64,000 bases of DNA from Rhizobium subbaraonis (GTDB lineage Bacteria > Pseudomonadota > Alphaproteobacteria > Rhizobiales > Rhizobiaceae): the NCBI RefSeq assembly GCF_900220975.1, contig NZ_OBQD01000007.1, forward strand, positions 186,001 to 250,000, read 5' to 3'. Of this stretch, positions 1-64,000 are shown one piece after another. Made by a program: the position numbers and the translations under genes. Position 1 is the stretch's first letter. The number at the start of each line of letters is the position of its first letter. The notes beneath the pieces were generated by a model. It worked only from the letters and a program-made list of their open reading frames with translations, did not search any database and was not told the DNA's origin.

Positions 1-218
1 CCTGCATCGACCATCAACCCGGCGCTCAGAAGCACGGCCGCCACCGCGGCAATCGAGGCCGCATGCCCGATCGCAATCGCCGGCACCGCGCGTGCAACCG
101 CCACGGCGCTGCCGCGATGCACGCCGAGTGCCACGGCGAACAGCCAGCCCATCGCCGGGTTCAGCCCGTGGAAGGCCCCGAGCCCCGCAAGCATCAGCCA
201 TGGCCAGAGTGCGTCCAT
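1..218 (-). CDS. Small hydrophobic membrane protein, 3' part cut by window edge
   Basis: The minus strand from the ATG at 216-218 reads a continuous hydrophobic protein beginning MDALWPWLMLAGLGAFHGLN and running off the window start, so only the first 72 or so residues are visible. It has two probable membrane segments (about residues 3-35 and 45-72) with a GAFHGLNP-type turn between them. It lies 163 bp downstream of, and in the same direction as, the SBP56/methanethiol oxidase gene and may be co-transcribed with it. I recognise no named family with confidence; a HupE/UreJ-like or SBP56-associated membrane protein is possible. Function unknown. Confidence 0.6.
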   Translation of the reverse strand, partial: MDALWPWLMLAGLGAFHGLNPAMGWLFAVALGVHRGSAVAVARAVPAIAIGHAASIAAVAAVLLSAGLMVDA

Positions 219-381
219 GATCGCCTCGTTGCGTTTCGTCCCGTCCCCGGCGCCTCATCCGGGCAGGCGTCGCTTCCTGCAGCATCAGGCGGGCCGGCGG
301 ATATCCTCCGCGCCGCCTTCGAACCCTCGCGGCCTCTGCCGACGGTAACAGGGACAGGAGCGATCGCCCCCCGCATTCCTC

Positions 382-1788
382 TTACGGGTAGCAGTAGGAA
401 TCCGAGGAGCAGTCCCCGCCCTGCAGGCGCACCTGGTGCGGCCGATGCGACTTCGGCCATTCGACGAAGAATGTCTCGTCGAAGGCGATGCCGCCGTCCG
501 GCTTGGCGTCCAGCTTCACCATCCAGCCGTCGATGCCTTCCGGATAAAACTGCTCGTCGATCGCGCCGTAGAGCGAATTGGTGAAATAGACGCGCCTGCC
601 GTCCCGGCTGATCTCCACCATCTGCGGACCGCCGTTGAGCGCGCCGTTCTTCGCGCCCGGATGGCTCGCACGCGAGACGATGCCGCCGATCCGAACCTTG
701 CCCGTCTGCCTCGGCTTGAACGGGTCGGACACGTCGAACTGAAGGAGATCGCCGGTCCCCCAGCAGGAGACGTAGAGGAAGCGGTCGTCCATGGAGAGGT
801 CGATGTCGGTGACGAGCGGCGGCACCGCAGCGAAACCCTTCAGCATCGGCGGCAGCACCTCAGGATCGGCGGGCTCGGCCGGAATGTCGATCACCTTCGT
901 CACCGCCCATTTCTGGCCGTCGCGATGCCAGACCCAGATGGAGGACGAGAGATCCTCCAGGCACACGACCGCGTTAACGAACCCGTAGGCTTTGGTCGGG
1001 TCGTGCGCGGGCCGCAGCTCGAACACGAGCTGGTATTTGTCGCCGAAATCGATCGTCTGCAGGTGCTTGCGCTTGTGCAGGTCCCAGAAATGCAGGCGCC
1101 TTCCGTATTTGGCCCCGAGCAGGATCTCCGGCACGAGCCCGTTCTCGAACGTATCGGGCGTGCCCCATTCGCTGGTCACCAGCGTGTCATGCCCGAGATG
1201 CCACCAGACGTCGTAGGAGAGCTGCTGCGGCCCGCGGTCCATCTCCCAGCGGCCACGCACCTCGAACGTCTCGTGGTCCATCAGGAAGACCCCGCCCGGC
1301 GCCTTTCCCTCGGTGTTGCCGAGCGCTGCGACATAGATCCCTTCCGGCCCGCAATGGACCGTGTGCGGCCGCGTGTACCCGGCCCGCTCTGCGACCTCGC
1401 CCGGTTCGACGACCTTCGCCATCGTCGGACGTCGCGCGTCGGGTTTCGTGTCGACGATATGGATGCGCGACGATCGCAGCCCGGGCACGACCAGGTAGCG
1501 CCGCTCGGCATGGGGATGCGGCGCGTTGGGGCAGAGGCAGGACGAGCAGGCGTTCCAGCCGAAATGATGCAACTCGTCGCCGACATTGGGCATCGCCAGC
1601 GAATGGACGATCTGCCCGTAGGTGGGCGACTTGGGATCGACGTCGACGACGGCAAGCTCGTCCGGCACCTGCCGCGCCGGATCGAAGGCTGCGACATAGG
1701 CGAGCGTTTCGGGCTCCGCCTTCATCGCCATGCGCGGCGACGGATAGAAGCTCGGATCGGGTTTCCAGGTTCCAAAGGGAGTTGCCAT
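382..1788 (-). CDS. Selenium-binding protein (SBP56) family, probable methanethiol oxidase
   Basis: The 468-residue protein matches the whole SBP56/SELENBP1 family. It has the DELHHFGWNACSSC segment (about residues 71-84, Cys81 and Cys84), the family beta-propeller blocks, a GGPQMVEISRDGRR block near the C-terminus and the terminal GGDCSSDSYCY motif. Bacterial members (MtoX) oxidise methanethiol to formaldehyde, sulfide and hydrogen peroxide with a bound metal, usually copper. No clear signal peptide is seen, unlike the periplasmic Hyphomicrobium enzyme, so the product may be cytoplasmic. Its position next to a predicted S-methyl-thiohydantoin desulfurase operon gives it a plausible local source of methanethiol. 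Family assignment is firm; the exact substrate is inferred. Confidence 0.88.
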   Translation of the reverse strand: MATPFGTWKPDPSFYPSPRMAMKAEPETLAYVAAFDPARQVPDELAVVDVDPKSPTYGQIVHSLAMPNVGDELHHFGWNACSSCLCPNAPHPHAERRYLVVPGLRSSRIHIVDTKPDARRPTMAKVVEPGEVAERAGYTRPHTVHCGPEGIYVAALGNTEGKAPGGVFLMDHETFEVRGRWEMDRGPQQLSYDVWWHLGHDTLVTSEWGTPDTFENGLVPEILLGAKYGRRLHFWDLHKRKHLQTIDFGDKYQLVFELRPAHDPTKAYGFVNAVVCLEDLSSSIWVWHRDGQKWAVTKVIDIPAEPADPEVLPPMLKGFAAVPPLVTDIDLSMDDRFLYVSCWGTGDLLQFDVSDPFKPRQTGKVRIGGIVSRASHPGAKNGALNGGPQMVEISRDGRRVYFTNSLYGAIDEQFYPEGIDGWMVKLDAKPDGGIAFDETFFVEWPKSHRPHQVRLQGGDCSSDSYCYP

Positions 1789-2252
1789 GTGAAGTGCTCC
1801 TGCGTTGCTGGACGACTTCAGAAGTGTGCCTCGCCGTTACCGGCGCATGGCTGGGGGAAAAGGCGGTGTCCGCTATGCTGGCGAAGGCCGGCGAGACGCC
1901 GGCGCCGCATACGGGCCTGCCGGATCATCGTTCCCACCCTTTTATCCTGCCAGAGAATGCGTGAAATGAGCAGCCGTTTCTGTCGCACGGCCGTGCGGGA
2001 CAACCAGCAGGCGCCGGTGCTGCAGCAGACGCGCACGGCCGCGCATGCGCGGCGTTAAAAACGCGGCGCTATGCGTGCCGGCGCAATGATCCATCCAGCG
2101 GCGGACGACGGATATCGACGCCGTGCGCGTTCTTCGCTCTCGCCTCCCGGCCTGTCGCCGCGCAGCGATGTCGCCCGGCGATTGCGCCTCCAGGCCACCC
2201 TCCGCCGAACCGTTCGCCGGCCTTGCTGGATGCGGGCGTCGATCGCGAAGCT
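1789..2252. other. Intergenic region with 16-bp palindrome upstream of the SBP56 gene
   Basis: These 464 bases lie between the LssY-like gene and the SBP56 gene and serve as the upstream region of the latter. A perfect 16-bp palindrome (GCCGCGCATGCGCGGC, 2038-2053) is followed on the minus strand by two overlapping short open frames. One is 34 codons from the ATG at 2046. The other is 72 codons from a GTG at 2036 and starts with a Cys-Cys pair. Neither has a convincing ribosome binding site, so I do not call a gene. The region could hold an operator or a leader. Confidence 0.4.
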
Positions 2253-2963
2253 CTACTGCGCCGCCGGTGCCACGAGCACGCCCACCGTCGCCTTGCCGTC
2301 GGTGAAATAGCGGTCGCCGCCGCCGTTGCGACCGTCCTGCGTCGGACCGACGCCGTCGATCTCGTAGGTGGAGGTCAGCTGGCCGGCGGTCTGCAGGTCG
2401 CCGATGACGAGGTTGCGCTCGGCGTCGACATCCGGGCCGATATGGTGGGTGATCTGGCCGGTGTCGTGGCTCAGGCCCACGCCGCGGTCGAAGCTGGCGG
2501 ACCCGAGCCACAGCGGCCGGCCGTCGTCGCCGGTCCTCTCGGTCTGCCAGAAGCGCACGTGGTTTCGCTGGTCGGCGCTCTTGCCCACCGGCTTCTCGAA
2601 GGCGAGGTCCTGCTTGCGGCCCTCGAAGAGAAGCGTGCTGACCGGTGCGTCGAGATCCGGCCGGTCGAGCACGACCGAAAGGCCGATGTCGATCGAGGAA
2701 CGCAGCGTGATCCTGTCGGCCGGATCCCAATGGGCGGCTGCAAAGGCGCGGATCACCTCCTCCTTGGTGCCGACGAGGCCGACATTGATCGGATCGCCGG
2801 GAATGTCGTCGGGGGTGACAGTGACCATGCTGTCGAGGCTGCCGAGCTCCTTCGCGTCCCGGAAGATCCAGATCTCCGGCAGCACGAAATAGGCGACGAA
2901 CAGATAGAGACCGAGCAGCACCGTGATGCTGCCGACCGCCAGATGCGATTTCCGCCTGATCAT
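2253..2963 (-). CDS. LssY C-terminal-domain membrane-anchored protein
   Basis: The start at 2963 is chosen because a GGAGGGGGCGGGGAG purine tract sits directly upstream and the next residues form a membrane anchor (about residues 7-28, VGSITVLLGLYLFVAYFVLP). An in-frame ATG 17 codons upstream lacks such a site. The 236-residue protein carries the LssY_C pattern after the anchor: RNHVRFWQ, GRPLWLGSASFD and a THHIGPDVDAERN block. This domain also occurs at the C-terminus of PAP2/DedA-type LssY proteins, but here it stands alone on a single anchor. Its biochemical role is not established. Genes on either side are not obviously related to it. Confidence 0.72.
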   Translation of the reverse strand: MIRRKSHLAVGSITVLLGLYLFVAYFVLPEIWIFRDAKELGSLDSMVTVTPDDIPGDPINVGLVGTKEEVIRAFAAAHWDPADRITLRSSIDIGLSVVLDRPDLDAPVSTLLFEGRKQDLAFEKPVGKSADQRNHVRFWQTERTGDDGRPLWLGSASFDRGVGLSHDTGQITHHIGPDVDAERNLVIGDLQTAGQLTSTYEIDGVGPTQDGRNGGGDRYFTDGKATVGVLVAPAAQ

Positions 2964-3177
2964 GCTCCCCGCCCCCTCCTCTCGCGCCGCGCGCCGGAAG
3001 GGCGGCAGCCGCAAAGACTAGCACAGGGTTTGCGGGATGGCAGCAGGGGGGAAGCGGTCAACGCGACCGTCGCACAGCGCCCCCTTCTGCATTCAGCGAT
3101 TGTAGAAAAAACTGGACAACGGGCCTCGCTTTGCCAGTGTTTCCCTCGATAGTGGAATGAAGGGGGAGCGACAGATA

Positions 3178-3609
3178 TTGCAGCTACGCGTTGAGATCGA
3201 AGAGCAGCCCGATGAACAAGAGCGACGCCTTATCGACGAGGGCCTGGATACGTACAATTCTGCACATGCCGGACCTGATAGTGCGCAGGATATATGGGCC
3301 ATAGCGCGCGACGATCACGGGGACCTTGTTGGCGGCCTCAAGGGGCGCACATTCTACGCTTGGCTGTTTATAGAATGGCTATGGGTGTCTCCCGCGGCAC
3401 GGGGCCAAGGGCTTGGCGCGCAACTTTTGGCAAAGGCGGAAGATGCTGCACGGAAGCGCAAGTGCATCGGAGCGTATGTCGATATGTACAGCTTTCAAGC
3501 CCCGGATTTCTACCGTCGGAACGGATACGAGGAGTTTGGACGGATTGACGGACTTCCTCTTGGCCACGCTTGCATATGGCTGCGGAAAATGCTTGGCGAG
3601 CCACGATAA
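3178..3609 (+). CDS. GNAT family N-acetyltransferase
   Basis: This is a short GNAT protein with the acetyl-CoA binding motif A, VSPAARGQGLGAQLL, in mid-sequence, followed by the FYRRNGYEEFG block typical of motif B. Two starts are possible: ATG at 3157 with no good ribosome site, or TTG at 3178, nine bases after GGGGGAG (3162-3168). I prefer the TTG, which gives 143 residues starting with QLRVEIEE. The product should transfer an acetyl group from acetyl-CoA to an amine of unknown identity. It stands alone on the plus strand between minus-strand genes, and its codon use looks somewhat less GC-rich than its neighbours, which may hint at separate acquisition. Confidence 0.8.
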   Translation: MQLRVEIEEQPDEQERRLIDEGLDTYNSAHAGPDSAQDIWAIARDDHGDLVGGLKGRTFYAWLFIEWLWVSPAARGQGLGAQLLAKAEDAARKRKCIGAYVDMYSFQAPDFYRRNGYEEFGRIDGLPLGHACIWLRKMLGEPR

Positions 3610-3791
3610 TTCCAATGCTGTCGCGCGCGAATGGATCCATTCGAGCCGAACGATCATGCATCATATCAAAGAGCTGGCAGCGTCATTTGCGCGTTCATTA
3701 GAACCCTCGGCACTGTCAAGTGGGTCGCGCTGCGGCTTGGCGTGTACTGAATGGTTTGTGTCCCCGAGGCAGGCTGTGGACCTAGCTCACC

Positions 3792-5453
3792 TCACCCCAC
3801 CGCAACATGCCCGATCCCCTTCGCGGCAATCTCGTCGAGCGCTTCCTCATACCCCGCATCCGCATACCGGATCACCCCCAGCGCCGTGTCGTTGGTCAGC
3901 GCATGCTCCAGCCGCTCCGCCGCGGCCTCGGTTCCATCCGCCACAACCGTGACCCCGCAGCTCGTCATATAGCCGGCATAGCCGCCACCGCCGGAGTGGA
4001 CGGCGACGAGGTCAGCCATCGAGGAGGAGAGCAGCATGGCGTCGAGCAGCGGCCAGTCGGCGATCGCGTCCGAGCCGTCCTTCATCCGCTCCGTCATGAT
4101 GTTCGGATGCGCCATGGCGCCGGCGTCGAGATGGTCGCGCGAAAAGGCGACCGGGCCGTTCAGTTCGCCGGCGGCGACCAGCCGGTTGACCGCCAGCGCC
4201 AGCGCCGTCCGCTCGCCGTGGCCGAGCCAGGCGATCCGCGCCGGCAGGCCCTCGAAGGGGATGTTTTCGCGCGCCAGCCGGATCCAGTTGGTGACGATGC
4301 GGTTTTCGGCAAACATGTCGAGCACGAGATCGTCGATGCGGGCGATATCGCCTTCCTCGCCTGACAGCGCCATCCAGCGGAACGGCCCGATGGCGCGGGC
4401 AAACAGCGGCCGCAGATAGGCCTCGGTGAAGATCGGGATGTCGAAGGCATTGGCGACGCCGCCCTCCCGCGCCTGGGTACGGATCAGGTTGCCGTTGTCG
4501 AACACCTCCGCGCCCTTTTTCTGGAATTCGAGCATGGCGCCGACATGCTCGACGATCGAAGCGCGGCTGGCCGCCATCAACTGGCCCTGCCCGTCCTCGC
4601 GCAGCGATTTCACCTCCGCGAGCCCCATGCCCTTGGGCACATAGCCGTAGACGAGGTCATGCGCCGAGGTCTGGTCGGTGACGATGTCGGGCACGATGCC
4701 GCGCCTGGCGATCTCGGGGTAGACCTCCGCCGCATTGCCGACGAGGCCGATCGAGGTCGCGCGCTTGTCCTTGACCGCCGCGTCGATCATGGCAAGGGCC
4801 GCATCGAGGTCGGGGGCGACGTGTTCCAGATAGCCGATGCCTTTACGCTTTTCCGCCCGCTCCGCGTCGATGTCGACGCAGAGGATCGCAGCCCCCGCCA
4901 TGCGGCCGGCGAGCGGCTGCGCCCCGCCCATGCCACCAAGCCCTGCCGTCAGGATGAACCGGCCGGCGAGCGAGCCGGAAAAACGCTTCTCGGCGATCCG
5001 CATGAAGATCTCGTAGGTGCCCTGGATCACGCCCTGGCTGCCGATATACTGCCAGGCGCCCGCCGTCAGCCCGCCCCAGCAGATCAGCCCTTTTCGCTGC
5101 AGCTCGTAGAACACCTCCGCCTTCGCCCACTGGCCGACGATGTTGCAGTTGGCCATGATCACGAGCGGCGCCTTGGCATGGGTCTGCAGCAGCCCCACCG
5201 GCTTGCCGGACTGGACCAGGAGCGTCTGGTCCTCCTCCATCTCGCACAAGGCCTTGACGATCGCCCGGTGCGAGGCCCAGTTGCGCGCCGCCTTGCCGAG
5301 TGCTGCATAGACCACGAGGTTGTCGGGATCCTCGCCGACGCAGAGCACGTTCTCCAGCAGCCGCAGCAGCCCCTCCTGCCGCCAGCCCTTCGCGCGCAGC
5401 ACCGGGCCGCCGGGGATCGGGAAATTCGGATGGCGGGGATTGGGTTTCGGCAT
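3792..5453 (-). CDS. Urocanate hydratase (HutU) family protein, probable (S-methyl-)thiourocanate hydratase
   Basis: The 553-residue product aligns over full length with urocanases: the FPIPGGPVLRAKGW opening, TAGLGGMGGAQPLAG in the NAD-binding domain, VTDQTSAHDLVYGYVP, and SGGGGYAGYM near the end. The start at 5453 has GGAGA seven bases upstream. In classic urocanase the signature ends PARICW and that Cys is needed for catalysis; here it reads PARIAW, with Ala encoded at 4230-4232. No HutI, HutF or HutG gene is nearby. The neighbours are a DUF917 protein, a carbamoylase, a hydantoinase and a MIO-less lyase. I infer hydration of a thio- or S-methylthio-urocanate rather than urocanate. Automated annotation would call it urocanate hydratase. 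Confidence 0.85.
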   Translation of the reverse strand: MPKPNPRHPNFPIPGGPVLRAKGWRQEGLLRLLENVLCVGEDPDNLVVYAALGKAARNWASHRAIVKALCEMEEDQTLLVQSGKPVGLLQTHAKAPLVIMANCNIVGQWAKAEVFYELQRKGLICWGGLTAGAWQYIGSQGVIQGTYEIFMRIAEKRFSGSLAGRFILTAGLGGMGGAQPLAGRMAGAAILCVDIDAERAEKRKGIGYLEHVAPDLDAALAMIDAAVKDKRATSIGLVGNAAEVYPEIARRGIVPDIVTDQTSAHDLVYGYVPKGMGLAEVKSLREDGQGQLMAASRASIVEHVGAMLEFQKKGAEVFDNGNLIRTQAREGGVANAFDIPIFTEAYLRPLFARAIGPFRWMALSGEEGDIARIDDLVLDMFAENRIVTNWIRLARENIPFEGLPARIAWLGHGERTALALAVNRLVAAGELNGPVAFSRDHLDAGAMAHPNIMTERMKDGSDAIADWPLLDAMLLSSSMADLVAVHSGGGGYAGYMTSCGVTVVADGTEAAAERLEHALTNDTALGVIRYADAGYEEALDEIAAKGIGHVAVG

Positions 5454-5878
5454 GATGGTCTCCGGTTCGGTTGCCTCAGTTTGGCCGCGAAGGCAGCGCG
5501 CACTCCCTCTTCTCCCCCCGGGGAGACGGTGGCCCGAAGGGCCGGATGCGGGGGCTGCGGCGCCCATATCGTTTCATGCATTCAAAATTTCTCGACACAT
5601 CGCGTCGTTTCACCGCGCCCCTCATCTGCCCTATCGGGCAACTCGCCCTCAAGGAGGGTTGATCCCGCGGCAGCGGCAGCGTCTCCGTCCCCTCTCCTCG
5701 CCCGCGGGGAGAGGGGCAGGGTGAGGGGCTGCAACGTCTGCAGTGTCCACGACACTGAACGTCGGGTCCCAGCATCAGCCCTCGAGGCAGGGCCGGTTGG
5801 CGCGGCCCCTCATCCGCCTGCCGGCATCTTCTCCCCGCTCGCGGGGAGAAGGACGATTGCCGCGCCGACCCTCCCCCT
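5454..5878. repeat. Cluster of palindromic intergenic repeats (mosaic elements)
   Basis: No gene is seen in these 425 bases. They hold at least three palindromic units. One is around 5505-5560 (TCTCCCCCCGGGGAGA with a following GGCCCGAAGGGCC hairpin). One is around 5685-5735 (CCCCTCTCC ... GGGGAGAGGGG). One is at 5807-5852 (CTCATCCGCCTGCCGGCA then CTTCTCCCC/GGGGAGAAG). The last unit recurs near 17112, 18863 and, inverted, 19041. Such elements resemble the RIME-like and related palindromic repeats of rhizobial genomes. They separate the urocanase-like gene from the DUF917 gene and could attenuate or stabilise the transcript. Confidence 0.7.
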
Positions 5879-6982
5879 TCAAGGAGAGGATAAAGAGCCG
5901 AGCGCATACCGCGCGATCTCGATCCCCATCGCCTTCTCCACCGGCGGATACACGCTCGGGTCGAGCACGCTCGATGCCAGCGGGATGACCGCCTTCGGCA
6001 CGTGCAGCACGAAAACCCGCATGCCGACCTCCAATTGCCCGACGCTCAGCGGCTCGCCCTCCGGCGACAGCGTGGTGATCACGTCGGGAAAGGTGGCAAG
6101 CCGCACGCCGCCCGCCTGCTCCACCGCCATGTACTCGTTCATCACATGCAGGTGGACTGCGTCATCGCCCCTGCCGAGCGTCACCGTGCCGATGTCGAAG
6201 GCCTCCTTGGTATAGACCACCGCCTTCTCCGAAATCGTGCCCTCGGCGAGGATCGACCCGCCGGTGGTCCTGACGATCGCATCGATGACTGCGGATGCCC
6301 CCCGCGCCTCGGCCGCAAGGATCGCCTCGCCGAGCGCAAGCGCCAGCGAGATGCCGCCGAGGGCTGCGTTGGCCCGCACGTAGGAAGCGCGCAGCGGGTT
6401 GCGGCAGGAGGCGATGAAGCCGCCGGACTGGTCGGCGGCCGTCCGCAGCACCGGCGAGACCTTCGCCGTCGCCCCCCGCACGACGAGCTCGATGTAACGG
6501 TCCTCGGCACGGTTGCCGCCGGCAGCGGTCTGGATCATCGGTTCGGGCGAACCGGCCATGCCGATCGAGCCCATGTCGCCGGTCGGGTGCGCGCGCATGT
6601 CGCCTACCGCATCCAGCACCTTGGTGCCGAGGATCGCCGACGGCAGCCAGCCGTTGAGCGTCGAGGACTTGCCGTTCTGTCCGACCATCAGCGCCGTGAC
6701 TTTCTCGCCCAGCGCCTCCTGCAGCAGTTGCACGGCGCGCACGTAATCGACGCCGCGCATCTCCCAGGGCGTGGTCGAGGCCGGCGCCCCGATGGCGGCT
6801 GCCGTCGCCACCCAGTCGTCGTCGGAAAGCTCGTCGATCGTCACCAGCTCAGGTCTTCCGATCGACACGGCGGCGTGGCCGAGCATGCGGCCATGGTCGG
6901 CCCAGCCGCCGCCGCCGGCGGCATAGACCGAGCCGCCGCGCACAGCCGCCTCGACGTCTTTTTCCTTTAAAATCCGCCCCAT
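5879..6982 (-). CDS. DUF917 family protein, probable (S-methyl) thiohydantoin desulfurase
   Basis: The 367-residue product is a full-length DUF917 protein: a GSVYAAGGGGWADHG loop near the N-terminus, an internal GDMGSIGMAG block, and the C-terminal beta-rich half with FPDVITTLSPEGEPLSVGQLEVG. From memory, this Pfam family has been renamed for S-methyl-thiohydantoin desulfurase, an enzyme of S-methyl-ergothioneine breakdown that removes the sulfur substituent as methanethiol to give a hydantoin. The ATG at 6980-6982 has GGAGG upstream and overlaps the stop of the carbamoylase gene as ATGA, so the two are translationally coupled. A urocanase-like gene follows after a repeat cluster. The substrate is inferred from context. 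Confidence 0.78.
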   Translation of the reverse strand: MGRILKEKDVEAAVRGGSVYAAGGGGWADHGRMLGHAAVSIGRPELVTIDELSDDDWVATAAAIGAPASTTPWEMRGVDYVRAVQLLQEALGEKVTALMVGQNGKSSTLNGWLPSAILGTKVLDAVGDMRAHPTGDMGSIGMAGSPEPMIQTAAGGNRAEDRYIELVVRGATAKVSPVLRTAADQSGGFIASCRNPLRASYVRANAALGGISLALALGEAILAAEARGASAVIDAIVRTTGGSILAEGTISEKAVVYTKEAFDIGTVTLGRGDDAVHLHVMNEYMAVEQAGGVRLATFPDVITTLSPEGEPLSVGQLEVGMRVFVLHVPKAVIPLASSVLDPSVYPPVEKAMGIEIARYALGSLSSP

Positions 6983-8262
6983 CAGCGCCCCTCCTGATTC
7001 AATGTCTGAAGGCCGTGATCCAGTTGAATCACTGCATGAAGAAGGACGGACGCACCCAGCGCGATGTCGTCGTTCTCGGCAAACTCCTCCGGCGCATGGC
7101 TGCGCCCGCCGCGGCAGGGCACGAAGATCATTGCCGAACGTGTCACCCGCGCCATCCAGGCGGTGTCATGACCGGCACCGGAGACCATGCGGCGATGGCT
7201 GGCGCCGACCGCGCTGCACGCCTCATCCAGCACCTTGACCAGCATCGCATCCGAAGGCGTCGGCGGATTGTCGGAGATGCGGCGCGGCGTCGATATCGCC
7301 GTCCCCGTCTCGCGGGCGATCTGCTCGGCCATCTGGTCGAGCGAATTGACGAAGAGCTCCATCATCGCCCGCTCCTCGGCCCGCGCGTCGATCAGCAGCC
7401 GGGCGCGCGAGGGCACCACGTTGGCCGCATTCGGCTCGATCGAAAATTCGCCGACGGTGGCAGTGAAATGGAACCTTCCGCCGGAAAACGACTTCGCCAG
7501 CGCCTCGACACCCGTCACCAGCCGGGCGGCGGCGGCGAGCGCATCCGCTCGGCCGCCCATCGGCGTCGTCCCCGCATGGTCCGCCCTGCCCTCCACCACG
7601 ATCTCGATGCGCGTGATGCCGGCAATTGCGGTGACGACGCCGATGTCGAACTTTTCCTCCTCCAGCACCGGCCCCTGCTCGATGTGGAGTTCGAGAAAGG
7701 TGGCGATATCGCCCCTCGCCTCGCCGGCGAGGCGCAATGGATCGCCGCCCGCCTGGCGGATTCCTTCGGCGAGCGTCAGCCCGCCGCTTTCCCGCGCAAG
7801 CCAGTCCTCCGGCAGCACGCCGGCCATGCCGCGGCTGCCGATGCAGGAGACGCCGAAGATGGAGACTTCCTCGGCGAGGAAGTCGACGATTTCAAGGTCA
7901 TGGTCCAGTTCGGTGCCGCGCTCGATGAGCGCCCGCGCCACCGCTAGCGCCGCGGCCACCCCGGCGATGCCGTCGAAACGGCCGCCATCGGGGACGGTGT
8001 CGGAGTGCGAGCCGAGCATGATCGTGCCGAGCCCCGGCGTCTTCCCCGGCCGCCGGCCGATCAGGTTGCCGGCCGCGTCGATGCGCGTCTCCAGCCCCGC
8101 CTCCCGGAAGCGGGCTTCCAGAAACGCACGGCCCTCCGGATGAAGCGCCGTAAACGCCCGCCGCGTATAGGGCCTGTCCGGCTCGGTGATCGCCGCGAGC
8201 CCGTCGATCACATCAGCGATCCGGGCCGGATCCACCGGCAGGTTGGTGCGCGGCGCACTCAT
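6982..8262 (-). CDS. M20 family amidase/carbamoylase, probable N-carbamoyl-glutamate amidohydrolase
   Basis: The 426-residue product belongs to the Zn-dependent allantoate amidohydrolase / N-carbamoyl-L-amino-acid hydrolase group of M20 peptidases. Visible metal-site features are GSHSDTVPDGGRFDG (His86, Asp97), FLAEE (Glu131-132), LHIEQGP (His193) and a late SGAGHDTAWMA. The start at 8262 is set by ATGA overlap with the hydantoinase stop and by GGAGG upstream. A longer upstream frame exists but lies inside the hydantoinase gene. The family cleaves the carbamoyl group of N-carbamoyl amino acids, releasing ammonia and carbon dioxide. In this operon the logical substrate is N-carbamoyl-L-glutamate made by the hydantoinase, giving glutamate. 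Allantoate is the alternative. Confidence 0.85.
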   Translation of the reverse strand: MSAPRTNLPVDPARIADVIDGLAAITEPDRPYTRRAFTALHPEGRAFLEARFREAGLETRIDAAGNLIGRRPGKTPGLGTIMLGSHSDTVPDGGRFDGIAGVAAALAVARALIERGTELDHDLEIVDFLAEEVSIFGVSCIGSRGMAGVLPEDWLARESGGLTLAEGIRQAGGDPLRLAGEARGDIATFLELHIEQGPVLEEEKFDIGVVTAIAGITRIEIVVEGRADHAGTTPMGGRADALAAAARLVTGVEALAKSFSGGRFHFTATVGEFSIEPNAANVVPSRARLLIDARAEERAMMELFVNSLDQMAEQIARETGTAISTPRRISDNPPTPSDAMLVKVLDEACSAVGASHRRMVSGAGHDTAWMARVTRSAMIFVPCRGGRSHAPEEFAENDDIALGASVLLHAVIQLDHGLQTLNQEGR

Positions 8263-9641
8263 CGCCCGGCCTCCGCGACGGGGAGCGTCGCCGGCGGCCG
8301 CACGAAGGCGCCGGTGCCGGGCTCGGCCAGCACCCGCCTGCCGTCGAAGGCGAGCCGGCCGCGCAGGAAGGTTGCAGCCACCCGCCACGGCAGCCGGATG
8401 CCGTTGTAGGGCGACCAGCCGACGACGTTGTGGCCGCTCTCGGCCGCGTCGTAGGTGTAGGGCTCCGGCGTCAGCACGGTGATGTCGGCGTCCTTGCCCG
8501 GATCCAGCGCGCCCTTGACGTGGTCGAGCCGGAAGTGCCGGGCCGGGTTGCGGCTCATCAGCTCCGCCGCCCGGGTCAGCGGGATGCCGCGCTCCAAGGC
8601 GCCCTTGACGAAAAGCGGCACCATGACCTCCAGCCCGGGCACGCCGGACGCGTTGGAGAGCATGTCGGCGTTCGTCTTGCGGTCCTCCGACCAGCTGACA
8701 TGGTCGGTCGAGACCAGCGTGACGTTGCCGTCCGCCACGTGCCGCCAAAGCCTTTCCACCTCCGCCCGCGGGCGGACCGGCGGGTTGATCTTCGCCTTGC
8801 CGCCGAGGCGGCGCACATCGTTTTCCTCGTCGAGGGTCAGATAGTGGATGCAGCACTCGATGGTGGCGCGGTGGCCCTGCGCCCGGTAAGCGGCCGCGAT
8901 CTCGTAGCCGCGCCCGAGCGAGCAGTGCACCACATGCGCCGGGCAGCCGGTGGCAGCGCCCGTCTCGTAGATCTGGCAACTGGCGAGCAGTTCCGTCAGC
9001 GGCGGACGCGACAGGCCGTGCGCCCGCCAGTCGGAAATTCCAAGTGCCTTGACCTTCGCGATCGCCGCCCGCACCGCCTCGTCGTCCTCGTTGTGCACGC
9101 CGGCGGTCAGCCCGGTCGGGGCGATCGCCCGGAAGCAGTCCTCCAGCAGGGCGGCCGGGATGCGCGGAAAGCGCTTCGGATCGGTGCCGAAGGTGGAGAA
9201 CTTGAAGGCGGCGACACCCGCCTCGACCATCTCGCCGATGCGCGCCGGCCCCTCCTCGGGATCGATCGTGCCGTAGAGGGCGAAATCGACCCGGGCCTGC
9301 TTACCGGCATGCGCCACCTTGCGGGCGACCGCTTCGGCCGAGCAGACGAGATCGCCCTCGTCATAGGGCATGTCGACAATGGTGGTGACGCCGCCGGCCG
9401 CCGCCGACCGGGTCGACCAGATGAAATCCTCCTGGTTCTTCTGCGACAGCGAGTGCACCTGCGCGTCGATGGCGCCCGGCAGGATCATCGCGCCTTTGAG
9501 GTCGTGGCGCTCGCGGGCGGCCGGCATCGCGCCCTGCCCGACATGGGCGACCTTGCCGTCGCGGATGGCCACATGTCCGCCCTCGACGATGCGGTCGGGC
9601 AGCACCACCGTGCCCTTCACCACCAGATCGAAATCGGCCAT
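8259..9641 (-). CDS. Hydantoinase/allantoinase-type amidohydrolase
   Basis: The 460-residue product is a cyclic amidohydrolase of the dihydroorotase-allantoinase-hydantoinase family. It keeps the metal-site residues Lys147 (AAFKFS, the carboxylated lysine), His183, His239 (VVHCSLG) and Asp313 (STDHVSW). The usual first His of the N-terminal HxH motif is Gln: the segment reads IDAQVHS (Asp59, Gln61, His63). Some allantoinase-like enzymes tolerate this. It would open a hydantoin ring to an N-carbamoyl amino acid, which the downstream coupled M20 enzyme can then hydrolyse. In this operon the expected substrate is hydantoin-5-propionate. It starts 21 bp after the lyase gene stop. Confidence 0.85.
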   Translation of the reverse strand: MADFDLVVKGTVVLPDRIVEGGHVAIRDGKVAHVGQGAMPAARERHDLKGAMILPGAIDAQVHSLSQKNQEDFIWSTRSAAAGGVTTIVDMPYDEGDLVCSAEAVARKVAHAGKQARVDFALYGTIDPEEGPARIGEMVEAGVAAFKFSTFGTDPKRFPRIPAALLEDCFRAIAPTGLTAGVHNEDDEAVRAAIAKVKALGISDWRAHGLSRPPLTELLASCQIYETGAATGCPAHVVHCSLGRGYEIAAAYRAQGHRATIECCIHYLTLDEENDVRRLGGKAKINPPVRPRAEVERLWRHVADGNVTLVSTDHVSWSEDRKTNADMLSNASGVPGLEVMVPLFVKGALERGIPLTRAAELMSRNPARHFRLDHVKGALDPGKDADITVLTPEPYTYDAAESGHNVVGWSPYNGIRLPWRVAATFLRGRLAFDGRRVLAEPGTGAFVRPPATLPVAEAGR

Positions 9642-9662
9642 CGGCGTTTCCTCCTCCCGACG

Positions 9663-11198
9663 TTAGTTCAGTGCGAAGAACGCGTCGAAATCGTCCATCG
9701 GGGCTGCCGCCACGAAGGAGGCAAGTGCATCCGGGCAGGCGAGGTCGCGGTCCAGCGCCTCGATCTCGGCCGACATCAGCCGGTCCTTGCGGTAGAACGC
9801 CGTCACCTTCCGCACGCGCTGATAGACGACGGCGGCCACACCTTCGGGACTGTCGCTCGCAAGATCGATCGCCTGCGCCGACAGCATCCCCTCCAGCGCC
9901 GCCAGTTGGCGGAGATCCCGCACCTGGCTCTCCATACGCTCGACGATCAGCGGCAGGAAGGTCGCCTCCTCTTCCAGCCCGCCGGCAACCACGATCGACT
10001 GCGCCGAGATCGGCACCGCCAGCGACTGGATGCGCATGTAGAGCTCGACGGCGAGCTTGACCAGCGGCCCAAAGCCGGTGGCCGCCTCGCCGGGGGCGAC
10101 AAGGTTGACCGGCAGGTTGCGGCGCACCCCGTTGGAAAGCAGCACGCAGCGGTTCAGGACGTTGCGGGCGAGATGGGCGAAACCGGTCTGCGCCGCCTCG
10201 ACATAGAGCGCGGTCGACAGCGGCAGCGAGCCGCCGGACGCCATCACGTGATCGTCGAGCACGACCGGATTGTCGTCGGTCTGCGCCGTCGCCTCCACAA
10301 TGCGTTCGGCGGCGTTCATCAGCGTATCGAGGCAGGCGCCGAACACCTGCGCCGTCATGCGCAGGCTGAGCGGATCGTGGATCGCCGACGGCTTGGGCCA
10401 GGCGCAGGAGGCGGCCTGCGCCGAGAACCACCGCCCCGCCAGCGCCTCGCCATGGCCCGCAAGCCGTGCAGCCACGCGCCACGGATCGGAGGAGGCGCCG
10501 AGCGCAAGCGACGACAGGAGCCCCGTGACCATCAGGTTGCGGATCGCCTTCGCAGCCTCCCGGGTGACGTCGGCGGCCGCCGCGTGCGCGATCGCATTGA
10601 CGCTGAGGGCTGCCAGGGCATCGCGCGGCTGCATACGGAACGGTTCGAGCCCGGCACGGGCCAGCGCGACCGCCGCTGGCAGCCGTTCGCCCTCGAAATA
10701 GGCCTCGCCCTCGCCGGTGAGTACGGCCGCGACCTGCCCCATCAGGCCGATGTCGGCACAGCCCATCGAGCCGTGCCGGCGCACCACGGGAACGACGTCG
10801 CGTTCCAGCAGACCCAGGAACGCATCCACGAGCTCGGGGCTGCACCCGGAATAGCCGGACAGCGCGGTGTTGATGCGGATCGCCATCGCCTTGCGCACGA
10901 TCGGCAGCGAGAACGGCTCGCCGGTGCCGAAGTGATGCGCCCTGACCAGGTTGTGATTGAACTCCATCAGGTCGTCGACCGTCCAGAGCTTGTCCTTCAT
11001 CGAGCCGACGCCGGTGTTGGAGCCGTAGACCGGCAGGCCTGCGGCGAGCCGGTCGGCGATGATCTTGCGCGAGGCGCCGATGCGCCCCATCCCCAGCTCG
11101 CAGACGACCGGCCGGGTCGCCGCACGCCCGATCGCCTCGAGCGCGGCGAAGCCGAGCGGTTCTCCGGTCAGATAGAAGGTCTCGGCGCTCGCCAGCAT
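9663..11198 (-). CDS. Aromatic amino acid lyase (HAL/PAL) family protein lacking MIO, probable ergothionase-type lyase
   Basis: The 511-residue product has the length and fold pattern of histidine/phenylalanine ammonia-lyases. It keeps the loop with the catalytic tyrosine (VYGSNTGVGS, Tyr58), NAIAHAAAA, and a late DNPVV segment. Where active family members carry GSxGASGDLAP, whose Ala-Ser-Gly cyclises to the MIO electrophile, this protein reads GSMGCADIGLMG (Cys147-Ala148-Asp149, codons 10752-10760), so MIO cannot form in the usual way. That fits elimination of trimethylamine, a good leaving group, from a histidine betaine such as ergothioneine. It is the first gene of the minus-strand operon and is divergent from a LysR gene. 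HutH would be the automated name. Confidence 0.82.
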   Translation of the reverse strand: MLASAETFYLTGEPLGFAALEAIGRAATRPVVCELGMGRIGASRKIIADRLAAGLPVYGSNTGVGSMKDKLWTVDDLMEFNHNLVRAHHFGTGEPFSLPIVRKAMAIRINTALSGYSGCSPELVDAFLGLLERDVVPVVRRHGSMGCADIGLMGQVAAVLTGEGEAYFEGERLPAAVALARAGLEPFRMQPRDALAALSVNAIAHAAAADVTREAAKAIRNLMVTGLLSSLALGASSDPWRVAARLAGHGEALAGRWFSAQAASCAWPKPSAIHDPLSLRMTAQVFGACLDTLMNAAERIVEATAQTDDNPVVLDDHVMASGGSLPLSTALYVEAAQTGFAHLARNVLNRCVLLSNGVRRNLPVNLVAPGEAATGFGPLVKLAVELYMRIQSLAVPISAQSIVVAGGLEEEATFLPLIVERMESQVRDLRQLAALEGMLSAQAIDLASDSPEGVAAVVYQRVRKVTAFYRKDRLMSAEIEALDRDLACPDALASFVAAAPMDDFDAFFALN

Positions 11199-11241
11199 GG
11201 TCGTTCCTCTGTTCGACCAACTCTATGCAAGACGGAGAAAT

Positions 11242-11261
11242 CGGATATATCCCAATATCCG
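11242..11261. promoter_or_regulatory. Inverted repeat in divergent promoter region
   Basis: The arms CGGATAT (11242-11248) and ATATCCG (11255-11261) form a 7-bp inverted repeat with a 6-bp spacer, in the short region between the lyase operon and the divergent LysR-type gene. Position and symmetry suit a LysR-family operator. This is a candidate only. Confidence 0.45.
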
Positions 11262-11314
11262 TACAGTAGATGCCGCAAACCGAACAAAGGCGGGCAGCAC
11301 CAGGGATTGACCGC

Positions 11315-12610
11315 ATGGATCTCGCCACACTCTGCCTCGTCGAGACCATCTTGCGCACCGGCAGCGTGCGCGCGGCGGCCAGGCTCGAAGGCCGGCCAGC
11401 CTCCAGCGCCAGTGCGGCGCTGCGGCGCCTGGAAGCGGCGATCTCCATACCGCTTGTCCGCCGCGAGGGACCGGTGCTGGTGCCGACGCTCGAAGCCCAG
11501 GCACGCGTGGAGCGGCTTGCCGAGATGGCCAGGGCGGCGAGGGAACTGCTTCGCATCGCTCCTGCGGGAAACGGATACCCACCCGCGGCGCGCGCCGGGA
11601 CGTGCAGTTGGCCCGAGGCTGCGCCGCCGCCGCCGCACCGGTCCGCGCCGCCGATGCCGCAGATCCCTCTGGAGTCGCTCGCCCGCTTCTGCGCCACGGT
11701 CTATGCCGGCAGTATCCGCAGCGCCGCACGGACGCTGAAGCTCGGTCAGCCGCAGTTGACCCGGCAGCTCGTCCGGCTGGAACAGGCCGTCGGCCTTCCC
11801 CTGCTCCACCGCTCGCCCGGCGGCGTCGCCTGCACGCCGGAAGGCGTCGCGGCGCTTGCGATCGCAGAACGCATCGGCAGCATCTGGGCAGGCCTGTCGC
11901 AGGCCTCCGACGAACGCTTCCGCAAGACAGCCCACACCTGGCGGCTTGGCTCCGTCATCCCGTTCGGTCACGAAAGCGACATCGCCCGGATGCTGGCGGG
12001 CCTTGCCGCTGAATGGCGGCGCCAACGTCCGCGCCAACCCCTCTTCATCGCCTCGACCACCGCCGATGAACTGATCTTTGGCCTGCAGTCCCGCCGGTTC
12101 GACCTCGCGCTCCTGGATATCGATCGCTACCCGGCCGAGTTCGAAGGCGCGCTCGTCAGCCGCCAGCCGCTGGCCCTTGCCGTGCCGAGGTCGTTGGCCC
12201 TGGGTCGCAAAGGCACGCAGGAGGACGCCACCGAGTTGCTGCAGAAGCACCCGATCGCCATGCCGAGCGTCCGGAGCGGCCTGCGACAGATGACCGACCG
12301 CTATATCGCAAACACCCTTTCCGCCAGCGAGAGGGCAAGACTGACGCTGGTGGAGGTGGATTCCATCCCGGTCATCATCAATCTGGTGCGCGAGCACGGC
12401 CATCTGTCGATCCTGCCCGAACAGTCGGTCTCGCGCATTGCCGATTCGCCGGCGTTGATCCGCCTCGACGCCCGCTTCCAGCAGTCGCTCAGCCTGGTCT
12501 GGCCGAGGAACGCCGTGTCTCGGCAGACCGCGGCAGCTGTCCTGGAGATCATCTCCGCCCCCGCTAACGAATACTCCACGCCCTCGACCGGCGGGGGCGC
12601 GGCGACATAG
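11315..12610 (+). CDS. LysR-type regulator with two tandem N-terminal HTH domains
   Basis: The protein begins with a LysR-like winged helix (about residues 2-60 from this start: LATLCLVETILRTGSVRAAAR ... ALRRLE). A Pro/Ala-rich linker follows, then a second complete LysR HTH (about 120-175: FCATVYAGSIRSAARTLKL ... LTRQLVRLEQ) and a normal effector-binding domain (about 190-420). One HTH is the rule for this family. The ATG at 11315 is preferred because it places the first HTH at the N-terminus and leaves the 11242-11261 inverted repeat in the promoter. An ATG at 11270 is in frame but lacks a ribosome site. Divergent orientation suggests it controls the ergothioneine-like operon. Confidence 0.82.
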   Translation: MDLATLCLVETILRTGSVRAAARLEGRPASSASAALRRLEAAISIPLVRREGPVLVPTLEAQARVERLAEMARAARELLRIAPAGNGYPPAARAGTCSWPEAAPPPPHRSAPPMPQIPLESLARFCATVYAGSIRSAARTLKLGQPQLTRQLVRLEQAVGLPLLHRSPGGVACTPEGVAALAIAERIGSIWAGLSQASDERFRKTAHTWRLGSVIPFGHESDIARMLAGLAAEWRRQRPRQPLFIASTTADELIFGLQSRRFDLALLDIDRYPAEFEGALVSRQPLALAVPRSLALGRKGTQEDATELLQKHPIAMPSVRSGLRQMTDRYIANTLSASERARLTLVEVDSIPVIINLVREHGHLSILPEQSVSRIADSPALIRLDARFQQSLSLVWPRNAVSRQTAAAVLEIISAPANEYSTPSTGGGAAT

Positions 12611-12683
12611 CGGGTCGGCTATGGGGATGATCGGACTGTGCAGGATCGCCCCCCGCAACGAAGACGCGGGGCACCGCTTTCGA

Positions 12684-13886
12684 TCAGGCGACGGAGACGG
12701 CCGGCCGCGGCCTCAGGCCGAGCAGGATGCCGATCGCAGCCGCCGCCAGAACGAGGCCGCTTGCGGTGAAGACGCCGGCTGCGCCGCTGCTGTCGAAGAT
12801 GAGGCCCCCGACGGCAGCCCCCATGGCGATGGCGAACTGGATCGCGGCGACCAGCAGACCGCCGGCGCTCTCCGCCTCGTCGGGAACGGTGCGGGCAAGC
12901 CAGGTCGACCAGGCGACCGGTACCGCGCCGAACAGCAGGCCCCAGAGCGTGATGACGGCCGCGTCGACGACCAGGGAGGCGCCGGTCGTGACCAGCACGG
13001 AGGCGATCGCCGCCATCATCAGCGGCATCAGCGTCAGCGTCAGCCGCAGGCTGCGGCCGATCAGCAGACCGGCGAGCAGCGTGCCAACGAAATTGGCGAC
13101 GCCGAAGCCGAGCAGAACGGCCGAGACGGTCTCGATGCCGGCTCCGACATCCGTCTCCAGAAACGGGCGCAGGTAGGTGAAGAAGGCGAAGTGACCGCCA
13201 AACACCAGCGTCGCCGCCAGGATGCCGAGCCCCACGCTCGGCCGGGCGAGAACCTTGAGCGAAGCCTTGAGGCTCGACGAGCCGGTAGGCGCGAGGCTGG
13301 GCAGCGTCAGGAACTGCATGACGAGCGTGACCGCGCCGAGCCCGGCGGCCAGCACGAACACCGTCCGCCAGCCGGCGACCTCGCCGAGATAGCTTCCGAC
13401 CGGTGCTGCCACGATCGTCGCTGCGGACACGCCGCTGAAGATCATCGACAGCGCCCGCGGCACGGATGCGGCCGGCACAAGGCGCATGGTGATCGCCGTC
13501 GCCATCGCCCAGAAGCCGCCGAGCGCCACGCCGAGCAGCACCCTGCCCGTCAGCAGCATGACCATGCCCGGCGCGAACGCGACCATCAGGTTGGAGACGA
13601 TCAGGAGCAGCGAGAAGAACAGCATCAGGTGGCGCCGGTCGGTGCGGCGGGCGAACGAGGTGATGAGGAGGCTTGCCGCCATGCCGACGACCGCCGTTGC
13701 CGTCACCGCCTGGCCGGCGGCTCCTTCGGTGATGTTCAGTTCTGCGGCGATCGGCGTCAGCAGGCTGGCGGGAAGGAATTCCGCCGTCACCAGGCCGAAC
13801 ACGCCGAGCGCCATGGAGACGACGGCGCCCCAGGCGGGCGTGTCGGTTGTCGGCCCGCTTTCGGAGGGATCGAAGATGGCTTGCAT
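12684..13886 (-). CDS. MFS transporter (DHA1-type drug/sugar efflux)
   Basis: The 400-residue product is a 12-helix major facilitator. The conserved MFS loop motif between helices 2 and 3 is seen as SFARRTDRRHLML, and helices fill the chain from about residue 18 onward. It resembles the AraJ/chloramphenicol-resistance branch of proton-driven exporters. The start at 13886 follows AAGGACA at a normal distance; the upstream in-frame ATG at 13961 overlaps the promoter zone of the divergent regulator. The gene is divergent from an AraC-family regulator with which it shares an 83-bp promoter region, a common arrangement for inducible exporters. Substrate unknown. Confidence 0.85.
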   Translation of the reverse strand: MQAIFDPSESGPTTDTPAWGAVVSMALGVFGLVTAEFLPASLLTPIAAELNITEGAAGQAVTATAVVGMAASLLITSFARRTDRRHLMLFFSLLLIVSNLMVAFAPGMVMLLTGRVLLGVALGGFWAMATAITMRLVPAASVPRALSMIFSGVSAATIVAAPVGSYLGEVAGWRTVFVLAAGLGAVTLVMQFLTLPSLAPTGSSSLKASLKVLARPSVGLGILAATLVFGGHFAFFTYLRPFLETDVGAGIETVSAVLLGFGVANFVGTLLAGLLIGRSLRLTLTLMPLMMAAIASVLVTTGASLVVDAAVITLWGLLFGAVPVAWSTWLARTVPDEAESAGGLLVAAIQFAIAMGAAVGGLIFDSSGAAGVFTASGLVLAAAAIGILLGLRPRPAVSVA

Positions 13887-13969
13887 GAGATTTGTCCTTG
13901 AATCGTGAATGATGCAGTGCAACAAGGCTAGGCTGGACCTTCCGGACGATCTATGGCACAAACGCCGTC

Positions 13970-14995
13970 ATGTTTGATCATTCGTCCGAAAACGCTCGCG
14001 CCACGACGTCCAAAGCCACGTCCGCGCGCGCCATCGAGCCCGACCTTGTCAGCGAACTGCTGCTGGGCATGCGGCTGGTCGGCCTGGAATATCGCCGCAT
14101 CGAGGTGACGCCGCCCTTCGGCCTCGCCTTTGGCGAAGTCGAGGGCCGCGCCCAGTTTCATTTCGTCGCGCGCGGACCGGTTCATCTGCGCACGCCGGCC
14201 GGCACCTTTCACACGATGAACGCCGGAGACGCCGTGCTTTTGCCGCGCGGCGGCAGCCATGCGCTGGTCTCCCAGTCCGATACGAATTGCCAGGACGTGC
14301 GCGCCCTCTCGTCCGCACCGATTTGCGATTCCGTCAGCGCGATCAGCGCCTGCAATGGCGGTTCTGATTGCGAGGATCAGCGCGCGATCATCTTCAGCGG
14401 CTGCATGGAATTCGATCTTGGCGGGCTCCATCCCCTCGTGGCGCTGATGCCGGAAATCATGCTGGTCGGCACGCTGATCGAACGCTATCCCGAGATCCTG
14501 CCGATGCTGGAAGCGATGGAGCGCGAGGCGAAGGGCGCCCGCGCCGGCTTCGCCGGCATTCTCGCCAGGCTCGCCGACGTCGTCGCAGCCTTCATCGTGC
14601 GCGCCTGGGTCGAATGCGGCTGCGGCGACGCCACCGGTTGGGTCGCCGCCCTGCGCGACCCGCGCCTCGGACGGGTCATCGTCGCTCTCCACAATCGGCC
14701 CGGCCACGACTGGACCGTCGCCGAGCTCGCCGACATCATGGGCGCCTCGCGCTCCGTCTTCGCCGAGCGTTTCCTCGAGGTCACCGGGATGACGCCCGTG
14801 CGCTACCTGACCGAGCTGCGCATGCGGCTCGCAGCGCAATGGATCGCCAAGGAACGGATGCCGATCGAGGCCGTGGCCCTGAAGCTCGGCTACGGCTCGC
14901 AGGCCGCCTTCAGCCGCGCCTTCAAGCGCATCACCGGCCATCCGCCCGGCAGCCACGCGCGGCCCCAGCAATCCAGTATCGCCGGATTGTCCTGA
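13970..14995 (+). CDS. AraC family regulator with N-terminal cupin domain
   Basis: The 341-residue protein has an N-terminal cupin-like sensor of the AraC_binding/cupin_6 type (about residues 35-215, with HFVARGPVHLRTPAG and GDAVLLPRGGSHAL). A C-terminal double helix-turn-helix follows (about 225-325), including WTVAELADIMGASRSVFAERF and KLGYGSQAAFSRAFKRITG. The ATG at 13970 is the first good start. It is transcribed away from the MFS exporter and most likely regulates it in response to a small molecule. The Cys-containing stretch CQDVRALSSAPICD ... CNGGSDC in the sensor is typical of this subfamily. Effector unknown. Confidence 0.85.
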   Translation: MFDHSSENARATTSKATSARAIEPDLVSELLLGMRLVGLEYRRIEVTPPFGLAFGEVEGRAQFHFVARGPVHLRTPAGTFHTMNAGDAVLLPRGGSHALVSQSDTNCQDVRALSSAPICDSVSAISACNGGSDCEDQRAIIFSGCMEFDLGGLHPLVALMPEIMLVGTLIERYPEILPMLEAMEREAKGARAGFAGILARLADVVAAFIVRAWVECGCGDATGWVAALRDPRLGRVIVALHNRPGHDWTVAELADIMGASRSVFAERFLEVTGMTPVRYLTELRMRLAAQWIAKERMPIEAVALKLGYGSQAAFSRAFKRITGHPPGSHARPQQSSIAGLS

Positions 14996-15101
14996 CGCGG
15001 CTGCGGTAGCCGGCGCCCAACGGCCGGGTCTTGTAACGAAACCGACCGGCGCGGGGCAGGACACTGCCACGGCCGGGGCGCGGCATCCGGATTGACCACC
15101 C

Positions 15102-16076
15102 TCACCCCTTCCCCGCCACCCTCAGCCTGCGCCGCGTCTCCGTCGGGCTCTCGTGGTAGTGGGCGCGGTAGCTGCGGGAAAAGGCGGATGACGAGTTGAA
15201 GCCGGTGGCGGCGGCGATGTCGGCGAATTCCAGCTTCGTCTCGATCACCTTGCGCCGTGCCGCGTTCAGCCGCAGCGCCAGGTAATGCTGGTGCGGCGCA
15301 ACCGCCATCGTCTCCTGGAACAGATCCTGCAGGTGGCGGGCGGAGATGCCGATGCGGCGGGCGAGACGGGCGAGCGTGACCGGCGCCTCCACCGTCTCCT
15401 CCATCAGCCGCACCGCCTGGCTGACGCGCTGATCGGCCACGCGCATGTTGCCGAGCGCGGGCACCTGCAACAACCCGCCGGTCCGCTCATGCTCGTAGAT
15501 AAAGAGGCGTGACACCTCGAGCGCCAGCGAATAGCCCTGACGCCTGCGGATGATCTCCAGCATCAGGTCGAGCGTCGGCAGCGAGCCGCCGCTGGTCATG
15601 CGCTTGCCGTCGATCACGTAGCGCTCGGTCAGAACGTTGACCTGCGGGTAGGCGGCGGCGAAGTCCTCGCGATCCTCCCAGTGGATCGTCACTGAATGAC
15701 CGTCCAACAGGCTCGCCTGCGCCAGCAGCCAGCTGCCCGATTCGATCCCCGCCATCATGCTGCGGTGACGCGCGGTGCGCGACAATTGCCGCCGCAGCGC
15801 CGGCGTGGCGCTCTCCTGCCACTGGTAGCTGGAAAGGAGGAACAGCGGTGCGGTTTCCTGTTCCGGCCGGAACGGCCCGTCGACGGGAACCGGAATGCGG
15901 CTGCGCGTCTCGATCGCCGCCCCATCGGGCGAGAAGATCTGCCAGCGGTAGAGGTCCTGTCCTGAGATCCGGTTGGCGGCGCGCAAGGGTTCGATGACGG
16001 AAGCGACGAGGATCAGGTTCGTCTCCGGCAGCACCAGAATGTCCAGGTCGAGCGTCTCCGACGACGGGTCGAGCAT
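15102..16076 (-). CDS. CdhR-like GATase1/AraC family regulator of carnitine catabolism
   Basis: The 324-residue protein has an N-terminal DJ-1/PfpI-like (GATase1) effector domain (about residues 10-190, opening LDILVLPETNLILVASVIEPLRAAN) and a C-terminal AraC DNA-binding domain (about 215-315, with FADIAAATGFNSSSAFSRSYR). This architecture is that of CdhR/GbdR/ArgR-type activators of quaternary-amine catabolism. The start at 16076 is preferred over the longer frame because GGGGAGG lies just upstream. It is divergent from the dehydrocarnitine cleavage gene, with a 116-bp shared promoter region that contains ATTCTT-N11-AAGAAT (16096-16118) as a possible site. Role in carnitine induction is inferred from family and position. 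Confidence 0.82.
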   Translation of the reverse strand: MLDPSSETLDLDILVLPETNLILVASVIEPLRAANRISGQDLYRWQIFSPDGAAIETRSRIPVPVDGPFRPEQETAPLFLLSSYQWQESATPALRRQLSRTARHRSMMAGIESGSWLLAQASLLDGHSVTIHWEDREDFAAAYPQVNVLTERYVIDGKRMTSGGSLPTLDLMLEIIRRRQGYSLALEVSRLFIYEHERTGGLLQVPALGNMRVADQRVSQAVRLMEETVEAPVTLARLARRIGISARHLQDLFQETMAVAPHQHYLALRLNAARRKVIETKLEFADIAAATGFNSSSAFSRSYRAHYHESPTETRRRLRVAGKG

Positions 16077-16192
16077 ATGGCAAAACCTCCCCACGATTCT
16101 TCCTGAAGTGTAAAGAATGGTGCCGAAATTGAAAAGCATGCGTCTTCCGCTTGGCCCGTAATGACGTCAACGAACAATCTGGGAGAAACACA

Positions 16193-17095
16193 ATGCCTCT
16201 GGCCATGAACCGCGATGTCTTCATCACCTGCGCCGTCACCGGCTCGGGCGACACTGTCGGCAAATCCAAGCACGTGCCGATCACGCCGAAGCAGATCGCA
16301 GAAGCGGCCGTCGAGGCCGCCAAGGCCGGTGCCGCCGTCATCCACTGCCATGTGCGCGATCCCGAGACCGGCGCGCCCTCGCGCCGCAACGACCTCTACA
16401 AGGAAGTGACAGACCGCATCCGCCAGGCCGAGGTCGACATCGTCTTGAACCTCACCGCCGGCATGGGCGGCGACATGATCTTCGGCGACGTCGAAAGGCC
16501 GCTGCCGCTGAAGGAACAGGGCACTGACATGGCCGGCGCCACCGAGCGCGTCTCCCACGTCGCCGAATGCCTGCCCGAAATCTGCACGCTCGACTGCGGC
16601 ACGATGAACTTCTCGCTCGGCGACTACGTCATGACCAATACGCCATCGATGCTGCGCGCCATGGCGAAGCAGATGACCGACCTCGGCGTGCGCCCCGAGA
16701 TCGAGGCCTTCGACACCGGCCACCTGTGGTTCGCCAAGCAGCTTGTCGAGGAAGGCCTGATCGAGGACCCGGTGCTGATCCAGCTCTGCATGGGCATCCC
16801 ATGGGGCGCGCCGGACGACCTCAACACCTACATGGCGATGGTCAACAACGTACCTGACAACTGGACCTTCTCGGCGTTTTCGATCGGCCGCAACGCCATG
16901 GCCTACCCGGCCGCGGCCGTGCTCGCCGGCGGCAACGTCCGCGTCGGGCTTGAGGACAACCTGTACATCGGCAAGGGCCAGCTCGCCACCAACGCCCAGC
17001 TCGTAGAGAAGGCGGTCAACGTCATCGAGAACATGGGCGCGCGCGTCATCGGCCCGGCCGAGGTGCGCGAGAAATTGAAGCTGACGAAGCGGTAA
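16193..17095 (+). CDS. BKACE family 3-dehydrocarnitine cleavage enzyme
   Basis: The 300-residue product is a beta-keto acid cleavage enzyme (DUF849 family). It shows the opening FITCAVTGSGDT, the metal-site HCHVRDPETG motif, the SLDCGTMNF-like segment (TLDCGTMNFSLGDY), EAFDTGHL, and GGNVRVGLEDN near the end. With acetyl-CoA the family splits a beta-keto acid. Next to carnitine dehydrogenase the substrate should be 3-dehydrocarnitine, giving betainyl-CoA and acetoacetate. The start at 16193 follows GGGAGA; the longer in-frame ATG at 16151 has no such site. It is the first gene of a plus-strand catabolic run. Equivalent to CdhC of Pseudomonas in role. Confidence 0.87.
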   Translation: MPLAMNRDVFITCAVTGSGDTVGKSKHVPITPKQIAEAAVEAAKAGAAVIHCHVRDPETGAPSRRNDLYKEVTDRIRQAEVDIVLNLTAGMGGDMIFGDVERPLPLKEQGTDMAGATERVSHVAECLPEICTLDCGTMNFSLGDYVMTNTPSMLRAMAKQMTDLGVRPEIEAFDTGHLWFAKQLVEEGLIEDPVLIQLCMGIPWGAPDDLNTYMAMVNNVPDNWTFSAFSIGRNAMAYPAAAVLAGGNVRVGLEDNLYIGKGQLATNAQLVEKAVNVIENMGARVIGPAEVREKLKLTKR

Positions 17096-17105
17096 AAATA
17101 TCCGG

Positions 17106-17262
17106 AGGGCCTGCCCGTCATCCGCCTGCCGGCACCTTTTCCCCGCGAAAGGGGAGAAGGGACAGTTGGCCCGCCCCTGCTTCTCGATCGAAGTGAGCGG
17201 TTGCGGCGACAGCAGCAGCGTCCCCTCTCCCCGCCTGCGGGGAGAGGGTCAAACTGAGGGGC
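17106..17262. repeat. Composite palindromic intergenic repeat
   Basis: The gap between the cleavage enzyme and carnitine dehydrogenase holds two linked palindromic units. One is at 17112-17160 (CATCCGCCTGCCGGCACC, then TTTTCCCC/GGGGAGAA). The other is around 17217-17262 (CCCCTCTCCCCGCC, then GGGGAGAGGG and a short GAGGGGCA tail). Both resemble units at 5689-5735 and 5807-5852. They lie inside the presumed operon and may set the relative expression of the two genes. Confidence 0.65.
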
Positions 17263-17318
17263 AAGCTTCTCCAGCGCGAAGACATCAGCACAACAACAGA
17301 CACCACGGGAACGACCAC

Positions 17319-18809
17319 ATGACCAAGATCAACAAGGCAGCCTGCATCGGCGGCGGCGTCATCGGCGGGGCCTGGGCGGCGCGGTTCGCGCTCGCCGGCA
17401 TCGACGTCAGCATCTACGATCCGCATCCGGAGGCTGAGCGCATCATCGGCGAAGTCATGGCCAATGCCGAGCGCGCCTACGGCATGCTGACCATGGCGCC
17501 GCTGCCGCCGAAGGGAAAGCTGACCTTCGTCAAGAGCATCGAGGAAGCCGTGCGAGGCGCTGACTGGATTCAGGAAAGCGTGCCCGAGCGGGTCGACCTG
17601 AAGCGCGGCGTCATCACCCAGATCGACGCTGCCGCGAGCCCTACGGCACTGATCGGCTCGTCGACGTCCGGCATCATGCCGACCGACCTGCAGCGCGACA
17701 TGAAGCATCCCGAGCGCATGTTCGTCGCCCACCCCTACAACCCCGTATACCTGCTGCCGCTCGCCGAACTCGTCGGCGGCGAGAAGACGGCGCGCGCGAC
17801 GCTGGAAGACGCGAAGGCCAAGCTCGCCACCATCGGCATGAAGGGCGTGATCATCAACAAGGAGATCGAGGCCTTCGTCGGCGACCGCCTGCTGGAGGCC
17901 GTCTGGCGCGAAGGCCTGTGGCTGATCAAGGACGACATCTGCGACACCGAGACCCTCGACGATGTGATCCGCTATTCGTTCGGCATGCGCTGGGCGCAGA
18001 TGGGCATGTTCGAGACCTACCGCATCGCCGGCGGCGAGGCCGGCATGCGCCACTTCATCGCCCAGTTCGGCCCCTGCCTGTCCTGGCCCTGGACCAAGCT
18101 CACAGACGTCGTCGACCTCACCGACGAACTGGTCGACAAGATCGCCAACCAGTCCGACGCCCAGTCCGGCGCTCGCGGCATCCGTGAACTGGAGCGCATC
18201 CGCGACCAGAACCTCGTCGGCATCATGCATGCGCTGAAGGCCGGCGACGACGGCCGCGGCTGGGGTGCCGGCAAGCTTCTGACCGAGTTCGAGGACTATC
18301 TCTGGGCCAATGCCAAGAAGCCGGAGGTCGACCTCGGCGAGGTCAAGCCGCTGAAGATCCTCGACACCAAGGTCAGCGCCGCCTGGGTCGACTATAACGG
18401 CCACATGACCGAGCACCGCTACCTGCAGGTTTTCGGCGACACCTCCGACGGCGTGCTGCGCCTGATCGGCGTCGATCTCGAATATGTCCGCGACGGCCAC
18501 AGCTACTACACGGTCGAGACCCACATCCGCCACCTCGGCGAGGCCAAGCTCGGCGACGCGCTCTACACCACCTGCCAGATCCTGTCCTCGGACGAAAAGC
18601 GCCTGCAGTTCTTCTCGACCATCTGCAATGCGCAGACCAACGAGCCTGTCGCCACCGCCGAGCAGCTGATGCTGCATGTGGACTCGAAGGCCGGCAAGGC
18701 GGTCGCCGCACCCGCGCATGTGCTGGACAAGGTGAAGGCGCTGACCGAGGCCCATGCGCGGCTGCCGATGCCCGAGGGTGCCGGCCGGCATGTGGGGCAG
18801 AAGCGCTGA
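17319..18809 (+). CDS. Fused L-carnitine 3-dehydrogenase and betainyl-CoA thioesterase
   Basis: The 496-residue product joins two enzymes. Residues about 5-325 form a 3-hydroxyacyl-CoA-dehydrogenase-type oxidoreductase with the NAD loop IGGGVIGGAW (residues 10-19) and the FVAHPYNPVYLLPL active-site block. Residues about 345-480 form a hotdog thioesterase (AAWVDYNGHMTEHRYLQVFGD). In Sinorhizobium-type bacteria this fusion oxidises L-carnitine to 3-dehydrocarnitine, and its thioesterase part releases glycine betaine from betainyl-CoA made by the BKACE enzyme. In other bacteria the two parts are separate genes (CdhA, CdhB). The start at 17319 has a GGGA site; upstream in-frame codons lie in the repeat. 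Confidence 0.88.
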   Translation: MTKINKAACIGGGVIGGAWAARFALAGIDVSIYDPHPEAERIIGEVMANAERAYGMLTMAPLPPKGKLTFVKSIEEAVRGADWIQESVPERVDLKRGVITQIDAAASPTALIGSSTSGIMPTDLQRDMKHPERMFVAHPYNPVYLLPLAELVGGEKTARATLEDAKAKLATIGMKGVIINKEIEAFVGDRLLEAVWREGLWLIKDDICDTETLDDVIRYSFGMRWAQMGMFETYRIAGGEAGMRHFIAQFGPCLSWPWTKLTDVVDLTDELVDKIANQSDAQSGARGIRELERIRDQNLVGIMHALKAGDDGRGWGAGKLLTEFEDYLWANAKKPEVDLGEVKPLKILDTKVSAAWVDYNGHMTEHRYLQVFGDTSDGVLRLIGVDLEYVRDGHSYYTVETHIRHLGEAKLGDALYTTCQILSSDEKRLQFFSTICNAQTNEPVATAEQLMLHVDSKAGKAVAAPAHVLDKVKALTEAHARLPMPEGAGRHVGQKR

Positions 18810-19128
18810 CGCGTTCTCCCTCCCCTTTGTGGGGAGGGTGGCCGCAGCACCGGGAGGGGACTGCTCCCCATCAGCCTGCCGGCACCTTCTCCCCGTGAAC
18901 GGGAGAAGGGACACGCTGCAGCCGCTAGACGCTTCGGGGGAGAACGAAGAGGCAAAAAAGTTGCATGCCGCCTGGACCGGCAAGGGCAAAGCCCGACCGG
19001 ATGGGACCAGGCGAAAGAGAACGAGGCGCCGCCGCAATTTCCTTCTCCTCGCCTGCGGGGAGAAGGTGCTGGCAGGCGGATGAGGGGCAGGCCAGCAGGC
19101 GCCCCCTCAAAACACGAGGGAGAACACA
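18810..19128. repeat. Intergenic region with three palindromic repeat units
   Basis: No gene is seen here. A CCTCCCC/GGGGAGG unit with a GGCCGCAGCACCGGGAGGGG tail lies at 18820-18858. A CATCAGCCTGCCGGCACCTTCTCC unit lies at 18863-18909. An inverted copy of the same unit (CTTCTCCTCGCC, GGGGAGAAGG, GGCAGGCGGATGAGGGGC) lies at 19041-19088. The last two are related to units at 5807 and 17112 and face each other. The ribosome site GAGGGAG before the acyl-CoA dehydrogenase ATG at 19129 closes the region. Confidence 0.65.
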
Positions 19129-20289
19129 ATGAACTTCGCACTGACGGACGAACAGCAGATGATCGTCGACACGGTCCGCTCTTTCGTCGAGACCGAGATC
19201 TATCCGCACGAGAACGAGGTCGAGCGCACCGGCTTCGTTCCGCCGGAGCTGGGCCAGGAAATCGCCCGCAAGTGTAAGGAAATCGGCTTCTTCGGCTGTA
19301 ATTTCCCGGAGGAAGTCGGCGGCGCGGGCCTCGACCACACCTCGTTCACCCTGGTCGAGCGCGAACTCGGCCGCGGCTCGATGGCGCTGACCGTCTTCTT
19401 CGGCCGCCCCTCCGGCATCCTGATGGGCTGCAACGACGAGCAGCGCGAGAAGTACCTGATTCCGGCTGTACGCGGCGACAAGTTCGACGCACTCGCCATG
19501 ACCGAGCCGGACGCAGGCTCCGACGTGCGCGGCATGAAGTGCTTCGCCAGGAAGGACGGCGACGACTGGATCGTCAACGGCACCAAGCACTTCATTTCCC
19601 ACGCCAATATCGCCGATTTCGTCATCGTCTTCATCGCGACAGGCGAGGAGCAGACGCCGCGCGGGCCGAAGAAGCTGATCACCTCGTTCCTTGTCGACCG
19701 CGGCACGCCCGGCTTCGAGATCCGCGACGGCTACAATTCGGTCTCGCATCGCGGCTACAAGAACTGCATCCTCTCCTTCGACGACTGCCGCCTGCCGTCC
19801 TCGCAGATCCTGGGCGAGGTGCACCGCGGCTTCGACCTTGCCAACGACTGGCTCTACGCCACGCGCCTGACGGTCGCCGCCACCTCCGTCGGCCGGGCGC
19901 GCCGCGTCTTCGACTACGCGCTCTCCTATGCGGCCGAGCGCAAGCAGTTCGGCAAGCCGATCGGCGCCAACCAGGGCGTTTCGTTCAAGCTCGCCGACAT
20001 GATCACCGAGATCGACGCGGCCGACCTTTTGACGCTGTCGGCCGCCTGGCGCCTCGACCAGGGCCTGCCGTCGAACCGCGAGATCGCCTCTGCCAAGGTC
20101 TATGCTACGGAGATGCTCGCGCGGGTCACCGACGAGGCGATCCAGATCTACGGCGGCATGGGCCTGATGGACGACCTGCCGCTCGCCCGCTTCTGGCGCG
20201 ACGCCCGCGTCGAGCGCATCTGGGACGGCACCTCCGAGATCCAGCGCCATATCATCAGCCGCGACCTGCTGCGGCCGCTGGGAGCGTGA
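19129..20289 (+). CDS. Acyl-CoA dehydrogenase, probable gamma-butyrobetainyl-CoA dehydrogenase
   Basis: The 386-residue flavoprotein shows the standard three-part acyl-CoA dehydrogenase layout: MTEPDAGSDV in the middle domain, KQFGKPIGANQGVSFKLADM, QIYGGMGLMDD and the late RIWDGTSEIQR block with the usual catalytic Glu region. The family makes an alpha,beta-double bond in an acyl-CoA using FAD and passes electrons to ETF. In a locus with carnitine dehydrogenase, an acyl-CoA ligase and an enoyl-CoA hydratase, the likely step is gamma-butyrobetainyl-CoA to crotonobetainyl-CoA. CaiA-like crotonobetainyl-CoA reduction in the other direction is less likely in an aerobe. The ligase gene starts 8 bp downstream, so they are co-transcribed. 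Confidence 0.85.
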   Translation: MNFALTDEQQMIVDTVRSFVETEIYPHENEVERTGFVPPELGQEIARKCKEIGFFGCNFPEEVGGAGLDHTSFTLVERELGRGSMALTVFFGRPSGILMGCNDEQREKYLIPAVRGDKFDALAMTEPDAGSDVRGMKCFARKDGDDWIVNGTKHFISHANIADFVIVFIATGEEQTPRGPKKLITSFLVDRGTPGFEIRDGYNSVSHRGYKNCILSFDDCRLPSSQILGEVHRGFDLANDWLYATRLTVAATSVGRARRVFDYALSYAAERKQFGKPIGANQGVSFKLADMITEIDAADLLTLSAAWRLDQGLPSNREIASAKVYATEMLARVTDEAIQIYGGMGLMDDLPLARFWRDARVERIWDGTSEIQRHIISRDLLRPLGA

Positions 20290-20296
20290 TCAGAAC

Positions 20297-22351
20297 ATGA
20301 CCCGCTCCCTCGACCGCCTCATCCGGCCCCGCTCCATCGCCGTCTTCGGCGGCAAGGAGGCGGGCCGCGTCATCGAACAGTGCGACAAGATGGGCTTTGC
20401 CGGCGACATCTGGCCGGTCCATCCGACCAAGGACGAGATCCACGGCCGCCGTTGCTACCGCTCTGTCGCCGAGCTTCCCGCCGCCCCCGATGCGTCCTTC
20501 GTCGGCGTCAACCGCAACCTGACGATCGAGATCATCCGCGAGCTTTCGGCCCGCGGCGCCGGCGGCGCGGTCTGCTATGCCTCGGGCTTCCGCGAGGCCG
20601 TCACCGAGCTTGCCGACGGCGACGAGCTGCAGAAGGCCCTCGTTGCGGCTGCCGGCGACATGCCGATCCTGGGCCCCAACTGCTACGGCTTCATCAACAT
20701 GCTGGACGGCGCGCTGATGTGGCCCGACCAGCACGGCATGGTCAGGATCGAGCGCGGCGTCGCCGTGCTCACCCAGTCCTCCAACATCGCCTGTAACATC
20801 TCCATGCAGCAGCGCGGTCTGCCGCTCGCCTATATCCTGACGGCCGGCAACCAGGCGCAGACCGGGCTTTGCGACCTCGCCTGCGCGGTGCTGGAGGATC
20901 CCCGCGTCACCGCCGTCGGCCTGCACATCGAGGGCTTTGACAGCATCGCCGCGCTGGAGCGGCTCGCCCGCCGCGCCCGCGAACTGCAGAAGCCGGTGGT
21001 CACGTTGAAGGTCGGCAAGTCCGAGCAGGCACAGCTTGCCACCGTCTCGCACACCGCCTCGCTGGCCGGCAACGACGCGGTCTCATCCGCGCTCCTTTCC
21101 CGCCTCGGGATCGGCCGCGTCGAGACGCTGCCGGAACTCCTGGAGACGCTGAAGCTCCTGCACCTCCATGGCCCGCTCGCAAGTTTCGACATCTCGTCGA
21201 TGAGCTGCTCGGGCGGCGAGGCCTCGCTGATGGCCGACGCCGGCGTCAAGCGCAAGGTCGTCTACCGGGCGCTGCGCGAGGAGCAGCGTCTGCCCCTGCG
21301 CGAAAGCCTCGGCCAGATGGTGACGATCTCCAACCCGCTCGACTACCACACCTTCGTCTGGGGCAACCGCGAGAAACAGACCGAGGCCTTCACCGCGATG
21401 ATGCGCGGCGGCTATGCGCTCAACCTGATCGTGCTGGATTTCCCGCGCCTCGACCGCTGCGATGCGAGCGACTGGGTGACGACCTGCCATGCCGTCATCG
21501 ACGCCGCGCGGGCCGCGGGCGCCCGCGCCGGCATCGTCGCCAGCATGGGCGAGAACCTGCCCGAGGATACGGCGCTGATGCTGATGGAAAACGGTGTCGT
21601 GCCCTTCTACGGCATCGAGGAGGCGCTGGCCGCGGCAGAAGCCGCAGCGACCATCGGCGCGCTCTGGGCAACGCCCCTTCCCGCGCCGCTGCTGAATGTG
21701 GCTGCAGCAGACGGCGAGCCGGTGACGCTGACCGAGCACGAGGCCAAAGAGGCGCTCGCCGCATTCGGCCTGCCCGTCCCGGAGGGCCGCGTCGCCGAGA
21801 CCGCGGATGAGGCTGCGGACGCCGCGGAGGCACTCGGATATCCGGTCGTCCTCAAGGGCCTCGGCGTCGCCCACAAAACGGAAGCCGGCGCGGTGAAGCT
21901 CAACTTGCAGACCCGCGACGCAGTGCTGGAAGCGGCCTCGGCCATGGCCGGCGTCGCCTCCGGCTACCTCGTCGAGAAGATGGTCGCCCGCCCTGTCGCC
22001 GAGCTCATCGTCGGTGCGATGCGCGACCCTGTCGCCGGTCCGGTGCTGACGGTCGGAGCGGGCGGAATCCTGGTGGAATTGCTGGAGGATTCGGCGCTTC
22101 TGACGCTTCCGACCGATGAAACGGCCATTCGCGCGGCGATTTCCGGCCTGAAGGTCGCAAAACTGCTGAACGGCTATCGCGGCGGCCCGCCAGGCGATGT
22201 CGATGCGCTCGTCGAAGCCGTCGCATCGGCGGCATCCTATGTCGTTTCAAACGCTTCAATTGTCGATGAACTGGATATCAATCCTATCATGGTGCTTGCT
22301 GGAGGCGACGGCGTCGTCGCGGCAGACGCCCTGATCCGTCTGAGGAAGTAA
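20297..22351 (+). CDS. NDP-forming acyl-CoA ligase (CoA-binding plus ATP-grasp domains)
   Basis: The 684-residue product has an N-terminal CoA-binding Rossmann domain (about residues 5-135: RPRSIAVFGGKEAGRVIEQC, GPNCYGFIN), central succinyl-CoA-synthetase-like flavodoxin domains (SNPLDYHTFVWG), and a C-terminal ATP-grasp domain (about 465-684: LTEHEAKEALAAFGLPVPEG, VVLKGLGVAHKTEAGAVKLNL). This is the fused architecture of ADP-forming acetyl-CoA synthetase-type enzymes, not the AMP-forming CaiC/BcoC type. Between acyl-CoA dehydrogenase and enoyl-CoA hydratase it probably activates gamma-butyrobetaine, crotonobetaine or carnitine with CoA. The gaps of 8 bp before and 4 bp after indicate a tight operon. 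Substrate inferred. Confidence 0.83.
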   Translation: MTRSLDRLIRPRSIAVFGGKEAGRVIEQCDKMGFAGDIWPVHPTKDEIHGRRCYRSVAELPAAPDASFVGVNRNLTIEIIRELSARGAGGAVCYASGFREAVTELADGDELQKALVAAAGDMPILGPNCYGFINMLDGALMWPDQHGMVRIERGVAVLTQSSNIACNISMQQRGLPLAYILTAGNQAQTGLCDLACAVLEDPRVTAVGLHIEGFDSIAALERLARRARELQKPVVTLKVGKSEQAQLATVSHTASLAGNDAVSSALLSRLGIGRVETLPELLETLKLLHLHGPLASFDISSMSCSGGEASLMADAGVKRKVVYRALREEQRLPLRESLGQMVTISNPLDYHTFVWGNREKQTEAFTAMMRGGYALNLIVLDFPRLDRCDASDWVTTCHAVIDAARAAGARAGIVASMGENLPEDTALMLMENGVVPFYGIEEALAAAEAAATIGALWATPLPAPLLNVAAADGEPVTLTEHEAKEALAAFGLPVPEGRVAETADEAADAAEALGYPVVLKGLGVAHKTEAGAVKLNLQTRDAVLEAASAMAGVASGYLVEKMVARPVAELIVGAMRDPVAGPVLTVGAGGILVELLEDSALLTLPTDETAIRAAISGLKVAKLLNGYRGGPPGDVDALVEAVASAASYVVSNASIVDELDINPIMVLAGGDGVVAADALIRLRK

Positions 22352-22355
22352 GCCC

Positions 22356-23138
22356 ATGACCGGACCAATCCGCAAGCGCCGCGAAGGCGGCATCCTGGAA
22401 GTCACGATCGATCGCCCGAAAGCCAACGCGATCGATCTGGCGACGAGCCGCATCATGGGCGAGGTCTTCCGCGACTTCCGCGACGACCAATCCCTGCGCG
22501 TCGCGATCGTCACCGGCGCGGGCGAAAAATTCTTCTGCCCCGGCTGGGACCTGAAGGCGGCCGCCGCGGGCGACGCGGTCGACGGCGATTACGGCATTGG
22601 CGGCTTTGGCGGCATGCAGGAACTGCGCGACCTGAACAAGCCGATCATCGCCGCCGTCAATGGCATCTGTTGCGGCGGGGGGCTTGAGATCGCCCTCTCC
22701 ACCGACCTGATCCTCGCCGCCGAGCATGCCACCTTCGCCCTTCCCGAGATCCGCTCCGGCACCGTGGCGGATGCCGCCTCGATCAAACTGCCCAAGCGCA
22801 TCCCCTATCACATCGCCATGGACATGCTTCTGACCGGCCGCTGGCTGGACGCGGCCGAGGCGCACCGCTGGGGCTTCGTCAACGAGATCCTGCCGGCCGA
22901 CAAGCTGCTCGACCGCGCCTGGGAACTGGCGCGGCTCTTGGAGAGCGGCCCGCCACTGGTCTATGCTGCGATCAAGGAAGTGGTGCGCGCCGCCGAGGGC
23001 GAGACGTTCCAGACGACGATGAACAGGATCACCCGCCGCCAGTTTCCGACGGTGGACGTCCTCTATTCGAGCGAGGACCAGCTGGAAGGCGCGCGCGCCT
23101 TCGCGGAGAAGCGAGATCCGGTGTGGAAGGGCCGCTGA
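22356..23138 (+). CDS. caiD: Enoyl-CoA hydratase family, carnitinyl-CoA dehydratase (CaiD-like)
   Basis: The 260-residue crotonase has the oxyanion-hole segments GEKFFCPGWDLKAAAAG and NGICCGGGLEIALSTD, with Glu in the ALPEIRSGTVAD stretch, all typical of CaiD. CaiD interconverts crotonobetainyl-CoA and L-carnitinyl-CoA. With the preceding ligase and acyl-CoA dehydrogenase it completes a short beta-oxidation-like path from gamma-butyrobetaine to carnitine, which then enters the dehydrogenase and cleavage steps. It starts 4 bp after the ligase stop. A short GC stem with a T-run at its stop codon suggests that transcription of this block can end here. Confidence 0.82.
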   Translation: MTGPIRKRREGGILEVTIDRPKANAIDLATSRIMGEVFRDFRDDQSLRVAIVTGAGEKFFCPGWDLKAAAAGDAVDGDYGIGGFGGMQELRDLNKPIIAAVNGICCGGGLEIALSTDLILAAEHATFALPEIRSGTVADAASIKLPKRIPYHIAMDMLLTGRWLDAAEAHRWGFVNEILPADKLLDRAWELARLLESGPPLVYAAIKEVVRAAEGETFQTTMNRITRRQFPTVDVLYSSEDQLEGARAFAEKRDPVWKGR

Positions 23139-23151
23139 GCGGTTCTTTTTT
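23129..23151 (+). terminator. Candidate rho-independent terminator after the caiD-like gene
   Basis: The stem GCCGC/GCGGT surrounds the TGA stop codon and is followed by TTCTTTTTT. The stem is short (4-5 bp), so termination may be partial. Confidence 0.5.
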
Positions 23152-23441
23152 CCACATCGCCATGCCCTGAAAAACCATGCTCGCGCACGTCGCGGGCATT
23201 TGCATAAGGTGCATTTATGCACAGCGAAGGAAATTTAGGGCGTTACATTCGAGACAAATTCAGTAATCTTATCAATCAGCAAGCGGTGGGAGCCGCAAAG
23301 GGAACAAGGAGAACTTGAAGACCGACAAGGCGCCGGATGAGCGCCCCCGCACAGCCGACCGTGCGAAAATCTCCGGCGGCAGACCAGAAATTCTACCAAG
23401 CACAAGAAGGCCGGAACCGGCCGAACGAAGGGAACAGGGGA
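23139..23441. promoter_or_regulatory. Intergenic promoter region of the carnitine-locus ABC importer with dyad GTGCAT-TT-ATGCAC
   Basis: This gap separates the catabolic genes from the ABC importer genes. It contains a notably AT-rich stretch (23200-23280), the opposite of its surroundings, with an inverted repeat GTGCAT (23209-23214), TT, ATGCAC (23217-23222). An overlapping TGCATAA/TTATGCA pair lies at 23201-23207 and 23215-23221. This looks like a promoter with a regulator-binding dyad. No gene is seen. Confidence 0.5.
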
Positions 23442-25031
23442 ATGACGGACTATACGAACTATCTCGCTCGCCAGGTCATGCTCGGCAAGATGAACCGCCG
23501 CGAATTCATGGGCCGCGCCGCCGCCTTCGGCGTGACGCTCGCCGCCGCCGGAACGATGTTCGACACCGCCGCCAAGGCGCAGGAGCCCAAGCGCGGCGGC
23601 CATCTCAAGCTTGGCCTCGAAGGCGCTGCCGCCACCGACAGCAAGGACCCCGCAAAGTCGCTCTCGCAGTTCACCTTCGTCATGGGCCGCAACTGGGGTG
23701 ACATGCTCGTCGAATCCGAGCCGCTGACGGGCGCTCCGGTTCCTGCTCTCGCCGAATCCTGGGAGCCGTCCGCCGACGCCGCCACATGGACCTTCAAGAT
23801 CCGCCAGGGCGTCAAGTTTCACGACGGCAAGGAACTGACGGTCGACGACGTCGTCAAGACCCTGCAGCGCCACACCGACGAGAAGTCTGAATCCGGCGCG
23901 CTCGGCGTGATGAAGTCGATCAAGGAGATCAAGGCCGACGGCGGCAACCTCGTCCTCGTGCTGACCGAAGGCAATGCCGACCTGCCGCTGCTTCTGACCG
24001 ACTACCACCTGGTCATCCAGCCGAACGGCGGCCTAAACGATCCGAACGCGATGATCGGCACCGGCCCCTACAAGGTCACAAGCTTCGAGCCGGGCGTGCG
24101 CGCCACCTTCGAGAAGAACGCTGACGACTGGCGCACAGACCGCGGCTATGTAGACACGATCGAGATGATCGCGATGAACGACGCGACTGCACGTATCGCC
24201 GCGCTCTCATCCGGCCAGGTTCACTACATCAACCGCGTCGATCCGAAGACCGTGGATCTGCTCAAGCGCGCGCCCACCGTCGAAATCCTGAACACCTCCG
24301 GCCGCGGCCACTACGTGTTCATCATGCACTGCGACACCGCGCCCTTCGACAACAACGACCTCCGCATGGCGCTGAAATATTCCATGGACCGCGAGACGAT
24401 GGTCCAGAAGATCCTCGGCGGATACGGCAAGGTCGGCAACGACTTCCCGATCAACGAGACCTATGCCCTCTTCCCCGAAGGCATCGAGCAGCGCACCTAC
24501 GACCCCGACAAGGCCGCCTTCCACTACAAGAAGTCCGGGCACAGCGGCCCGGTGCTGCTGCGCACCTCCGACGTCGCCTTCCCGGGCGCCGTCGATGCCG
24601 CGGTCCTCTATCAGGAAAGCGCCAAGAAGGCCGGCATCGAAATCGAGGTCAAGCGCGAACCGGGCGACGGCTACTGGTCCAACGTCTGGAACGTGCAGCC
24701 CTTCTCCACCTCCTACTGGGGCGGGCGCCCGACCCAGGACCAGATGTATTCGACGGCCTACCTTTCGACCGCCGACTGGAACGACACGCGCTTCAAGCGG
24801 GAGGACTTCGACAAGATCCTGCTGGAAGCCCGCTCCGAACTGGACGAGGCCAAGCGCAAGGAAATGTATCGCACGATGGCGATGATGGTACGCGACGAAG
24901 GCGGTCTGATCCTGCCGATGTTCAACGACTTCGTGAACGCGGGCTCCAAGAAGATGAAAGGCTACGTCCACGACATCGGCAACGACATGTCCAACGGCTA
25001 CATTGCAACCCGCGTCTGGCTTGAAGGCTGA
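23442..25031 (+). CDS. ABC importer substrate-binding protein, family 5 (Tat-exported)
   Basis: The 529-residue product is a DppA/OppA-type periplasmic binding protein. It opens with a twin-arginine signal (NRREFMG, Arg19-Arg20, then an Ala-rich hydrophobic stretch ending near TAAKAQ) and carries the family blocks SWEPSADAATWTFKIRQGVKFHDG and NGGLNDPNAMIGTGPYKVTSF. The start at 23442 follows AAGGGA. It opens a four-gene importer operon and sits directly after the carnitine degradation genes, so a trimethylammonium compound such as carnitine, an acylcarnitine or gamma-butyrobetaine is a reasonable ligand, though peptides are the usual family ligand. A close paralogue is encoded at 30919. Confidence 0.87.
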   Translation: MTDYTNYLARQVMLGKMNRREFMGRAAAFGVTLAAAGTMFDTAAKAQEPKRGGHLKLGLEGAAATDSKDPAKSLSQFTFVMGRNWGDMLVESEPLTGAPVPALAESWEPSADAATWTFKIRQGVKFHDGKELTVDDVVKTLQRHTDEKSESGALGVMKSIKEIKADGGNLVLVLTEGNADLPLLLTDYHLVIQPNGGLNDPNAMIGTGPYKVTSFEPGVRATFEKNADDWRTDRGYVDTIEMIAMNDATARIAALSSGQVHYINRVDPKTVDLLKRAPTVEILNTSGRGHYVFIMHCDTAPFDNNDLRMALKYSMDRETMVQKILGGYGKVGNDFPINETYALFPEGIEQRTYDPDKAAFHYKKSGHSGPVLLRTSDVAFPGAVDAAVLYQESAKKAGIEIEVKREPGDGYWSNVWNVQPFSTSYWGGRPTQDQMYSTAYLSTADWNDTRFKREDFDKILLEARSELDEAKRKEMYRTMAMMVRDEGGLILPMFNDFVNAGSKKMKGYVHDIGNDMSNGYIATRVWLEG

Positions 25032-26161
25032 TGACGGGCGGCGGATCGACGCGCGATCCGGCTGCGACGATGGCAGGAGTTGCGGGTTCCGACCCGCAAC
25101 TCTCCGTCGCTGCGGGAACGGATGCGTCCAAGGGAAATCAATCTTTGAACACTGCGACTTCAAATGACCAGGGTGCGCTTTCGCCCTGGGGTAAATTCGT
25201 CAGAAAAAGCCCGCTTGCGGCCCTCATCCTCCAGCGGCTCGCGCTCAGCGTGGCCCTTCTCTTCGCCGTCTCGATTATGATCTTCGGCGGTGTCGAGGCG
25301 CTGCCGGGCGACTTCGCCACCACTTATCTCGGCCAGTCGGCCACCCCCCAGGCGGTCGCCAACATCCGGAAGGATCTCGGCCTGGACCAGCCCGCCACGA
25401 CGCGCTACTTCCAGTGGCTCGGCGGCGCGCTGCAGGGTGACTTCGGAAATTCGTGGGCGTCCCGCAACTCGGTCAGCGAACAGATCGGCAAGCGGCTGGG
25501 CAACTCCCTCTTCCTCGCCTTCTTTGCAGCAATCATCTCGATCCCGCTTGCGATCGGCCTTGGCATGCTCGCAGTGCAGTTCCGCGACAGGCTGGTGGAC
25601 AAGGTCATCAACGTCATTTCGCTGGCGGCGATCTCGCTGCCGGAGTTCTTCGTCGGCTACCTGCTGATCCTGTTCTTCGCCGTTCAGATGGGCGTGGCCA
25701 CCTTCCCCGCCACCGTCTACGACAGCATGGGCCTGACCGAACGCCTCTCGGCGATCGCGCTTCCGACCGCGACCCTCGTGCTGGTGGTGCTCGCCCACAT
25801 GATGCGCATGACCCGTGCCGCGATCCTCAACGTCATGTCGTCGGCCTATGTCGAGACGGCAGAGCTCAAGGGGCTCAGCGGCCTTCGCATCATCGCAAGG
25901 CACGCGGCCCCCAACGCCGTCGCCCCGGTGATCAACGTGGTCGCGCTGAACCTCGCCTATCTCGTCGTCGGCGTCGTCGTGGTCGAGGTCGTGTTCGTCT
26001 ATCCCGGCATGGGCCAGTACATGGTCGACGCGGTGACGGTGCGTGACATGCCGGTGGTGCAGGCCTGCGGCCTGATCTTTGCCGCCTTCTACATCTTCCT
26101 GAACATGGTGGCCGACATCCTCGCCATTGTCGCCAACCCGAGACTGAGGCATCCGCGATGA
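25031..26161 (+). CDS. ABC importer permease, DppB type
   Basis: This inner-membrane permease has about six helices and the family loop (AELKGLSGLRIIARHAAPNA, the EAA-type motif that contacts the ATPase). The frame from ATG 25031 overlaps the preceding stop as TGATG, giving 376 residues, but the first 38 residues are hydrophilic and low in complexity. A TTG at 25145 with AAGGGA upstream would give a more normal DppB N-terminus, so the true start is uncertain. It pairs with the DppC-type permease that overlaps its 3' end by 4 bp. Confidence 0.86.
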   Translation: MTGGGSTRDPAATMAGVAGSDPQLSVAAGTDASKGNQSLNTATSNDQGALSPWGKFVRKSPLAALILQRLALSVALLFAVSIMIFGGVEALPGDFATTYLGQSATPQAVANIRKDLGLDQPATTRYFQWLGGALQGDFGNSWASRNSVSEQIGKRLGNSLFLAFFAAIISIPLAIGLGMLAVQFRDRLVDKVINVISLAAISLPEFFVGYLLILFFAVQMGVATFPATVYDSMGLTERLSAIALPTATLVLVVLAHMMRMTRAAILNVMSSAYVETAELKGLSGLRIIARHAAPNAVAPVINVVALNLAYLVVGVVVVEVVFVYPGMGQYMVDAVTVRDMPVVQACGLIFAAFYIFLNMVADILAIVANPRLRHPR

Positions 26162-26985
26162 GACTGCGCTCCATTCCGCTCAGCGCATGGGTCGGCATCG
26201 CGGGCATCGCGATCGCCCTGATCTGCGCCATTTTCGCACCATGGCTCGCGCCGCATGGCGAGAGCGAGATCGTCGGCGACATCTGGGCGCCCATGGGCGG
26301 GGACTTCCTGCTCGGCACCGACAATCTCGGCCGCGACCTCCTGTCCCGGCTGATCTACGGCGCCCGCACCACGATCTTCGTGGCGCTCGCAGCGACCGTC
26401 CTGTCCTTCAGCCTCGGCATGCTTCTTTCCTTCATCGCCGCCGTTACCGGCGGGCTCGTCGACCAGTTGTTCTCGCGTTTCAACGACCTGATGATGGCGA
26501 TTCCGACGCTGATCTTCGCGCTGGTCGTCCTCGCCGTCCTGCCGCAGCAGCTCTGGATCCTGATCCTCGTGATGGCGGTGCTCGATTCCACCCGCGTCTA
26601 CCGCATCGGCCGCGCCGTGGCGCTCGATGTGGCGGTGATGGAGTTCGTCGAGGCGGCGCGCCTGCGCGGCGAGGGCACCGGCTGGATCATCTTCCGCGAG
26701 ATCCTGCCGAACACGCTGTCGCCGCTGCTCGCCGAATTCGGCCTGCGCTTCGCCTTCTCCATCCTGTTCCTCTCCACCCTCTCCTTCCTCGGCCTCGGCA
26801 TCCAGCCGCCGGCCGCCGACTGGGGCGGCATGGTCAAGGACAACAAGGACGGCATCATCTTCGGTATCTCCGCAGCCCTCGTTCCGGGTGCGGCAATCGC
26901 CATCCTCACCATCTGCGTCAACCTCGTCGTCGACTGGCTGATGAAACGCACCTCGAGCCTGAAGGGAGGACGCGGCGATGCCTGA
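26158..26985 (+). CDS. ABC importer permease, DppC type
   Basis: The 275-residue inner-membrane protein has the DppC pattern: a short N-terminal helix, GTDNLGRDLLSRLIYGART, five further helices and an EAA-type loop (EAARLRGEGTGWIIFREILPN). It starts inside the last codon of the DppB-type gene (ATGA overlap) and its end overlaps the ATPase gene by 8 bp. Together they form one transport complex with the fused ATPase and the binding protein at 23442. Confidence 0.88.
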   Translation: MRLRSIPLSAWVGIAGIAIALICAIFAPWLAPHGESEIVGDIWAPMGGDFLLGTDNLGRDLLSRLIYGARTTIFVALAATVLSFSLGMLLSFIAAVTGGLVDQLFSRFNDLMMAIPTLIFALVVLAVLPQQLWILILVMAVLDSTRVYRIGRAVALDVAVMEFVEAARLRGEGTGWIIFREILPNTLSPLLAEFGLRFAFSILFLSTLSFLGLGIQPPAADWGGMVKDNKDGIIFGISAALVPGAAIAILTICVNLVVDWLMKRTSSLKGGRGDA

Positions 26986-28624
26986 ACCGTCAAAGACTGC
27001 TCTGCTCTCCGTCCGCAATCTCAAGATCGAGGCGACCAGCTACCCGCCGGGCGAAGCGCCGAAGACGGTCACCCTCGTGGAGGGCGTGAACTTCGACGTG
27101 CAGAAGGGCAAGGTGTTGGGCCTGATCGGCGAGTCCGGCGCCGGCAAGTCCACCATCGGCCTCACCGCGCTCGCCTATGGCCGCGGCGGCGTCCGCATTA
27201 CCGGCGGCGAGGTCACGCTGAACGGCCAGGACCTCTTGAAGCTCGACCATGCCGGCATCCGCAAGGTGCGCGGGGCCAAGGTCTGCTATGTCGCGCAATC
27301 TGCGGCGGCGGCCTTCAACCCCGCCCATCGGCTCGGTGAGCAGGTGATCGAGGCCACGCTGAAGCACGGCATCATGAGCCGCGCGGAGGCCGAAAAGCGC
27401 GCGCTCTATCTCTTCCGGGTGCTCGGCCTGCCCAATCCCGAGACCTTCGGCGAGCGCTATCCGCACCAGGTCTCGGGCGGCCAGTTGCAGCGGGCGATGA
27501 CCGCGATGGCGCTCTGCCCCAACCCCGAGCTCATCGTCTTCGACGAGCCGACGACGGCGCTCGACGTCACCACCCAGATCGACGTGCTCGCCGCGATCAA
27601 GCACGCGATCGAGGAGACGCACACGGCGGCGATCTACATCACCCACGACCTTGCCGTCGTCGCCCAGATCACCGACGACATCCTGGTGCTGCGCCACGGC
27701 AAGATGGTGGAATACGGCACGGTCAAGCAGATCATCGAGGCGCCGACGCAGGACTATACTCGCGCGCTCGTCAACGTCCGCGGCACCGGCCGCGACGAGG
27801 CCGCCGACCAGTCCGACACGCTGCTCAAGGTCGACAACGTCACGGCCGGCTACGCCAACGGCTTCAAGGTATTGCACAACGTTTCGCTGCACCTGCCGAA
27901 AGGCCAGACGCTCGCCGTCGTCGGCGAGAGCGGTTCGGGCAAGTCGACGCTCGCACGAGTGATCACCGGCCTGCTGCCGCCGCAGGAAGGCACCGTCACT
28001 TTCGACGGCAAGCCGCTGCCACGCGCGCTGAAGGGCCGCAAGAACGAGGAGCTGCGCCGGATCCAGATGATCTACCAGATGGCCGATACCGCGATGAACC
28101 CGCGGCAGACGGTGCGCAACATCATTGGCCGGCCTCTGACGTTCTACTTCGGCCTGCACGGCAAGCAGAAGACGGAGCGGGTGCGCGAGCTTCTCGACCA
28201 GATCGAGATGGGCGACCGCTTCCTCGATCGCTTCCCGGCCGAGCTCTCCGGCGGACAGAAGCAGCGCGTGGCGATTGCCCGGGCGCTCGCCGCTCGGCCC
28301 GAACTGATCCTCTGCGACGAGCCCACATCAGCCCTCGACCCGCTGGTAGCCGAAGGCATCCTCAAGCTGCTCCTGAAACTGCAGGAGGAGACGCAGGTCT
28401 CCTACATGTTCATCACCCACGACATCGCCATCGTCCGCGCGATAGCCGATTCGGTTGCCGTCATGCACCGCGGCAAGCTGGTGCGCTTCGGCCCGAAGTC
28501 GAAGGTGCTCTCGCCACCGTTCGACGACTATACCGACCTGCTCCTGAAATCGGTTCCCGAAATGGAAATCGGTTGGCTGGAAAAGGTGCTGACGACCCGG
28601 CGGATGGAGAGCGCGGGGAACTGA
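26978..28624 (+). CDS. Fused double ABC ATPase, DppD-DppF type
   Basis: The 548-residue cytoplasmic protein carries two complete nucleotide-binding domains. The first has Walker A GESGAGKST (residues 51-59), signature VSGGQLQR and Walker B region LIVFDEPTTALD. The second has Walker A GESGSGKST (about 315-323), signature LSGGQKQR and LILCDEPTSALD. Most peptide importers use two separate ATPase genes; the single-chain fusion is common in rhizobial loci. It powers uptake through the two preceding permeases. The gene start overlaps the DppC-type gene end, and a repeat-rich region follows. Confidence 0.9.
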   Translation: MPEPSKTALLSVRNLKIEATSYPPGEAPKTVTLVEGVNFDVQKGKVLGLIGESGAGKSTIGLTALAYGRGGVRITGGEVTLNGQDLLKLDHAGIRKVRGAKVCYVAQSAAAAFNPAHRLGEQVIEATLKHGIMSRAEAEKRALYLFRVLGLPNPETFGERYPHQVSGGQLQRAMTAMALCPNPELIVFDEPTTALDVTTQIDVLAAIKHAIEETHTAAIYITHDLAVVAQITDDILVLRHGKMVEYGTVKQIIEAPTQDYTRALVNVRGTGRDEAADQSDTLLKVDNVTAGYANGFKVLHNVSLHLPKGQTLAVVGESGSGKSTLARVITGLLPPQEGTVTFDGKPLPRALKGRKNEELRRIQMIYQMADTAMNPRQTVRNIIGRPLTFYFGLHGKQKTERVRELLDQIEMGDRFLDRFPAELSGGQKQRVAIARALAARPELILCDEPTSALDPLVAEGILKLLLKLQEETQVSYMFITHDIAIVRAIADSVAVMHRGKLVRFGPKSKVLSPPFDDYTDLLLKSVPEMEIGWLEKVLTTRRMESAGN

Positions 28625-28927
28625 GCTTATCGCCAGGGAACGATGGAAGCCCGTCATGCCGGACCCGATCCGACATCCAGTGCGCGCAAGTCCTTGCGCG
28701 GGAAAGCACTTTTCGCGTCGCGGACGCGACGCCGCTGGACCCCCGACCCAGTCCGGGGGGACGGAAAGGACGGCCGCGCCGACTCCATAGGGTCATCTCC
28801 CCCTTATGGAGGAGATGACCGGCCGGCGAATAGGGGTCCGACATTCCCACCTCCGGCCCGTGCGGGGACGGTTGTGCGCCGGCACACATTGCACCCGGGC
28901 TGAATGCGCCCTGAAGCGGAGAATCCC
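28625..28927. other. Intergenic region holding a RIME-like repeat and a small hairpin
   Basis: No gene is seen. A RIME-like element fills 28653-28764, and a second palindrome (GGTCATCTCC ... GGAGATGACC, 28791-28818) follows it. The remainder leads to the GGAGA ribosome site of the PLP-dehydratase gene at 28928. Confidence 0.6.
28653..28764. repeat. RIME-like repeat, copy A
   Basis: The element begins GTCATGCCGGACCCGATCCG, has an internal GCGCGCAAG/CTTGCGCG hairpin and ends GTCCGGGGGGACGG after a GCTGGACCCC segment. The same order of blocks recurs at 57042-57157. It resembles the RIME class of rhizobial intergenic mosaic elements. Confidence 0.7.
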
Positions 28928-29917
28928 ATGAACGACGCCACCGGCCAGCAATCCCTGCGCATCCCCACCTTCGAGGACGTCCGCGCCGCGCAGGCGCGTC
29001 TCGCCGGCAAGGCGCACCGCACCCCGGTCCTCACCTCGAGGACTGCAGACGAGAAAGCCGGCGCCACCCTGTTCTTCAAGGCCGAAAACCTGCAGCGCGT
29101 CGGCGCCTTCAAGTTCCGCGGCGCCTATAACGCGATCGCGGCGATTACACCGGATATCAGAAGGAACGGCATCGTCGCCTACTCGTCGGGCAACCATGCG
29201 CAGGCGATCGCGCATGCCGCTCATCTGCTGGGCGTGCCCGCTACCATCGTGATGCCGCACGACGCGCCCGCCATCAAGGCGCAGGCAACCGGCGGCTACG
29301 GTGCGACGATCGTCTTCTACGACCGCTACACGGAAGATCGCGAGGCGATCGGCCGCCGCATCGCCAGTGAAACCGGAGCCAGCCTGATCCCGCCCTACGA
29401 CCATCCCGACGTCATTGCCGGCCAGGGCACGGCGGCACTCGAGCTGATCGAGGACGTCGGCCCGCTCGATATGCTGGTGGTTCCGCTCGGCGGCGGCGGT
29501 CTGCTCGGCGGCTCAGCGCTCGCGGCAAAGGCGCGCTCCCCCGATTGCGCCGTCTACGGCATCGAGCCGGAAGCCGGCGACGACGGTCGGCAGTCGCTCG
29601 CAAAGGGCGAGGTCGTGCATATCCCGGTGCCGAAATCGATCGCCGACGGCGCCCTGTCCACCCATGTCGGCTATCACAATTTCCCGATCCTGCAGGACAA
29701 GGTGGAAGGCATATGTACCGTCTCGGATGCGCAACTGGTCGACACGATGCGCTTCTTCGCCGAGCGGATGAAGATCGTCGTGGAGCCGACCGGCTGCCTG
29801 GCCGCGGCAGCGGTACTGAACGGCATCATACCCTGCCGCGGCAAGCGCGTCGGCATCATCCTGAGCGGCGGCAATGTGGACGTCGCGACTTTTGCCAGCC
29901 TCCTCGCTTCGAAGTAG
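28928..29917 (+). CDS. Threonine/serine dehydratase-like PLP enzyme
   Basis: The 329-residue product is a fold-type II PLP enzyme of the threonine ammonia-lyase / serine racemase group. Lys62 (VGAFKFRGAYNA) should bind PLP, YSSGNHAQAIA is the carboxylate loop, and PLGGGGLLGG is the phosphate loop. It lacks the C-terminal ACT-like regulatory domain of IlvA, so it is a catabolic type. The start at 28928 has GGAGA upstream. It may deaminate threonine, serine or a 3-hydroxy amino acid such as hydroxyaspartate. Its place after a carnitine-locus importer does not explain its role. EutB of hydroxyectoine degradation is a related alternative. Confidence 0.8.
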   Translation: MNDATGQQSLRIPTFEDVRAAQARLAGKAHRTPVLTSRTADEKAGATLFFKAENLQRVGAFKFRGAYNAIAAITPDIRRNGIVAYSSGNHAQAIAHAAHLLGVPATIVMPHDAPAIKAQATGGYGATIVFYDRYTEDREAIGRRIASETGASLIPPYDHPDVIAGQGTAALELIEDVGPLDMLVVPLGGGGLLGGSALAAKARSPDCAVYGIEPEAGDDGRQSLAKGEVVHIPVPKSIADGALSTHVGYHNFPILQDKVEGICTVSDAQLVDTMRFFAERMKIVVEPTGCLAAAAVLNGIIPCRGKRVGIILSGGNVDVATFASLLASK

Positions 29918-29996
29918 CGCCGCATCCGGAAGCGCGAAGGCCAATCCCTCGCCGTCCTCATGACCAGCCGATCGAAGGCGTTCAGCCGGGTTGGCC

Positions 29997-30791
29997 TCAG
30001 TAGTCCGTCGGCACCGTCAAGACCTCGGCATCGGGGGTGTCGAGGAAGCTCCTGACGGTGGCGGGCAACTGCCTGGACGTGAAGGGCAGCACGCCGCAAC
30101 GCGACAGCATCTGGCGCAGGTCCGGCTCCTGGCCGATATGACGCCAGATCATGCGCGAGGCATAGGGCAGGTTCTCCTTGCGCCAGGAGACCCCCATGGT
30201 GGTGCCGCGCAGGTAGACGCGCTGGTGCACCTCGAACGGCATGAGGATCGTCTGCGACAGCATCGGCTGCTGGCCGACGCTGCGCTCGGCGATGAAGATG
30301 CGGTTGCGCCAGAAGGTGACGAGCCCGACATATTTCGAAAACTGGTGGATCTCGTTGGCTGCATCGTGGATGCGCTCGATCGACTTCACCCGGATCGCCC
30401 CGCCCTCCTCGTAGATGCGTGCACAGGAGCAGACGACCAGCCCCGGCCATGAAGGCGAGATGTGATAGGTCTGGTAGTAGCCGACATGGCGCCGCAGCGC
30501 GGCGAGGTCTCCGGGAAAACCGTCCAGCAGCCCATGTGCCGACGACCGGTCGCGATCAGGGCGCGTAAGCCGTGCCGCAAACAGTTTGGGCGCAAGGTCG
30601 AAGTCCTGGGGGGCAATGCCGAAGAAGGCGGCGATGCGTCCGGCATTGTGCGGCGAAGGCCGTGCCTCGCCGCTGATATAGCGGTTGAACTGCTGCCGGT
30701 TAAGCCCGATTTCGCGACAGATCTGCGAGATCGACCGCCGCGTCGAACAGGCGAAGCGCAGGTTCTGCGCGAACGGATCGGGATCGGGCAA
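29997..30791 (-). CDS. XRE-like HTH regulator with large C-terminal sensor domain
   Basis: The 264-residue protein has an N-terminal helix-turn-helix (about residues 18-62: SISQICREIGLNRQQFNRYISGEARPSP) and a roughly 190-residue C-terminal part without a motif I recognise. The start is a TTG at 30791 with GTGGAG upstream; no ATG is available in frame. It is divergent from the second carnitine-type binding protein gene, with a 127-bp shared region that holds three 10-bp-spaced TAGCGT-like repeats. It likely controls that gene and the hydrolase behind it. Effector unknown. Confidence 0.75.
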   Translation of the reverse strand: MPDPDPFAQNLRFACSTRRSISQICREIGLNRQQFNRYISGEARPSPHNAGRIAAFFGIAPQDFDLAPKLFAARLTRPDRDRSSAHGLLDGFPGDLAALRRHVGYYQTYHISPSWPGLVVCSCARIYEEGGAIRVKSIERIHDAANEIHQFSKYVGLVTFWRNRIFIAERSVGQQPMLSQTILMPFEVHQRVYLRGTTMGVSWRKENLPYASRMIWRHIGQEPDLRQMLSRCGVLPFTSRQLPATVRSFLDTPDAEVLTVPTDY

Positions 30792-30818
30792 GACGCAACT
30801 CCACGGCTATTGGCGATA

Positions 30819-30850
30819 TAGCGTAAACTAGCGTCAGATAGCATCAAGTC
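30819..30850. promoter_or_regulatory. Three direct TAGC(G/A)T repeats at 10-bp period
   Basis: TAGCGT occurs at 30819-30824 and 30829-30834, and TAGCAT at 30839-30844. The repeats are one helical turn apart, just upstream of the HTH regulator start and in the divergent promoter region. The spacing suits cooperative binding of a regulator on one face of the DNA. Confidence 0.5.
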
Positions 30851-30918
30851 GCGAAATTGTGTAGTGTCCATGAAGCGATAGGTTTCCCGCTGGAACATCC
30901 AATTGAGGGAACTTCAGC

Positions 30919-32508
30919 ATGACCGACTTCACCAGGCGCCCCGACGGACTGATCGTCCCGACCGAGATCAATCGCCGCAGCTTCCTTGCCGGCACGGCCG
31001 CGCTCGGCATCGCCGCCGGCCTTGGCGGTACGCTGGCGGCATCGGGCGCGCGTGCGCAGGAGCCGACGCGCGGCGGGCATCTGAAGCTCGGTCTCAAGGG
31101 AGGGGCCGCCACCGATGTGCTCGACCCGGCGACCTACAGCGCCTCGGTGCTCTTCGTCATCGGCCGCCTGTGGGGCGACACGCTGGTCGAGACCGATCCC
31201 AAGACCGGCGCCGCCCTGCCCTCGATCGCCTCGTCCTGGGAACCCTCCGCCGACGCTTCCGTCTGGACCTTCAAGATCCGAAACGACGTGTCGTTCCACG
31301 ACGGAAGCAAGATGACGGTGGCCGACGTGGTCGCCACCCTGAAGCGCCACTCAGACGAAGGCGCCAAGTCCGGCGCGCTCGGCCTGATGAGCTCGATCAA
31401 GACGATCGAGGAGAAGGCCGGCGACCTCGTCATCACGCTGGCCGAAGGCAATGCCGACCTGCCGCTGCTTCTGACCGACTATCACCTGATCATCCAGCCG
31501 AACGGCGGCCTCGACAATCCGGCCGCGGCCGTCGGCACCGGCCCCTACAAGCTTTCCAGCTACGAGGCCGGCGTGCGTGCCACCTTCGAGAAAAACGCTG
31601 CCGACTGGCGCTCCGATCGCGGCTTCGTCGATTCGGTCGAGATCATCGTGATGAACGACGCGACCGCGCGCATCGCCGCCCTCTCCTCGGGTCAGGTGCA
31701 TTTCATCAACAACATCGACCCGAAGACCGTGCCGCTTTTGAAGCGTGCGCCGCGCGTCGAGATCATCCGCAGCGCCGGCAAGGGCTTCTACTCGTTCCTG
31801 ATGCACTGCGACACCGCCCCCTTCGACAACAACGACCTGCGGCTGGCGCTGAAATATGCGATCGACCGGCAGGCGATCCTCGACCGCGTACTCGGCGGCT
31901 ACGGCACGCTTGGCAACGACTATCCCGTCAATTCCAACTATGCGCTCGCCGCCGACGACATCGAGCAGCGCGCCTACGATCCAGACAAGGCGGCCTTCCA
32001 CTTCAAGAAGTCCGGGCATGACCGCCCCGTCCTGCTGCGCACCTCCGACGCCGCCTTCGCCGGCGCGGTCGACGCCGCCGTCATCTTCCAGGAAAGCGCC
32101 AAGAAGGCCGGCATCGAGATCGAGGTCCGCCGCGAACCGGAGGACGGCTACTGGACCAACGTCTGGAACGTCCAGCCCTTCTGCGCTTCCTATTGGGGCG
32201 GCCGGCCGACGCAGGATTCCCGCTACTCCACCTCCTACCTCTCCACCGCCGAGTGGAACGATACCCGCTTCAAGCGCGAGGACTTCGACAAGCTTCTGCT
32301 GCAGGCCCGCTCGGAACTTGACGAGACCAAGCGCAAGGACCTCTACCGCACCATGGCGCTGATGGTCCGCGACGAGGGCGGCCTGATCCTGCCGGTCTTC
32401 AACGACTACGTCATGGCTGCCTCGACGTCCGTGAAGGGCATCGTCGACGACATCGGCAACGACATGTCGAATGGCTACATCGGCAGCCGCGCCTGGATCG
32501 AGGCCTGA
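30919..32508 (+). CDS. Second ABC substrate-binding protein, family 5 (Tat-exported), paralogue of the 23442 gene
   Basis: This 529-residue binding protein has the same length and nearly the same block sequence as the one at 23442. It shares the twin-arginine signal (NRRSFLAG, Arg19-Arg20), SWEPSADASVWTFKIR, IEIEVRREPEDGYWTNVWNV and the NDMSNGY end. The Ala-rich signal ends near SGARAQ. The start follows GAGGGA. No permease or ATPase accompanies it, so it probably loads the transporter encoded at 25031-28624 with a related ligand. It is co-directional with a CocE/NonD-type hydrolase 26 bp downstream. Confidence 0.86.
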   Translation: MTDFTRRPDGLIVPTEINRRSFLAGTAALGIAAGLGGTLAASGARAQEPTRGGHLKLGLKGGAATDVLDPATYSASVLFVIGRLWGDTLVETDPKTGAALPSIASSWEPSADASVWTFKIRNDVSFHDGSKMTVADVVATLKRHSDEGAKSGALGLMSSIKTIEEKAGDLVITLAEGNADLPLLLTDYHLIIQPNGGLDNPAAAVGTGPYKLSSYEAGVRATFEKNAADWRSDRGFVDSVEIIVMNDATARIAALSSGQVHFINNIDPKTVPLLKRAPRVEIIRSAGKGFYSFLMHCDTAPFDNNDLRLALKYAIDRQAILDRVLGGYGTLGNDYPVNSNYALAADDIEQRAYDPDKAAFHFKKSGHDRPVLLRTSDAAFAGAVDAAVIFQESAKKAGIEIEVRREPEDGYWTNVWNVQPFCASYWGGRPTQDSRYSTSYLSTAEWNDTRFKREDFDKLLLQARSELDETKRKDLYRTMALMVRDEGGLILPVFNDYVMAASTSVKGIVDDIGNDMSNGYIGSRAWIEA

Positions 32509-32534
32509 GGCGAGCAACGGATCGGAAGAAGAGC

Positions 32535-34535
32535 ATGACCGAACGAAACTTCACCGTGATCGAGAACGAGTGGATCACGCTTGCGGACGGCACGCGGCTT
32601 TCCGCGCGCATCTGGATGCCGGACGGGGCCGAGAATGACCCCGTGCCCGCCGTTCTCGAATTTCTCCCCTACCGGAAACGCGACGGAACCTGTGCGCGCG
32701 ACGAATCTACCTACCCGGTCTTCGCCGCAGCCGGCATCGCCGGCGTGCGCGTCGATATCCGCGGCTCGGGCGAGTCTGACGGCGTGATCGACGGCGAATA
32801 TACGCCGCTCGAGCTCGCCAATGCCTGCGAACTGATCGCCTGGATCGCAGCCCAACCCTGGTCCAACGGTTCGGTCGGCATGATGGGCATCTCCTGGGGC
32901 GGCTTCAACTGCCTTCAGGTGGCTGCCCTGAAACCGCCGGCACTGAAGGCGGTCATCTCGATCGCCTCCACCGTCGATCGCTATAACGACGACATCCACT
33001 ACAAGAACGGCACGCATCTCTCCGCCCAGCTCTCCTGGGCGGCGACCATGCTCGCCTACCAGTCCCGCTCGCCCGATCCCGAGATCGTCGGCGACCGCTG
33101 GAAGGCGATGTGGCTGGAGCGGCTGGAGAACGAGCCCTTCTTCCTGGAGGAGTGGCTGAAGCACCAGCGCCGCGACTCCTTCTGGAAGCACGGCTCGATC
33201 TGCGAGGATTTCGACGGCTTCCCCGTTCCCGCCCTCGTCATCGCCGGCTGGGCCGACGGCTACCGCAACACGCCGCTGAAAGCCGTCGAGGGACTCGGTT
33301 CCAAGGCCAAGGCCCTGATCGGCCCCTGGGTCCACAAATACCCGCATTTCGCCTGGCCGAAGCCGCGCATGGATTTCCACGCCGAAGCCATCGCCTGGTG
33401 GAACCGCTGGCTGCGCGGCGAGGAAAACGGCGCCGAGAACTGGCCGCAGGTCCGCGCCTACATCCAGGACGGGCCGAAACCGTCGCTCCGCCGCGAGTTC
33501 GATCCCGGCACCTGGATCGCTAAGCAGGAATGGAGCGCCCCGGACATGGAGTGCTTCTATGTCGAGCAGTTCGGCACGCTCGCGCCCGGCATGCCGATCG
33601 CAGGCGCGTCGAACCACGACCACTACCTGCGCTCGCCGCTCGACACCGGCACCATGTCCGGCGAATGGTTCACGCTGAAGCCGGATGCCGAGATGGCGCT
33701 CGACCAGCGCCTCGACGACGCCGGTTCGCTGGTGCTGGAGACGCCGCCGCTGACGGAGGCCCGCGACTATCTCGGCCAGCCGGTGCTCGACCTGCAGCTC
33801 TCCTGCGAGGCTGACATCGCCAACCTCTGCGCCCGGATCGTCGACGTCCACCCGGACGGCACGGCCACCCGCGTCTCCTTCGGCGTGCTCAACCTCGCCC
33901 ACAGGGACGGAAACGCCGAGCCGAAGCCGATGAGGAAGGGCGAGAAGACCGAGGTCCGCCTTGTACTCGACGCGATGGGCTACCGCTTCGGCGCCGGCCA
34001 CCGCATCCGCCTGTCGCTGTCGACCTCCTACTGGCCGACGATCGTCCCGCCGCCGACCGACCCCGGCCTCACGATCGACCTTGCCAGTCTCGGCCTGGCG
34101 CTGCCGAAGCTTGGGGGCCACGAGGCCGTTTCGCTGCCGGAACCGGCCAACAAGGACCCGCTGCCGAAGTACAACGAACTGGAGCCGGGCGAGACCGCCC
34201 GCAGCGTCGAGCGCGATCTCACCAACGGCCTGACCGAGTACACGATCTACGAGGACACCGGCCTGTCGGAACACCCCGGCACGGGGCTTGCGACGCGGCA
34301 GGTGCGCGACGAGCTCTGGTCGATTGCCGAGGGCGACCCGCTCTCGGCGACCGGCACTTCCACCTGGACCTGCGACATGCAGCGCCCCGGCTGGTTCGTC
34401 CGCACCGTCTCGACGGCGACGATCGCGTGCACGCAGACCGACTGGCTGATCTCCGCCTCCGTCCGCGCCTTCGAGGGCGAAGTGCAGATCTTCGAGAAGA
34501 CCTTCGAAAAGGCGGTCCCCCGCGACTTCATGTGA
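32535..34535 (+). CDS. CocE/NonD family (X-Pro dipeptidyl-peptidase S15-like) hydrolase
   Basis: The 666-residue product has an alpha/beta-hydrolase domain in the first half and a C-terminal jelly-roll domain. The nucleophile elbow is GISWGG, and a RGSGESDG segment and GWADGYRNTP supply the usual surrounding elements; the catalytic His region reads WVHKYPHFAWP. The family includes cocaine esterase, acyl-amino-acid and ester hydrolases. It follows a binding protein closely (26 bp), so it may cleave an ester or amide that the importer brings in. In a carnitine locus an O-acylcarnitine is one possibility; this is inference only. Confidence 0.82.
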   Translation: MTERNFTVIENEWITLADGTRLSARIWMPDGAENDPVPAVLEFLPYRKRDGTCARDESTYPVFAAAGIAGVRVDIRGSGESDGVIDGEYTPLELANACELIAWIAAQPWSNGSVGMMGISWGGFNCLQVAALKPPALKAVISIASTVDRYNDDIHYKNGTHLSAQLSWAATMLAYQSRSPDPEIVGDRWKAMWLERLENEPFFLEEWLKHQRRDSFWKHGSICEDFDGFPVPALVIAGWADGYRNTPLKAVEGLGSKAKALIGPWVHKYPHFAWPKPRMDFHAEAIAWWNRWLRGEENGAENWPQVRAYIQDGPKPSLRREFDPGTWIAKQEWSAPDMECFYVEQFGTLAPGMPIAGASNHDHYLRSPLDTGTMSGEWFTLKPDAEMALDQRLDDAGSLVLETPPLTEARDYLGQPVLDLQLSCEADIANLCARIVDVHPDGTATRVSFGVLNLAHRDGNAEPKPMRKGEKTEVRLVLDAMGYRFGAGHRIRLSLSTSYWPTIVPPPTDPGLTIDLASLGLALPKLGGHEAVSLPEPANKDPLPKYNELEPGETARSVERDLTNGLTEYTIYEDTGLSEHPGTGLATRQVRDELWSIAEGDPLSATGTSTWTCDMQRPGWFVRTVSTATIACTQTDWLISASVRAFEGEVQIFEKTFEKAVPRDFM

Positions 34536-34542
34536 TAGCGAC

Positions 34543-34563
34543 GCCGCCCCTCCCCGGGGCGGC
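34543..34563. terminator. GC-rich hairpin after the CocE-type hydrolase gene
   Basis: GCCGCCCC (34543-34550) and GGGGCGGC (34556-34563) form an 8-bp stem with a TCCCC loop. There is no T-run after it, so it may be a processing or rho-assisted stop. Confidence 0.4.
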
Positions 34564-34681
34564 CCCGCACGTCCGGTCACGCCGTCTTCCGAAGGCGGCT
34601 TGTCCGGTTGACCCGTCATCTTCGTCGCCGGCGCCGCCGCAAATCGTCGAGATGCCGCAGCCCGCCACGGGCACCGAGCGA

Positions 34682-36127
34682 TCAGGCATGCCTGTATCGC
34701 TGACGCCGCAGATATCCCGACATGCGCCGGGCAACGCCCGTCGGGCGCTCCGGATCGGCGATGTCGGATTCGGCAAGCATCTTCTCCTCCGCGGTGAGTT
34801 CGCGCATCGGGACGTCGATCAGTCCTCTCCCTTCCGCCCGGTTGAGGGCCTCGATCGCCCGGACAAGCGAGCCGTGCTTTTCGAGCGCGGCCGCTACCTC
34901 GGCAGGGTCGCAGCCGAGGTGTTCGGCCAGCAGGTCGTTGCGATGGGCCTGGATCTTTTCGGCGATGGCGTCATTGTCCGCGCGGGATTCGATGATGACG
35001 TCGCATTCCGTGTCATAGCCCATCGAGCGGTTGTTCAGGTTCGCCGAGCCGAGCTTCATGATCCGGTCGTCAGCGATCATGATCTTGGCATGAACATAGA
35101 TCGGGTTCCTCGCGTCGTTGACGGGATAGAGCAATCGGAATCGGCCATGCCGGTCGGCGTCGCGGACCAGCTTCATCAGCCGGATGCGTGCCGAGTCCAT
35201 CGTCTTCGCCTCGAGCCACCCGTCAGCCCCCTCCGGATTGATCAGGACCACCTCGGGACCATCCGGCTCACGCAATCTTTCCGCCATGGCCTCGGCGATC
35301 CGCCGTGACGCAAAATACTGGCTTTCGACATACAGGTACCGTTTCGCGGTGGCGATCATCGCGAGCTTTGCCGCCTCGATCTCGGAGGCCTGGGGCTGCT
35401 TCTCGTATTCGGGCAAGGTCCGCGCGATACCGATCTCGATGTCGTGGAAATCGACGTTGAGACCCTCCGGCCAGGGATCTGACCGCGCCTCGAGCGGATC
35501 GAGTGTTTCTCCGGTGGCATGCTTCCACCTGGCGCGCGCCAGATCCCCCAGAGCCGCCGCGGCCGGCCCGGCGATACAGGTCGTCGCATCATGCCACGGC
35601 CCCTGCGCGAAGCCCATCGGCGAGCGCCGGCGCCTGTCGTCGTCGAGGTGTTCCCGGGTGTCCCACCGCCCGACGGTCATGTCGATGCCGCCGCAGAATG
35701 CGACGCGGTCGTCGATCACCAGCAGCTTCATATGATGCGCCGACAGCGTGGGGTGCGCGCCGTCGAGCTTGAGCTGCACTTTTTTGGAGAACATCCAGCT
35801 CAGGATGTAGAACGGCGTTTCGCCCCGGGTGATCGAGTTCAACAGCCCGATGTCCCACTTGAGGATGCGGATATCCAGGCCTTCGCGCCGCTTCGCCAGC
35901 CAGTTGAGGAAGCTTCCCAGTTTCTCGGGCGCTTCGTCCTTCGGCTCGCCGGGGACGAGGTCGATGCGGGTGTCGAAATCCCAGCCGATCATGAAGATCG
36001 ACCGTTCCGCCTTCAGCATCGCACTCCGGGCATGCTCGAAGAATCCGGCGGCGTCGACGATCACCGTCACCCGATCCGCTTTACGGATCCGCCAGCATGT
36101 GTCGCCTTCGACGAGTATCGATGTCAT
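34682..36127 (-). CDS. Phospholipase D family protein
   Basis: The 481-residue product has two HKD motifs. The first is HHMKLLVIDD (His132, Lys134, Asp139), followed by GGID. The second, about residue 340, is VHAKIMIADD, followed by GSANLNNRSMGYD. Two HKD motifs form one active site in phosphodiesterases of the PLD/cardiolipin synthase superfamily. The length and the lack of membrane helices suit a soluble PLD that hydrolyses phospholipids or related diesters. The ATG at 36127 is chosen because the protein from there begins with the usual N-terminal MTSILVEGDTCWR; the longer frame to 36274 has an unlikely lead. It is divergent from a DedA gene. Confidence 0.85.
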   Translation of the reverse strand: MTSILVEGDTCWRIRKADRVTVIVDAAGFFEHARSAMLKAERSIFMIGWDFDTRIDLVPGEPKDEAPEKLGSFLNWLAKRREGLDIRILKWDIGLLNSITRGETPFYILSWMFSKKVQLKLDGAHPTLSAHHMKLLVIDDRVAFCGGIDMTVGRWDTREHLDDDRRRRSPMGFAQGPWHDATTCIAGPAAAALGDLARARWKHATGETLDPLEARSDPWPEGLNVDFHDIEIGIARTLPEYEKQPQASEIEAAKLAMIATAKRYLYVESQYFASRRIAEAMAERLREPDGPEVVLINPEGADGWLEAKTMDSARIRLMKLVRDADRHGRFRLLYPVNDARNPIYVHAKIMIADDRIMKLGSANLNNRSMGYDTECDVIIESRADNDAIAEKIQAHRNDLLAEHLGCDPAEVAAALEKHGSLVRAIEALNRAEGRGLIDVPMRELTAEEKMLAESDIADPERPTGVARRMSGYLRRQRYRHA

Positions 36128-36345
36128 GTTTACGCCTCTGTTCTCTCGCAAAGGCGATATAGGCGGCACGAAGGTGAGGTCGATGGGCTGGGTGGCGAAA
36201 AAGGGGCGATCCGGCGATGCATCTTTTTTGCCGTCTCGGGCGTTGTTCGCGACCAGTTGAAAGGATGACGACATGAAGGACGGGCGGATGCCTGCGCATC
36301 AGGAACGGTCAGGCGCCATGCGCATGTCGGAAGCCGGGTGAACCG

Positions 36346-36939
36346 ATGGAGGAATTCGTTCACTCCACCATGCAGCAGTTCGGCGTTTTCGGCATCGGCC
36401 TGCTGATGTTCCTCGAAAACATCTTCCCGCCGATCCCCTCGGAGCTGATCATGCCGCTGGCGGGCTATCTCTCCACTCGCGGCGACATGAGCATCGTCGC
36501 CGTCATCGCAGCCGGTTCGACCGGATCCCTGCTGGGAATCATCCCCTGGTACGTGCTCGGCCGCATGATGGGGGAAAAGAAGCTCAAGTCGTTCGCGGGC
36601 CGGCACGGGCGCTGGCTGACGATGTCGCCCGACGACATCGCGCAGGCCGGGGAACGTTTCCGCAGGCATGGCCAGGTCTCTGTATTGATCGGCCGGCTGA
36701 TACCGACGGTGCGGACGCTGATCTCTGTGCCGGCAGGCATCGCCCGCATGCCGTTCTGGCAGTTCCTGGCCTACTCCGCCATCGGCAGCGTCATCTGGAC
36801 ATCGGCGCTGGCGCTTGCGGGCTTCGGCCTCGGGCAGGCCTACGAGACCGTGAAGGACTACGTCAATCCGGTCGCGACTGCCGTCCTCTGCATCATGATC
36901 GTTGCCTACGGATACCGGGTCGCGACCTTCAAGGCGTGA
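36346..36939 (+). CDS. DedA family membrane protein
   Basis: The 197-residue inner-membrane protein is of the DedA/SNARE-associated family. It has an early amphipathic stretch with FLENIFPPIPSELIMPLAGYL and the conserved GRLIPTVRTLISVPAGIARM block, with several hydrophobic helices. Members act in phospholipid (undecaprenyl-phosphate or PE) flipping and membrane homeostasis. The gene is divergent from the phospholipase D gene (218-bp spacer), which fits a shared lipid theme. A strong hairpin (36984-37007) follows. Confidence 0.86.
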   Translation: MEEFVHSTMQQFGVFGIGLLMFLENIFPPIPSELIMPLAGYLSTRGDMSIVAVIAAGSTGSLLGIIPWYVLGRMMGEKKLKSFAGRHGRWLTMSPDDIAQAGERFRRHGQVSVLIGRLIPTVRTLISVPAGIARMPFWQFLAYSAIGSVIWTSALALAGFGLGQAYETVKDYVNPVATAVLCIMIVAYGYRVATFKA

Positions 36940-36983
36940 GGTGACGCGCTCATTCCCTTCATTACCCTGCGAGCCGGTCGAAT

Positions 36984-37007
36984 GGGGGCGGCCAACGAGC
37001 CGCCCCA
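36984..37007. terminator. Bidirectional hairpin between convergent genes
   Basis: GGGGCGGC (36985-36992) and GCCGCCCC (36999-37006) form an 8-bp stem with a six-base loop, between the end of the DedA gene and the end of the Atu4866-like gene. It can serve both strands. There is no long T-run. Confidence 0.55.
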
Positions 37008-37021
37008 CTCTTGCTGCGCCC

Positions 37022-37378
37022 TTACTGGGCCGGTTTCTGTCCGTCGCGATAGAGGATCATGCCGCCGTGGTGGAGCACGCCGTCGATGAAGTCGCCGTCG
37101 GCGGTGAAGCCGGTGTCGTCCCAGTACTCGATGTGGTCGCCGCTCACCTCGTAGCGCCCCTTGTAGGCGCCCTCGCGGCTGCCGCGCGCCTCGACGTAGC
37201 GGCCATTCGGCAGCAACTCGTGGCGGACGTGGCCGTCCTCGGTGATCCACATCCCGGCATAGGGATGGCTGTTGCGGGCATCGGAAGCGGTGTTCATCTG
37301 CGCATGACCTTTCTGGACTGGAACGAATGCGGCGCAAAGGGCGATCGCGCCCGCCGCAAGAAACTGCATACCGTTCAC
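37022..37378 (-). CDS. Atu4866-domain small secreted protein
   Basis: The 118-residue product starts at a GTG with AGGAG six bases upstream. It has a Sec signal (about residues 5-26, ending GHAQ) and a mature part with NSHPYAGMWITEDGHVRHELLPNG and YWDDTGFTADGDF, the pattern of the Agrobacterium Atu4866 domain. The domain is a small beta-barrel of unknown function. It is the last gene of a tight operon with a carboxymuconolactone-decarboxylase-like gene (10 bp upstream) and an SDR gene, a set seen together in rhizobia. Confidence 0.75.
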   Translation of the reverse strand: MNGMQFLAAGAIALCAAFVPVQKGHAQMNTASDARNSHPYAGMWITEDGHVRHELLPNGRYVEARGSREGAYKGRYEVSGDHIEYWDDTGFTADGDFIDGVLHHGGMILYRDGQKPAQ

Positions 37379-37388
37379 CTTCGTCTCC

Positions 37389-37841
37389 TCACTGCTGGCC
37401 TTCGCGGCGCTCGGCGAAGAGCTCCGACAGCGTCTGCGAAGCGGCGATCGCCTTGGGGAAGCCGGCCGGCACCGTCACCATGTAGACGATCTCCTTCAAC
37501 TCCTCTTCCGTGACCCCGATGTTGAGCGCGTAGCCGGCATGGACCTTCATGAAGACCCGCTCGCCGATCGCCGCGAAGGCGGCCACGGCGGCAAGCTGGC
37601 GGGTGCGGTTGTCGAGACCGGGCCGCGACCAGACGTCGCCGAGCGCATAGGCCTCGGTCGCCTCTGCAAGGAAGGGAAACTCCTCCCGCATTCGCTCCAG
37701 CGTCGGCTGGGTCTCGCCATTGTTCAGGCTCCTGATGACGGAATCGCCGCGCGTGAGGCGCTCTTCGGTCGTGTCGGCCGAGGCGGCAAGCGGCGTGGCG
37801 CACAGGAGGACCGCGGCGAAGATTCGGATTTGGCGATGCAT
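37389..37841 (-). CDS. Carboxymuconolactone decarboxylase family protein, secreted
   Basis: The 150-residue product begins with a signal peptide (about residues 1-22, ending ASA). It then carries the CMD fold with NRTRQLAAVAAFAAIGE, FMKVHAGYALNIGVTEEELKEIVYMVTVPAGFPKA. The CxxC of peroxidatic AhpD-like members is absent; only the following His region is kept (VHAGYALN), so it belongs to the non-redox CMD group. The start at 37841 follows GGGAGA. It lies between an SDR gene (13 bp upstream) and the Atu4866-like gene. The physiological reaction is unknown. Confidence 0.78.
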   Translation of the reverse strand: MHRQIRIFAAVLLCATPLAASADTTEERLTRGDSVIRSLNNGETQPTLERMREEFPFLAEATEAYALGDVWSRPGLDNRTRQLAAVAAFAAIGERVFMKVHAGYALNIGVTEEELKEIVYMVTVPAGFPKAIAASQTLSELFAERREGQQ

Positions 37842-37854
37842 GATCGATCTCCCT

Positions 37855-38586
37855 TCAGTAACCGCCGGTCGGACGGACGACGATCTCGCTCGTCGAGACG
37901 TTGGCCGGCTGGTCGATGGCATGGCGGATCGCGGCGGCGATCGCCTCCGGCTTCAGGGCGTTGCTGCGGAAGGAAACCATCGCCTCCGCCGCGACCGGGT
38001 CGGTGATGGTGCTGGCGAGCTCGGATTCGACCACGCCCGGATAGACGCAGGTGACGCGGATCTTGTCGTTCTCCTGCCGCAGGCCATCGGAAATCGCCCG
38101 CACCGCATATTTCGTCGCGCAGTAGACGGCGGCGGTGGGCACGACATAAAGGCCGCCGACGGAGGAGACGTTGATGATATGGCCGAAGCCCTGTGCGTTC
38201 ATCACCGGCAGCACCGCCGCGATCCCGTGCAGCACGCCGCGGATGTTGACGTCGATCATCCGGTCCCATTCCTCGACCTTCAGCGAATTCATCGGCGACA
38301 GCGGCATCACGCCGGCATTGTTGACGATCACATCGATGCGACCGTATGCGTCGAGCGCGGCACGGGCGAAATCCTCCACGTCCTGCCGATGCGTCACGTC
38401 GAGGGCACGCAGCGCGACCGTGCCGCCGCCAGCCTCGACCTCGGCCTTCAGTTCTTCCAGGCGTTCGGTGCGGCGGGCGCCGATCATCAGCTTCGCTCCG
38501 GCCTCACCGAGTTCGCGGACAAGGCCCGCACCGATGCCGCTGCTGGCGCCGGTGATCAAAATTACCTTCTCGGATATGCTGGTCAT
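37855..38586 (-). CDS. Short-chain dehydrogenase/reductase
   Basis: The 243-residue classical SDR has the cofactor loop TGASSGIG (about residues 12-19), NNAG in the fourth strand, the active-site Ser region (NVSSVGG) and the Tyr-x3-Lys pair YCATK. An Arg after the second strand (GARRTERLEEL) favours NADP. The start at 38586 follows AAGGA. It leads a three-gene operon with CMD-like and Atu4866-like genes and is divergent from an AraC regulator, which probably controls the set. Substrate unknown; such SDRs often reduce aldehydes or ketones. Confidence 0.85.
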   Translation of the reverse strand: MTSISEKVILITGASSGIGAGLVRELGEAGAKLMIGARRTERLEELKAEVEAGGGTVALRALDVTHRQDVEDFARAALDAYGRIDVIVNNAGVMPLSPMNSLKVEEWDRMIDVNIRGVLHGIAAVLPVMNAQGFGHIINVSSVGGLYVVPTAAVYCATKYAVRAISDGLRQENDKIRVTCVYPGVVESELASTITDPVAAEAMVSFRSNALKPEAIAAAIRHAIDQPANVSTSEIVVRPTGGY

Positions 38587-38754
38587 TTCATCATCCTTTC
38601 CTTGCTGCCCGCGGCGGGTTTGCACCGGGCAGGTTTGAGAATGGCAACGACAGGCTTGGGTGCGGTAGCACGGATTTCCGCCATTCTTGCACGATCCTCC
38701 GAAACGCCTGTCGGCAGTCTTGGCAATCAGCCCGGATTACTAGAAGATCTGCCC

Positions 38755-39651
38755 ATGGAGAACTTGACGGAATTGAAACAACGCATCGCGCGACATGCGC
38801 CCGACGACGGCTTCTTCGACACGGCGGTGCCCGGGCTGTCGCTGATCCGCTCCCAGGCCGTGTCCGACCCGGTCCACACGCTCTACGACCCCTCGTTCTG
38901 CCTCGTCGCCTCCGGCCGCAAGCGGGCGCGCATCGGCAGCCGCGAGATCGTCTACGAGACCGGCGGCTGCCTGGTCGTCGGCATCGACCTGCCAATCATC
39001 GGCGCCGTGATCGAGGCAAGCACCGACGCGCCCTATCTCTGCCTCAAGCTCAGCCTTGACCGCGGGATGCTGGCAGACCTGCTCTTGGGGGTAGCCCACA
39101 CGGGCGGCGGCGCGCCGGAACCGGACCGCACCGAGGCGGCCGGCGTCCAAGCCGCCACGCCCGAACTGGTCGATGCCTCCACCCGTCTCCTCGGGCTTCT
39201 CGATGCGCCGCAAGACATTGCCACGCTCGCGCCGCTGGTCATCCGCGAGATCCACTACCGGCTGATGACCGGCCCACAAGGGGCGATCCTGCGCCAGATC
39301 GTAAGCGGGGAGAGCCATCTCGGCCAGATCGGCCGGGCCGTGGCCTATCTCTGCGACAACTATGCCGCGCCGACCCGGATCGAGGACCTCGCCCGCATCG
39401 CCGGCATGAGCCCCTCCTCCTTCCACGAGCATTTCCGAACCGCGACCGCGATGAGCCCGCTGCAGTTCCGCACCCGCCTGCGCATGCACGAGGCGCGACG
39501 GCTGATGGTCGCCGAAGGACTGAGTGCGGCCGAGGCCGGGTTCCGCGTCGGCTACGACAGTCCCTCGCAGTTCAGCCGCGACCATGTTCGCATCTACAGC
39601 CGGCCGCCCCGGCGCGACCTGTCGCGCATGCAGGCCGAGCAAGCGTACTGA
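38755..39651 (+). CDS. AraC family regulator (AraC_N type)
   Basis: The 298-residue protein has the N-terminal AraC_N sensor (LSLIRSQAVSDPVHTLYDPSFCLVASGRKR ahead of a beta-rich core, about residues 25-175). A C-terminal double helix-turn-helix follows (about 190-290: RIEDLARIAGMSPSSFHEHFR and AEAGFRVGYDSPSQFSRDH). This is the YqhC-like group, which often responds to aldehydes or electrophiles and controls a divergent oxidoreductase. The 168-bp divergent region toward the SDR gene holds the shared promoters. A much longer open frame upstream on this strand is antisense to the SDR operon and is not used. Confidence 0.85.
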   Translation: MENLTELKQRIARHAPDDGFFDTAVPGLSLIRSQAVSDPVHTLYDPSFCLVASGRKRARIGSREIVYETGGCLVVGIDLPIIGAVIEASTDAPYLCLKLSLDRGMLADLLLGVAHTGGGAPEPDRTEAAGVQAATPELVDASTRLLGLLDAPQDIATLAPLVIREIHYRLMTGPQGAILRQIVSGESHLGQIGRAVAYLCDNYAAPTRIEDLARIAGMSPSSFHEHFRTATAMSPLQFRTRLRMHEARRLMVAEGLSAAEAGFRVGYDSPSQFSRDHVRIYSRPPRRDLSRMQAEQAY

Positions 39652-40092
39652 GGCGGCATCACGGATCAGGCACGAACGGCCACGAATTCGTGTTCGTCAG
39701 CGGACATGAATACGGGTCTGCCGCCGCCGGTTCGCCACTTTTCGGGATCAGTTTCGCCTCCGGCATCGATTCGCACGTCAGATTGGATCGATTGCGTCTT
39801 TGGAGGAGCCGAGAAAAAGCCTGGGAGCGTTGCCGCTGGGACGGGACCACGCAAGGACGGCGAAACTATTGCGCAAGACGGGCTGGAAACAGACTAGGGA
39901 ATGATTATCTGAAGCCTTCGAAGGTCGGCCCTTGCCTTCGGCGATCGGATCGCCGAAAGGACACCGCGCCACGGCCTGGAATTCTCCGTGCGCCGCACCT
40001 GGCTTCGGCGGACGTATAGCGACATCATATCTGCGCATGCATGACGCAGGGATTTGACGTCCCGGCCTGTGATGCTGCGCGAGGAGCAAACG
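39652..40092. other. Non-coding or degenerate stretch without a supported gene
   Basis: These 441 bases hold several short open frames on both strands (for example 39666-39854 minus and 39706-39897 plus). None has a ribosome site, a clear codon pattern or a recognisable family, so I call none. It may be decayed sequence. The last bases carry the GAGGAG site of the SRPBCC gene. Confidence 0.4.
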
Positions 40093-40560
40093 ATGACGAT
40101 CCTGCAGCGCGCCATCGCGTCCGCGGATACCGCCCTTTCCGTCGAGCGCCGCTTCGACGCCCCCGTTCCGGTCGTCTACCGCCTGTGGACCGCGCCGGAA
40201 CTGTTGGCGCTCTGGTGGGGACCGCACGACTTCACCACGCACTCGATCGCCATGGATTTCCGCCCCGGTGGAACCTGGTCCGCCGTGATCCGCTCCCCGT
40301 TCGGAGAAGACACGGTGATGTCGGCGCTCTACCGCGACATCGTCGAGAACAACTCCATTTCGTTCGCGCTACAGTCCGATGAGGGCGAGGAGAGCGAAGT
40401 CGCCGTTTCCTTTCACGCCGTCAATGGAACAACGCGCCTGACGATCCACCAGTCGCCGATGGCGCACCGCGCAGAAGCCGAAGCCTTCCGGGACGGCTGG
40501 CGGGAATATCTGGACAGGCTCGAATCCTATCTGCTCCGCCGTCACTGGGACGAGCGTTGA
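40093..40560 (+). CDS. SRPBCC (AHSA1-type) domain protein
   Basis: The 155-residue protein has the AHSA1/START pattern: VERRFDAPVPVVYRLWTAPELLALWWGPHDF near the N-terminus, FRPGGTWSAVIRSP, and a long C-terminal helix DGWREYLDRLESYL. Such proteins bind a hydrophobic ligand in a helix-grip cavity or act as Hsp90-type co-chaperones. The start at 40093 is set by GAGGAG seven bases upstream; the longer frame from 40054 lacks one. It is a single gene with no clear partner. Confidence 0.8.
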   Translation: MTILQRAIASADTALSVERRFDAPVPVVYRLWTAPELLALWWGPHDFTTHSIAMDFRPGGTWSAVIRSPFGEDTVMSALYRDIVENNSISFALQSDEGEESEVAVSFHAVNGTTRLTIHQSPMAHRAEAEAFRDGWREYLDRLESYLLRRHWDER

Positions 40561-40587
40561 AAACACCGGTCAGGGGCGCGCGGGAAT

Positions 40588-41001
40588 TTACCGCTTTGCG
40601 CCATTGCCGGCGAGCGCTGAGAGGACCTGAAGGGCCCGCTCACCGTCTGCGGCAGGCACGAACACATGGTCGTGGTGGAAGGCGGCAACGACGTTTGCGC
40701 TGATGCCCTCGCGCGAAAGGGCGGTGGCAATGGCGGCCGTCAGGCCGACGGCCTCAAGCGAGGAGTGCACGCTGAGCGTGATCAGTCGCATCGGCGCGCT
40801 GCACCCGATCCCTTCGGCCGCCGCCACCGCGGCGGGCAAGATCAGCGTCATCCCCTCCTCTTCCCGGAACGTTCCGAGCGCATCGAGATGGCGCAGCCGC
40901 TCCGCCTCGGCGAACGGCAGGCTGCAGAACACGAACAGCCCGTCCTTCAGCGCGGGCCGCATCTCGGAGACGAGCCTGTCCAGATCGGTGATTCCGCTCA
41001 C
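40588..41001 (-). CDS. ACT domain-containing protein
   Basis: The 137-residue product starts at GTG 41001, overlapping the hydrolase stop as GTGA with GGGAGG upstream, so translation is coupled. It begins SGITDLDRLVSEMRPAL and carries a C-terminal ACT-like module (LSVHSSLEAVGLTAAIATALSREGISANVVAAFHHDHVFVP) known from small stand-alone ACT proteins. ACT domains bind amino acids or other small ligands. Its pairing with an HSL-family hydrolase is unexplained. Confidence 0.75.
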   Translation of the reverse strand: MSGITDLDRLVSEMRPALKDGLFVFCSLPFAEAERLRHLDALGTFREEEGMTLILPAAVAAAEGIGCSAPMRLITLSVHSSLEAVGLTAAIATALSREGISANVVAAFHHDHVFVPAADGERALQVLSALAGNGAKR

Positions 41002-41927
41002 GTCGTCGCCTCCCGCCCCGCGAAGTCGGCAACGGCGCCGCACAGCGCCGCAAAACCAGTCGCCGCACCGTCGCTCATGTGGCGCGCCCTCAGCCAGGCA
41101 TGGATCATCTGCGGCTCCTCGCGGAAGCGGACCTCCACGCCGGCCAGCGCCAGCCGGGCCGCATACTGCCGCGCATCGTCGCGCAGCGGATCGAAGAACG
41201 CGCCGGTGATGAAGGTCGGCGGCAGGCCGGAGAGATCCGCGTGGGCGAGCGGAAATGCGTAGGGATTGTCCTGCGGCGCCTGATAGACGTCGCGGTAATA
41301 GAGCACGTCGGCGGTCGAAAGCCCAGGCGCCTCGGCCATCTCCACATAGGAGCCGGCCGACGTATCGCCGCCAAGGCCCGGATAGATCAACGCCTGGCCG
41401 ACGACGCCGGAAAGCTGTTCGTCGCGCGCCTTCAGCACGAGGCCGGCGACGAGATTGCCCCCGGCGCTGTCGCCGATCAGCACGACCGGCCCATTGCCGC
41501 GCAGCAAATATTTCAGCACCTCGAAGCAGTCCTCGAACGCGGCGGGCCACACATGCTCCGGCGCCAGCCGGTAGTCGACCGAGATCAGTTCGGCACCGGC
41601 CGCTTCGGCAATCTCCGCACAGATCGCGTCGTGGCTCTGCAGCGATCCGACGACGAAACCGCCGCCGTGGACGTAACAGAGCCGCGTCTCGGTCGTTACC
41701 CGCGCCGGACGGTAGCGCCGTGTGGGAATGCGGCCCAGAACCATCGCCTCCTCGCGGATCATGCCGGCCGGCGACGGCTGGTCGAACTCGGCGCAGAGCG
41801 CATCGTACCACTGCCGCTGCTGGGCGATCGGCGCATCGACGGCATCGGCCGGATAGAAATCCTCACAGCGCTTGTGGAAGGCGAGAATGCCGGGTTCGGT
41901 GGGGAGAGGCTTGGCAGGTACGGTCAT
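40998..41927 (-). CDS. Alpha/beta hydrolase, HSL family esterase
   Basis: The 309-residue enzyme has the oxyanion-hole motif HGGG (residues 87-90) and the nucleophile elbow GDSAGG (Ser154). The acid appears in FFDPLRDD and the catalytic His in MIHAW, the complete HSL-type triad. Members hydrolyse short-chain esters or lactones. It overlaps the ACT-domain gene by 4 bp and is divergent from a LysR gene, with a 133-bp shared promoter region. The natural substrate is unknown. Confidence 0.85.
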   Translation of the reverse strand: MTVPAKPLPTEPGILAFHKRCEDFYPADAVDAPIAQQRQWYDALCAEFDQPSPAGMIREEAMVLGRIPTRRYRPARVTTETRLCYVHGGGFVVGSLQSHDAICAEIAEAAGAELISVDYRLAPEHVWPAAFEDCFEVLKYLLRGNGPVVLIGDSAGGNLVAGLVLKARDEQLSGVVGQALIYPGLGGDTSAGSYVEMAEAPGLSTADVLYYRDVYQAPQDNPYAFPLAHADLSGLPPTFITGAFFDPLRDDARQYAARLALAGVEVRFREEPQMIHAWLRARHMSDGAATGFAALCGAVADFAGREATT

Positions 41928-42060
41928 CTTTTATGTTCTCTCATGCATTCCGGGTGGAGGATCGCGGCGACGGCGGGACAGGACTCGCGGCGGCCCCGAT
42001 GACCACACAGGAATGCGGCGGCCCCTTGCCTGCCGTCAAGGCCCCATATTAACTGCCGGC

Positions 42061-42969
42061 ATGGCCTTTACCCTTCGTCAGTTGCAGTATTTCGTCGCCG
42101 TCGCCGAACAGGGATCGGTGACCCGCGCCGCCCAGATCCTGTCGATCTCGCAGTCCTCGATCACCGAAGCGGTGAAGGAGCTGGAGAGCGACCTTGGCGT
42201 GGAATTGTTCGAGCGCCACCCGCGCGGCCTGACGACCACCCACAACGGCCACCAGTTCCTCCGGCATGCGACCAAGATCCTCGCCAGCGTCTCCGATGCG
42301 CGCCGTTCCTTTTCCGACAACCCCTCGACCGAAAAGAGGCAGCTCAATCTCGGCGTCACCTCGCTGGTCGCAGGCTACGTGCTTTCCGACCTCCTGGCCC
42401 GCTATCGCCGCGCCTTTCCCGGCGTAGAGGTCAGCGCCATAGAGGATAACGGCTCCTACCTCGAACACCTCCTGATCGGCGGTGAACTCGACGTCGCCGT
42501 CATGGTCATCTCCAACCTGCGCGACCGCATGGCGCTTCAGGCGGAGATCATCGAGACGTCCCCCTACCGCCTCTGGCTGCCGCTCGGCCATCCGCTGGTC
42601 TCCGCCGAGATCATCTCGGTCGGGGATATCACCAAGGAGCCGCTGATCATGCTGACGGTGGACGAAATCGAGGAAAACACCGGCAAGCTGCTGTCAGCAC
42701 TTGGCGCCCGTCCGCATGTGGCCTTCCGCACCCGCTCGGTCGAAGCGGTGCGCAGCCTGGTGGCGACGGGCGCCGGCATCGCGCTGCTGCCCGACCTCGT
42801 CTACCGCCCGTGGTCGCTGGAAGGCGACCGCATCGAAAGCCGCGACGTCTCCGGCGCACTGCCGGTGGTGCAGGTAGGCATGGTCTGGAGAAAGGGCTCC
42901 AGCCTGCCGCAGTCGGCCCGCGATTTCGTCGGGATCGCCGAGGCGCTTCGAAGCGGCCGCGGACGCTGA
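42061..42969 (+). CDS. LysR family transcriptional regulator
   Basis: The 302-residue protein has a standard N-terminal LysR HTH (residues 3-62: LRQLQYFVAVAEQGSVTRAAQILSIS, SSITEAVKELESDLG) and a periplasmic-binding-like effector domain (about 90-295). The ATG at 42061 gives the canonical MAFTLRQLQYF opening. No strong ribosome site is visible, so the message may be nearly leaderless. It is divergent from the HSL-type esterase gene and likely controls it; the downstream hydrolase gene at 43113 is another candidate target. Confidence 0.86.
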   Translation: MAFTLRQLQYFVAVAEQGSVTRAAQILSISQSSITEAVKELESDLGVELFERHPRGLTTTHNGHQFLRHATKILASVSDARRSFSDNPSTEKRQLNLGVTSLVAGYVLSDLLARYRRAFPGVEVSAIEDNGSYLEHLLIGGELDVAVMVISNLRDRMALQAEIIETSPYRLWLPLGHPLVSAEIISVGDITKEPLIMLTVDEIEENTGKLLSALGARPHVAFRTRSVEAVRSLVATGAGIALLPDLVYRPWSLEGDRIESRDVSGALPVVQVGMVWRKGSSLPQSARDFVGIAEALRSGRGR

Positions 42970-43112
42970 AGAAACGCGTCTGCTTGCATTTGCCGACAGG
43001 GGCGCGGCAGTTCGCGGGTTGCAAACGGCGGGCGGGCCGATAAGTTGAAGGCAGGTTTCGGCATCGCCCGGCACCGGCGTCCGACGTGCCCCCCGTGGAG
43101 AGGAGTTCAACG

Positions 43113-44179
43113 ATGAACAGGACCGGCACTGCCGCCCGGAGGTTCCTTGCTCTGGCGACGGCCGTCTGCCTCGCCTCGGCCCCTCGATCGGGCAGGCCTG
43201 CACGCGGCTTGTCTATCTCGGCCCGGACGACAATATCATCACCGCCCGCTCGATGGACTGGAAGACCGATGTGGCGACCAACCTGTGGGTTCTGCCGCGC
43301 GGCATCGAGCGCAACGGCCAGGCCGGCCCCAACTCCTTCGAATGGAAGGCAAAGTACGGTTCGGTCGTTGCCACCGGTTACGACGTCTCCACCACGGACG
43401 GCGTCAACGAGGCGGGCCTCTCCGCCAATCTCCTCTGGCTGGTCGAATCCCAGTATCCGGCGCCAAACGTCAACAAGCCCGGCCTGACCATCGCGGCATG
43501 GGCGCAATACGTGCTTGACAGCTTCGCCACGGTTGCCGAGGCCGTGGACGCGCTGGAGAAGGAACCGTTCACGATCGTCACCGCCAACGTACCCGGCGAG
43601 GAGCGCCTGACGACGCTGCACCTGTCGATCTCGGATAAGACCGGCGACAGCGCGATCGTCGAATACATCGGCGGCAAGCAGGTCATCCACCATGACCGCA
43701 AATACCAGGTGATGACCAACTCGCCGATCTTCGATCAGCAGCTCGCGCTCAATTCCTATTGGCAGCAGATCGGCGGCACGGTCATGCTGCCCGGCACGAA
43801 CCGCGCTGCCGACCGGTTTGCGCGCGCCTCCTTCTACGTGAACGCGATCCCGAAGGACGAAAACCCCAACCGCGCGCTTGCAAGCGTGTTCAGCGTCATC
43901 CGCAACGTGTCCGTGCCCTACGGCCTGACCACGCCCGAGGAACCCAACATCTCCTCCACTCGCTGGCGCACCGTGGTGGACCACAAGCGCAAGCTCTACT
44001 TTTTCGAAAGCGCACTGACGCCGAACACCTTCTGGGTGGACCTCAACGCGATCGACTTCTCGCCGGAGACGGGCAAGGTGATGAAACTGGACCTCGGCGA
44101 GAACCAGGATCACACCTATTCGGGGAACGCGACGTCCAGCTTCCAGGAGGCCAAGCCCTTTGAGTTCCTGGGCTTGTAG
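43113..44179 (+). pseudogene. Choloylglycine hydrolase / penicillin V acylase family gene, frameshifted
   Basis: A Sec signal (MNRTGTAARRFLALATAVCL) reads from the ATG at 43113 with AGGAG upstream. In a second frame the sequence continues PSIGQACTRLVYLGPDDN, with Cys at 43199-43201, the N-terminal nucleophile of this Ntn-hydrolase family. It then runs RSMDWKTDVATNLW through to the stop at 44179, including MTNSPIFDQQLALNSYW. The two frames meet at a C-run (43180-43183), and one extra C would join them. So either a real 1-bp deletion inactivates the gene or this is a sequencing error in a homopolymer. Intact members hydrolyse linear amide bonds (penicillin V, N-acyl-homoserine lactones, bile salts). 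Confidence 0.75.
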
Positions 44180-44384
44180 GGAGCCGTGACCCCGGCGTGC
44201 TGGCGAGGCCGACGGCGCCCCACTGAGCGGCCCTGTCTCGACCTGCGTTTGCAAGGTTTCCATTCGATTTCGGAAATTCCGATACCGCAATTCTGATTAA
44301 TGAATTTGCGAAAGCGGCAGAAACGGGGCACGCTTCTTTCCGGGAACAATACCGCGCATCAAGCGGACAAACCGGGAGACTATC

Positions 44385-45545
44385 ATGAAGCGATTTCTGC
44401 ATTCCTGCACCGCGCTGACCCTGTCGCTCTCATTCGCCACCGCCGCCGTGGCACAGGAGCCACTGAAGGAACTGGGCAAGGGCGAAGGCGAGGTTTCGAT
44501 CGTCGCCTGGGCCGGCTATATCGAGCGCGGCGAGACCGACAAGAACTATGACTGGGTCACGGCCTTCGAGAAGGAGACCGGGTGCAAGGTTTCGGTCAAG
44601 ACCGCAGCCACCTCGGATGAAATGGTCGCGCTGATGAACGAGGGCGGCTTCGACCTCGTCACCGCGTCTGGCGACGCCTCTCGGCGCCTGATCGCCGGCA
44701 AGCGCGTCCAGCCGATCAACACCGACCTGATCCCGAGCTGGAAGACGGTGGACGAACGCCTGCAGAGCGCGCCATGGAACACGGTGAACGGCGTTCACTA
44801 CGGCACCCCCTACCTGTGGGGACCGAACGTGCTGATGTACAATACCGAGGCCTTCAAGGACGCGCCACCCAAGAGCTGGAACGTCGTCTTCGAGGAGATG
44901 ACGCTGCCGGACGGAAAATCCAACAAGGGCCGCATCCAGGCCTATGACGGCCCGATCCACATCGCCGACGCCGCCAACTACCTCATGCATCACAAGCCCG
45001 AGCTCGGCATCAAGGATCCTTACGAACTCAACGAGGACCAGTACAAGGCAGCCCTCGATCTTCTGCGCGTCCAGCGCACCCTGGTCGGGCGCTACTGGCA
45101 CGACGCCATGATCCAGATCGACGACTTCAAGAACGAGGGCGTCGTCGCCTCCGGCTCCTGGCCCTTCCAGGTCAACCTGCTCAAGGCGGAAAAGCAGCCG
45201 ATCGCCTCGACCTTTCCGGAGGAGGGCGTGACCGGCTGGTCTGACACGACCATGCTGCACGCCGACAGCGAGCATCCGAACTGCGCCTACATGTGGATGG
45301 AACATTCGCTTTCGCCGAAGGTGCAGGGCGACGCCGCCGCCTGGTTCGGCGCCGTCCCCTCGGTACCCGGGGCCTGCAAGGGCAACGAGCTCCTCGGCGA
45401 AGAGGGCTGCGCCACCAACGGCTTCGAGAACTTCGAGAAGATCCGCTTCTGGAAGACGCCGATTTCCAAGTGCGAAAGCCAGGGCGAGTGCGTGCCCTAT
45501 CACCGCTGGGTGTCGGATTACATAGGCGTGATCGGCGGGCGTTGA
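44385..45545 (+). CDS. ABC polyamine-type substrate-binding protein (PotD/PotF family)
   Basis: The 386-residue periplasmic protein has a Sec signal (residues 1-23, ending VAQ) and the PotD-family core: EVSIVAWAGYIERGE, EKETGCKVSVKTAATSDEMVALM, PYLWGPNVLMYN and a C-terminal Cys-bearing tail with SKCESQGECVPYHRW. The extended tail and the RGETD segment are typical of a rhizobial subgroup whose ligand may be spermidine, putrescine or a related amine. The gene starts a five-gene run with an ATPase, two permeases and an aldehyde dehydrogenase. A 205-bp AT-richer leader precedes it, with an ATTTC-G-GAAAT dyad near 44264. Confidence 0.87.
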   Translation: MKRFLHSCTALTLSLSFATAAVAQEPLKELGKGEGEVSIVAWAGYIERGETDKNYDWVTAFEKETGCKVSVKTAATSDEMVALMNEGGFDLVTASGDASRRLIAGKRVQPINTDLIPSWKTVDERLQSAPWNTVNGVHYGTPYLWGPNVLMYNTEAFKDAPPKSWNVVFEEMTLPDGKSNKGRIQAYDGPIHIADAANYLMHHKPELGIKDPYELNEDQYKAALDLLRVQRTLVGRYWHDAMIQIDDFKNEGVVASGSWPFQVNLLKAEKQPIASTFPEEGVTGWSDTTMLHADSEHPNCAYMWMEHSLSPKVQGDAAAWFGAVPSVPGACKGNELLGEEGCATNGFENFEKIRFWKTPISKCESQGECVPYHRWVSDYIGVIGGR

Positions 45546-45555
45546 GGCCGTTTTA

Positions 45556-45652
45556 TCCCTCCCCCTGATGGCGAGGGTGGCCCGACAGGGCCGGGAGGGG
45601 TTTGCAAAGAAAAAGTCCCCTCCCCAACCCTCCCCACAAGGGGGAGGGAGAC
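45556..45652. repeat. Palindromic intergenic repeat between binding-protein and ATPase genes
   Basis: The unit runs CCCTCCCCCTGATGGCGAGG, then GGCCCGACAGGGCCGGGAGGGG, then after an A-rich link CCCTCCCCACAAGGGGGAGGG. It resembles the unit at 18820-18858. Its place inside the importer operon suggests a role in raising binding-protein expression over the membrane components. Confidence 0.6.
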
Positions 45653-45741
45653 CGTTTCCATGTGCCGCTCAGATCCCGGTCATTCACCGAGGACTGCCGC
45701 ATCGTGCCGTACAAACTGTTGCTACCCGGAGTTCGACGCCC

Positions 45742-46746
45742 ATGACCACCGCCGTCCTGTTCGACAAGGTATCCCGCCATTTCGGCGCCGTGCGCGCCGT
45801 CGATAGCGTCGACCTTGCCATTGTCGAGGGCGAGTTCTTCGCCATGCTGGGGCCGTCGGGTTCCGGCAAGACGACCTGCCTGAGGCTGATGGCCGGCTTC
45901 GAGCAACCCACAGACGGGCACATCGAGATCTTCGGCGAGACGGCGGAGGGCGTTCCCCCCTACCGGCGCAACGTCAACACGGTGTTCCAGGACTACGCGC
46001 TCTTTCCGCATCTCTCGATCCTGGAAAACGTCGCCTACGGCCTGATGGTCAAGGGCGTGGCCAGGGAAGAGCGGCTGAAGGCGGCCGAGGCAGCGCTCGC
46101 CATGGTCAAGCTGCCGGGCTACGGCACGCGTCGGCCCGGCCAGCTCTCCGGCGGCCAGCGCCAGCGCGTTGCGCTTGCCCGCGCGCTCGTCAACCGTCCG
46201 CGCGTCCTGCTCCTCGATGAACCGCTCGGCGCGCTCGACCTGAAGCTGCGCGAGCAGATGCAGGAGGAACTGAAGACACTACAGAAATCGCTTGGCATCA
46301 CCTTCGTCTTCGTCACCCACGACCAGGGCGAGGCACTGTCGATGGCCGACCGCATCGCCGTGTTCAACGACGGAAAGATCCAGCAGCTCGGTACTCCCGA
46401 GGAGGTCTACAAACGGCCGCAGACCCGCTTCGTCGCCGATTTCGTCGGTTCCTCCAACGTGCTCTCGCCGATCTTTGTCAAGAGGCTCGGCTATCCCGCC
46501 CGCTACGCCAGCCTGCGCCCCGAGGCGCTGTCGCTCGGTCAAGGCACGGGCGCGCGCAAGACTGTGACCGGCAGGCTCGTGGCCACGAATTTCCTCGGCG
46601 CCTCGAACCGGCTGACGATCGAAGCCGACGAGGGCACGCGCATCGCAGCCATGGTGCCGGCCTCGATTGCCGTGCCTGAGCAGGGCAGCGGCGTCACCCT
46701 GTCGTTTGCTGCCGAAGACCTGCACCTGATGGACGACGCGGCATGA
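45742..46746 (+). CDS. ABC polyamine-type ATPase (PotA family)
   Basis: The 334-residue ATPase has Walker A GPSGSGKTT (residues 37-45), the signature LSGGQ (135-139), Walker B VLLLDEPLGALD and the TOBE-like C-terminal domain (from about 250) typical of PotA/CysA-type importers. The ATG at 45742 is chosen because the longer frame upstream reads through the repeat. It powers the two permeases that follow; the first overlaps its stop by 4 bp. Confidence 0.9.
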   Translation: MTTAVLFDKVSRHFGAVRAVDSVDLAIVEGEFFAMLGPSGSGKTTCLRLMAGFEQPTDGHIEIFGETAEGVPPYRRNVNTVFQDYALFPHLSILENVAYGLMVKGVAREERLKAAEAALAMVKLPGYGTRRPGQLSGGQRQRVALARALVNRPRVLLLDEPLGALDLKLREQMQEELKTLQKSLGITFVFVTHDQGEALSMADRIAVFNDGKIQQLGTPEEVYKRPQTRFVADFVGSSNVLSPIFVKRLGYPARYASLRPEALSLGQGTGARKTVTGRLVATNFLGASNRLTIEADEGTRIAAMVPASIAVPEQGSGVTLSFAAEDLHLMDDAA

Positions 46747-47693
46747 GCGCGATTACGGACAACAGCATCCTTGAAGGCCGCTCCGGCACCTTCGGCCGGC
46801 TGTCGGATTTCTTCTGGCGCAATCCGAAGATCCTGCTCTTCCTGATGCTTGCCCCGCCGCTTCTGTGGCTCGGCATCGTCTATCTCGGCGCGCTGTTCGC
46901 GCTGCTGCTGCAGAGCTTCTTCTCGATCGACGAGTATTCGGGGCTGATCAACTACGAGTTCACGCTGGACACCTACCGCCAGCTGCTGATCCCCTCCAAT
47001 TTCGACATCATCCTGCGCACTGTGGTCATGGCGGCGCTGGTGACGCTGGCATCCGCCCTGATCGCCTTTCCGATCGCCTACTATGCGGCCCGCTACGCGC
47101 GCGGCAAATGGAAGGCCCTGTTCTACCTCGGCGTCATGCTGCCGCTGTGGTCGAGCTACCTGGTCAAGATCTACGCCTGGAAACTGATCCTCGCCAAGGA
47201 AGGCATCCTCACCTGGATCTTCGCGAAACTCCACCTGAGCTGGTTGCTCGACGGCTGGCTGTCGCTGCCGATCGTCGGCGGCAACTCGTTGTCGATCAGC
47301 TATACCGGCACCTTCATCGTGTTCGTGTATGTCTGGATGCCCTTCATGATCCTGCCGATCCAGGCAGCGCTGGAACGCGTGCCGGGCAACCTGATCGAAG
47401 CATCGGCCGATCTCGGCGGCCATCCCGCGCAGACTTTCCGCTACGTGCTGTTTCCCTTGGCGCTGCCCGGCATCATCGCCGGCTCCATCTTCACCTTCTC
47501 GCTGACGCTCGGCGATTACATCATCCCGCAGATCATAGGCTCGTCGCGCCTCTTCATCGGCCAGGCGGTCTATGCCCAGCAGGGTACCGCCGGCAACATT
47601 CCGCTCGCAGCCGCCTTCACCGTGGTGCCGATCGTCATCATGGGCCTCTATCTCTGGATGGCCAAGAAACAGGGGGCCTTCGATGCGCTCTGA
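46743..47693 (+). CDS. ABC polyamine-type permease (PotB/PotH family)
   Basis: The 316-residue inner-membrane protein has six or so helices and the EAA-type loop ([27 protein letters not shown]). It overlaps the ATPase gene by 4 bp and the next permease by 11 bp, so all three are co-translated. Forms the channel with the PotC-type partner. Confidence 0.9.
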
Positions 47694-48498
47694 CCGCACC
47701 ACCTCCGCGCCTCTCGGCCTGAAGATCGCAGCCGCTCTCGGCCTATTGTTCCTGCACCTGCCGATCCTGCTGATCTTCCTCTACGCCTTCACCACCGAAG
47801 AAAAGAGCTACCAGTTCCCGCCGCCGGGCTACACGCTGCAATGGCTCTCGGTCGCCTGGAACCGGCCCGACGTCTGGCAGGCGCTCGGACTTTCCGTCCG
47901 CGTCGCCTCGATCGCCACCGCGATCGCGCTGGTGCTCGGCACGCTCTGCGCCGCCGCCGTCAGCCAGACGCGCTTCTTCGGCCGCGAGACGATTTCGCTG
48001 CTGGTCATCCTGCCGATCGCCCTGCCCGGCATCATCACCGGCATCGCGCTACGCTCCGCCTTCTCCGTTGCCGAGATCCCGTTCTCGTTCTGGACGATAA
48101 TACTCGGCCACGCCACCTTCTGCGTCGTGGTCGTCTACAACAATGCGGTGGCGCGCTTCCGCCGCGTCTCGGGCTCGCTGATCGAGGCGTCGATGGACCT
48201 CGGCGCCGATGGTTTCCAGACCTTCCGCCATGTCATCCTGCCCAATATCGGCACGGCACTTCTCGCCGGCGGCATGCTGGCCTTCGCGCTGTCATTCGAC
48301 GAAGTGATCGTCACCACCTTTACCGCCGGCCAGCAGCAGACGCTGCCGATCTGGATGCTGGAGGAACTGGTGCGGCCGCGCCAGCGCCCGGTGACCAACG
48401 TCGTCGCCATGTTCGTGGTGCTCGTCACCCTGCTGCCCATTCTCGCAGCCTACTACCTCACCCGCGAAGGCGACCAGGTCGCCGGCGGCGGCAAATAG
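47683..48498 (+). CDS. ABC polyamine-type permease (PotC/PotI family)
   Basis: The 271-residue inner-membrane protein carries the PotC pattern: six helices, a [15 protein letters not shown] stretch and the EAA-type loop ([23 protein letters not shown]). The ATG at 47683 is inside the end of the preceding permease gene (11-bp overlap); a longer frame would go deeper into that gene and is not needed. It ends 30 bp before the aldehyde dehydrogenase gene. Confidence 0.9.
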
Positions 48499-48528
48499 AA
48501 CAACGAATTGGACCAAGGGAGATTCCTG

Positions 48529-49956
48529 ATGGACACGCAGATGCTGATCGGCGCACGCTTCGAAGCCGGCACGGAGAGCGAGGAACACATTCTCAACCCC
48601 AAGACGGGCGAGACGGTCGCCGACCTGCCCGAAGCCACGCACGCCCAGATCGACGCCGCCGTCGATGCCGCCGAAAACGCCTTCCGCGGCTGGTCGATGA
48701 CGACGCCCGGCGAACGTTCCGCCTATCTTCTGAAGATCGCCGACGCGATCGAACGCGACGCCGACGGCTTTGCAGCGCTTGAAGCGCTGAACTGCGGCAA
48801 GCCGATCAACGCCGTCCGCAACGACGAGATTCCGGCGATCGTCGACTGCTGGCGTTTCTTCGCCGGCGCCGTTCGCTCGATGACGGCGACGGTGGCGGGC
48901 GAATACCTCCCCGGCCACACTTCGATGATCCGTCGCGATCCCATTGGCATCGTCGGCTCGATCGCGCCTTGGAACTATCCGATGATGATGATGGCGTGGA
49001 AGCTGGCGCCGGCGATCGCAGGCGGCAACACCGTCGTCTTCAAGCCGTCGGAGCAGACGCCGCTTACGGCGCTGAAGATGGCGAAGCTTCTGGCCGACAT
49101 CCTGCCCGAGGGCGTCGTCAACATCGTGCTCGGCCGCGGCGAGACGGTGGGCAACGCCCTGATCAATCACCCCAAGATCAACATGGTCTCGATCACCGGC
49201 GACGTCGCCACCGGCAAGAAGGTGCTGGCCGCTGCCTCGAAGACCGTCAAGCGGACCCATCTGGAGCTCGGCGGCAAGGCGCCGGTCATCGTCTACGACG
49301 ACGCCGATCTCGAAGCGGTGGTGAACGGCATCCGCGCCTTCGGCTATTACAATGCCGGCCAGGACTGTACCGCCGCCTGCCGGATCTACGCGGAAAAGGG
49401 CATCTACGACAAGTTCGTCGCCGAGCTTTCAGCCGCCGTCGCCACCATTCGCTACAACCAGACCGACGATACCGAAAACGAGATCGGCCCGCTGATCTCC
49501 AAACGCCAGCGCGATCGCGTCGCAAGCTTTGTCGAGCGCGCAGCCGACGTAAAGCACATCGAGATCACCACCGGTGGCGCGCCCGGCAGCGACAAGGGTT
49601 TCTTCTTCCAGCCGACCGTTGTCGCCGGTGCAACCCAGGAGGACGAGATCGTCCGCCGCGAAGTTTTTGGCCCGGTCGTCTCAGTGACCCGCTTCGAGGG
49701 TGAGCAGCAGGCGATCGGCTGGGCCAACGACAGCGACTACGGACTTGCCTCCTCTGTCTGGACCCGGGACATTTCCAAGGCGATGCGGGCGGCCGCCCGG
49801 CTGCAATACGGCTGCACCTGGATCAACACGCACTTCATGCTGTGCAACGAGATGCCGCATGGCGGCGTCAAGCAGTCCGGCTACGGAAAGGACATGTCCG
49901 TCTATGCGCTGGAAGACTACACCGCCGTCCGTCACGTGATGATCAACCACGGTTGA
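48529..49956 (+). CDS. Aldehyde dehydrogenase, gamma-aminobutyraldehyde/betaine-aldehyde type
   Basis: The 475-residue enzyme has the NAD-binding segment SIAPWNYP and [10 protein letters not shown], the general-base Glu246 (LELGGKAP), and the catalytic Cys280 ([12 protein letters not shown]). The sequence GQDCTA resembles PatD/PuuC-like gamma-aminobutyraldehyde dehydrogenases more than the GQVCxxGTR-like BetB form. It is the last gene of the polyamine-type importer operon, with AGGGAGA upstream. The likely role is oxidation of an aminoaldehyde made from the imported amine; the amine oxidase or transaminase step is not in the window. Confidence 0.85.
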
Positions 49957-50014
49957 GAACGCTCCTCTACCCGGCGGGCAAGGCTCGCCGGGCGCCCCCG
50001 CTTCCACGGCGCAG

Positions 50015-50041
50015 GGAACAAATTTCCGTCTCGAACGTATT
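50015..50041 (+). promoter_or_regulatory. EcfG-type general stress promoter upstream of the DUF1328 gene
   Basis: GGAAC (50015-50019), a 16-base spacer and CGTATT (50036-50041) match the alphaproteobacterial EcfG consensus GGAAC-N16/17-cGTT. The start codon is 29 bp further on. DUF1328 genes are known stress-regulated targets in rhizobia. Confidence 0.6.
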
Positions 50042-50069
50042 CCTCTCCGGTTCAAGAGAGGACACTGCA

Positions 50070-50243
50070 ATGCTGAAATGGGCCCTTATTTTTCTCCTGA
50101 TTTCGCTCGTCGCCGGTTTCCTCGGCTTTCGCGGCGTTTCCTCGGCGGCAGCGACAGTTGCAAAGGTGCTGTTTGCGATCGCTCTGATTCTGTTCCTGAT
50201 TTTCGTCGTGCTCGCCTTCATGGCAGGAAGCGCGGCACTCTAG
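50070..50243 (+). CDS. DUF1328 small membrane protein
   Basis: The 57-residue protein has two hydrophobic helices (about 3-25 and 30-53, with [19 protein letters not shown] between and across them), the DUF1328/YtjA pattern. The start at 50070 has GAGAGGA upstream; a longer frame reading from 49842 overlaps the aldehyde dehydrogenase gene and is not used. An EcfG-like promoter precedes it and a strong terminator follows, so it is a single-gene unit, probably induced in general stress. Function unknown beyond a membrane role. Confidence 0.85.
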
Positions 50244-50276
50244 CGATTGTCCGGATCTCACCTTTAGGTTGACGAT

Positions 50277-50308
50277 AAAAGACCGCCACCACCTTGGCGG
50301 TCTTTTTT
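50277..50308 (+). terminator. Rho-independent terminator
   Basis: AAAGACCGCCA (50278-50288) pairs with TGGCGGTCTTT (50295-50305) around a six-base loop and ends in a T-run. This is the clearest terminator in the window. It closes the DUF1328 unit and insulates the iron locus. Confidence 0.88.
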
Positions 50309-50337
50309 GTTGCGCATCGGCAACATCGCCACAAACA

Positions 50338-50352
50338 TGACGTTTGCAGTCA
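50338..50352 (+). promoter_or_regulatory. RirA/IRO-type iron box upstream of the TonB-dependent receptor
   Basis: TGA (50338-50340), nine bases, TCA (50350-50352) fits the rhizobial iron-responsive consensus TGA-N9-TCA. A TATAAA follows at 50353-50358. The site lies 77 bp before the receptor start, where a repressor of an iron-uptake gene would bind. Confidence 0.5.
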
Positions 50353-50428
50353 TATAAACCTTGCGCAGCGCCATAACATGAGCAGAACAGTCATCTTATC
50401 GACTTAGTAACATCATGAGACCTTTCCC

Positions 50429-52615
50429 ATGCCACTGACCTCCTCGCCGATACGCCGCACGATCGTCCTTGCGCTTGCCGGAACCTCCCTCCTGACCCTC
50501 TCCCTTTCGGCGCGTGCGCAGGACCAGGCTGCCGCGGCATCCACCGAAGGCACGACGACGCTGGAGGAGATCGTCATCGACGGCGGCAGTGGCGGCGTGA
50601 TCACGGCAGATGGCTACGTCGGCAAGAGCAGCGCGACCGGCGCCAAGGTCGACACGCCCTTCCTCCAGACCCCGCAGTCGGTGTCGTCGGTCACCAAGGC
50701 GCAGCTGGAAGACCGAAACCCGCAGAACCTCATCGACACGGTCGCCTATACCCCGGGTGTCCGCGTCAATGCCTACGGCTTCGATCCGCGCTTTGATTCC
50801 TTCTCCGTCCGCGGCTTCGATGTCCTCTACACGGGCGTCTTCCGCGACAACCTGCGCCAGCCCGGCGCCAGTTCCTCGGTCTTCAAGACCGAGCCCTACG
50901 GCCTGGAGGGCGTCTCGATCCTGCGCGGCCCCTCGTCCGCCCTTTACGGCGCGACCGGTGCCGGCGGCCTTTTCAACCTTGTCACCAAGCGCCCGACGGA
51001 AGAAACGCTACGCGAGGTGCAGCTTCAGTACGGCAGCCACGATCGCTTCCAAGGCCAGTTCGACTTTTCGGGTGCCGTGAACGACACCGATCCGTTCTAC
51101 TATCGCCTCACCGGACTGGCGCGCAATTCCGATACGGAGCAGGTCGGCGTTCCCGACGACCGGATCTACATCGCCCCCGCCTTTACCTGGCAGCCCGACG
51201 ACGACACCCGCCTGACGGTTCTGGGCGAATACTCCCGCACCAAGACCGGCGGCACGGCGGCCTATTACTACGACTCCACGGCCGGCAAGGTGACGGACTT
51301 CTTCTCCGGCAACCCCGCCTTCAACGATTCCGTGCAGAACCAGGGCCGCATCGGCTACGAATTCGAGCATCGCTTCAACGAGACCTTCACATTCCGCCAG
51401 AACGTGCGCGCCTCGACGCTGAATATCGATGCCGACTGGGCCTTCGCCTATGCCCCGAACGCCATCGATCCGACGCTGATCGATCGCAGCGCTGGCACCT
51501 TCGATGAACGCCTGTCGGCCATCGTCATCGACAACCAGCTCGTCTCCGAGTTCGAGACCGGCGCCTTCGGTCATACGCTGCTGACCGGCGTCGACCTGAT
51601 GAAGCTGCGCTACCGCTCGCTGGGCGGCTACGGCGTTTCGCCGCCGCTCGACACCAACGACCCGGACCGCGGCGACCCCGTTGATCCGATCCCGTTCAGC
51701 GAGCGCGTGGATCAGGACCAGTGGCAGGTCGGCACATATGTTCAGGACCAGATCCGCTACAACGCCTGGACGCTGACGCTCGGCGGGCGCTATGACTGGG
51801 TTTCGACCGACACGGACTCGACCGATCTGCTGGGCGGCACCGTCACCACGCTCGACCAGAGCGACCGTGCCTTCTCCAAGCGCGTGGGCCTGACCTACGA
51901 ATTCGACTTCGGCCTGGCGCCCTACGCCAGCTATTCGACCGCCTTTGCGCCGAACGCGGGCTTCAACCAGGAAACCGACGCGCCGTTCAAGCCGACGGAA
52001 AGCGAACAGGAAGAAATCGGCGTCAAGTATCTGCTGCCCAACAGCAATACCATGCTTTCCGCGGCCCTGTTCAACATCGATCAGGATAACGGCCTGTACT
52101 ATACGGTCGTCGACCTGCCGACCGGCCCCGCCAACGTCCAGGTCCAGCGCGGCAAGCTTCGCTCGCGCGGCCTCGAGCTCGAGGCCAACACGAGCCTGGA
52201 CAACGGACTGTCGCTGACCGCCTCCTACACCTATACGGCAATGAAGATCATCGAGGGTCCGGAAGCGACGATCGACAACGACGTTTCCTCCGTTCCGCGC
52301 CACCAGGCAGCCCTGTGGGCCTTCTACACCATGCCGGAAGACACCGCGCTCGACGGCGTTGGCGTCGGCGGCGGCGCCCGCTTCATCGGCTCCAGCTACG
52401 GCAATGACGAGAACACGATGGAGAATGGCTCCCGCGTCCTGTTCGACGCAGCCCTGCGCTATGACTTCGGCGCCCTGGACAAGAAGATGGAAGGCCTGGC
52501 CCTGCAGGTCAACGCCACCAACATCTTCGACCGCCGCGATCCGGTCTGCTCGGCAGGCTTCTGCTACAAGGACCAGGGCCGCACGGTGATCGGCTCTCTC
52601 AAGTACACGTGGTGA
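50429..52615 (+). CDS. TonB-dependent siderophore receptor
   Basis: The 728-residue outer-membrane protein has a signal peptide ending near ARAQ (about residue 30) and a TonB-box-like EEIVIDG segment. A plug domain follows (about 65-180: TPFLQTPQSVSSVTKAQLEDR, ILRGPSSALYGATGAGGLFNLVTKRP), then a long beta-barrel ending in an aromatic residue (KYTW). The plug text matches ferrichrome/hydroxamate-type receptors (FhuA/FoxA-like group). It is followed at once by a FhuF-type reductase gene and a periplasmic binding protein gene and preceded by an iron box, so a ferric siderophore is the likely ligand. The exact siderophore cannot be read from sequence. Confidence 0.88.
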   Translation: MPLTSSPIRRTIVLALAGTSLLTLSLSARAQDQAAAASTEGTTTLEEIVIDGGSGGVITADGYVGKSSATGAKVDTPFLQTPQSVSSVTKAQLEDRNPQNLIDTVAYTPGVRVNAYGFDPRFDSFSVRGFDVLYTGVFRDNLRQPGASSSVFKTEPYGLEGVSILRGPSSALYGATGAGGLFNLVTKRPTEETLREVQLQYGSHDRFQGQFDFSGAVNDTDPFYYRLTGLARNSDTEQVGVPDDRIYIAPAFTWQPDDDTRLTVLGEYSRTKTGGTAAYYYDSTAGKVTDFFSGNPAFNDSVQNQGRIGYEFEHRFNETFTFRQNVRASTLNIDADWAFAYAPNAIDPTLIDRSAGTFDERLSAIVIDNQLVSEFETGAFGHTLLTGVDLMKLRYRSLGGYGVSPPLDTNDPDRGDPVDPIPFSERVDQDQWQVGTYVQDQIRYNAWTLTLGGRYDWVSTDTDSTDLLGGTVTTLDQSDRAFSKRVGLTYEFDFGLAPYASYSTAFAPNAGFNQETDAPFKPTESEQEEIGVKYLLPNSNTMLSAALFNIDQDNGLYYTVVDLPTGPANVQVQRGKLRSRGLELEANTSLDNGLSLTASYTYTAMKIIEGPEATIDNDVSSVPRHQAALWAFYTMPEDTALDGVGVGGGARFIGSSYGNDENTMENGSRVLFDAALRYDFGALDKKMEGLALQVNATNIFDRRDPVCSAGFCYKDQGRTVIGSLKYTW

Positions 52616-52619
52616 TCCA

Positions 52620-53375
52620 TTGAGCGCTGTCCCTCCCAGGACTGACGAGACCGTCTTCGGGCCGCAAGGCCTGAGGGCGGTCTTTGCCGGTGAGCATGCC
52701 TGGTGCGGCGAGAAGATGATGCTGTCTTCCGAGCTGGCAGACGGCATCCCCGTCCGCCAGTTCTTCGAGGGCGGCGCATTTGCCGACGGGCTCGAGACCT
52801 ATTCAAGGACGCACGGCGTGGATCGCCGTGCCGCCGCCTCGTTCTGGTCGCTGTACTATTTTTCGGCGCTCTCGATCCCTTATGTCGTCGCCCGCCGTGC
52901 CGAGCTCGCTCTCCCGATCGGCATCGACGAGATGACGATCGCGCTTGGGGACGACGGGCTGCCGCGGGCGTTCGGCCTGCCGCGTGTCGGCGACTGGTGC
53001 GAGATCGGCGCGCCGACGGATATCGCCATGCCTCTCGTGACCGGGCATCTGGGCGAAGTCATCGCCCGTTTGAAGCAGCACGCCGGCATCGCGCCCAAGC
53101 TTGGCTGGAACAATGCGGCCGTCTACATCGACTACGCGCTGAACAGCACCTCAACCGATCCCGCCGCCGGCCCGGATCCCTGGCCCGCTCGTGAATTGTT
53201 CGAAGAGGCCTGCCTGCCGGATGGGTCGCCCAACCCCTTCAAGGGTTGCCTGCGCCACGAGATGGAAGGGGAGCAGATCCACTGCCGCCGCAAGGTATGC
53301 TGTCTGCGCTACATGCTGCCCGGCATTCCAAGCTGCGGCGAACTCTGCGCGCTGCCTGCACAAAGGAAGCATTGA
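52620..53375 (+). CDS. fhuF: FhuF-type siderophore-iron reductase
   Basis: The protein of about 251 residues ends with the four-Cys [2Fe-2S] segment of FhuF (VCCLRYMLPGIPSCGELC), preceded by LGWNNAAVYIDYAL in the body. It reduces ferric iron in the cytoplasm and so frees it from the imported siderophore. The best start is the TTG at 52620, 5 bp after the receptor stop, though no strong ribosome site is visible; coupled translation is likely. A later Met pair is the alternative. The next gene starts 1 bp after its stop. Confidence 0.8.
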   Translation: MSAVPPRTDETVFGPQGLRAVFAGEHAWCGEKMMLSSELADGIPVRQFFEGGAFADGLETYSRTHGVDRRAAASFWSLYYFSALSIPYVVARRAELALPIGIDEMTIALGDDGLPRAFGLPRVGDWCEIGAPTDIAMPLVTGHLGEVIARLKQHAGIAPKLGWNNAAVYIDYALNSTSTDPAAGPDPWPARELFEEACLPDGSPNPFKGCLRHEMEGEQIHCRRKVCCLRYMLPGIPSCGELCALPAQRKH

Positions 53376-53376
53376 C

Positions 53377-54480
53377 GTGCTGCGAATTGCCACCCTCCTC
53401 CTCTTCCTTGTGTTGCTGCCGGTCCATGCCAGCCTGGCGGACGAACGCTGGCCGTTGACGGTGACCGACGCGCTGGGACGCGAGGTCACTATCCCCGAGA
53501 AACCAAAGGCGGTTCTGCTCGGCAGCGGCTTCAACCTGATCGCGCTGTCCCTGATCCATCCCGATCCCGTCAACCTGCTTGCCGGCTGGGCCGGCGACAT
53601 GAAGGGCGACAATCCCGCCATCTACGAGAGCTTCCGCCGGAAGTTCCCTGAGATCGACGATGTGCCGTTGATCGGCGACGGCACCGGCAATTTTTCCTTT
53701 GAGGCCATACTGTCGCTGAACGCGGATCTGGCAATCCTCGCCAACTGGCAGGCCGACACCGAGCTTGGGAAACAGGCGATACAGTATCTCGAACAGATCG
53801 ACGTCCCCGTCGTCGTCGTCGATTTCAACAGCGATGCGCTGAAGAACACCCCCGACAACATGCGTCTCCTCGGCCGCATTTTCGAGCGCGACGAGCAGGC
53901 GGAAGCATTTGCCCGCTTCTATGAGGATAGGGTGAAGTTGATCCGCGACCGTGTCGCCGCCCATCCGGAACCCGGCCCGACCGTGCTGATGGATGCCTTT
54001 CCCAACGACCAGACCTGCTGCTATGCCTATGGTACCGGAGGCCTGGGGGAATTTATCGGCATCACCGGTAGCCGCAATATCGCCTCCGACCTCCCCCGCC
54101 AGGGCGGCGTGGTCAGCATCGAATACATCATCGCTGCCGATCCGCAGGCCTATATCGCCACGGCCTCGCCGGGCGGTACCTACAGCGCATTCTCCGTCGG
54201 TCCGGGCGTTCTTCCAGACGAAGCGCGGCAGACGCTGAAGAGCGCGACCGAGCGGCCGGTGCTCGCCGACCTTTCGGCAATCCGGAACGGCCGCGTCTAC
54301 GGGCTCTGGAACTTCTTCAACGCCGTCCCCCTGAACATCCTTGCCGCCGAGGCCTTCGCCCACTGGCTGCGCCCCGATCTCTTTGCCGACATCGATCCGG
54401 AAAAGAGCCTCGCAGAGATCAACGCCCGCTTCGCCGCCGTCCCTTTCGAAGGCGCCTACTGGATCAGCCTGAAGGAGTGA
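53377..54480 (+). CDS. ABC iron-siderophore substrate-binding protein
   Basis: The 367-residue periplasmic protein starts at GTG 53377 with AAGGAAG upstream. It has a Sec signal (residues 1-21, ending SLA), then the type III binding-protein pattern of FecB/BtuF: LTVTDALGREVTIPEKPKAVLL, NADLAILANWQ, and VYGLWNFFNAVPLNILAAE. It should bind the ferric siderophore delivered by the receptor. No FecCD-type permease or ATPase gene is in the window, so it must use components encoded elsewhere. It is the last gene of a three-gene iron operon. Confidence 0.86.
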   Translation: MLRIATLLLFLVLLPVHASLADERWPLTVTDALGREVTIPEKPKAVLLGSGFNLIALSLIHPDPVNLLAGWAGDMKGDNPAIYESFRRKFPEIDDVPLIGDGTGNFSFEAILSLNADLAILANWQADTELGKQAIQYLEQIDVPVVVVDFNSDALKNTPDNMRLLGRIFERDEQAEAFARFYEDRVKLIRDRVAAHPEPGPTVLMDAFPNDQTCCYAYGTGGLGEFIGITGSRNIASDLPRQGGVVSIEYIIAADPQAYIATASPGGTYSAFSVGPGVLPDEARQTLKSATERPVLADLSAIRNGRVYGLWNFFNAVPLNILAAEAFAHWLRPDLFADIDPEKSLAEINARFAAVPFEGAYWISLKE

Positions 54481-54738
54481 GGGCTTCGCAGGTGGCGGGA
54501 AGGCGTGCCTCCCCTGCCACGGCCACCTCATCCGCGTGCCGGCACGGCGGCCCGGCGGAACGTGTCGCCTTCCCAACCCACCCCAGCTGCCACATCACGA
54601 TTGCGCGATCACATCCCCTGAAGCCCGCTTTACCGGCAATCTGCGCTCCTCCGCTCCTCCGCCATCCCCAATTGCATGATTGCAACGGTCTTTTGGCTTT
54701 GCGCGCGGCAGGCTATATGAAGGTTGGGGAGGATCTTG

Positions 54739-55260
54739 ATGATCTGGGCATTCGCAGTCGTCGCCGTCGCCGTTCTCTATCTCGCCGCGCGCTACAAGCG
54801 TTTCCAGAGCTGGGTCGAGCCTGTCCTCACCATCACGGTCGCGATCGGGCTCGCGAGTGCGGCCCTGATATGGCTGACGGACAGCCGCAGCGTCACGCCT
54901 GAACCGGTCGTCCCCCGCAATGCGGTCGCCCCAGAAGAGATCACGCTCTCCGATATGAAGTTCGCCGTCGGCCAGCCGGTCACGAGCTATCGCGTCACCG
55001 GCGTGATCACCAACAACAGCACCGCCACGCTCCAGTCGCTGCGGCTCAGCATTACCCTTGAGAATTGCCCCGGCGGCGTCTGCACACAGGTCGGCACGGA
55101 CGCCGGACTGGTCGTGGTACGCGTGCTCCCGGGTGAAAGCCAGCCCTTCACCACCTTCGCCGTCTTCACCGGTAGCGACCTGTTGCAAATCACCGACCCG
55201 AAGTGGACATGGGTCGTCAGCGACGTGCGCGCGCTGCCGCGTTCGATCCCGGCCCAGTAA
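54739..55260 (+). CDS. Two-helix membrane protein with FxLYD-like C-terminal domain
   Basis: The 173-residue product starts at ATG 54739 after GGGGAGGA; the frame five codons longer lacks a site. Two hydrophobic helices (about 2-18 and 30-50) precede a periplasmic or cytoplasmic beta domain with VTSYRVTGVITNNSTATLQSLRLSITLENC, which resembles FxLYD-type domains. It is a single gene convergent with the MttB-family gene. Function unknown. Confidence 0.7.
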   Translation: MIWAFAVVAVAVLYLAARYKRFQSWVEPVLTITVAIGLASAALIWLTDSRSVTPEPVVPRNAVAPEEITLSDMKFAVGQPVTSYRVTGVITNNSTATLQSLRLSITLENCPGGVCTQVGTDAGLVVVRVLPGESQPFTTFAVFTGSDLLQITDPKWTWVVSDVRALPRSIPAQ

Positions 55261-55303
55261 GCCGCTGCGACCGGGCCCCAACGTTCCGGCCCACCTGCGA
55301 TGC

Positions 55304-56848
55304 TCAGAAGTAGATGCGGAACTTCTCCCGTATCGCCCGGTCGATCTCAGGCTCGAACAGCGGCCCTCCCGCCTCGGCGAGGATCCGGTTCTTCCGCTCG
55401 ATCGCCTTGGCGACTAGGTCCGGCCTGCCGATCTCCGCCCATTCCTTCGGGCTCGTACGGTCGGCAACGGCCGGATAGACGTACTCCGTCTGCATCAGCG
55501 AAAGCGTCTGCGGATCGCCGAGATAATGGCCCGGACCGCCGAGGCAGACCGACCGCATCGTCTCCAGCGAAACCGTGTCCTCGGTGACGTCGATGCCGCG
55601 GATGCAACGCTGCACCTGACCGAGCAGGTCGTCGCCAAGCACCAGGCTTTCGAGGCAGAAGCCCAGCAGCGAGGCATGCATGCCGACCGCCTCGTAGACC
55701 ATGTTGAGCCCCGAGAGACCCGCCATGACATTCGAGATTGCCTGTTCCCAGCCGGCCTGCATGTCCGGCAGCTTGGCGTCGGCGATCCCCGCCGCAGCCC
55801 CGCCCGGCAGACCGTAGAACTGGTGCATCTGCGCGCAACCGGCCGTCAGAAGCGCCTGCTCGCCCGAGCCGCCCGACATTGCGCCCGTGCGCAGGTCCGA
55901 CACGAACGGCCAGGTGCCGAAGATCGCCGGATGGCCGGGCGCCATGGCGTTGACGTAGACGACGCCCGCCAGGCACTCGGCGACCGCCTGTACGATCGCG
56001 GTCGCCAGCGGTGCCGGCGCGGTCGCGCCCGCCTGCCCCGCCGAGAGCAGCAGGATCGGCATGCCGGCGCGAATGCAGGCCTCCATCGTGATGCAGCTCT
56101 CCTCGGCAAACTTCATCGGCGGCACGACGAAGCAGTTGGAGTTCGACACGAACGGCCGCGCCCGCCACCTGTCCTCCCCGCCCGCCATCATGTGGATGAG
56201 GTCGAAGCAACCGGCGACGTGGGAAGGGTCTGAGAAACTGGTGCCGACATGCTTGGAGGTGCCCGCGCAGCAGCCGTAGAGCGTGTTGATGTCCATCAGG
56301 AAATTGTCGGCCACGTCCCGGCAGACCATCGCCCGCTGGAAGAAGTGCACGTTGTCGAGGTGATGGACGAGCTGGGCGGCGTTATAGAGGTCCTTTGCGG
56401 TCGATTCGCGATACTCCCGCTTCTCGACGTCGACGATGTGCACCGCCGCCCCCGCCGTGCCGTAATAGACCCGCGTGCCGGTCAGTTCGAGGTCGTATTT
56501 CGGGTCCCGGCCGTAAAGGGTGATGCCGCGCGCGGCGAGCGCCAGCATGTCCTCGACCAGTGCGCGGGGGAATCGGATCCGCCCGTCCTCGCCGAGGATC
56601 GCGCCGGCGCCCGTCATGATGTCGATGCCGGACTTCGGCGCATTGGCCAGCCCGATGTTCTCTAGCGCATCGAGTGCCGCCTCATGGATCCGGCGCACGC
56701 CCGCCTCCGTCAACGGCCTGTACTGCCCGCCGGAAAGACCGGGCCGCACAGGGCGGACGTTCTCCGCCAGCGGTGCGGCCCGCATGGCGACGCGCGCGGC
56801 ACGGCCGCCGGCGCGCCGGGACGTCTGGGTTGCCTCGGTTATGCTCAT
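55304..56848 (-). CDS. MttB superfamily methyltransferase (non-pyrrolysine)
   Basis: The 514-residue product is a full MttB/trimethylamine-methyltransferase-family protein. It reads GGQYRPLTEAGVRRIHEAALDALENIG, then GITLYGRDPKYDLEL, then AGQAGATAPAPLATAIVQAVAECLAG, LPDMQAGWEQ and a late PGHYLGDPQTL. The frame is open with no in-frame amber codon, so it belongs to the pyrrolysine-free group whose known members demethylate quaternary amines (glycine betaine, proline betaine, carnitine) with a corrinoid protein. No corrinoid protein or second methyltransferase is seen nearby. The start at 56848 follows GGAGG. It lies with a GbcA-like and two DMGDH-like genes, so a betaine is the likely substrate. 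Confidence 0.85.
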   Translation of the reverse strand: MSITEATQTSRRAGGRAARVAMRAAPLAENVRPVRPGLSGGQYRPLTEAGVRRIHEAALDALENIGLANAPKSGIDIMTGAGAILGEDGRIRFPRALVEDMLALAARGITLYGRDPKYDLELTGTRVYYGTAGAAVHIVDVEKREYRESTAKDLYNAAQLVHHLDNVHFFQRAMVCRDVADNFLMDINTLYGCCAGTSKHVGTSFSDPSHVAGCFDLIHMMAGGEDRWRARPFVSNSNCFVVPPMKFAEESCITMEACIRAGMPILLLSAGQAGATAPAPLATAIVQAVAECLAGVVYVNAMAPGHPAIFGTWPFVSDLRTGAMSGGSGEQALLTAGCAQMHQFYGLPGGAAAGIADAKLPDMQAGWEQAISNVMAGLSGLNMVYEAVGMHASLLGFCLESLVLGDDLLGQVQRCIRGIDVTEDTVSLETMRSVCLGGPGHYLGDPQTLSLMQTEYVYPAVADRTSPKEWAEIGRPDLVAKAIERKNRILAEAGGPLFEPEIDRAIREKFRIYF

Positions 56849-57257
56849 TGCGCCCTCCACCTGCTGCCGCTTTGCGCGGATATTGACGCGCGAAAGCAGA
56901 TTCAGAACTTCAATTCCGCTGCATAGTCCCTTGAATTGATTCCATTCCATTCAACCCGACGTCCTCCAGAAACGCCGGCAAGGCAGCACGTTCCCGCTCG
57001 CACCTGCAGCGCTGCTTGGCGCGACCGACCCCACAAGCACCGTCCTGCCGGACCCGATCCGGCATCCAGCGCGCGCGAGTCCTTGCGCGCAAGAGGTGCA
57101 CCTTCTCATGCCGCTGACGCGGCGTAGCTGGACCCCGGATCTAGTCCGGGGTGACGGGCGTGGGTGGCCGCCCGGTATCCATCACAACTTGCCGCCGCGG
57201 CTTCGGCGACCGCCCTCAAGCACTGTATGCAACAGGAGCAGGCCCGCGCCTTTTCCC
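56849..57257. other. Intergenic region with a RIME-like repeat
   Basis: No gene is seen. It contains an AT-richer promoter-like stretch near 56880-56960 upstream of the MttB-family gene, a RIME-like repeat at 57042-57157 and about 100 bases of unremarkable sequence. Confidence 0.55.
57042..57157. repeat. RIME-like repeat, copy B
   Basis: The element starts GTCCTGCCGGACCCGATCCG, has a GCGCGAGTCCTTGCGCGC hairpin and ends AGTCCGGGGTGACGG after a GCTGGACCCCGG segment. It shares block order and sequence with the copy at 28653-28764. Confidence 0.72.
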
Positions 57258-58490
57258 TCACGCCCGGCTGATCTCGTCGAGATACCAGTCGATGTAGCGC
57301 AGCTCGTTCTGCTCCATCGGCGCGATCGGGCCGGGCTCGAAGTAGTGCGAGCGCACCCCGCGCGCGGTATGTTCGATGATCGCCTTGTCCTCGTCGGTGG
57401 TGACCCTCCACAGCCAGGTCAGCCGGTCGAGGTCATAGTCGCGCCCCGCCTCGGCCTTGCCGTCCACAAGCCAGATCAGTTCCATCTCGCAGGTCTCGGC
57501 CGTCTTCGGGATGAAGCGGTAGATCATGCCGTGGTCCGGATAGCAGACGAGGAAGGTGGTGCCGCCGAGGTGGATCGAGGTGACGCCGCCGTCGAAGTCG
57601 GCGAAGCGGCCCATCAGCGGCGCCACCGCCGCCCCGTCCTCGCTGCCGCTCTTCACCCCTTCGTAGAGTGCGTAGCGGAAGGCATGGATCGCCTCCTTGC
57701 CGTTCTCCGACGTCTGCCAGTGGTTGCCCGAGCCGACCTCGATGCCGAGTGCGCAGGTGCGCTGCTCCATCGCCTGGTTCATCGCCTCGATCATGTGCAG
57801 CGGCTGCTCCAGCGCATGGGTCTGAGAGTATTCCGGATGCGCCGGGCCGCAATGGTAGCACTCGACGTAGTTCTCGACCGCGAGCTTCCAGTTGGCATTG
57901 ATCGCATAGCTCTCCCGGTGTGCGACCCTGGCATTCGCCCAGCCATACTGGCCACAGGTCGCATGCAGGAGATGCTCGACCTCGGTGAAATCGAGCGGCA
58001 CAGGCGCGAACGAGATGAAGACGAGGCCCTCGACCACCCGCACATGCAGCTTCTTCAGCCCGTGGTCCTCGCGCCTGAACTCCTTCGGCATCAGCCGCGC
58101 GGCACGCAGCGCCCCGTCATTGGAATAGGTCCAGGCATGGTAGGGGCAGACGAACACCCGCGCATTTCCCTTGTCCTTGGTGCAGACTTCGGCGCCGCGA
58201 TGGCGGCAGACGTTCAGCAGCGCATGGATCGAACCGTCTGCATGCCGCGTCAGGATCACCTGCTCATCGGCGATGCGGAACAGCTCGAAATCGTTGGCGT
58301 TCGGAATGACGCTCTCGTGGGCGATGCAGTGCCAGTGCCGGCGGAAAACGCGCTCCAGGTCGCGCGCGTAGATGTCCTGGTCGTGGTAGAAGGCGCGCGC
58401 CAGGCCATGGCCCGGTCGGTGCTCCGCGACGAGGCGGTCGATCCGGTCGCCGGATGGCGCGTTGACGTCCTTGAGATCGGAAACGATCAC
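57258..58490 (-). CDS. Rieske non-heme iron oxygenase, GbcA-like
   Basis: The 410-residue oxygenase subunit has the Rieske [2Fe-2S] ligands Cys95-x-His97 and Cys115-x2-His118 (CRHRGA ... CPYHAWTYS) and the mononuclear iron pair His213 and His218 (ECYHCGPAHPEY). This pattern is the GbcA/stachydrine-demethylase group, which removes a methyl from a quaternary amine as formaldehyde using a separate ferredoxin reductase. No reductase gene (GbcB-like) is in the window. It lies between the MttB-family gene and the DMGDH-like genes on the same strand, so glycine betaine or another betaine is the likely substrate. Confidence 0.86.
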   Translation of the reverse strand: MIVSDLKDVNAPSGDRIDRLVAEHRPGHGLARAFYHDQDIYARDLERVFRRHWHCIAHESVIPNANDFELFRIADEQVILTRHADGSIHALLNVCRHRGAEVCTKDKGNARVFVCPYHAWTYSNDGALRAARLMPKEFRREDHGLKKLHVRVVEGLVFISFAPVPLDFTEVEHLLHATCGQYGWANARVAHRESYAINANWKLAVENYVECYHCGPAHPEYSQTHALEQPLHMIEAMNQAMEQRTCALGIEVGSGNHWQTSENGKEAIHAFRYALYEGVKSGSEDGAAVAPLMGRFADFDGGVTSIHLGGTTFLVCYPDHGMIYRFIPKTAETCEMELIWLVDGKAEAGRDYDLDRLTWLWRVTTDEDKAIIEHTARGVRSHYFEPGPIAPMEQNELRYIDWYLDEISRA

Positions 58491-58530
58491 CTGAAAGCTC
58501 CATGAAACGAGGGGAAAGAAACAAACACGG

Positions 58531-59007
58531 TCATTTTGCGGCCTGCTGGAAATAGGGTCGCGCCTTCAGGTGCAGCATCACCACCGGATAGGCCATCAGC
58601 AGCGCCCCGCCGAGGAAGGCGCAGAGGCCCGTTGCAAAATCGAGGTGCCCCTCGTCTGCCGCCTTCATGAAGATCGCCGTCCCGGCCGGCAGAAACAGCA
58701 CCACCGCGGTGGCGAGCCCCGGGGAGAAGCGCCCCTTGGTGCGGATCACCGGCAGGATGTGGAAGAACACGGCGTTGATCAGCATCAGTGCGGCAAAGAT
58801 CAGCGGGACCAGCGGCAGGGTGGGCGCCAGTTGCGCCTGGGCGACGCCAACCGCGATCACCACCGCATTGGTGACGTAGAAATCCGCCCACTCCACCGGC
58901 AGCCCGACGACGCTCCGCGCCCAGTTGCGCCAGTCGAACGTATGCTCCTCCATGACGTGGACGGCATAGGCCGCCATCGCCAGCCACGCGAGATCCTGCA
59001 AGCTCAT
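58531..59007 (-). CDS. HXXEE domain membrane protein
   Basis: The 158-residue protein has a His-x2-Glu-Glu motif (HVMEEH, residues 17-22) and about four hydrophobic helices (near 5-17, 45-65, 68-85, 100-118 and 125-145 with uncertain edges). It matches the HXXEE domain, an integral-membrane family of unknown activity. It lies 40 bp upstream of the Rieske gene and 80 bp downstream of the DMGDH-like gene on the same strand, so it is probably part of the betaine operon. Confidence 0.75.
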   Translation of the reverse strand: MSLQDLAWLAMAAYAVHVMEEHTFDWRNWARSVVGLPVEWADFYVTNAVVIAVGVAQAQLAPTLPLVPLIFAALMLINAVFFHILPVIRTKGRFSPGLATAVVLFLPAGTAIFMKAADEGHLDFATGLCAFLGGALLMAYPVVMLHLKARPYFQQAAK

Positions 59008-59087
59008 CGAAACCTCCAGTCAGCCCGCGTGCGGGCAGCAACCATCGTCGGGAAACATGCGTCTGCTGTCTTCGTCGTCGGTCGTCC

Positions 59088-61535
59088 CTACAGGCGCACC
59101 CGCGCAGCCTTCGGGTCGTACATCGGCACGAGCGATGCTTCGGCCTTCACGCGCACGCCGGCGATCTCGATCTCGTAGCCGGATGCCAGCACCTGCTCTT
59201 CGCTTTCGCCCTCGCAGGGCACGTAGCCCATGCCGATCGCACCGCCGAGGAAGTGGCCGTAGTTGCCAGACGTGATCGTCGAGACGATCTTGCCGTCGCG
59301 CACCAGCGCCTCGTTGTGGAAGAGCAGCGGCTCGGGATCGGCGAGCCTGAACTGCACCATCCGCCGCTTCAAGCCCTTGTCCTGCTTGCGCAACACCGCC
59401 TCGCGGCCGATGAACTCGCCCTTGTTCACCCGCACCGCAAAGCCGAGGCCGGCCTCCAGCACGTGGTCCTCGTCGGTGATGTCGTGGCCGAAATGGCGGA
59501 AGGCCTTCTCGATGCGGCAGCTGTCGAGCGTGTGCAGCCCGCAGAGCTTCAAGCCAACATCAGCGCCGGCCTCCTCCAGCGCCTCGAACACATGCGCGGT
59601 CTGGTCGGTGGAGACGTACAGCTCCCAACCGAGCTCGCCGACATAGGTGACGCGATGGGCGCGGGCGAGCCCCATGCCGATCTCGATCTCGCGCGCGGTG
59701 GCAAACGGATGGGCGGCGTTGGAGAAGTCGTTCGGGCTGACCTTCTGCATCAACTCCCGTGCCTTCGGTCCCATCACGCAGAGCACGCTTTCGGCAGCCG
59801 TGACGTCGGTGATGACGACGAATTCGTCCCGGAGGTGCTTGCGCAGCCAGGCAAGGTCGCGCTGCAGCGTCGCACCGGGCACCACCAGCAGAAACGCCGT
59901 TTCCGACAGCCGCGTCACTGTCAGGTCGCTCTCGATGCCGCCGCGGGCGTTCAGCATCTGAGTATAGACGATCTTGCCGGGAGCGACGTCCATCTGGTTG
60001 GCGCAGAGCCTCTGCAGGAAGGAGAGCGCGTCGCGCCCCTCCACCCGGATCTTGCCGAACGAGGTCATGTCGAACAGGCCGACGCCCTCGCGCACCGCCA
60101 TGTGCTCGTCGCGCTGGTTGTCGAACCAGTTCTGCCGCTTCCAGCTGTACTTGTACTCCCGCGGCTGGCCCTCCTTCGCGAACCAGTTGGCCCGCTCCCA
60201 GCCGGCGACCTCGCCGAACACGGCGCCGCGGGCCTTCAGGTGATCGTGGATCGGCGAGCGGCGGACCCCGCGCGCGGTCGCCATCTGGCGATAGGGGAAA
60301 TGGTCGGCGTAGAGCAGGCCGAGCGTCTCGGAGACCCGGTCCTTCAGGTATGCGCGGTTCTTCTGGAACGGCTGCGCCCGGCGGATGTCGACCTCCCAGA
60401 GGTCGAACGGCGGCTCGCCGTCGTTCATCCACTGCGCCAGCGCCATGCCGGCGCCGCCGGACGAGACGATGCCGATCGAGTTGTAGCCGGCCGCGACCCA
60501 GTAGCCCTTCAACTGCGGCGCCTCGCCGAGATAGTAGCGGTCGTCGGGCGTGAAACTCTCCGGGCCGTTGAAGAAGGTGTGGATGCCGGCCGTCTCCAGC
60601 ATCGGCATGCGGTTGATCGCGTTTTCGAGAATGGGCTGGAAGTGATCAAAATCCTCCGGCAGCTGGTCGAAGCAGAAATCTTCCGAGATGCCGTCCATGC
60701 CCCACGGCTTGGCCTTCAGCTCGAAGGCGCCGATCAGCATCTTGCCGGCGTCCTCCTTGTAATAGGTGCACTCGTCCGGAACGCGCAGGACGGGAAGCTG
60801 CTTCAGCCCCGCGATCGGCTCGGTGACAATGTAGAAGTGCTCGCAGGCATGCAGCGGCAGCGTCACCCCGGACATGTCGGCGAGCGTCCGCCCCCACATG
60901 CCGGCGGCGTTGACGACGTTCTCCGTCTCGATCGTGAAGTTCTCGCCGTCCCGCTCGCAGGTGACGCCCGTCACACGGCCGTCCTTCGTTACCACCGAGG
61001 TAACCTTCACGCCCTCGATCACCGTCGCACCGTTCTGCCGCGCGCCCTTGGCGAGCGCCATCGCAATGTTGGCCGGGTCGCACTGGCCGTCGAGGGGAAG
61101 GTGCACCGCGGCCTTGACGTCGGCCGTGTTCAGGTGCGGGTATAGTGCCTTCACCTCGTCGACCGAAATCTCGCGCACGTCAATGTCGAAGGCGCGGGCG
61201 AGCGATGCCTGGCGGTAGATTTCCTCCCTGCGCTCGTCGGTCAGCGCCACCGTCATCGAGCCGCACTGGCGCATGCCGGTGCCGATGCCGGTCTCGGCCT
61301 CGAGCTTGACGTAGAGGTCGGCGGAATATTTCGCCAGCCGCGTCATGTTCTGCGAAGCGCGCAGCTGCCCGATCAGGCCCGCCGCATGCCAGGTGGTGCC
61401 CGATGTGAGCTGCTTGCGTTCCAAAAGCACCACGTCGGTCCAGCCGAGCTTAGCAAGGTGATAGGCGACCGAGCAGCCGGAGACGCCGCCGCCGATGATC
61501 ACAGCACGGGCTTTGTTCGGAATGGGCTTGCTCAT
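59088..61535 (-). CDS. FAD-GcvT dehydrogenase, dimethylglycine/sarcosine dehydrogenase family (first copy)
   Basis: The 815-residue enzyme has an N-terminal FAD domain with IGGGVSGCSVAYHL and the covalent-flavin motif TTWHAAGLIG (His50). An FAO-type cap follows, and the C-terminal half (from about 430) is a GcvT aminomethyltransferase/tetrahydrofolate domain (YVGELGWELYVS). Such enzymes oxidatively remove a methyl group from dimethylglycine, sarcosine or similar amines and pass the one-carbon unit to tetrahydrofolate. It overlaps the second copy by 4 bp (ATGA at 61532-61535), so both are translated together. They probably act on successive or related methylated amines. Confidence 0.86.
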   Translation of the reverse strand: MSKPIPNKARAVIIGGGVSGCSVAYHLAKLGWTDVVLLERKQLTSGTTWHAAGLIGQLRASQNMTRLAKYSADLYVKLEAETGIGTGMRQCGSMTVALTDERREEIYRQASLARAFDIDVREISVDEVKALYPHLNTADVKAAVHLPLDGQCDPANIAMALAKGARQNGATVIEGVKVTSVVTKDGRVTGVTCERDGENFTIETENVVNAAGMWGRTLADMSGVTLPLHACEHFYIVTEPIAGLKQLPVLRVPDECTYYKEDAGKMLIGAFELKAKPWGMDGISEDFCFDQLPEDFDHFQPILENAINRMPMLETAGIHTFFNGPESFTPDDRYYLGEAPQLKGYWVAAGYNSIGIVSSGGAGMALAQWMNDGEPPFDLWEVDIRRAQPFQKNRAYLKDRVSETLGLLYADHFPYRQMATARGVRRSPIHDHLKARGAVFGEVAGWERANWFAKEGQPREYKYSWKRQNWFDNQRDEHMAVREGVGLFDMTSFGKIRVEGRDALSFLQRLCANQMDVAPGKIVYTQMLNARGGIESDLTVTRLSETAFLLVVPGATLQRDLAWLRKHLRDEFVVITDVTAAESVLCVMGPKARELMQKVSPNDFSNAAHPFATAREIEIGMGLARAHRVTYVGELGWELYVSTDQTAHVFEALEEAGADVGLKLCGLHTLDSCRIEKAFRHFGHDITDEDHVLEAGLGFAVRVNKGEFIGREAVLRKQDKGLKRRMVQFRLADPEPLLFHNEALVRDGKIVSTITSGNYGHFLGGAIGMGYVPCEGESEEQVLASGYEIEIAGVRVKAEASLVPMYDPKAARVRL

Positions 61536-63982
61536 GCGCGCAGTCTTTCATTGTTGGGGTCGAACAGCGGCCCGTCCGGCTGGACGGTGGCCTTGAACCG
61601 GTCGCCATAGATCTCGACCTCGACCTCGGTGCCGGGCTCGGCAAGATCGGCGCGCAGCATGCCGAGCGCGATCGACTTGCCGACCCGGTAGCCCCAGTTG
61701 CCCGAGGTGGTCTCGCCGACCACCTGTCCGCCGTGCCAGAGCGTCGACATATAGGGCGCGTCGCATTCGCCGGCCTCGACGGTCAAAAGCACGAAACGCT
61801 TGGAGACGCCCTGCTGCTTCTCCCGCTCCAGCGCCGCCTTGCCCTTGAAATCCGGCTTCGACCAGTCGACGAAGCGTTCCAGCCCGCCCTGCAGCACGGT
61901 GTAGTCGGTCGAAAGATCGCCCTTCCAGGCCCGGTAGCCCTTCTCGATGCGCAGACTGTCGAGCGCCTCCATGCCGAACGGCTGCAACCCGTGCGCCTGC
62001 CCTGCGGCCCAGACTGCGTCGAAGATCGCAGGTGTATCCTCGACCTTCGTGTGGATCTCCCAGCCGAGCTCCCCGGCGAAAGACACGCGCACCAGCTGGC
62101 ACCAGCGGCCGGCGATCTGGCAGCTCTGATGCGTCAGCCAGCCCTTGGCGAGATCGGCATCCGACACTTCGGCCAGGATCGCCCGCGAATTCGGGCCGGA
62201 GAGGATCTGGCAGGAAAAATTGTCCGTCACGTCATCGACCGTGAACGTGGCGTCCTTCGGCAGATGCTTCTTCAGCCATTCCAGGTCGTGCCACTGCGCG
62301 GTAGCAGCCGTGATCAGGAAGAAGAAATCCTCGTCCAGCATCATGACAGACATCTCGGTGACGATGCGGCCCTTGTCGTCGGAAAAATACGCAAGGCCGA
62401 TGCGGCCGGGTTTTGGCACGCGACCGGTAATGAGCGAGGATAGCCATGCGGTCGCCCCCTCGCCCTTCACCCGAAAGCGGGAGAAGCCTGGCAGGTCGAG
62501 GATGCCGGCAGCCTCCGTGACAGCGCGGCATTCCGCCTCGATCCGCGGCCGCCAGGGCCCTTCGCGGTTCCAGGTCTGAGTTGATTCCTCGGAGGAGTCG
62601 TCGCCGGGCTTCGCATACCAGTTGGCCCGCTCCCAGCCGTTGTAGGGCTTGAACTGGGCGCCGAGGGCGGCGATCCGGTCATGAATCGGCGAGAGCTTGC
62701 GGTTGCGGCCGGCCGGCCATGCGTGTTTCGGAAAATGCATCGCATACTCGTGGCCGTAGATCTCCATGCCCTTGTCGATGCAGTAGTCCTCGGCAGAGGC
62801 GAAGCTGGTGAAGCGGCGCGGATCGCAGGACCACATGTCCCACTCCGTCTCGCCCTCGGTGATCCATTCGGCGAGTACCTTGCCGGCCCCGCCGGCCTGG
62901 CAGATGCCGAAGGTGAAGACGCAGGCCTCGAACGCGTTCGGCACGCCCGGCATCGGCCCGATCAGCGGGTTTCCGTCGGGCGCATAGGGGATCGGCCCGT
63001 TGATCATCCGCGACAGACCTGCGGTGCCGAGGATCGGCACGCGCTCGCAGGCGTCGTTCAGGTACCATTCCAGCCGGTCGAGATCGTCCGGGAACAGCTG
63101 GAACGAGAAATCATCCGGCATCGGATCGTCAGCGGTCGTCCAGTGGGCCTTGCAGTTCCTCTCGTAAGGACCGAGATTCATCCCGGTCTTTTCCTGGCGG
63201 AGATAATAGGAGCTGTCGACGTCGCGCAGGAGCGGCAGCTTGTGGCCGACCTCCTTCGACCAGGCGGCAAGCTCCGGGATCTCCTCGAACAGGATATACT
63301 GGTGGCTCATCACCATCATCGGCACGTCGCGGCCGAACCATTTGCCGACCTCGCGGGCATAGTAGCCGGCGGCGTTGACGACGTATTCGCAGCGGATCTC
63401 GCCCTGATCAGTCGAGATCACCCACTCTTCGTTCTCCCGGCGCGCGCCGGTGGCGGGACAGAAGCGGAAGATCTTGGCGCCGAGGTCGCGCGCGCCTTTC
63501 GCCAGCGCCTGGGTCAGCTGCGCCGGGTCGATGTCGCCGTCATAGGGGTCGTAGAGCGCGCCGGTCAGTTCGTGCGTCTCAAGAAAGGGATACTTGCCGC
63601 GCATCTCGTCAGGGGAAAGGATGTCGAGGTCCATGCCCTGGTAGCGGCCCATGCCGACGACGCGCTTGAACTCCTGCAACCGCTCCTTGGAGTGGCCAAG
63701 CCGGATCGAGCCGGTGACGTGGTAGTTCATCGGATAGTCGACCAGATCGCCAAGCTCGCGGTAGAGCGAGGCCGAATAGCGCTGCATGTTCATGATCGAC
63801 CAGGAGGACGAAAAGGTCGGCACGTTGCCGGCCGCATGCCAGGTCGAGCCCGCTGTCAGCTCGTTCTTTTCCAGGAGCACGCAGTCGGTCCATCCGGCCC
63901 TCGCCAGATGGTAGAGCGCAGAGGCGCCGACCGCCCCTCCCCCGATGATGACGACGCGTGCATGTGACGGCAGGTTCGACAT
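61532..63982 (-). CDS. FAD-GcvT dehydrogenase, dimethylglycine/sarcosine dehydrogenase family (second copy)
   Basis: The 816-residue enzyme has the FAD loop IGGGAVGASALYHL, the TWHAAGN motif (His49) where flavin is attached in relatives, and a C-terminal GcvT domain (SFAGELGWEIHT). It is only moderately similar to its neighbour: the cap region and the segment TFSSSWSIMNMQRYSASLYREL differ clearly, so the two likely have distinct substrates. The ATG at 63982 is preceded by AAGGGG close to the window end. It is the first visible gene of the minus-strand betaine group; more genes may lie upstream outside the window. Confidence 0.86.
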   Translation of the reverse strand: MSNLPSHARVVIIGGGAVGASALYHLARAGWTDCVLLEKNELTAGSTWHAAGNVPTFSSSWSIMNMQRYSASLYRELGDLVDYPMNYHVTGSIRLGHSKERLQEFKRVVGMGRYQGMDLDILSPDEMRGKYPFLETHELTGALYDPYDGDIDPAQLTQALAKGARDLGAKIFRFCPATGARRENEEWVISTDQGEIRCEYVVNAAGYYAREVGKWFGRDVPMMVMSHQYILFEEIPELAAWSKEVGHKLPLLRDVDSSYYLRQEKTGMNLGPYERNCKAHWTTADDPMPDDFSFQLFPDDLDRLEWYLNDACERVPILGTAGLSRMINGPIPYAPDGNPLIGPMPGVPNAFEACVFTFGICQAGGAGKVLAEWITEGETEWDMWSCDPRRFTSFASAEDYCIDKGMEIYGHEYAMHFPKHAWPAGRNRKLSPIHDRIAALGAQFKPYNGWERANWYAKPGDDSSEESTQTWNREGPWRPRIEAECRAVTEAAGILDLPGFSRFRVKGEGATAWLSSLITGRVPKPGRIGLAYFSDDKGRIVTEMSVMMLDEDFFFLITAATAQWHDLEWLKKHLPKDATFTVDDVTDNFSCQILSGPNSRAILAEVSDADLAKGWLTHQSCQIAGRWCQLVRVSFAGELGWEIHTKVEDTPAIFDAVWAAGQAHGLQPFGMEALDSLRIEKGYRAWKGDLSTDYTVLQGGLERFVDWSKPDFKGKAALEREKQQGVSKRFVLLTVEAGECDAPYMSTLWHGGQVVGETTSGNWGYRVGKSIALGMLRADLAEPGTEVEVEIYGDRFKATVQPDGPLFDPNNERLRA

Positions 63983-64000
63983 TCTCTTCCCCTTGATTGC

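Follow-up and report, generated by a model that had tools for sequence, protein, structure and literature searches.

A probable free-ergothioneine catabolic operon in Rhizobium subbaraonis, divergent from a LysR-family gene with two winged helix-turn-helix domains

Ergothioneine is a mushroom-derived antioxidant. The 64,000-nucleotide stretch of Rhizobium subbaraonis DNA analyzed here (the window) contains five genes that a sequence-only reading had assigned to its breakdown, which raises the question of whether these genes degrade ergothioneine or belong to histidine, hydantoin, or purine metabolism. An ergothionase is easily misread as a histidine ammonia-lyase. The BLAST search described in PMC13405746 found only ammonia-lyases; the authors suggest that ergothionase is not widespread among gut microbes, and note that divergent homologues may be missed. 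We find lyases without the MIO triad adjoining downstream pathway enzymes in 39 loci. The chemistry of the ergothioneine pathway is already known, and the operon of the window is a further case of it.

Gene layout

The catabolic operon comprises five genes on the minus strand (window positions 3792-11198), with a LysR gene divergent to it. All six are open frames at the positions that the sequence-only reading gave, and its fold assignments agree with Pfam (Lyase_aromatic, Amidohydro_1, Peptidase_M20, S-Me-THD_N/_C, and three urocanase domains), if its DUF917 is, as we assume, the same fold as S-Me-THD. The features and the evidence for each are as follows.

9663..11198, minus strand: ergothionase-type lyase (HAL fold, no MIO triad), 511 aa; PDB relatives, profile, Foldseek, loop
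8259..9641, minus strand: ErtD, hydantoin-5-propionate amidohydrolase, 460 aa; NF058538
6982..8262, minus strand: ErtE, N-carbamyl-L-glutamate amidohydrolase (M20), 426 aa; NF058540, start set by homology
5879..6982, minus strand: thiohydantoin desulfurase (DUF917 / S-Me-THD fold), 367 aa; NF058529, PF06032 and PF20906
3792..5453, minus strand: thiourocanate hydratase (urocanase fold), 553 aa; NF058530, start set by homology
11315..12610, plus strand: LysR-family regulator, two winged helix-turn-helix (wHTH) domains, 431 aa; HTH_1 twice and LysR_substrate
11247..11272, plus strand: conserved element ATATCCCAATATCCGTACAGTAGATG, proposed operator; motif scans, located in the divergent region

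The operon genes likely start at 11198 (lyase), 9641, 8262, 6982, and 5453, the last giving a hydratase of 553 rather than 591 residues. The LysR gene probably starts at 11315, because the matching residue is the first residue in its relatives. The M20 gene ends where the DUF917 gene starts, with one base in common, and a gap of 425 bases with direct and inverted repeats separates the DUF917 gene from the hydratase gene. Gene order is identical in all 16 named relatives (L003-L018).

The enzymes and their proposed reactions

The best PDB relative of the lyase is the ergothionase of Treponema denticola (6s7j/6s7q, E 7.2e-52). In profile scores ergothionase (269 bits) leads 7tqr (223) and the highest-scoring P. 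putida HutH chain (207), and the top three Foldseek matches are all 6s7j. The identity to this ergothionase (28%) is barely more than that to P. putida HutH (27%), and the fold scores are close (TM 0.86-0.87 versus 0.84-0.85); of the two characterized ergothionases, those of T. denticola and Burkholderia HME13, the former served as the reference in these comparisons. The loop, SMGC-ADIG, is one residue shorter than GASGDL and contains no ASG. In agreement with the earlier proposal of a HAL-family lyase without MIO, the Ala-Ser-Gly triad is absent, with the same one-residue gap as in 6s7j, from 39 of 39 locus lyases; two rows of this set, L004 and L078, almost certainly represent a single genome. 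On no curated NCBIfam model does the lyase reach the cut-off (hutH, 222 of 539 bits). In a tree with long branches, drawn at its midpoint root, a HAL clade (100/100) stands apart from 6s7j and the locus lyases; the tree builder flagged 6s7j, 7ned, and 8q9u as long branches, and their placement is unsure. We rejected the idea that the lyase is unusually divergent only in the clade of the window, as it is fast-evolving everywhere: its mean identity is 53% between the window and other genomes and 57% among the others, and that of the hydratase is 78% in both. The lyase would convert ergothioneine to thiourocanate with elimination of trimethylamine. The MttB-family and GcvT-type oxidoreductases of the window score below curated cut-offs and were rejected as candidates for disposing of this trimethylamine; no TMAO demethylase scored above cut-off.

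The hydratase scores 1036.5 bits on the thiourocanate hydratase model NF058530 (cut-off 930) and is expected to turn thiourocanate into thiohydantoin-5-propionate. In a tree that left out three rows (L004, L015, and L025_nearHAL), it groups with 7ned and apart from HutU (support 100/99 and 100/100). The structure 7ned was deposited as a urocanate hydratase; it is presumably a thiourocanate hydratase. Grouping with HutH and HutU, which the sequence-only reading had named as grounds for giving it up, did not appear when the trees were run. The same reading had pointed to the missing urocanase signature Cys, and the window does have Ala at this position, but the loss is not diagnostic and we rejected it as a mark of thiourocanate hydratases: the position is Ala in 39, Cys in 6, and Ser in 2 of 47 hydratases in such loci, and therefore does not define activity.

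The remaining three enzymes each pass one ergothioneine model as well. The desulfurase reaches 593.1 bits on the thiohydantoin desulfurase model NF058529 (cut-off 440) and may swap sulfur for oxygen, giving hydantoin-5-propionate as sulfide leaves. ErtD, with 798.3 bits on NF058538 (cut-off 600) and 385.7 on a second ErtD model, NF058539 (below its cut-off of 650), would then open the ring to yield N-carbamoyl-glutamate. From this ErtE is predicted to release L-glutamate, CO2, and ammonia; it scores 597.8 bits on NF058540 (cut-off 520) and higher, 670.6, on the generic Zn-hydrolase equivalog NF009531 (cut-off 486). With four curated models passed and the lyase nearest to ergothionase, the operon is very probably a catabolic operon for free ergothioneine, as the sequence-only reading proposed. 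The conserved gene order, the separate hut operon, the co-occurrence of regulator and element, and, in five genomes, the OsmF-type binding protein beside the regulator gene also speak for it; the narrow margin of the lyase over HutH, the long branches, and the lack of a TMAO demethylase above cut-off speak against it. We take the free compound as the substrate because both S-methyl models fall below cut-off: the hydratase reaches 734.7 bits of the required 880 on the S-methyl thiourocanate hydratase model NF058531, and the desulfurase 286.9 of 450 on the S-methyl thiohydantoin desulfurase model NF058532. The S-methyl half of the original title is thus not borne out.

These scores also bear on an alternative that we consider very unlikely, in which the operon degrades S-methyl-ergothioneine and the methanethiol released is oxidized by an SBP56 protein. 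The DUF917 fold does take in S-methyl thiohydantoin desulfurase, and an SBP56 gene lies at 382-1788, 2 kb downstream on the same strand, and recurs in L003, L004, L005, L018, and L078, either complete or truncated where the locus stops. Against this, both free-thione models pass where the S-methyl models do not, the hydratase groups with 7ned and not with 8q9u (itself a long branch), and the SBP56 protein scores only 102 bits on MtoX (cut-off 650), with an opposite-strand gene intervening; SBP56 was also unmatched in the 11 Shinella loci, which already end roughly 3 kb beyond the hydratase.

A misnamed second histidine (hut) operon, or a hydantoin or purine operon, would share the HAL, urocanase, hydantoinase, and M20 carbamoylase folds and would fit a hydratase that exceeds the generic hutU cut-off (679 versus 375). 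We hold it to be highly improbable given the absent MIO triad, the score of the hydratase on the thiourocanate model, a separate complete hut operon elsewhere in the genome (HutF, I, H, G, and U above cut-off), and an allantoinase score of 276 bits, under the cut-off of 358. The missing triad and the separate hut operon likewise agree with the earlier statement that a classic histidine pathway is unsupported. Agrobacterium radiobacter and the organism of the window are related bacteria, a point in favor of an ergothioneine sulfonate pathway. Such a pathway in A. radiobacter is reportedly what the title of Yan 2022 concerns. PMC13405746 cites that work for ergothionase in A. radiobacter. A thiohydantoin desulfurase above cut-off would have no obvious role in a sulfonate route, and we give this reading very little credence.

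Regulator, conserved element, and importer

The divergent LysR protein has PF00126 (HTH_1) twice and PF03466 (LysR_substrate) once, so that the wHTH and effector domains of a LysR-type regulator are present with two wHTH domains in place of a single N-terminal one. Its predicted structure shows two equal wHTH units (pLDDT 82.7), and the N-terminal copy was detected in 28 of 30 LysR homologues at such loci, weakly in some. Among the PDB chains listed in a profile search, none has a best stretch that covers both domains. The arrangement is not unique to the ergothioneine operon, an idea that we rejected on finding that this genome encodes a second tandem-wHTH LysR, whose gene adjoins an unrelated cluster. 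Among the matches listed from open-licence PMC papers, none described a regulator for ergothioneine, an ert operon, or a LysR protein with tandem HTH domains.

A relaxed scan places the conserved element upstream of the lyase gene in 33 of the 39 loci that contain a lyase. A strict pattern gives 27 matches in 1.01 Mb and 0 on reversed sequence, and the core pattern matches exactly only once in the 6.58-Mb genome, at 11247..11272; two other matches carry two mismatches each, and the backwards control likewise gives two. With the relaxed consensus, 42 sites score 15 or more over 0.99 Mb of loci, about seven of them neither upstream of a lyase nor beside a LysR gene; among random windows, 7 of 975 reach this score, and some of these may overlap a true site. 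The sequences used to derive the consensus belong to the set in which it was later counted, and the regulator search is therefore the only independent test of the element. The regulator gene adjoins the operon in 28 of the 33 element-bearing loci and lies elsewhere in the other five genomes, and it was not found in any of the six genomes without the element. We propose that the tandem-wHTH LysR would switch the operon via this element.

In the five genomes with an unlinked regulator, its gene diverges from one that encodes the binding protein of an OsmF-type transporter, and the element there is weaker. A binding protein of this kind is encoded inside the operon itself in 16 of 22 lyase-bearing sister operons. 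Two OsmF-type binding proteins used as queries gave no match in the window genome, which we count against the ergothioneine reading. Locating an importer there via the element was rejected as a route, there being one exact core site and other matches at control level. Each of the 11 Shinella genomes encodes an OsmF-type binding protein with 69-71% identity. We rejected it as part of the regulon, because the stretches scanned show the element in 0 of 11 (best 13 of 19); this may be an ordinary osmolyte importer.

We lean slightly towards a reading in which the ergothioneine genes of the window's order form a regulon under a LysR lineage of its own, marked by duplication of the wHTH. This regulon would comprise the operon, joined in some genera by an OsmF-type ABC importer that is encoded elsewhere and currently labelled a glycine-betaine system. 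A dimer of the regulator would bring four DNA-reading heads to bear on a composite element (GGGATATC ... GAACA ... CAT), and the regulator would sense ergothioneine or thiourocanate. Regulator and element together provide a sequence handle on genes that respond to ergothioneine, among them importers currently labelled glycine-betaine transporters, and offer a simple way to test whether both DNA-binding domains of a LysR protein are used.

Comparison with known systems

Within the curated NCBIfam 20.0 models for ergothioneine utilization, four of four (thiourocanate hydratase, thiohydantoin desulfurase, ErtD, and ErtE) are passed within one operon; the difference is that no lyase or regulator model passed and that the operon of the window is without a transporter. 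The S-methyl branch (NF058531, NF058532) has the same folds as the window enzymes, with both models below cut-off. The T. denticola ergothionase (6s7j, 6s7q) is the best solved relative of the lyase in sequence and fold and shares its MIO-loop deletion and DDNP motif, but it is distant in identity and sits on a separate long branch. Similarly, 7ned matches the hydratase with 804 bits over 533 residues and shares the SAHDLVYGY and HSGGGGYAGYM motifs, but stands outside the clade of hydratases from the window's order. The LysR regulators CbnR, BenM, and OxyR, with one wHTH, align over ∼300 columns with the second wHTH and the effector domain of the window protein, which differs from them in its additional N-terminal wHTH. 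In a family that normally has one DNA-binding domain, the two-wHTH LysR and its conserved element are what is new here.

Operon products and their relatives

The genes on the minus strand at 3792-11198 form one set, divergent to a LysR gene.

9663-11198, minus strand, HAL-fold lyase, first in transcription order
8259-9641, minus strand, cyclic amidohydrolase, second
6982-8262, minus strand, M20 amidase, third
5879-6982, minus strand, DUF917-fold protein, fourth
3792-5453, minus strand, urocanase-fold protein, fifth
from about 11315, plus strand, LysR gene

This gene order is identical in all 16 named relatives' loci (L003-L018). The lyase relatives, at 84-97% identity, come from Rhizobium rhizolycopersici, a Rhizobiales isolate, Mycoplana azooxidifex, Rhizobium sp. 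GN54, Rhizobium alarense, and Shinella; in L017, the lyase match lies in two pieces inside one longer open frame. The source genome comprises 6.58 Mb in 85 contigs. The intra-operon gap at 5454-5878 (425 bases) contains GC-rich direct and inverted repeats, such as the 23-base copies at 5693 and 5830.

NCBIfam release 20 contains curated models for the ergothioneine-utilisation pathway, and four operon products pass their cut-offs: the hydratase (urocanase fold), the thiohydantoin desulfurase (DUF917 fold), hydantoin-5-propionate amidohydrolase (ErtD), and N-carbamyl-L-glutamate amidohydrolase (ErtE). The hydratase and desulfurase fall below the cut-offs of both S-methyl models, which points to free ergothioneine and leaves the S-methyl-ergothioneine half of the sequence-only reading unsupported. 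The missing urocanase Cys was borne out for the window protein but fails as a diagnostic mark, since 6 of the 47 locus hydratases keep it (Ala in 39, Ser in 2). The motif [SA]AHDLV[YH]GY is present in all 47 and HSGGGGY in 46, the exception (L094) being truncated by a contig end.

The lyase and the histidine pathway

The lyase scores below the cut-off of every curated NCBIfam model (hutH, 222 bits against 539). Its closest solved structure is Treponema denticola ergothionase (E 7.2e-52), and its profile gives 269 bits with ergothionase versus 223 with the best deposited ammonia-lyase. The top three fold matches to the predicted structure (pLDDT 86.7) are ergothionase chains (TM 0.86-0.87); HutH is only slightly lower (TM 0.84-0.85), so the fold on its own does not decide the identity of the lyase. 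The loop that would form the MIO cofactor reads SMGC-ADIG, one residue shorter than in ammonia-lyases, in agreement with the earlier proposal of a HAL-family lyase without MIO. The same shortening is found in 39/39 locus lyases and in ergothionase, and the full-length loop (A/S, S/C, G) is kept in 15/15 distant relatives (L019-L033) and in the HutH of the same genome.

Trees likewise place neither the lyase nor the hydratase with its histidine-pathway counterpart, in line with the sequence-only reading. Ammonia-lyases stand apart from ergothionase and the locus lyases (100/100), with the ergothionase structure 6s7j on a long branch. The hydratase clusters with the urocanase-fold structure 7ned (support 100/99), 8q9u next, separate from HutU (100/100), but the tree builder flagged 7ned and 8q9u as long-branched, so their positions are unsure. 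A hut operon is present on another contig of the genome, with HutF (744 bits, cut-off 654), HutI (431, 298), HutH (725, 539), HutG (390, 279), and HutU (970, 375).

A third aromatic-lyase protein of this genome (C85:15471-16844, L105/L107) has the MIO loop GSVGY---LAHTA, three residues short, and reaches 450 bits with hutH, below the cut-off of 539; it is possibly another MIO-less lyase. Beside it lie a PGA_cap gene, one for a permease, and a frame that carries asparaginase and IstB_IS21 domains.

Of 397 genomes from the order, which we take to be Hyphomicrobiales, 32 have a desulfurase above its cut-off, as do 6 of 398 phylum-wide genomes, all six from this order (own genome counted in both). 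The 32 stretches flanking desulfurase matches (L064-L095; 31 other genomes and one sub-cut-off match) contain the lyase in 22 cases. For the ten genomes whose stretch lacks it, a lyase was found elsewhere in three, strong in two (823 and 777 bits) and diverged in the third (440); the other seven have no match above 260 bits. Some of the ten might import thiourocanate itself. L067, L069, L077, L093, and L094 combine desulfurase and hydratase, but their stretches contain no lyase and their genomes give no lyase match above 260 bits; they are possible thiourocanate users. The L077 cluster includes an amino-acid-type ABC transporter; L067 and L069 look similar by eye.

A conserved element, its proposed regulator, and a possible importer

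The lyase-LysR intergenic region contains a conserved element, which in the window reads ATATCCCAATATCCGTAC. A strict pattern derived from it matches 27 times across 50 sequences totalling 1.01 Mb, never more than once in a locus, and has no match when the sequence is reversed. Upstream of the lyase, the 26-base consensus scores at least 15 of 19 in 33 of the 39 loci; the remaining six score 11-13, as do most random windows (n = 975: at most 13 in 965, 14 in 3, at least 15 in 7). LysR is adjacent in 28 of the 33 element-bearing loci (one of these, L091, is cut by the locus end) and in none of the six element-less loci. This pairing predicts that LysR lies elsewhere in the five element-only genomes and is absent from the six element-less ones. 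A homologue spanning both winged helix-turn-helix (wHTH) units was found in 5/5 of the former (284-298 bits) and in 0/6 of the latter (E 1e-30). These are few independent events because the genomes are related, the five representing one genus and the six two genera. A LysR homologue also occurs in three lyase-less loci: L093 (element score 17 of 19), L077 (16 close to the 5' end of the LysR gene; another 16 elsewhere is probably chance), and L069, which has no element. Comparative genomics suggests that the tandem-wHTH LysR controls the operon at this element.

By Pfam, the regulator has two HTH_1 domains and one effector domain, and its predicted structure (pLDDT 82.7, pTM 0.55) has two equal units:

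Unit 1: helices 18-30, 33-40, 44-58; hairpin 63-72; helix 74-94
Unit 2: helices 134-146, 149-156, 160-174; hairpin 179-188; helix 190-221

Compared profile to profile, the copies match with 98.6% probability. The second-copy profile detects the first in 28 of 30 locus homologues, although some of these matches are weak (domain E as high as 0.16), and misses it in L069 and the partly read L074. At least two proteins of this genome have paired HTH_1 domains (among 67 matches, with 150 of the 195 candidates scored); the second such LysR (L140:9604-10959) adjoins a transporter cluster named by eye as tripartite tricarboxylate-type. The portion of PMC5882156 available to us makes no mention of a tandem-HTH LysR.

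Of the 22 lyase-bearing stretches, 16 have an OsmF-type binding protein, an ABC-importer component, inside the operon. The one in L072 (16240-17151) scores 494 bits with the OsmF glycine-betaine model, above the cut-off of 400; its gene context suggests ergothioneine, not glycine betaine, as ligand. The six stretches without one are L078, of the window's clade, and five of one genus that encode it elsewhere. None is in-operon in the window or the 16 named loci, and none was found in the seven genomes searched, which come from the window's clade and R. alarense (two of them probably one genome), with both positive controls recovered. In the five element-only genomes, the regulator gene and a gene for an OsmF-type binding protein are transcribed divergently. 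This binding protein shares 65-66% identity with the one in L072, and permease and ATPase frames come after it (permease, ATPase, permease by Pfam in L149, the sole locus checked). The spacer holds a weaker element at a similar position, GGGATATC...GAACA...CATA, which has the same orientation and a score of 14 in 5/5 genomes (at least 14 in 10/975 random windows). Against a general importer rule, the six operons without element and regulator retain the in-operon binding protein, and no element was found at the Shinella OsmF-type proteins.

Neighbouring genes and the predicted pathway

A carnitine catabolism cluster at 15102-28624 encodes a GbdR-like regulator, a BKACE-like enzyme, carnitine 3-dehydrogenase (887 bits against a cut-off of 592), proteins resembling acyl-CoA dehydrogenase, CoA ligase, and enoyl-CoA hydratase, and an ABC transporter of the peptide/nickel type; its regulator and BKACE genes are near the operon in 15/16 named relatives. 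An MttB-family methyltransferase at 55304-56950, whose frame has no internal stop, scores 333 bits with the trimethylamine model (cut-off 525) and lies near two GcvT-type oxidoreductases (59088-63982). An SBP56 protein (382-1788), 2 kb past the hydratase and common to the window's own clade, scores 102 bits with the methanethiol oxidase model (cut-off 650).

From established pathway knowledge, the operon would convert ergothioneine to glutamate: ergothioneine would yield thiourocanate and trimethylamine, thiourocanate would become thiohydantoin-propionate, loss of sulfide would give hydantoin-propionate, and this would pass through N-carbamoyl-glutamate to glutamate. Among known systems, a Burkholderia sp. 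HME13 ergothionase has been used with 311 nm detection, according to the portion of PMC11089744 available. The available part of PMC13405746, which cites Maurer 2019, Muramatsu 2013, and Yan 2022, describes ergothionase as expressed in Burkholderia when ergothioneine is the sole nitrogen source and, like the lyase of this operon, as lacking MIO.
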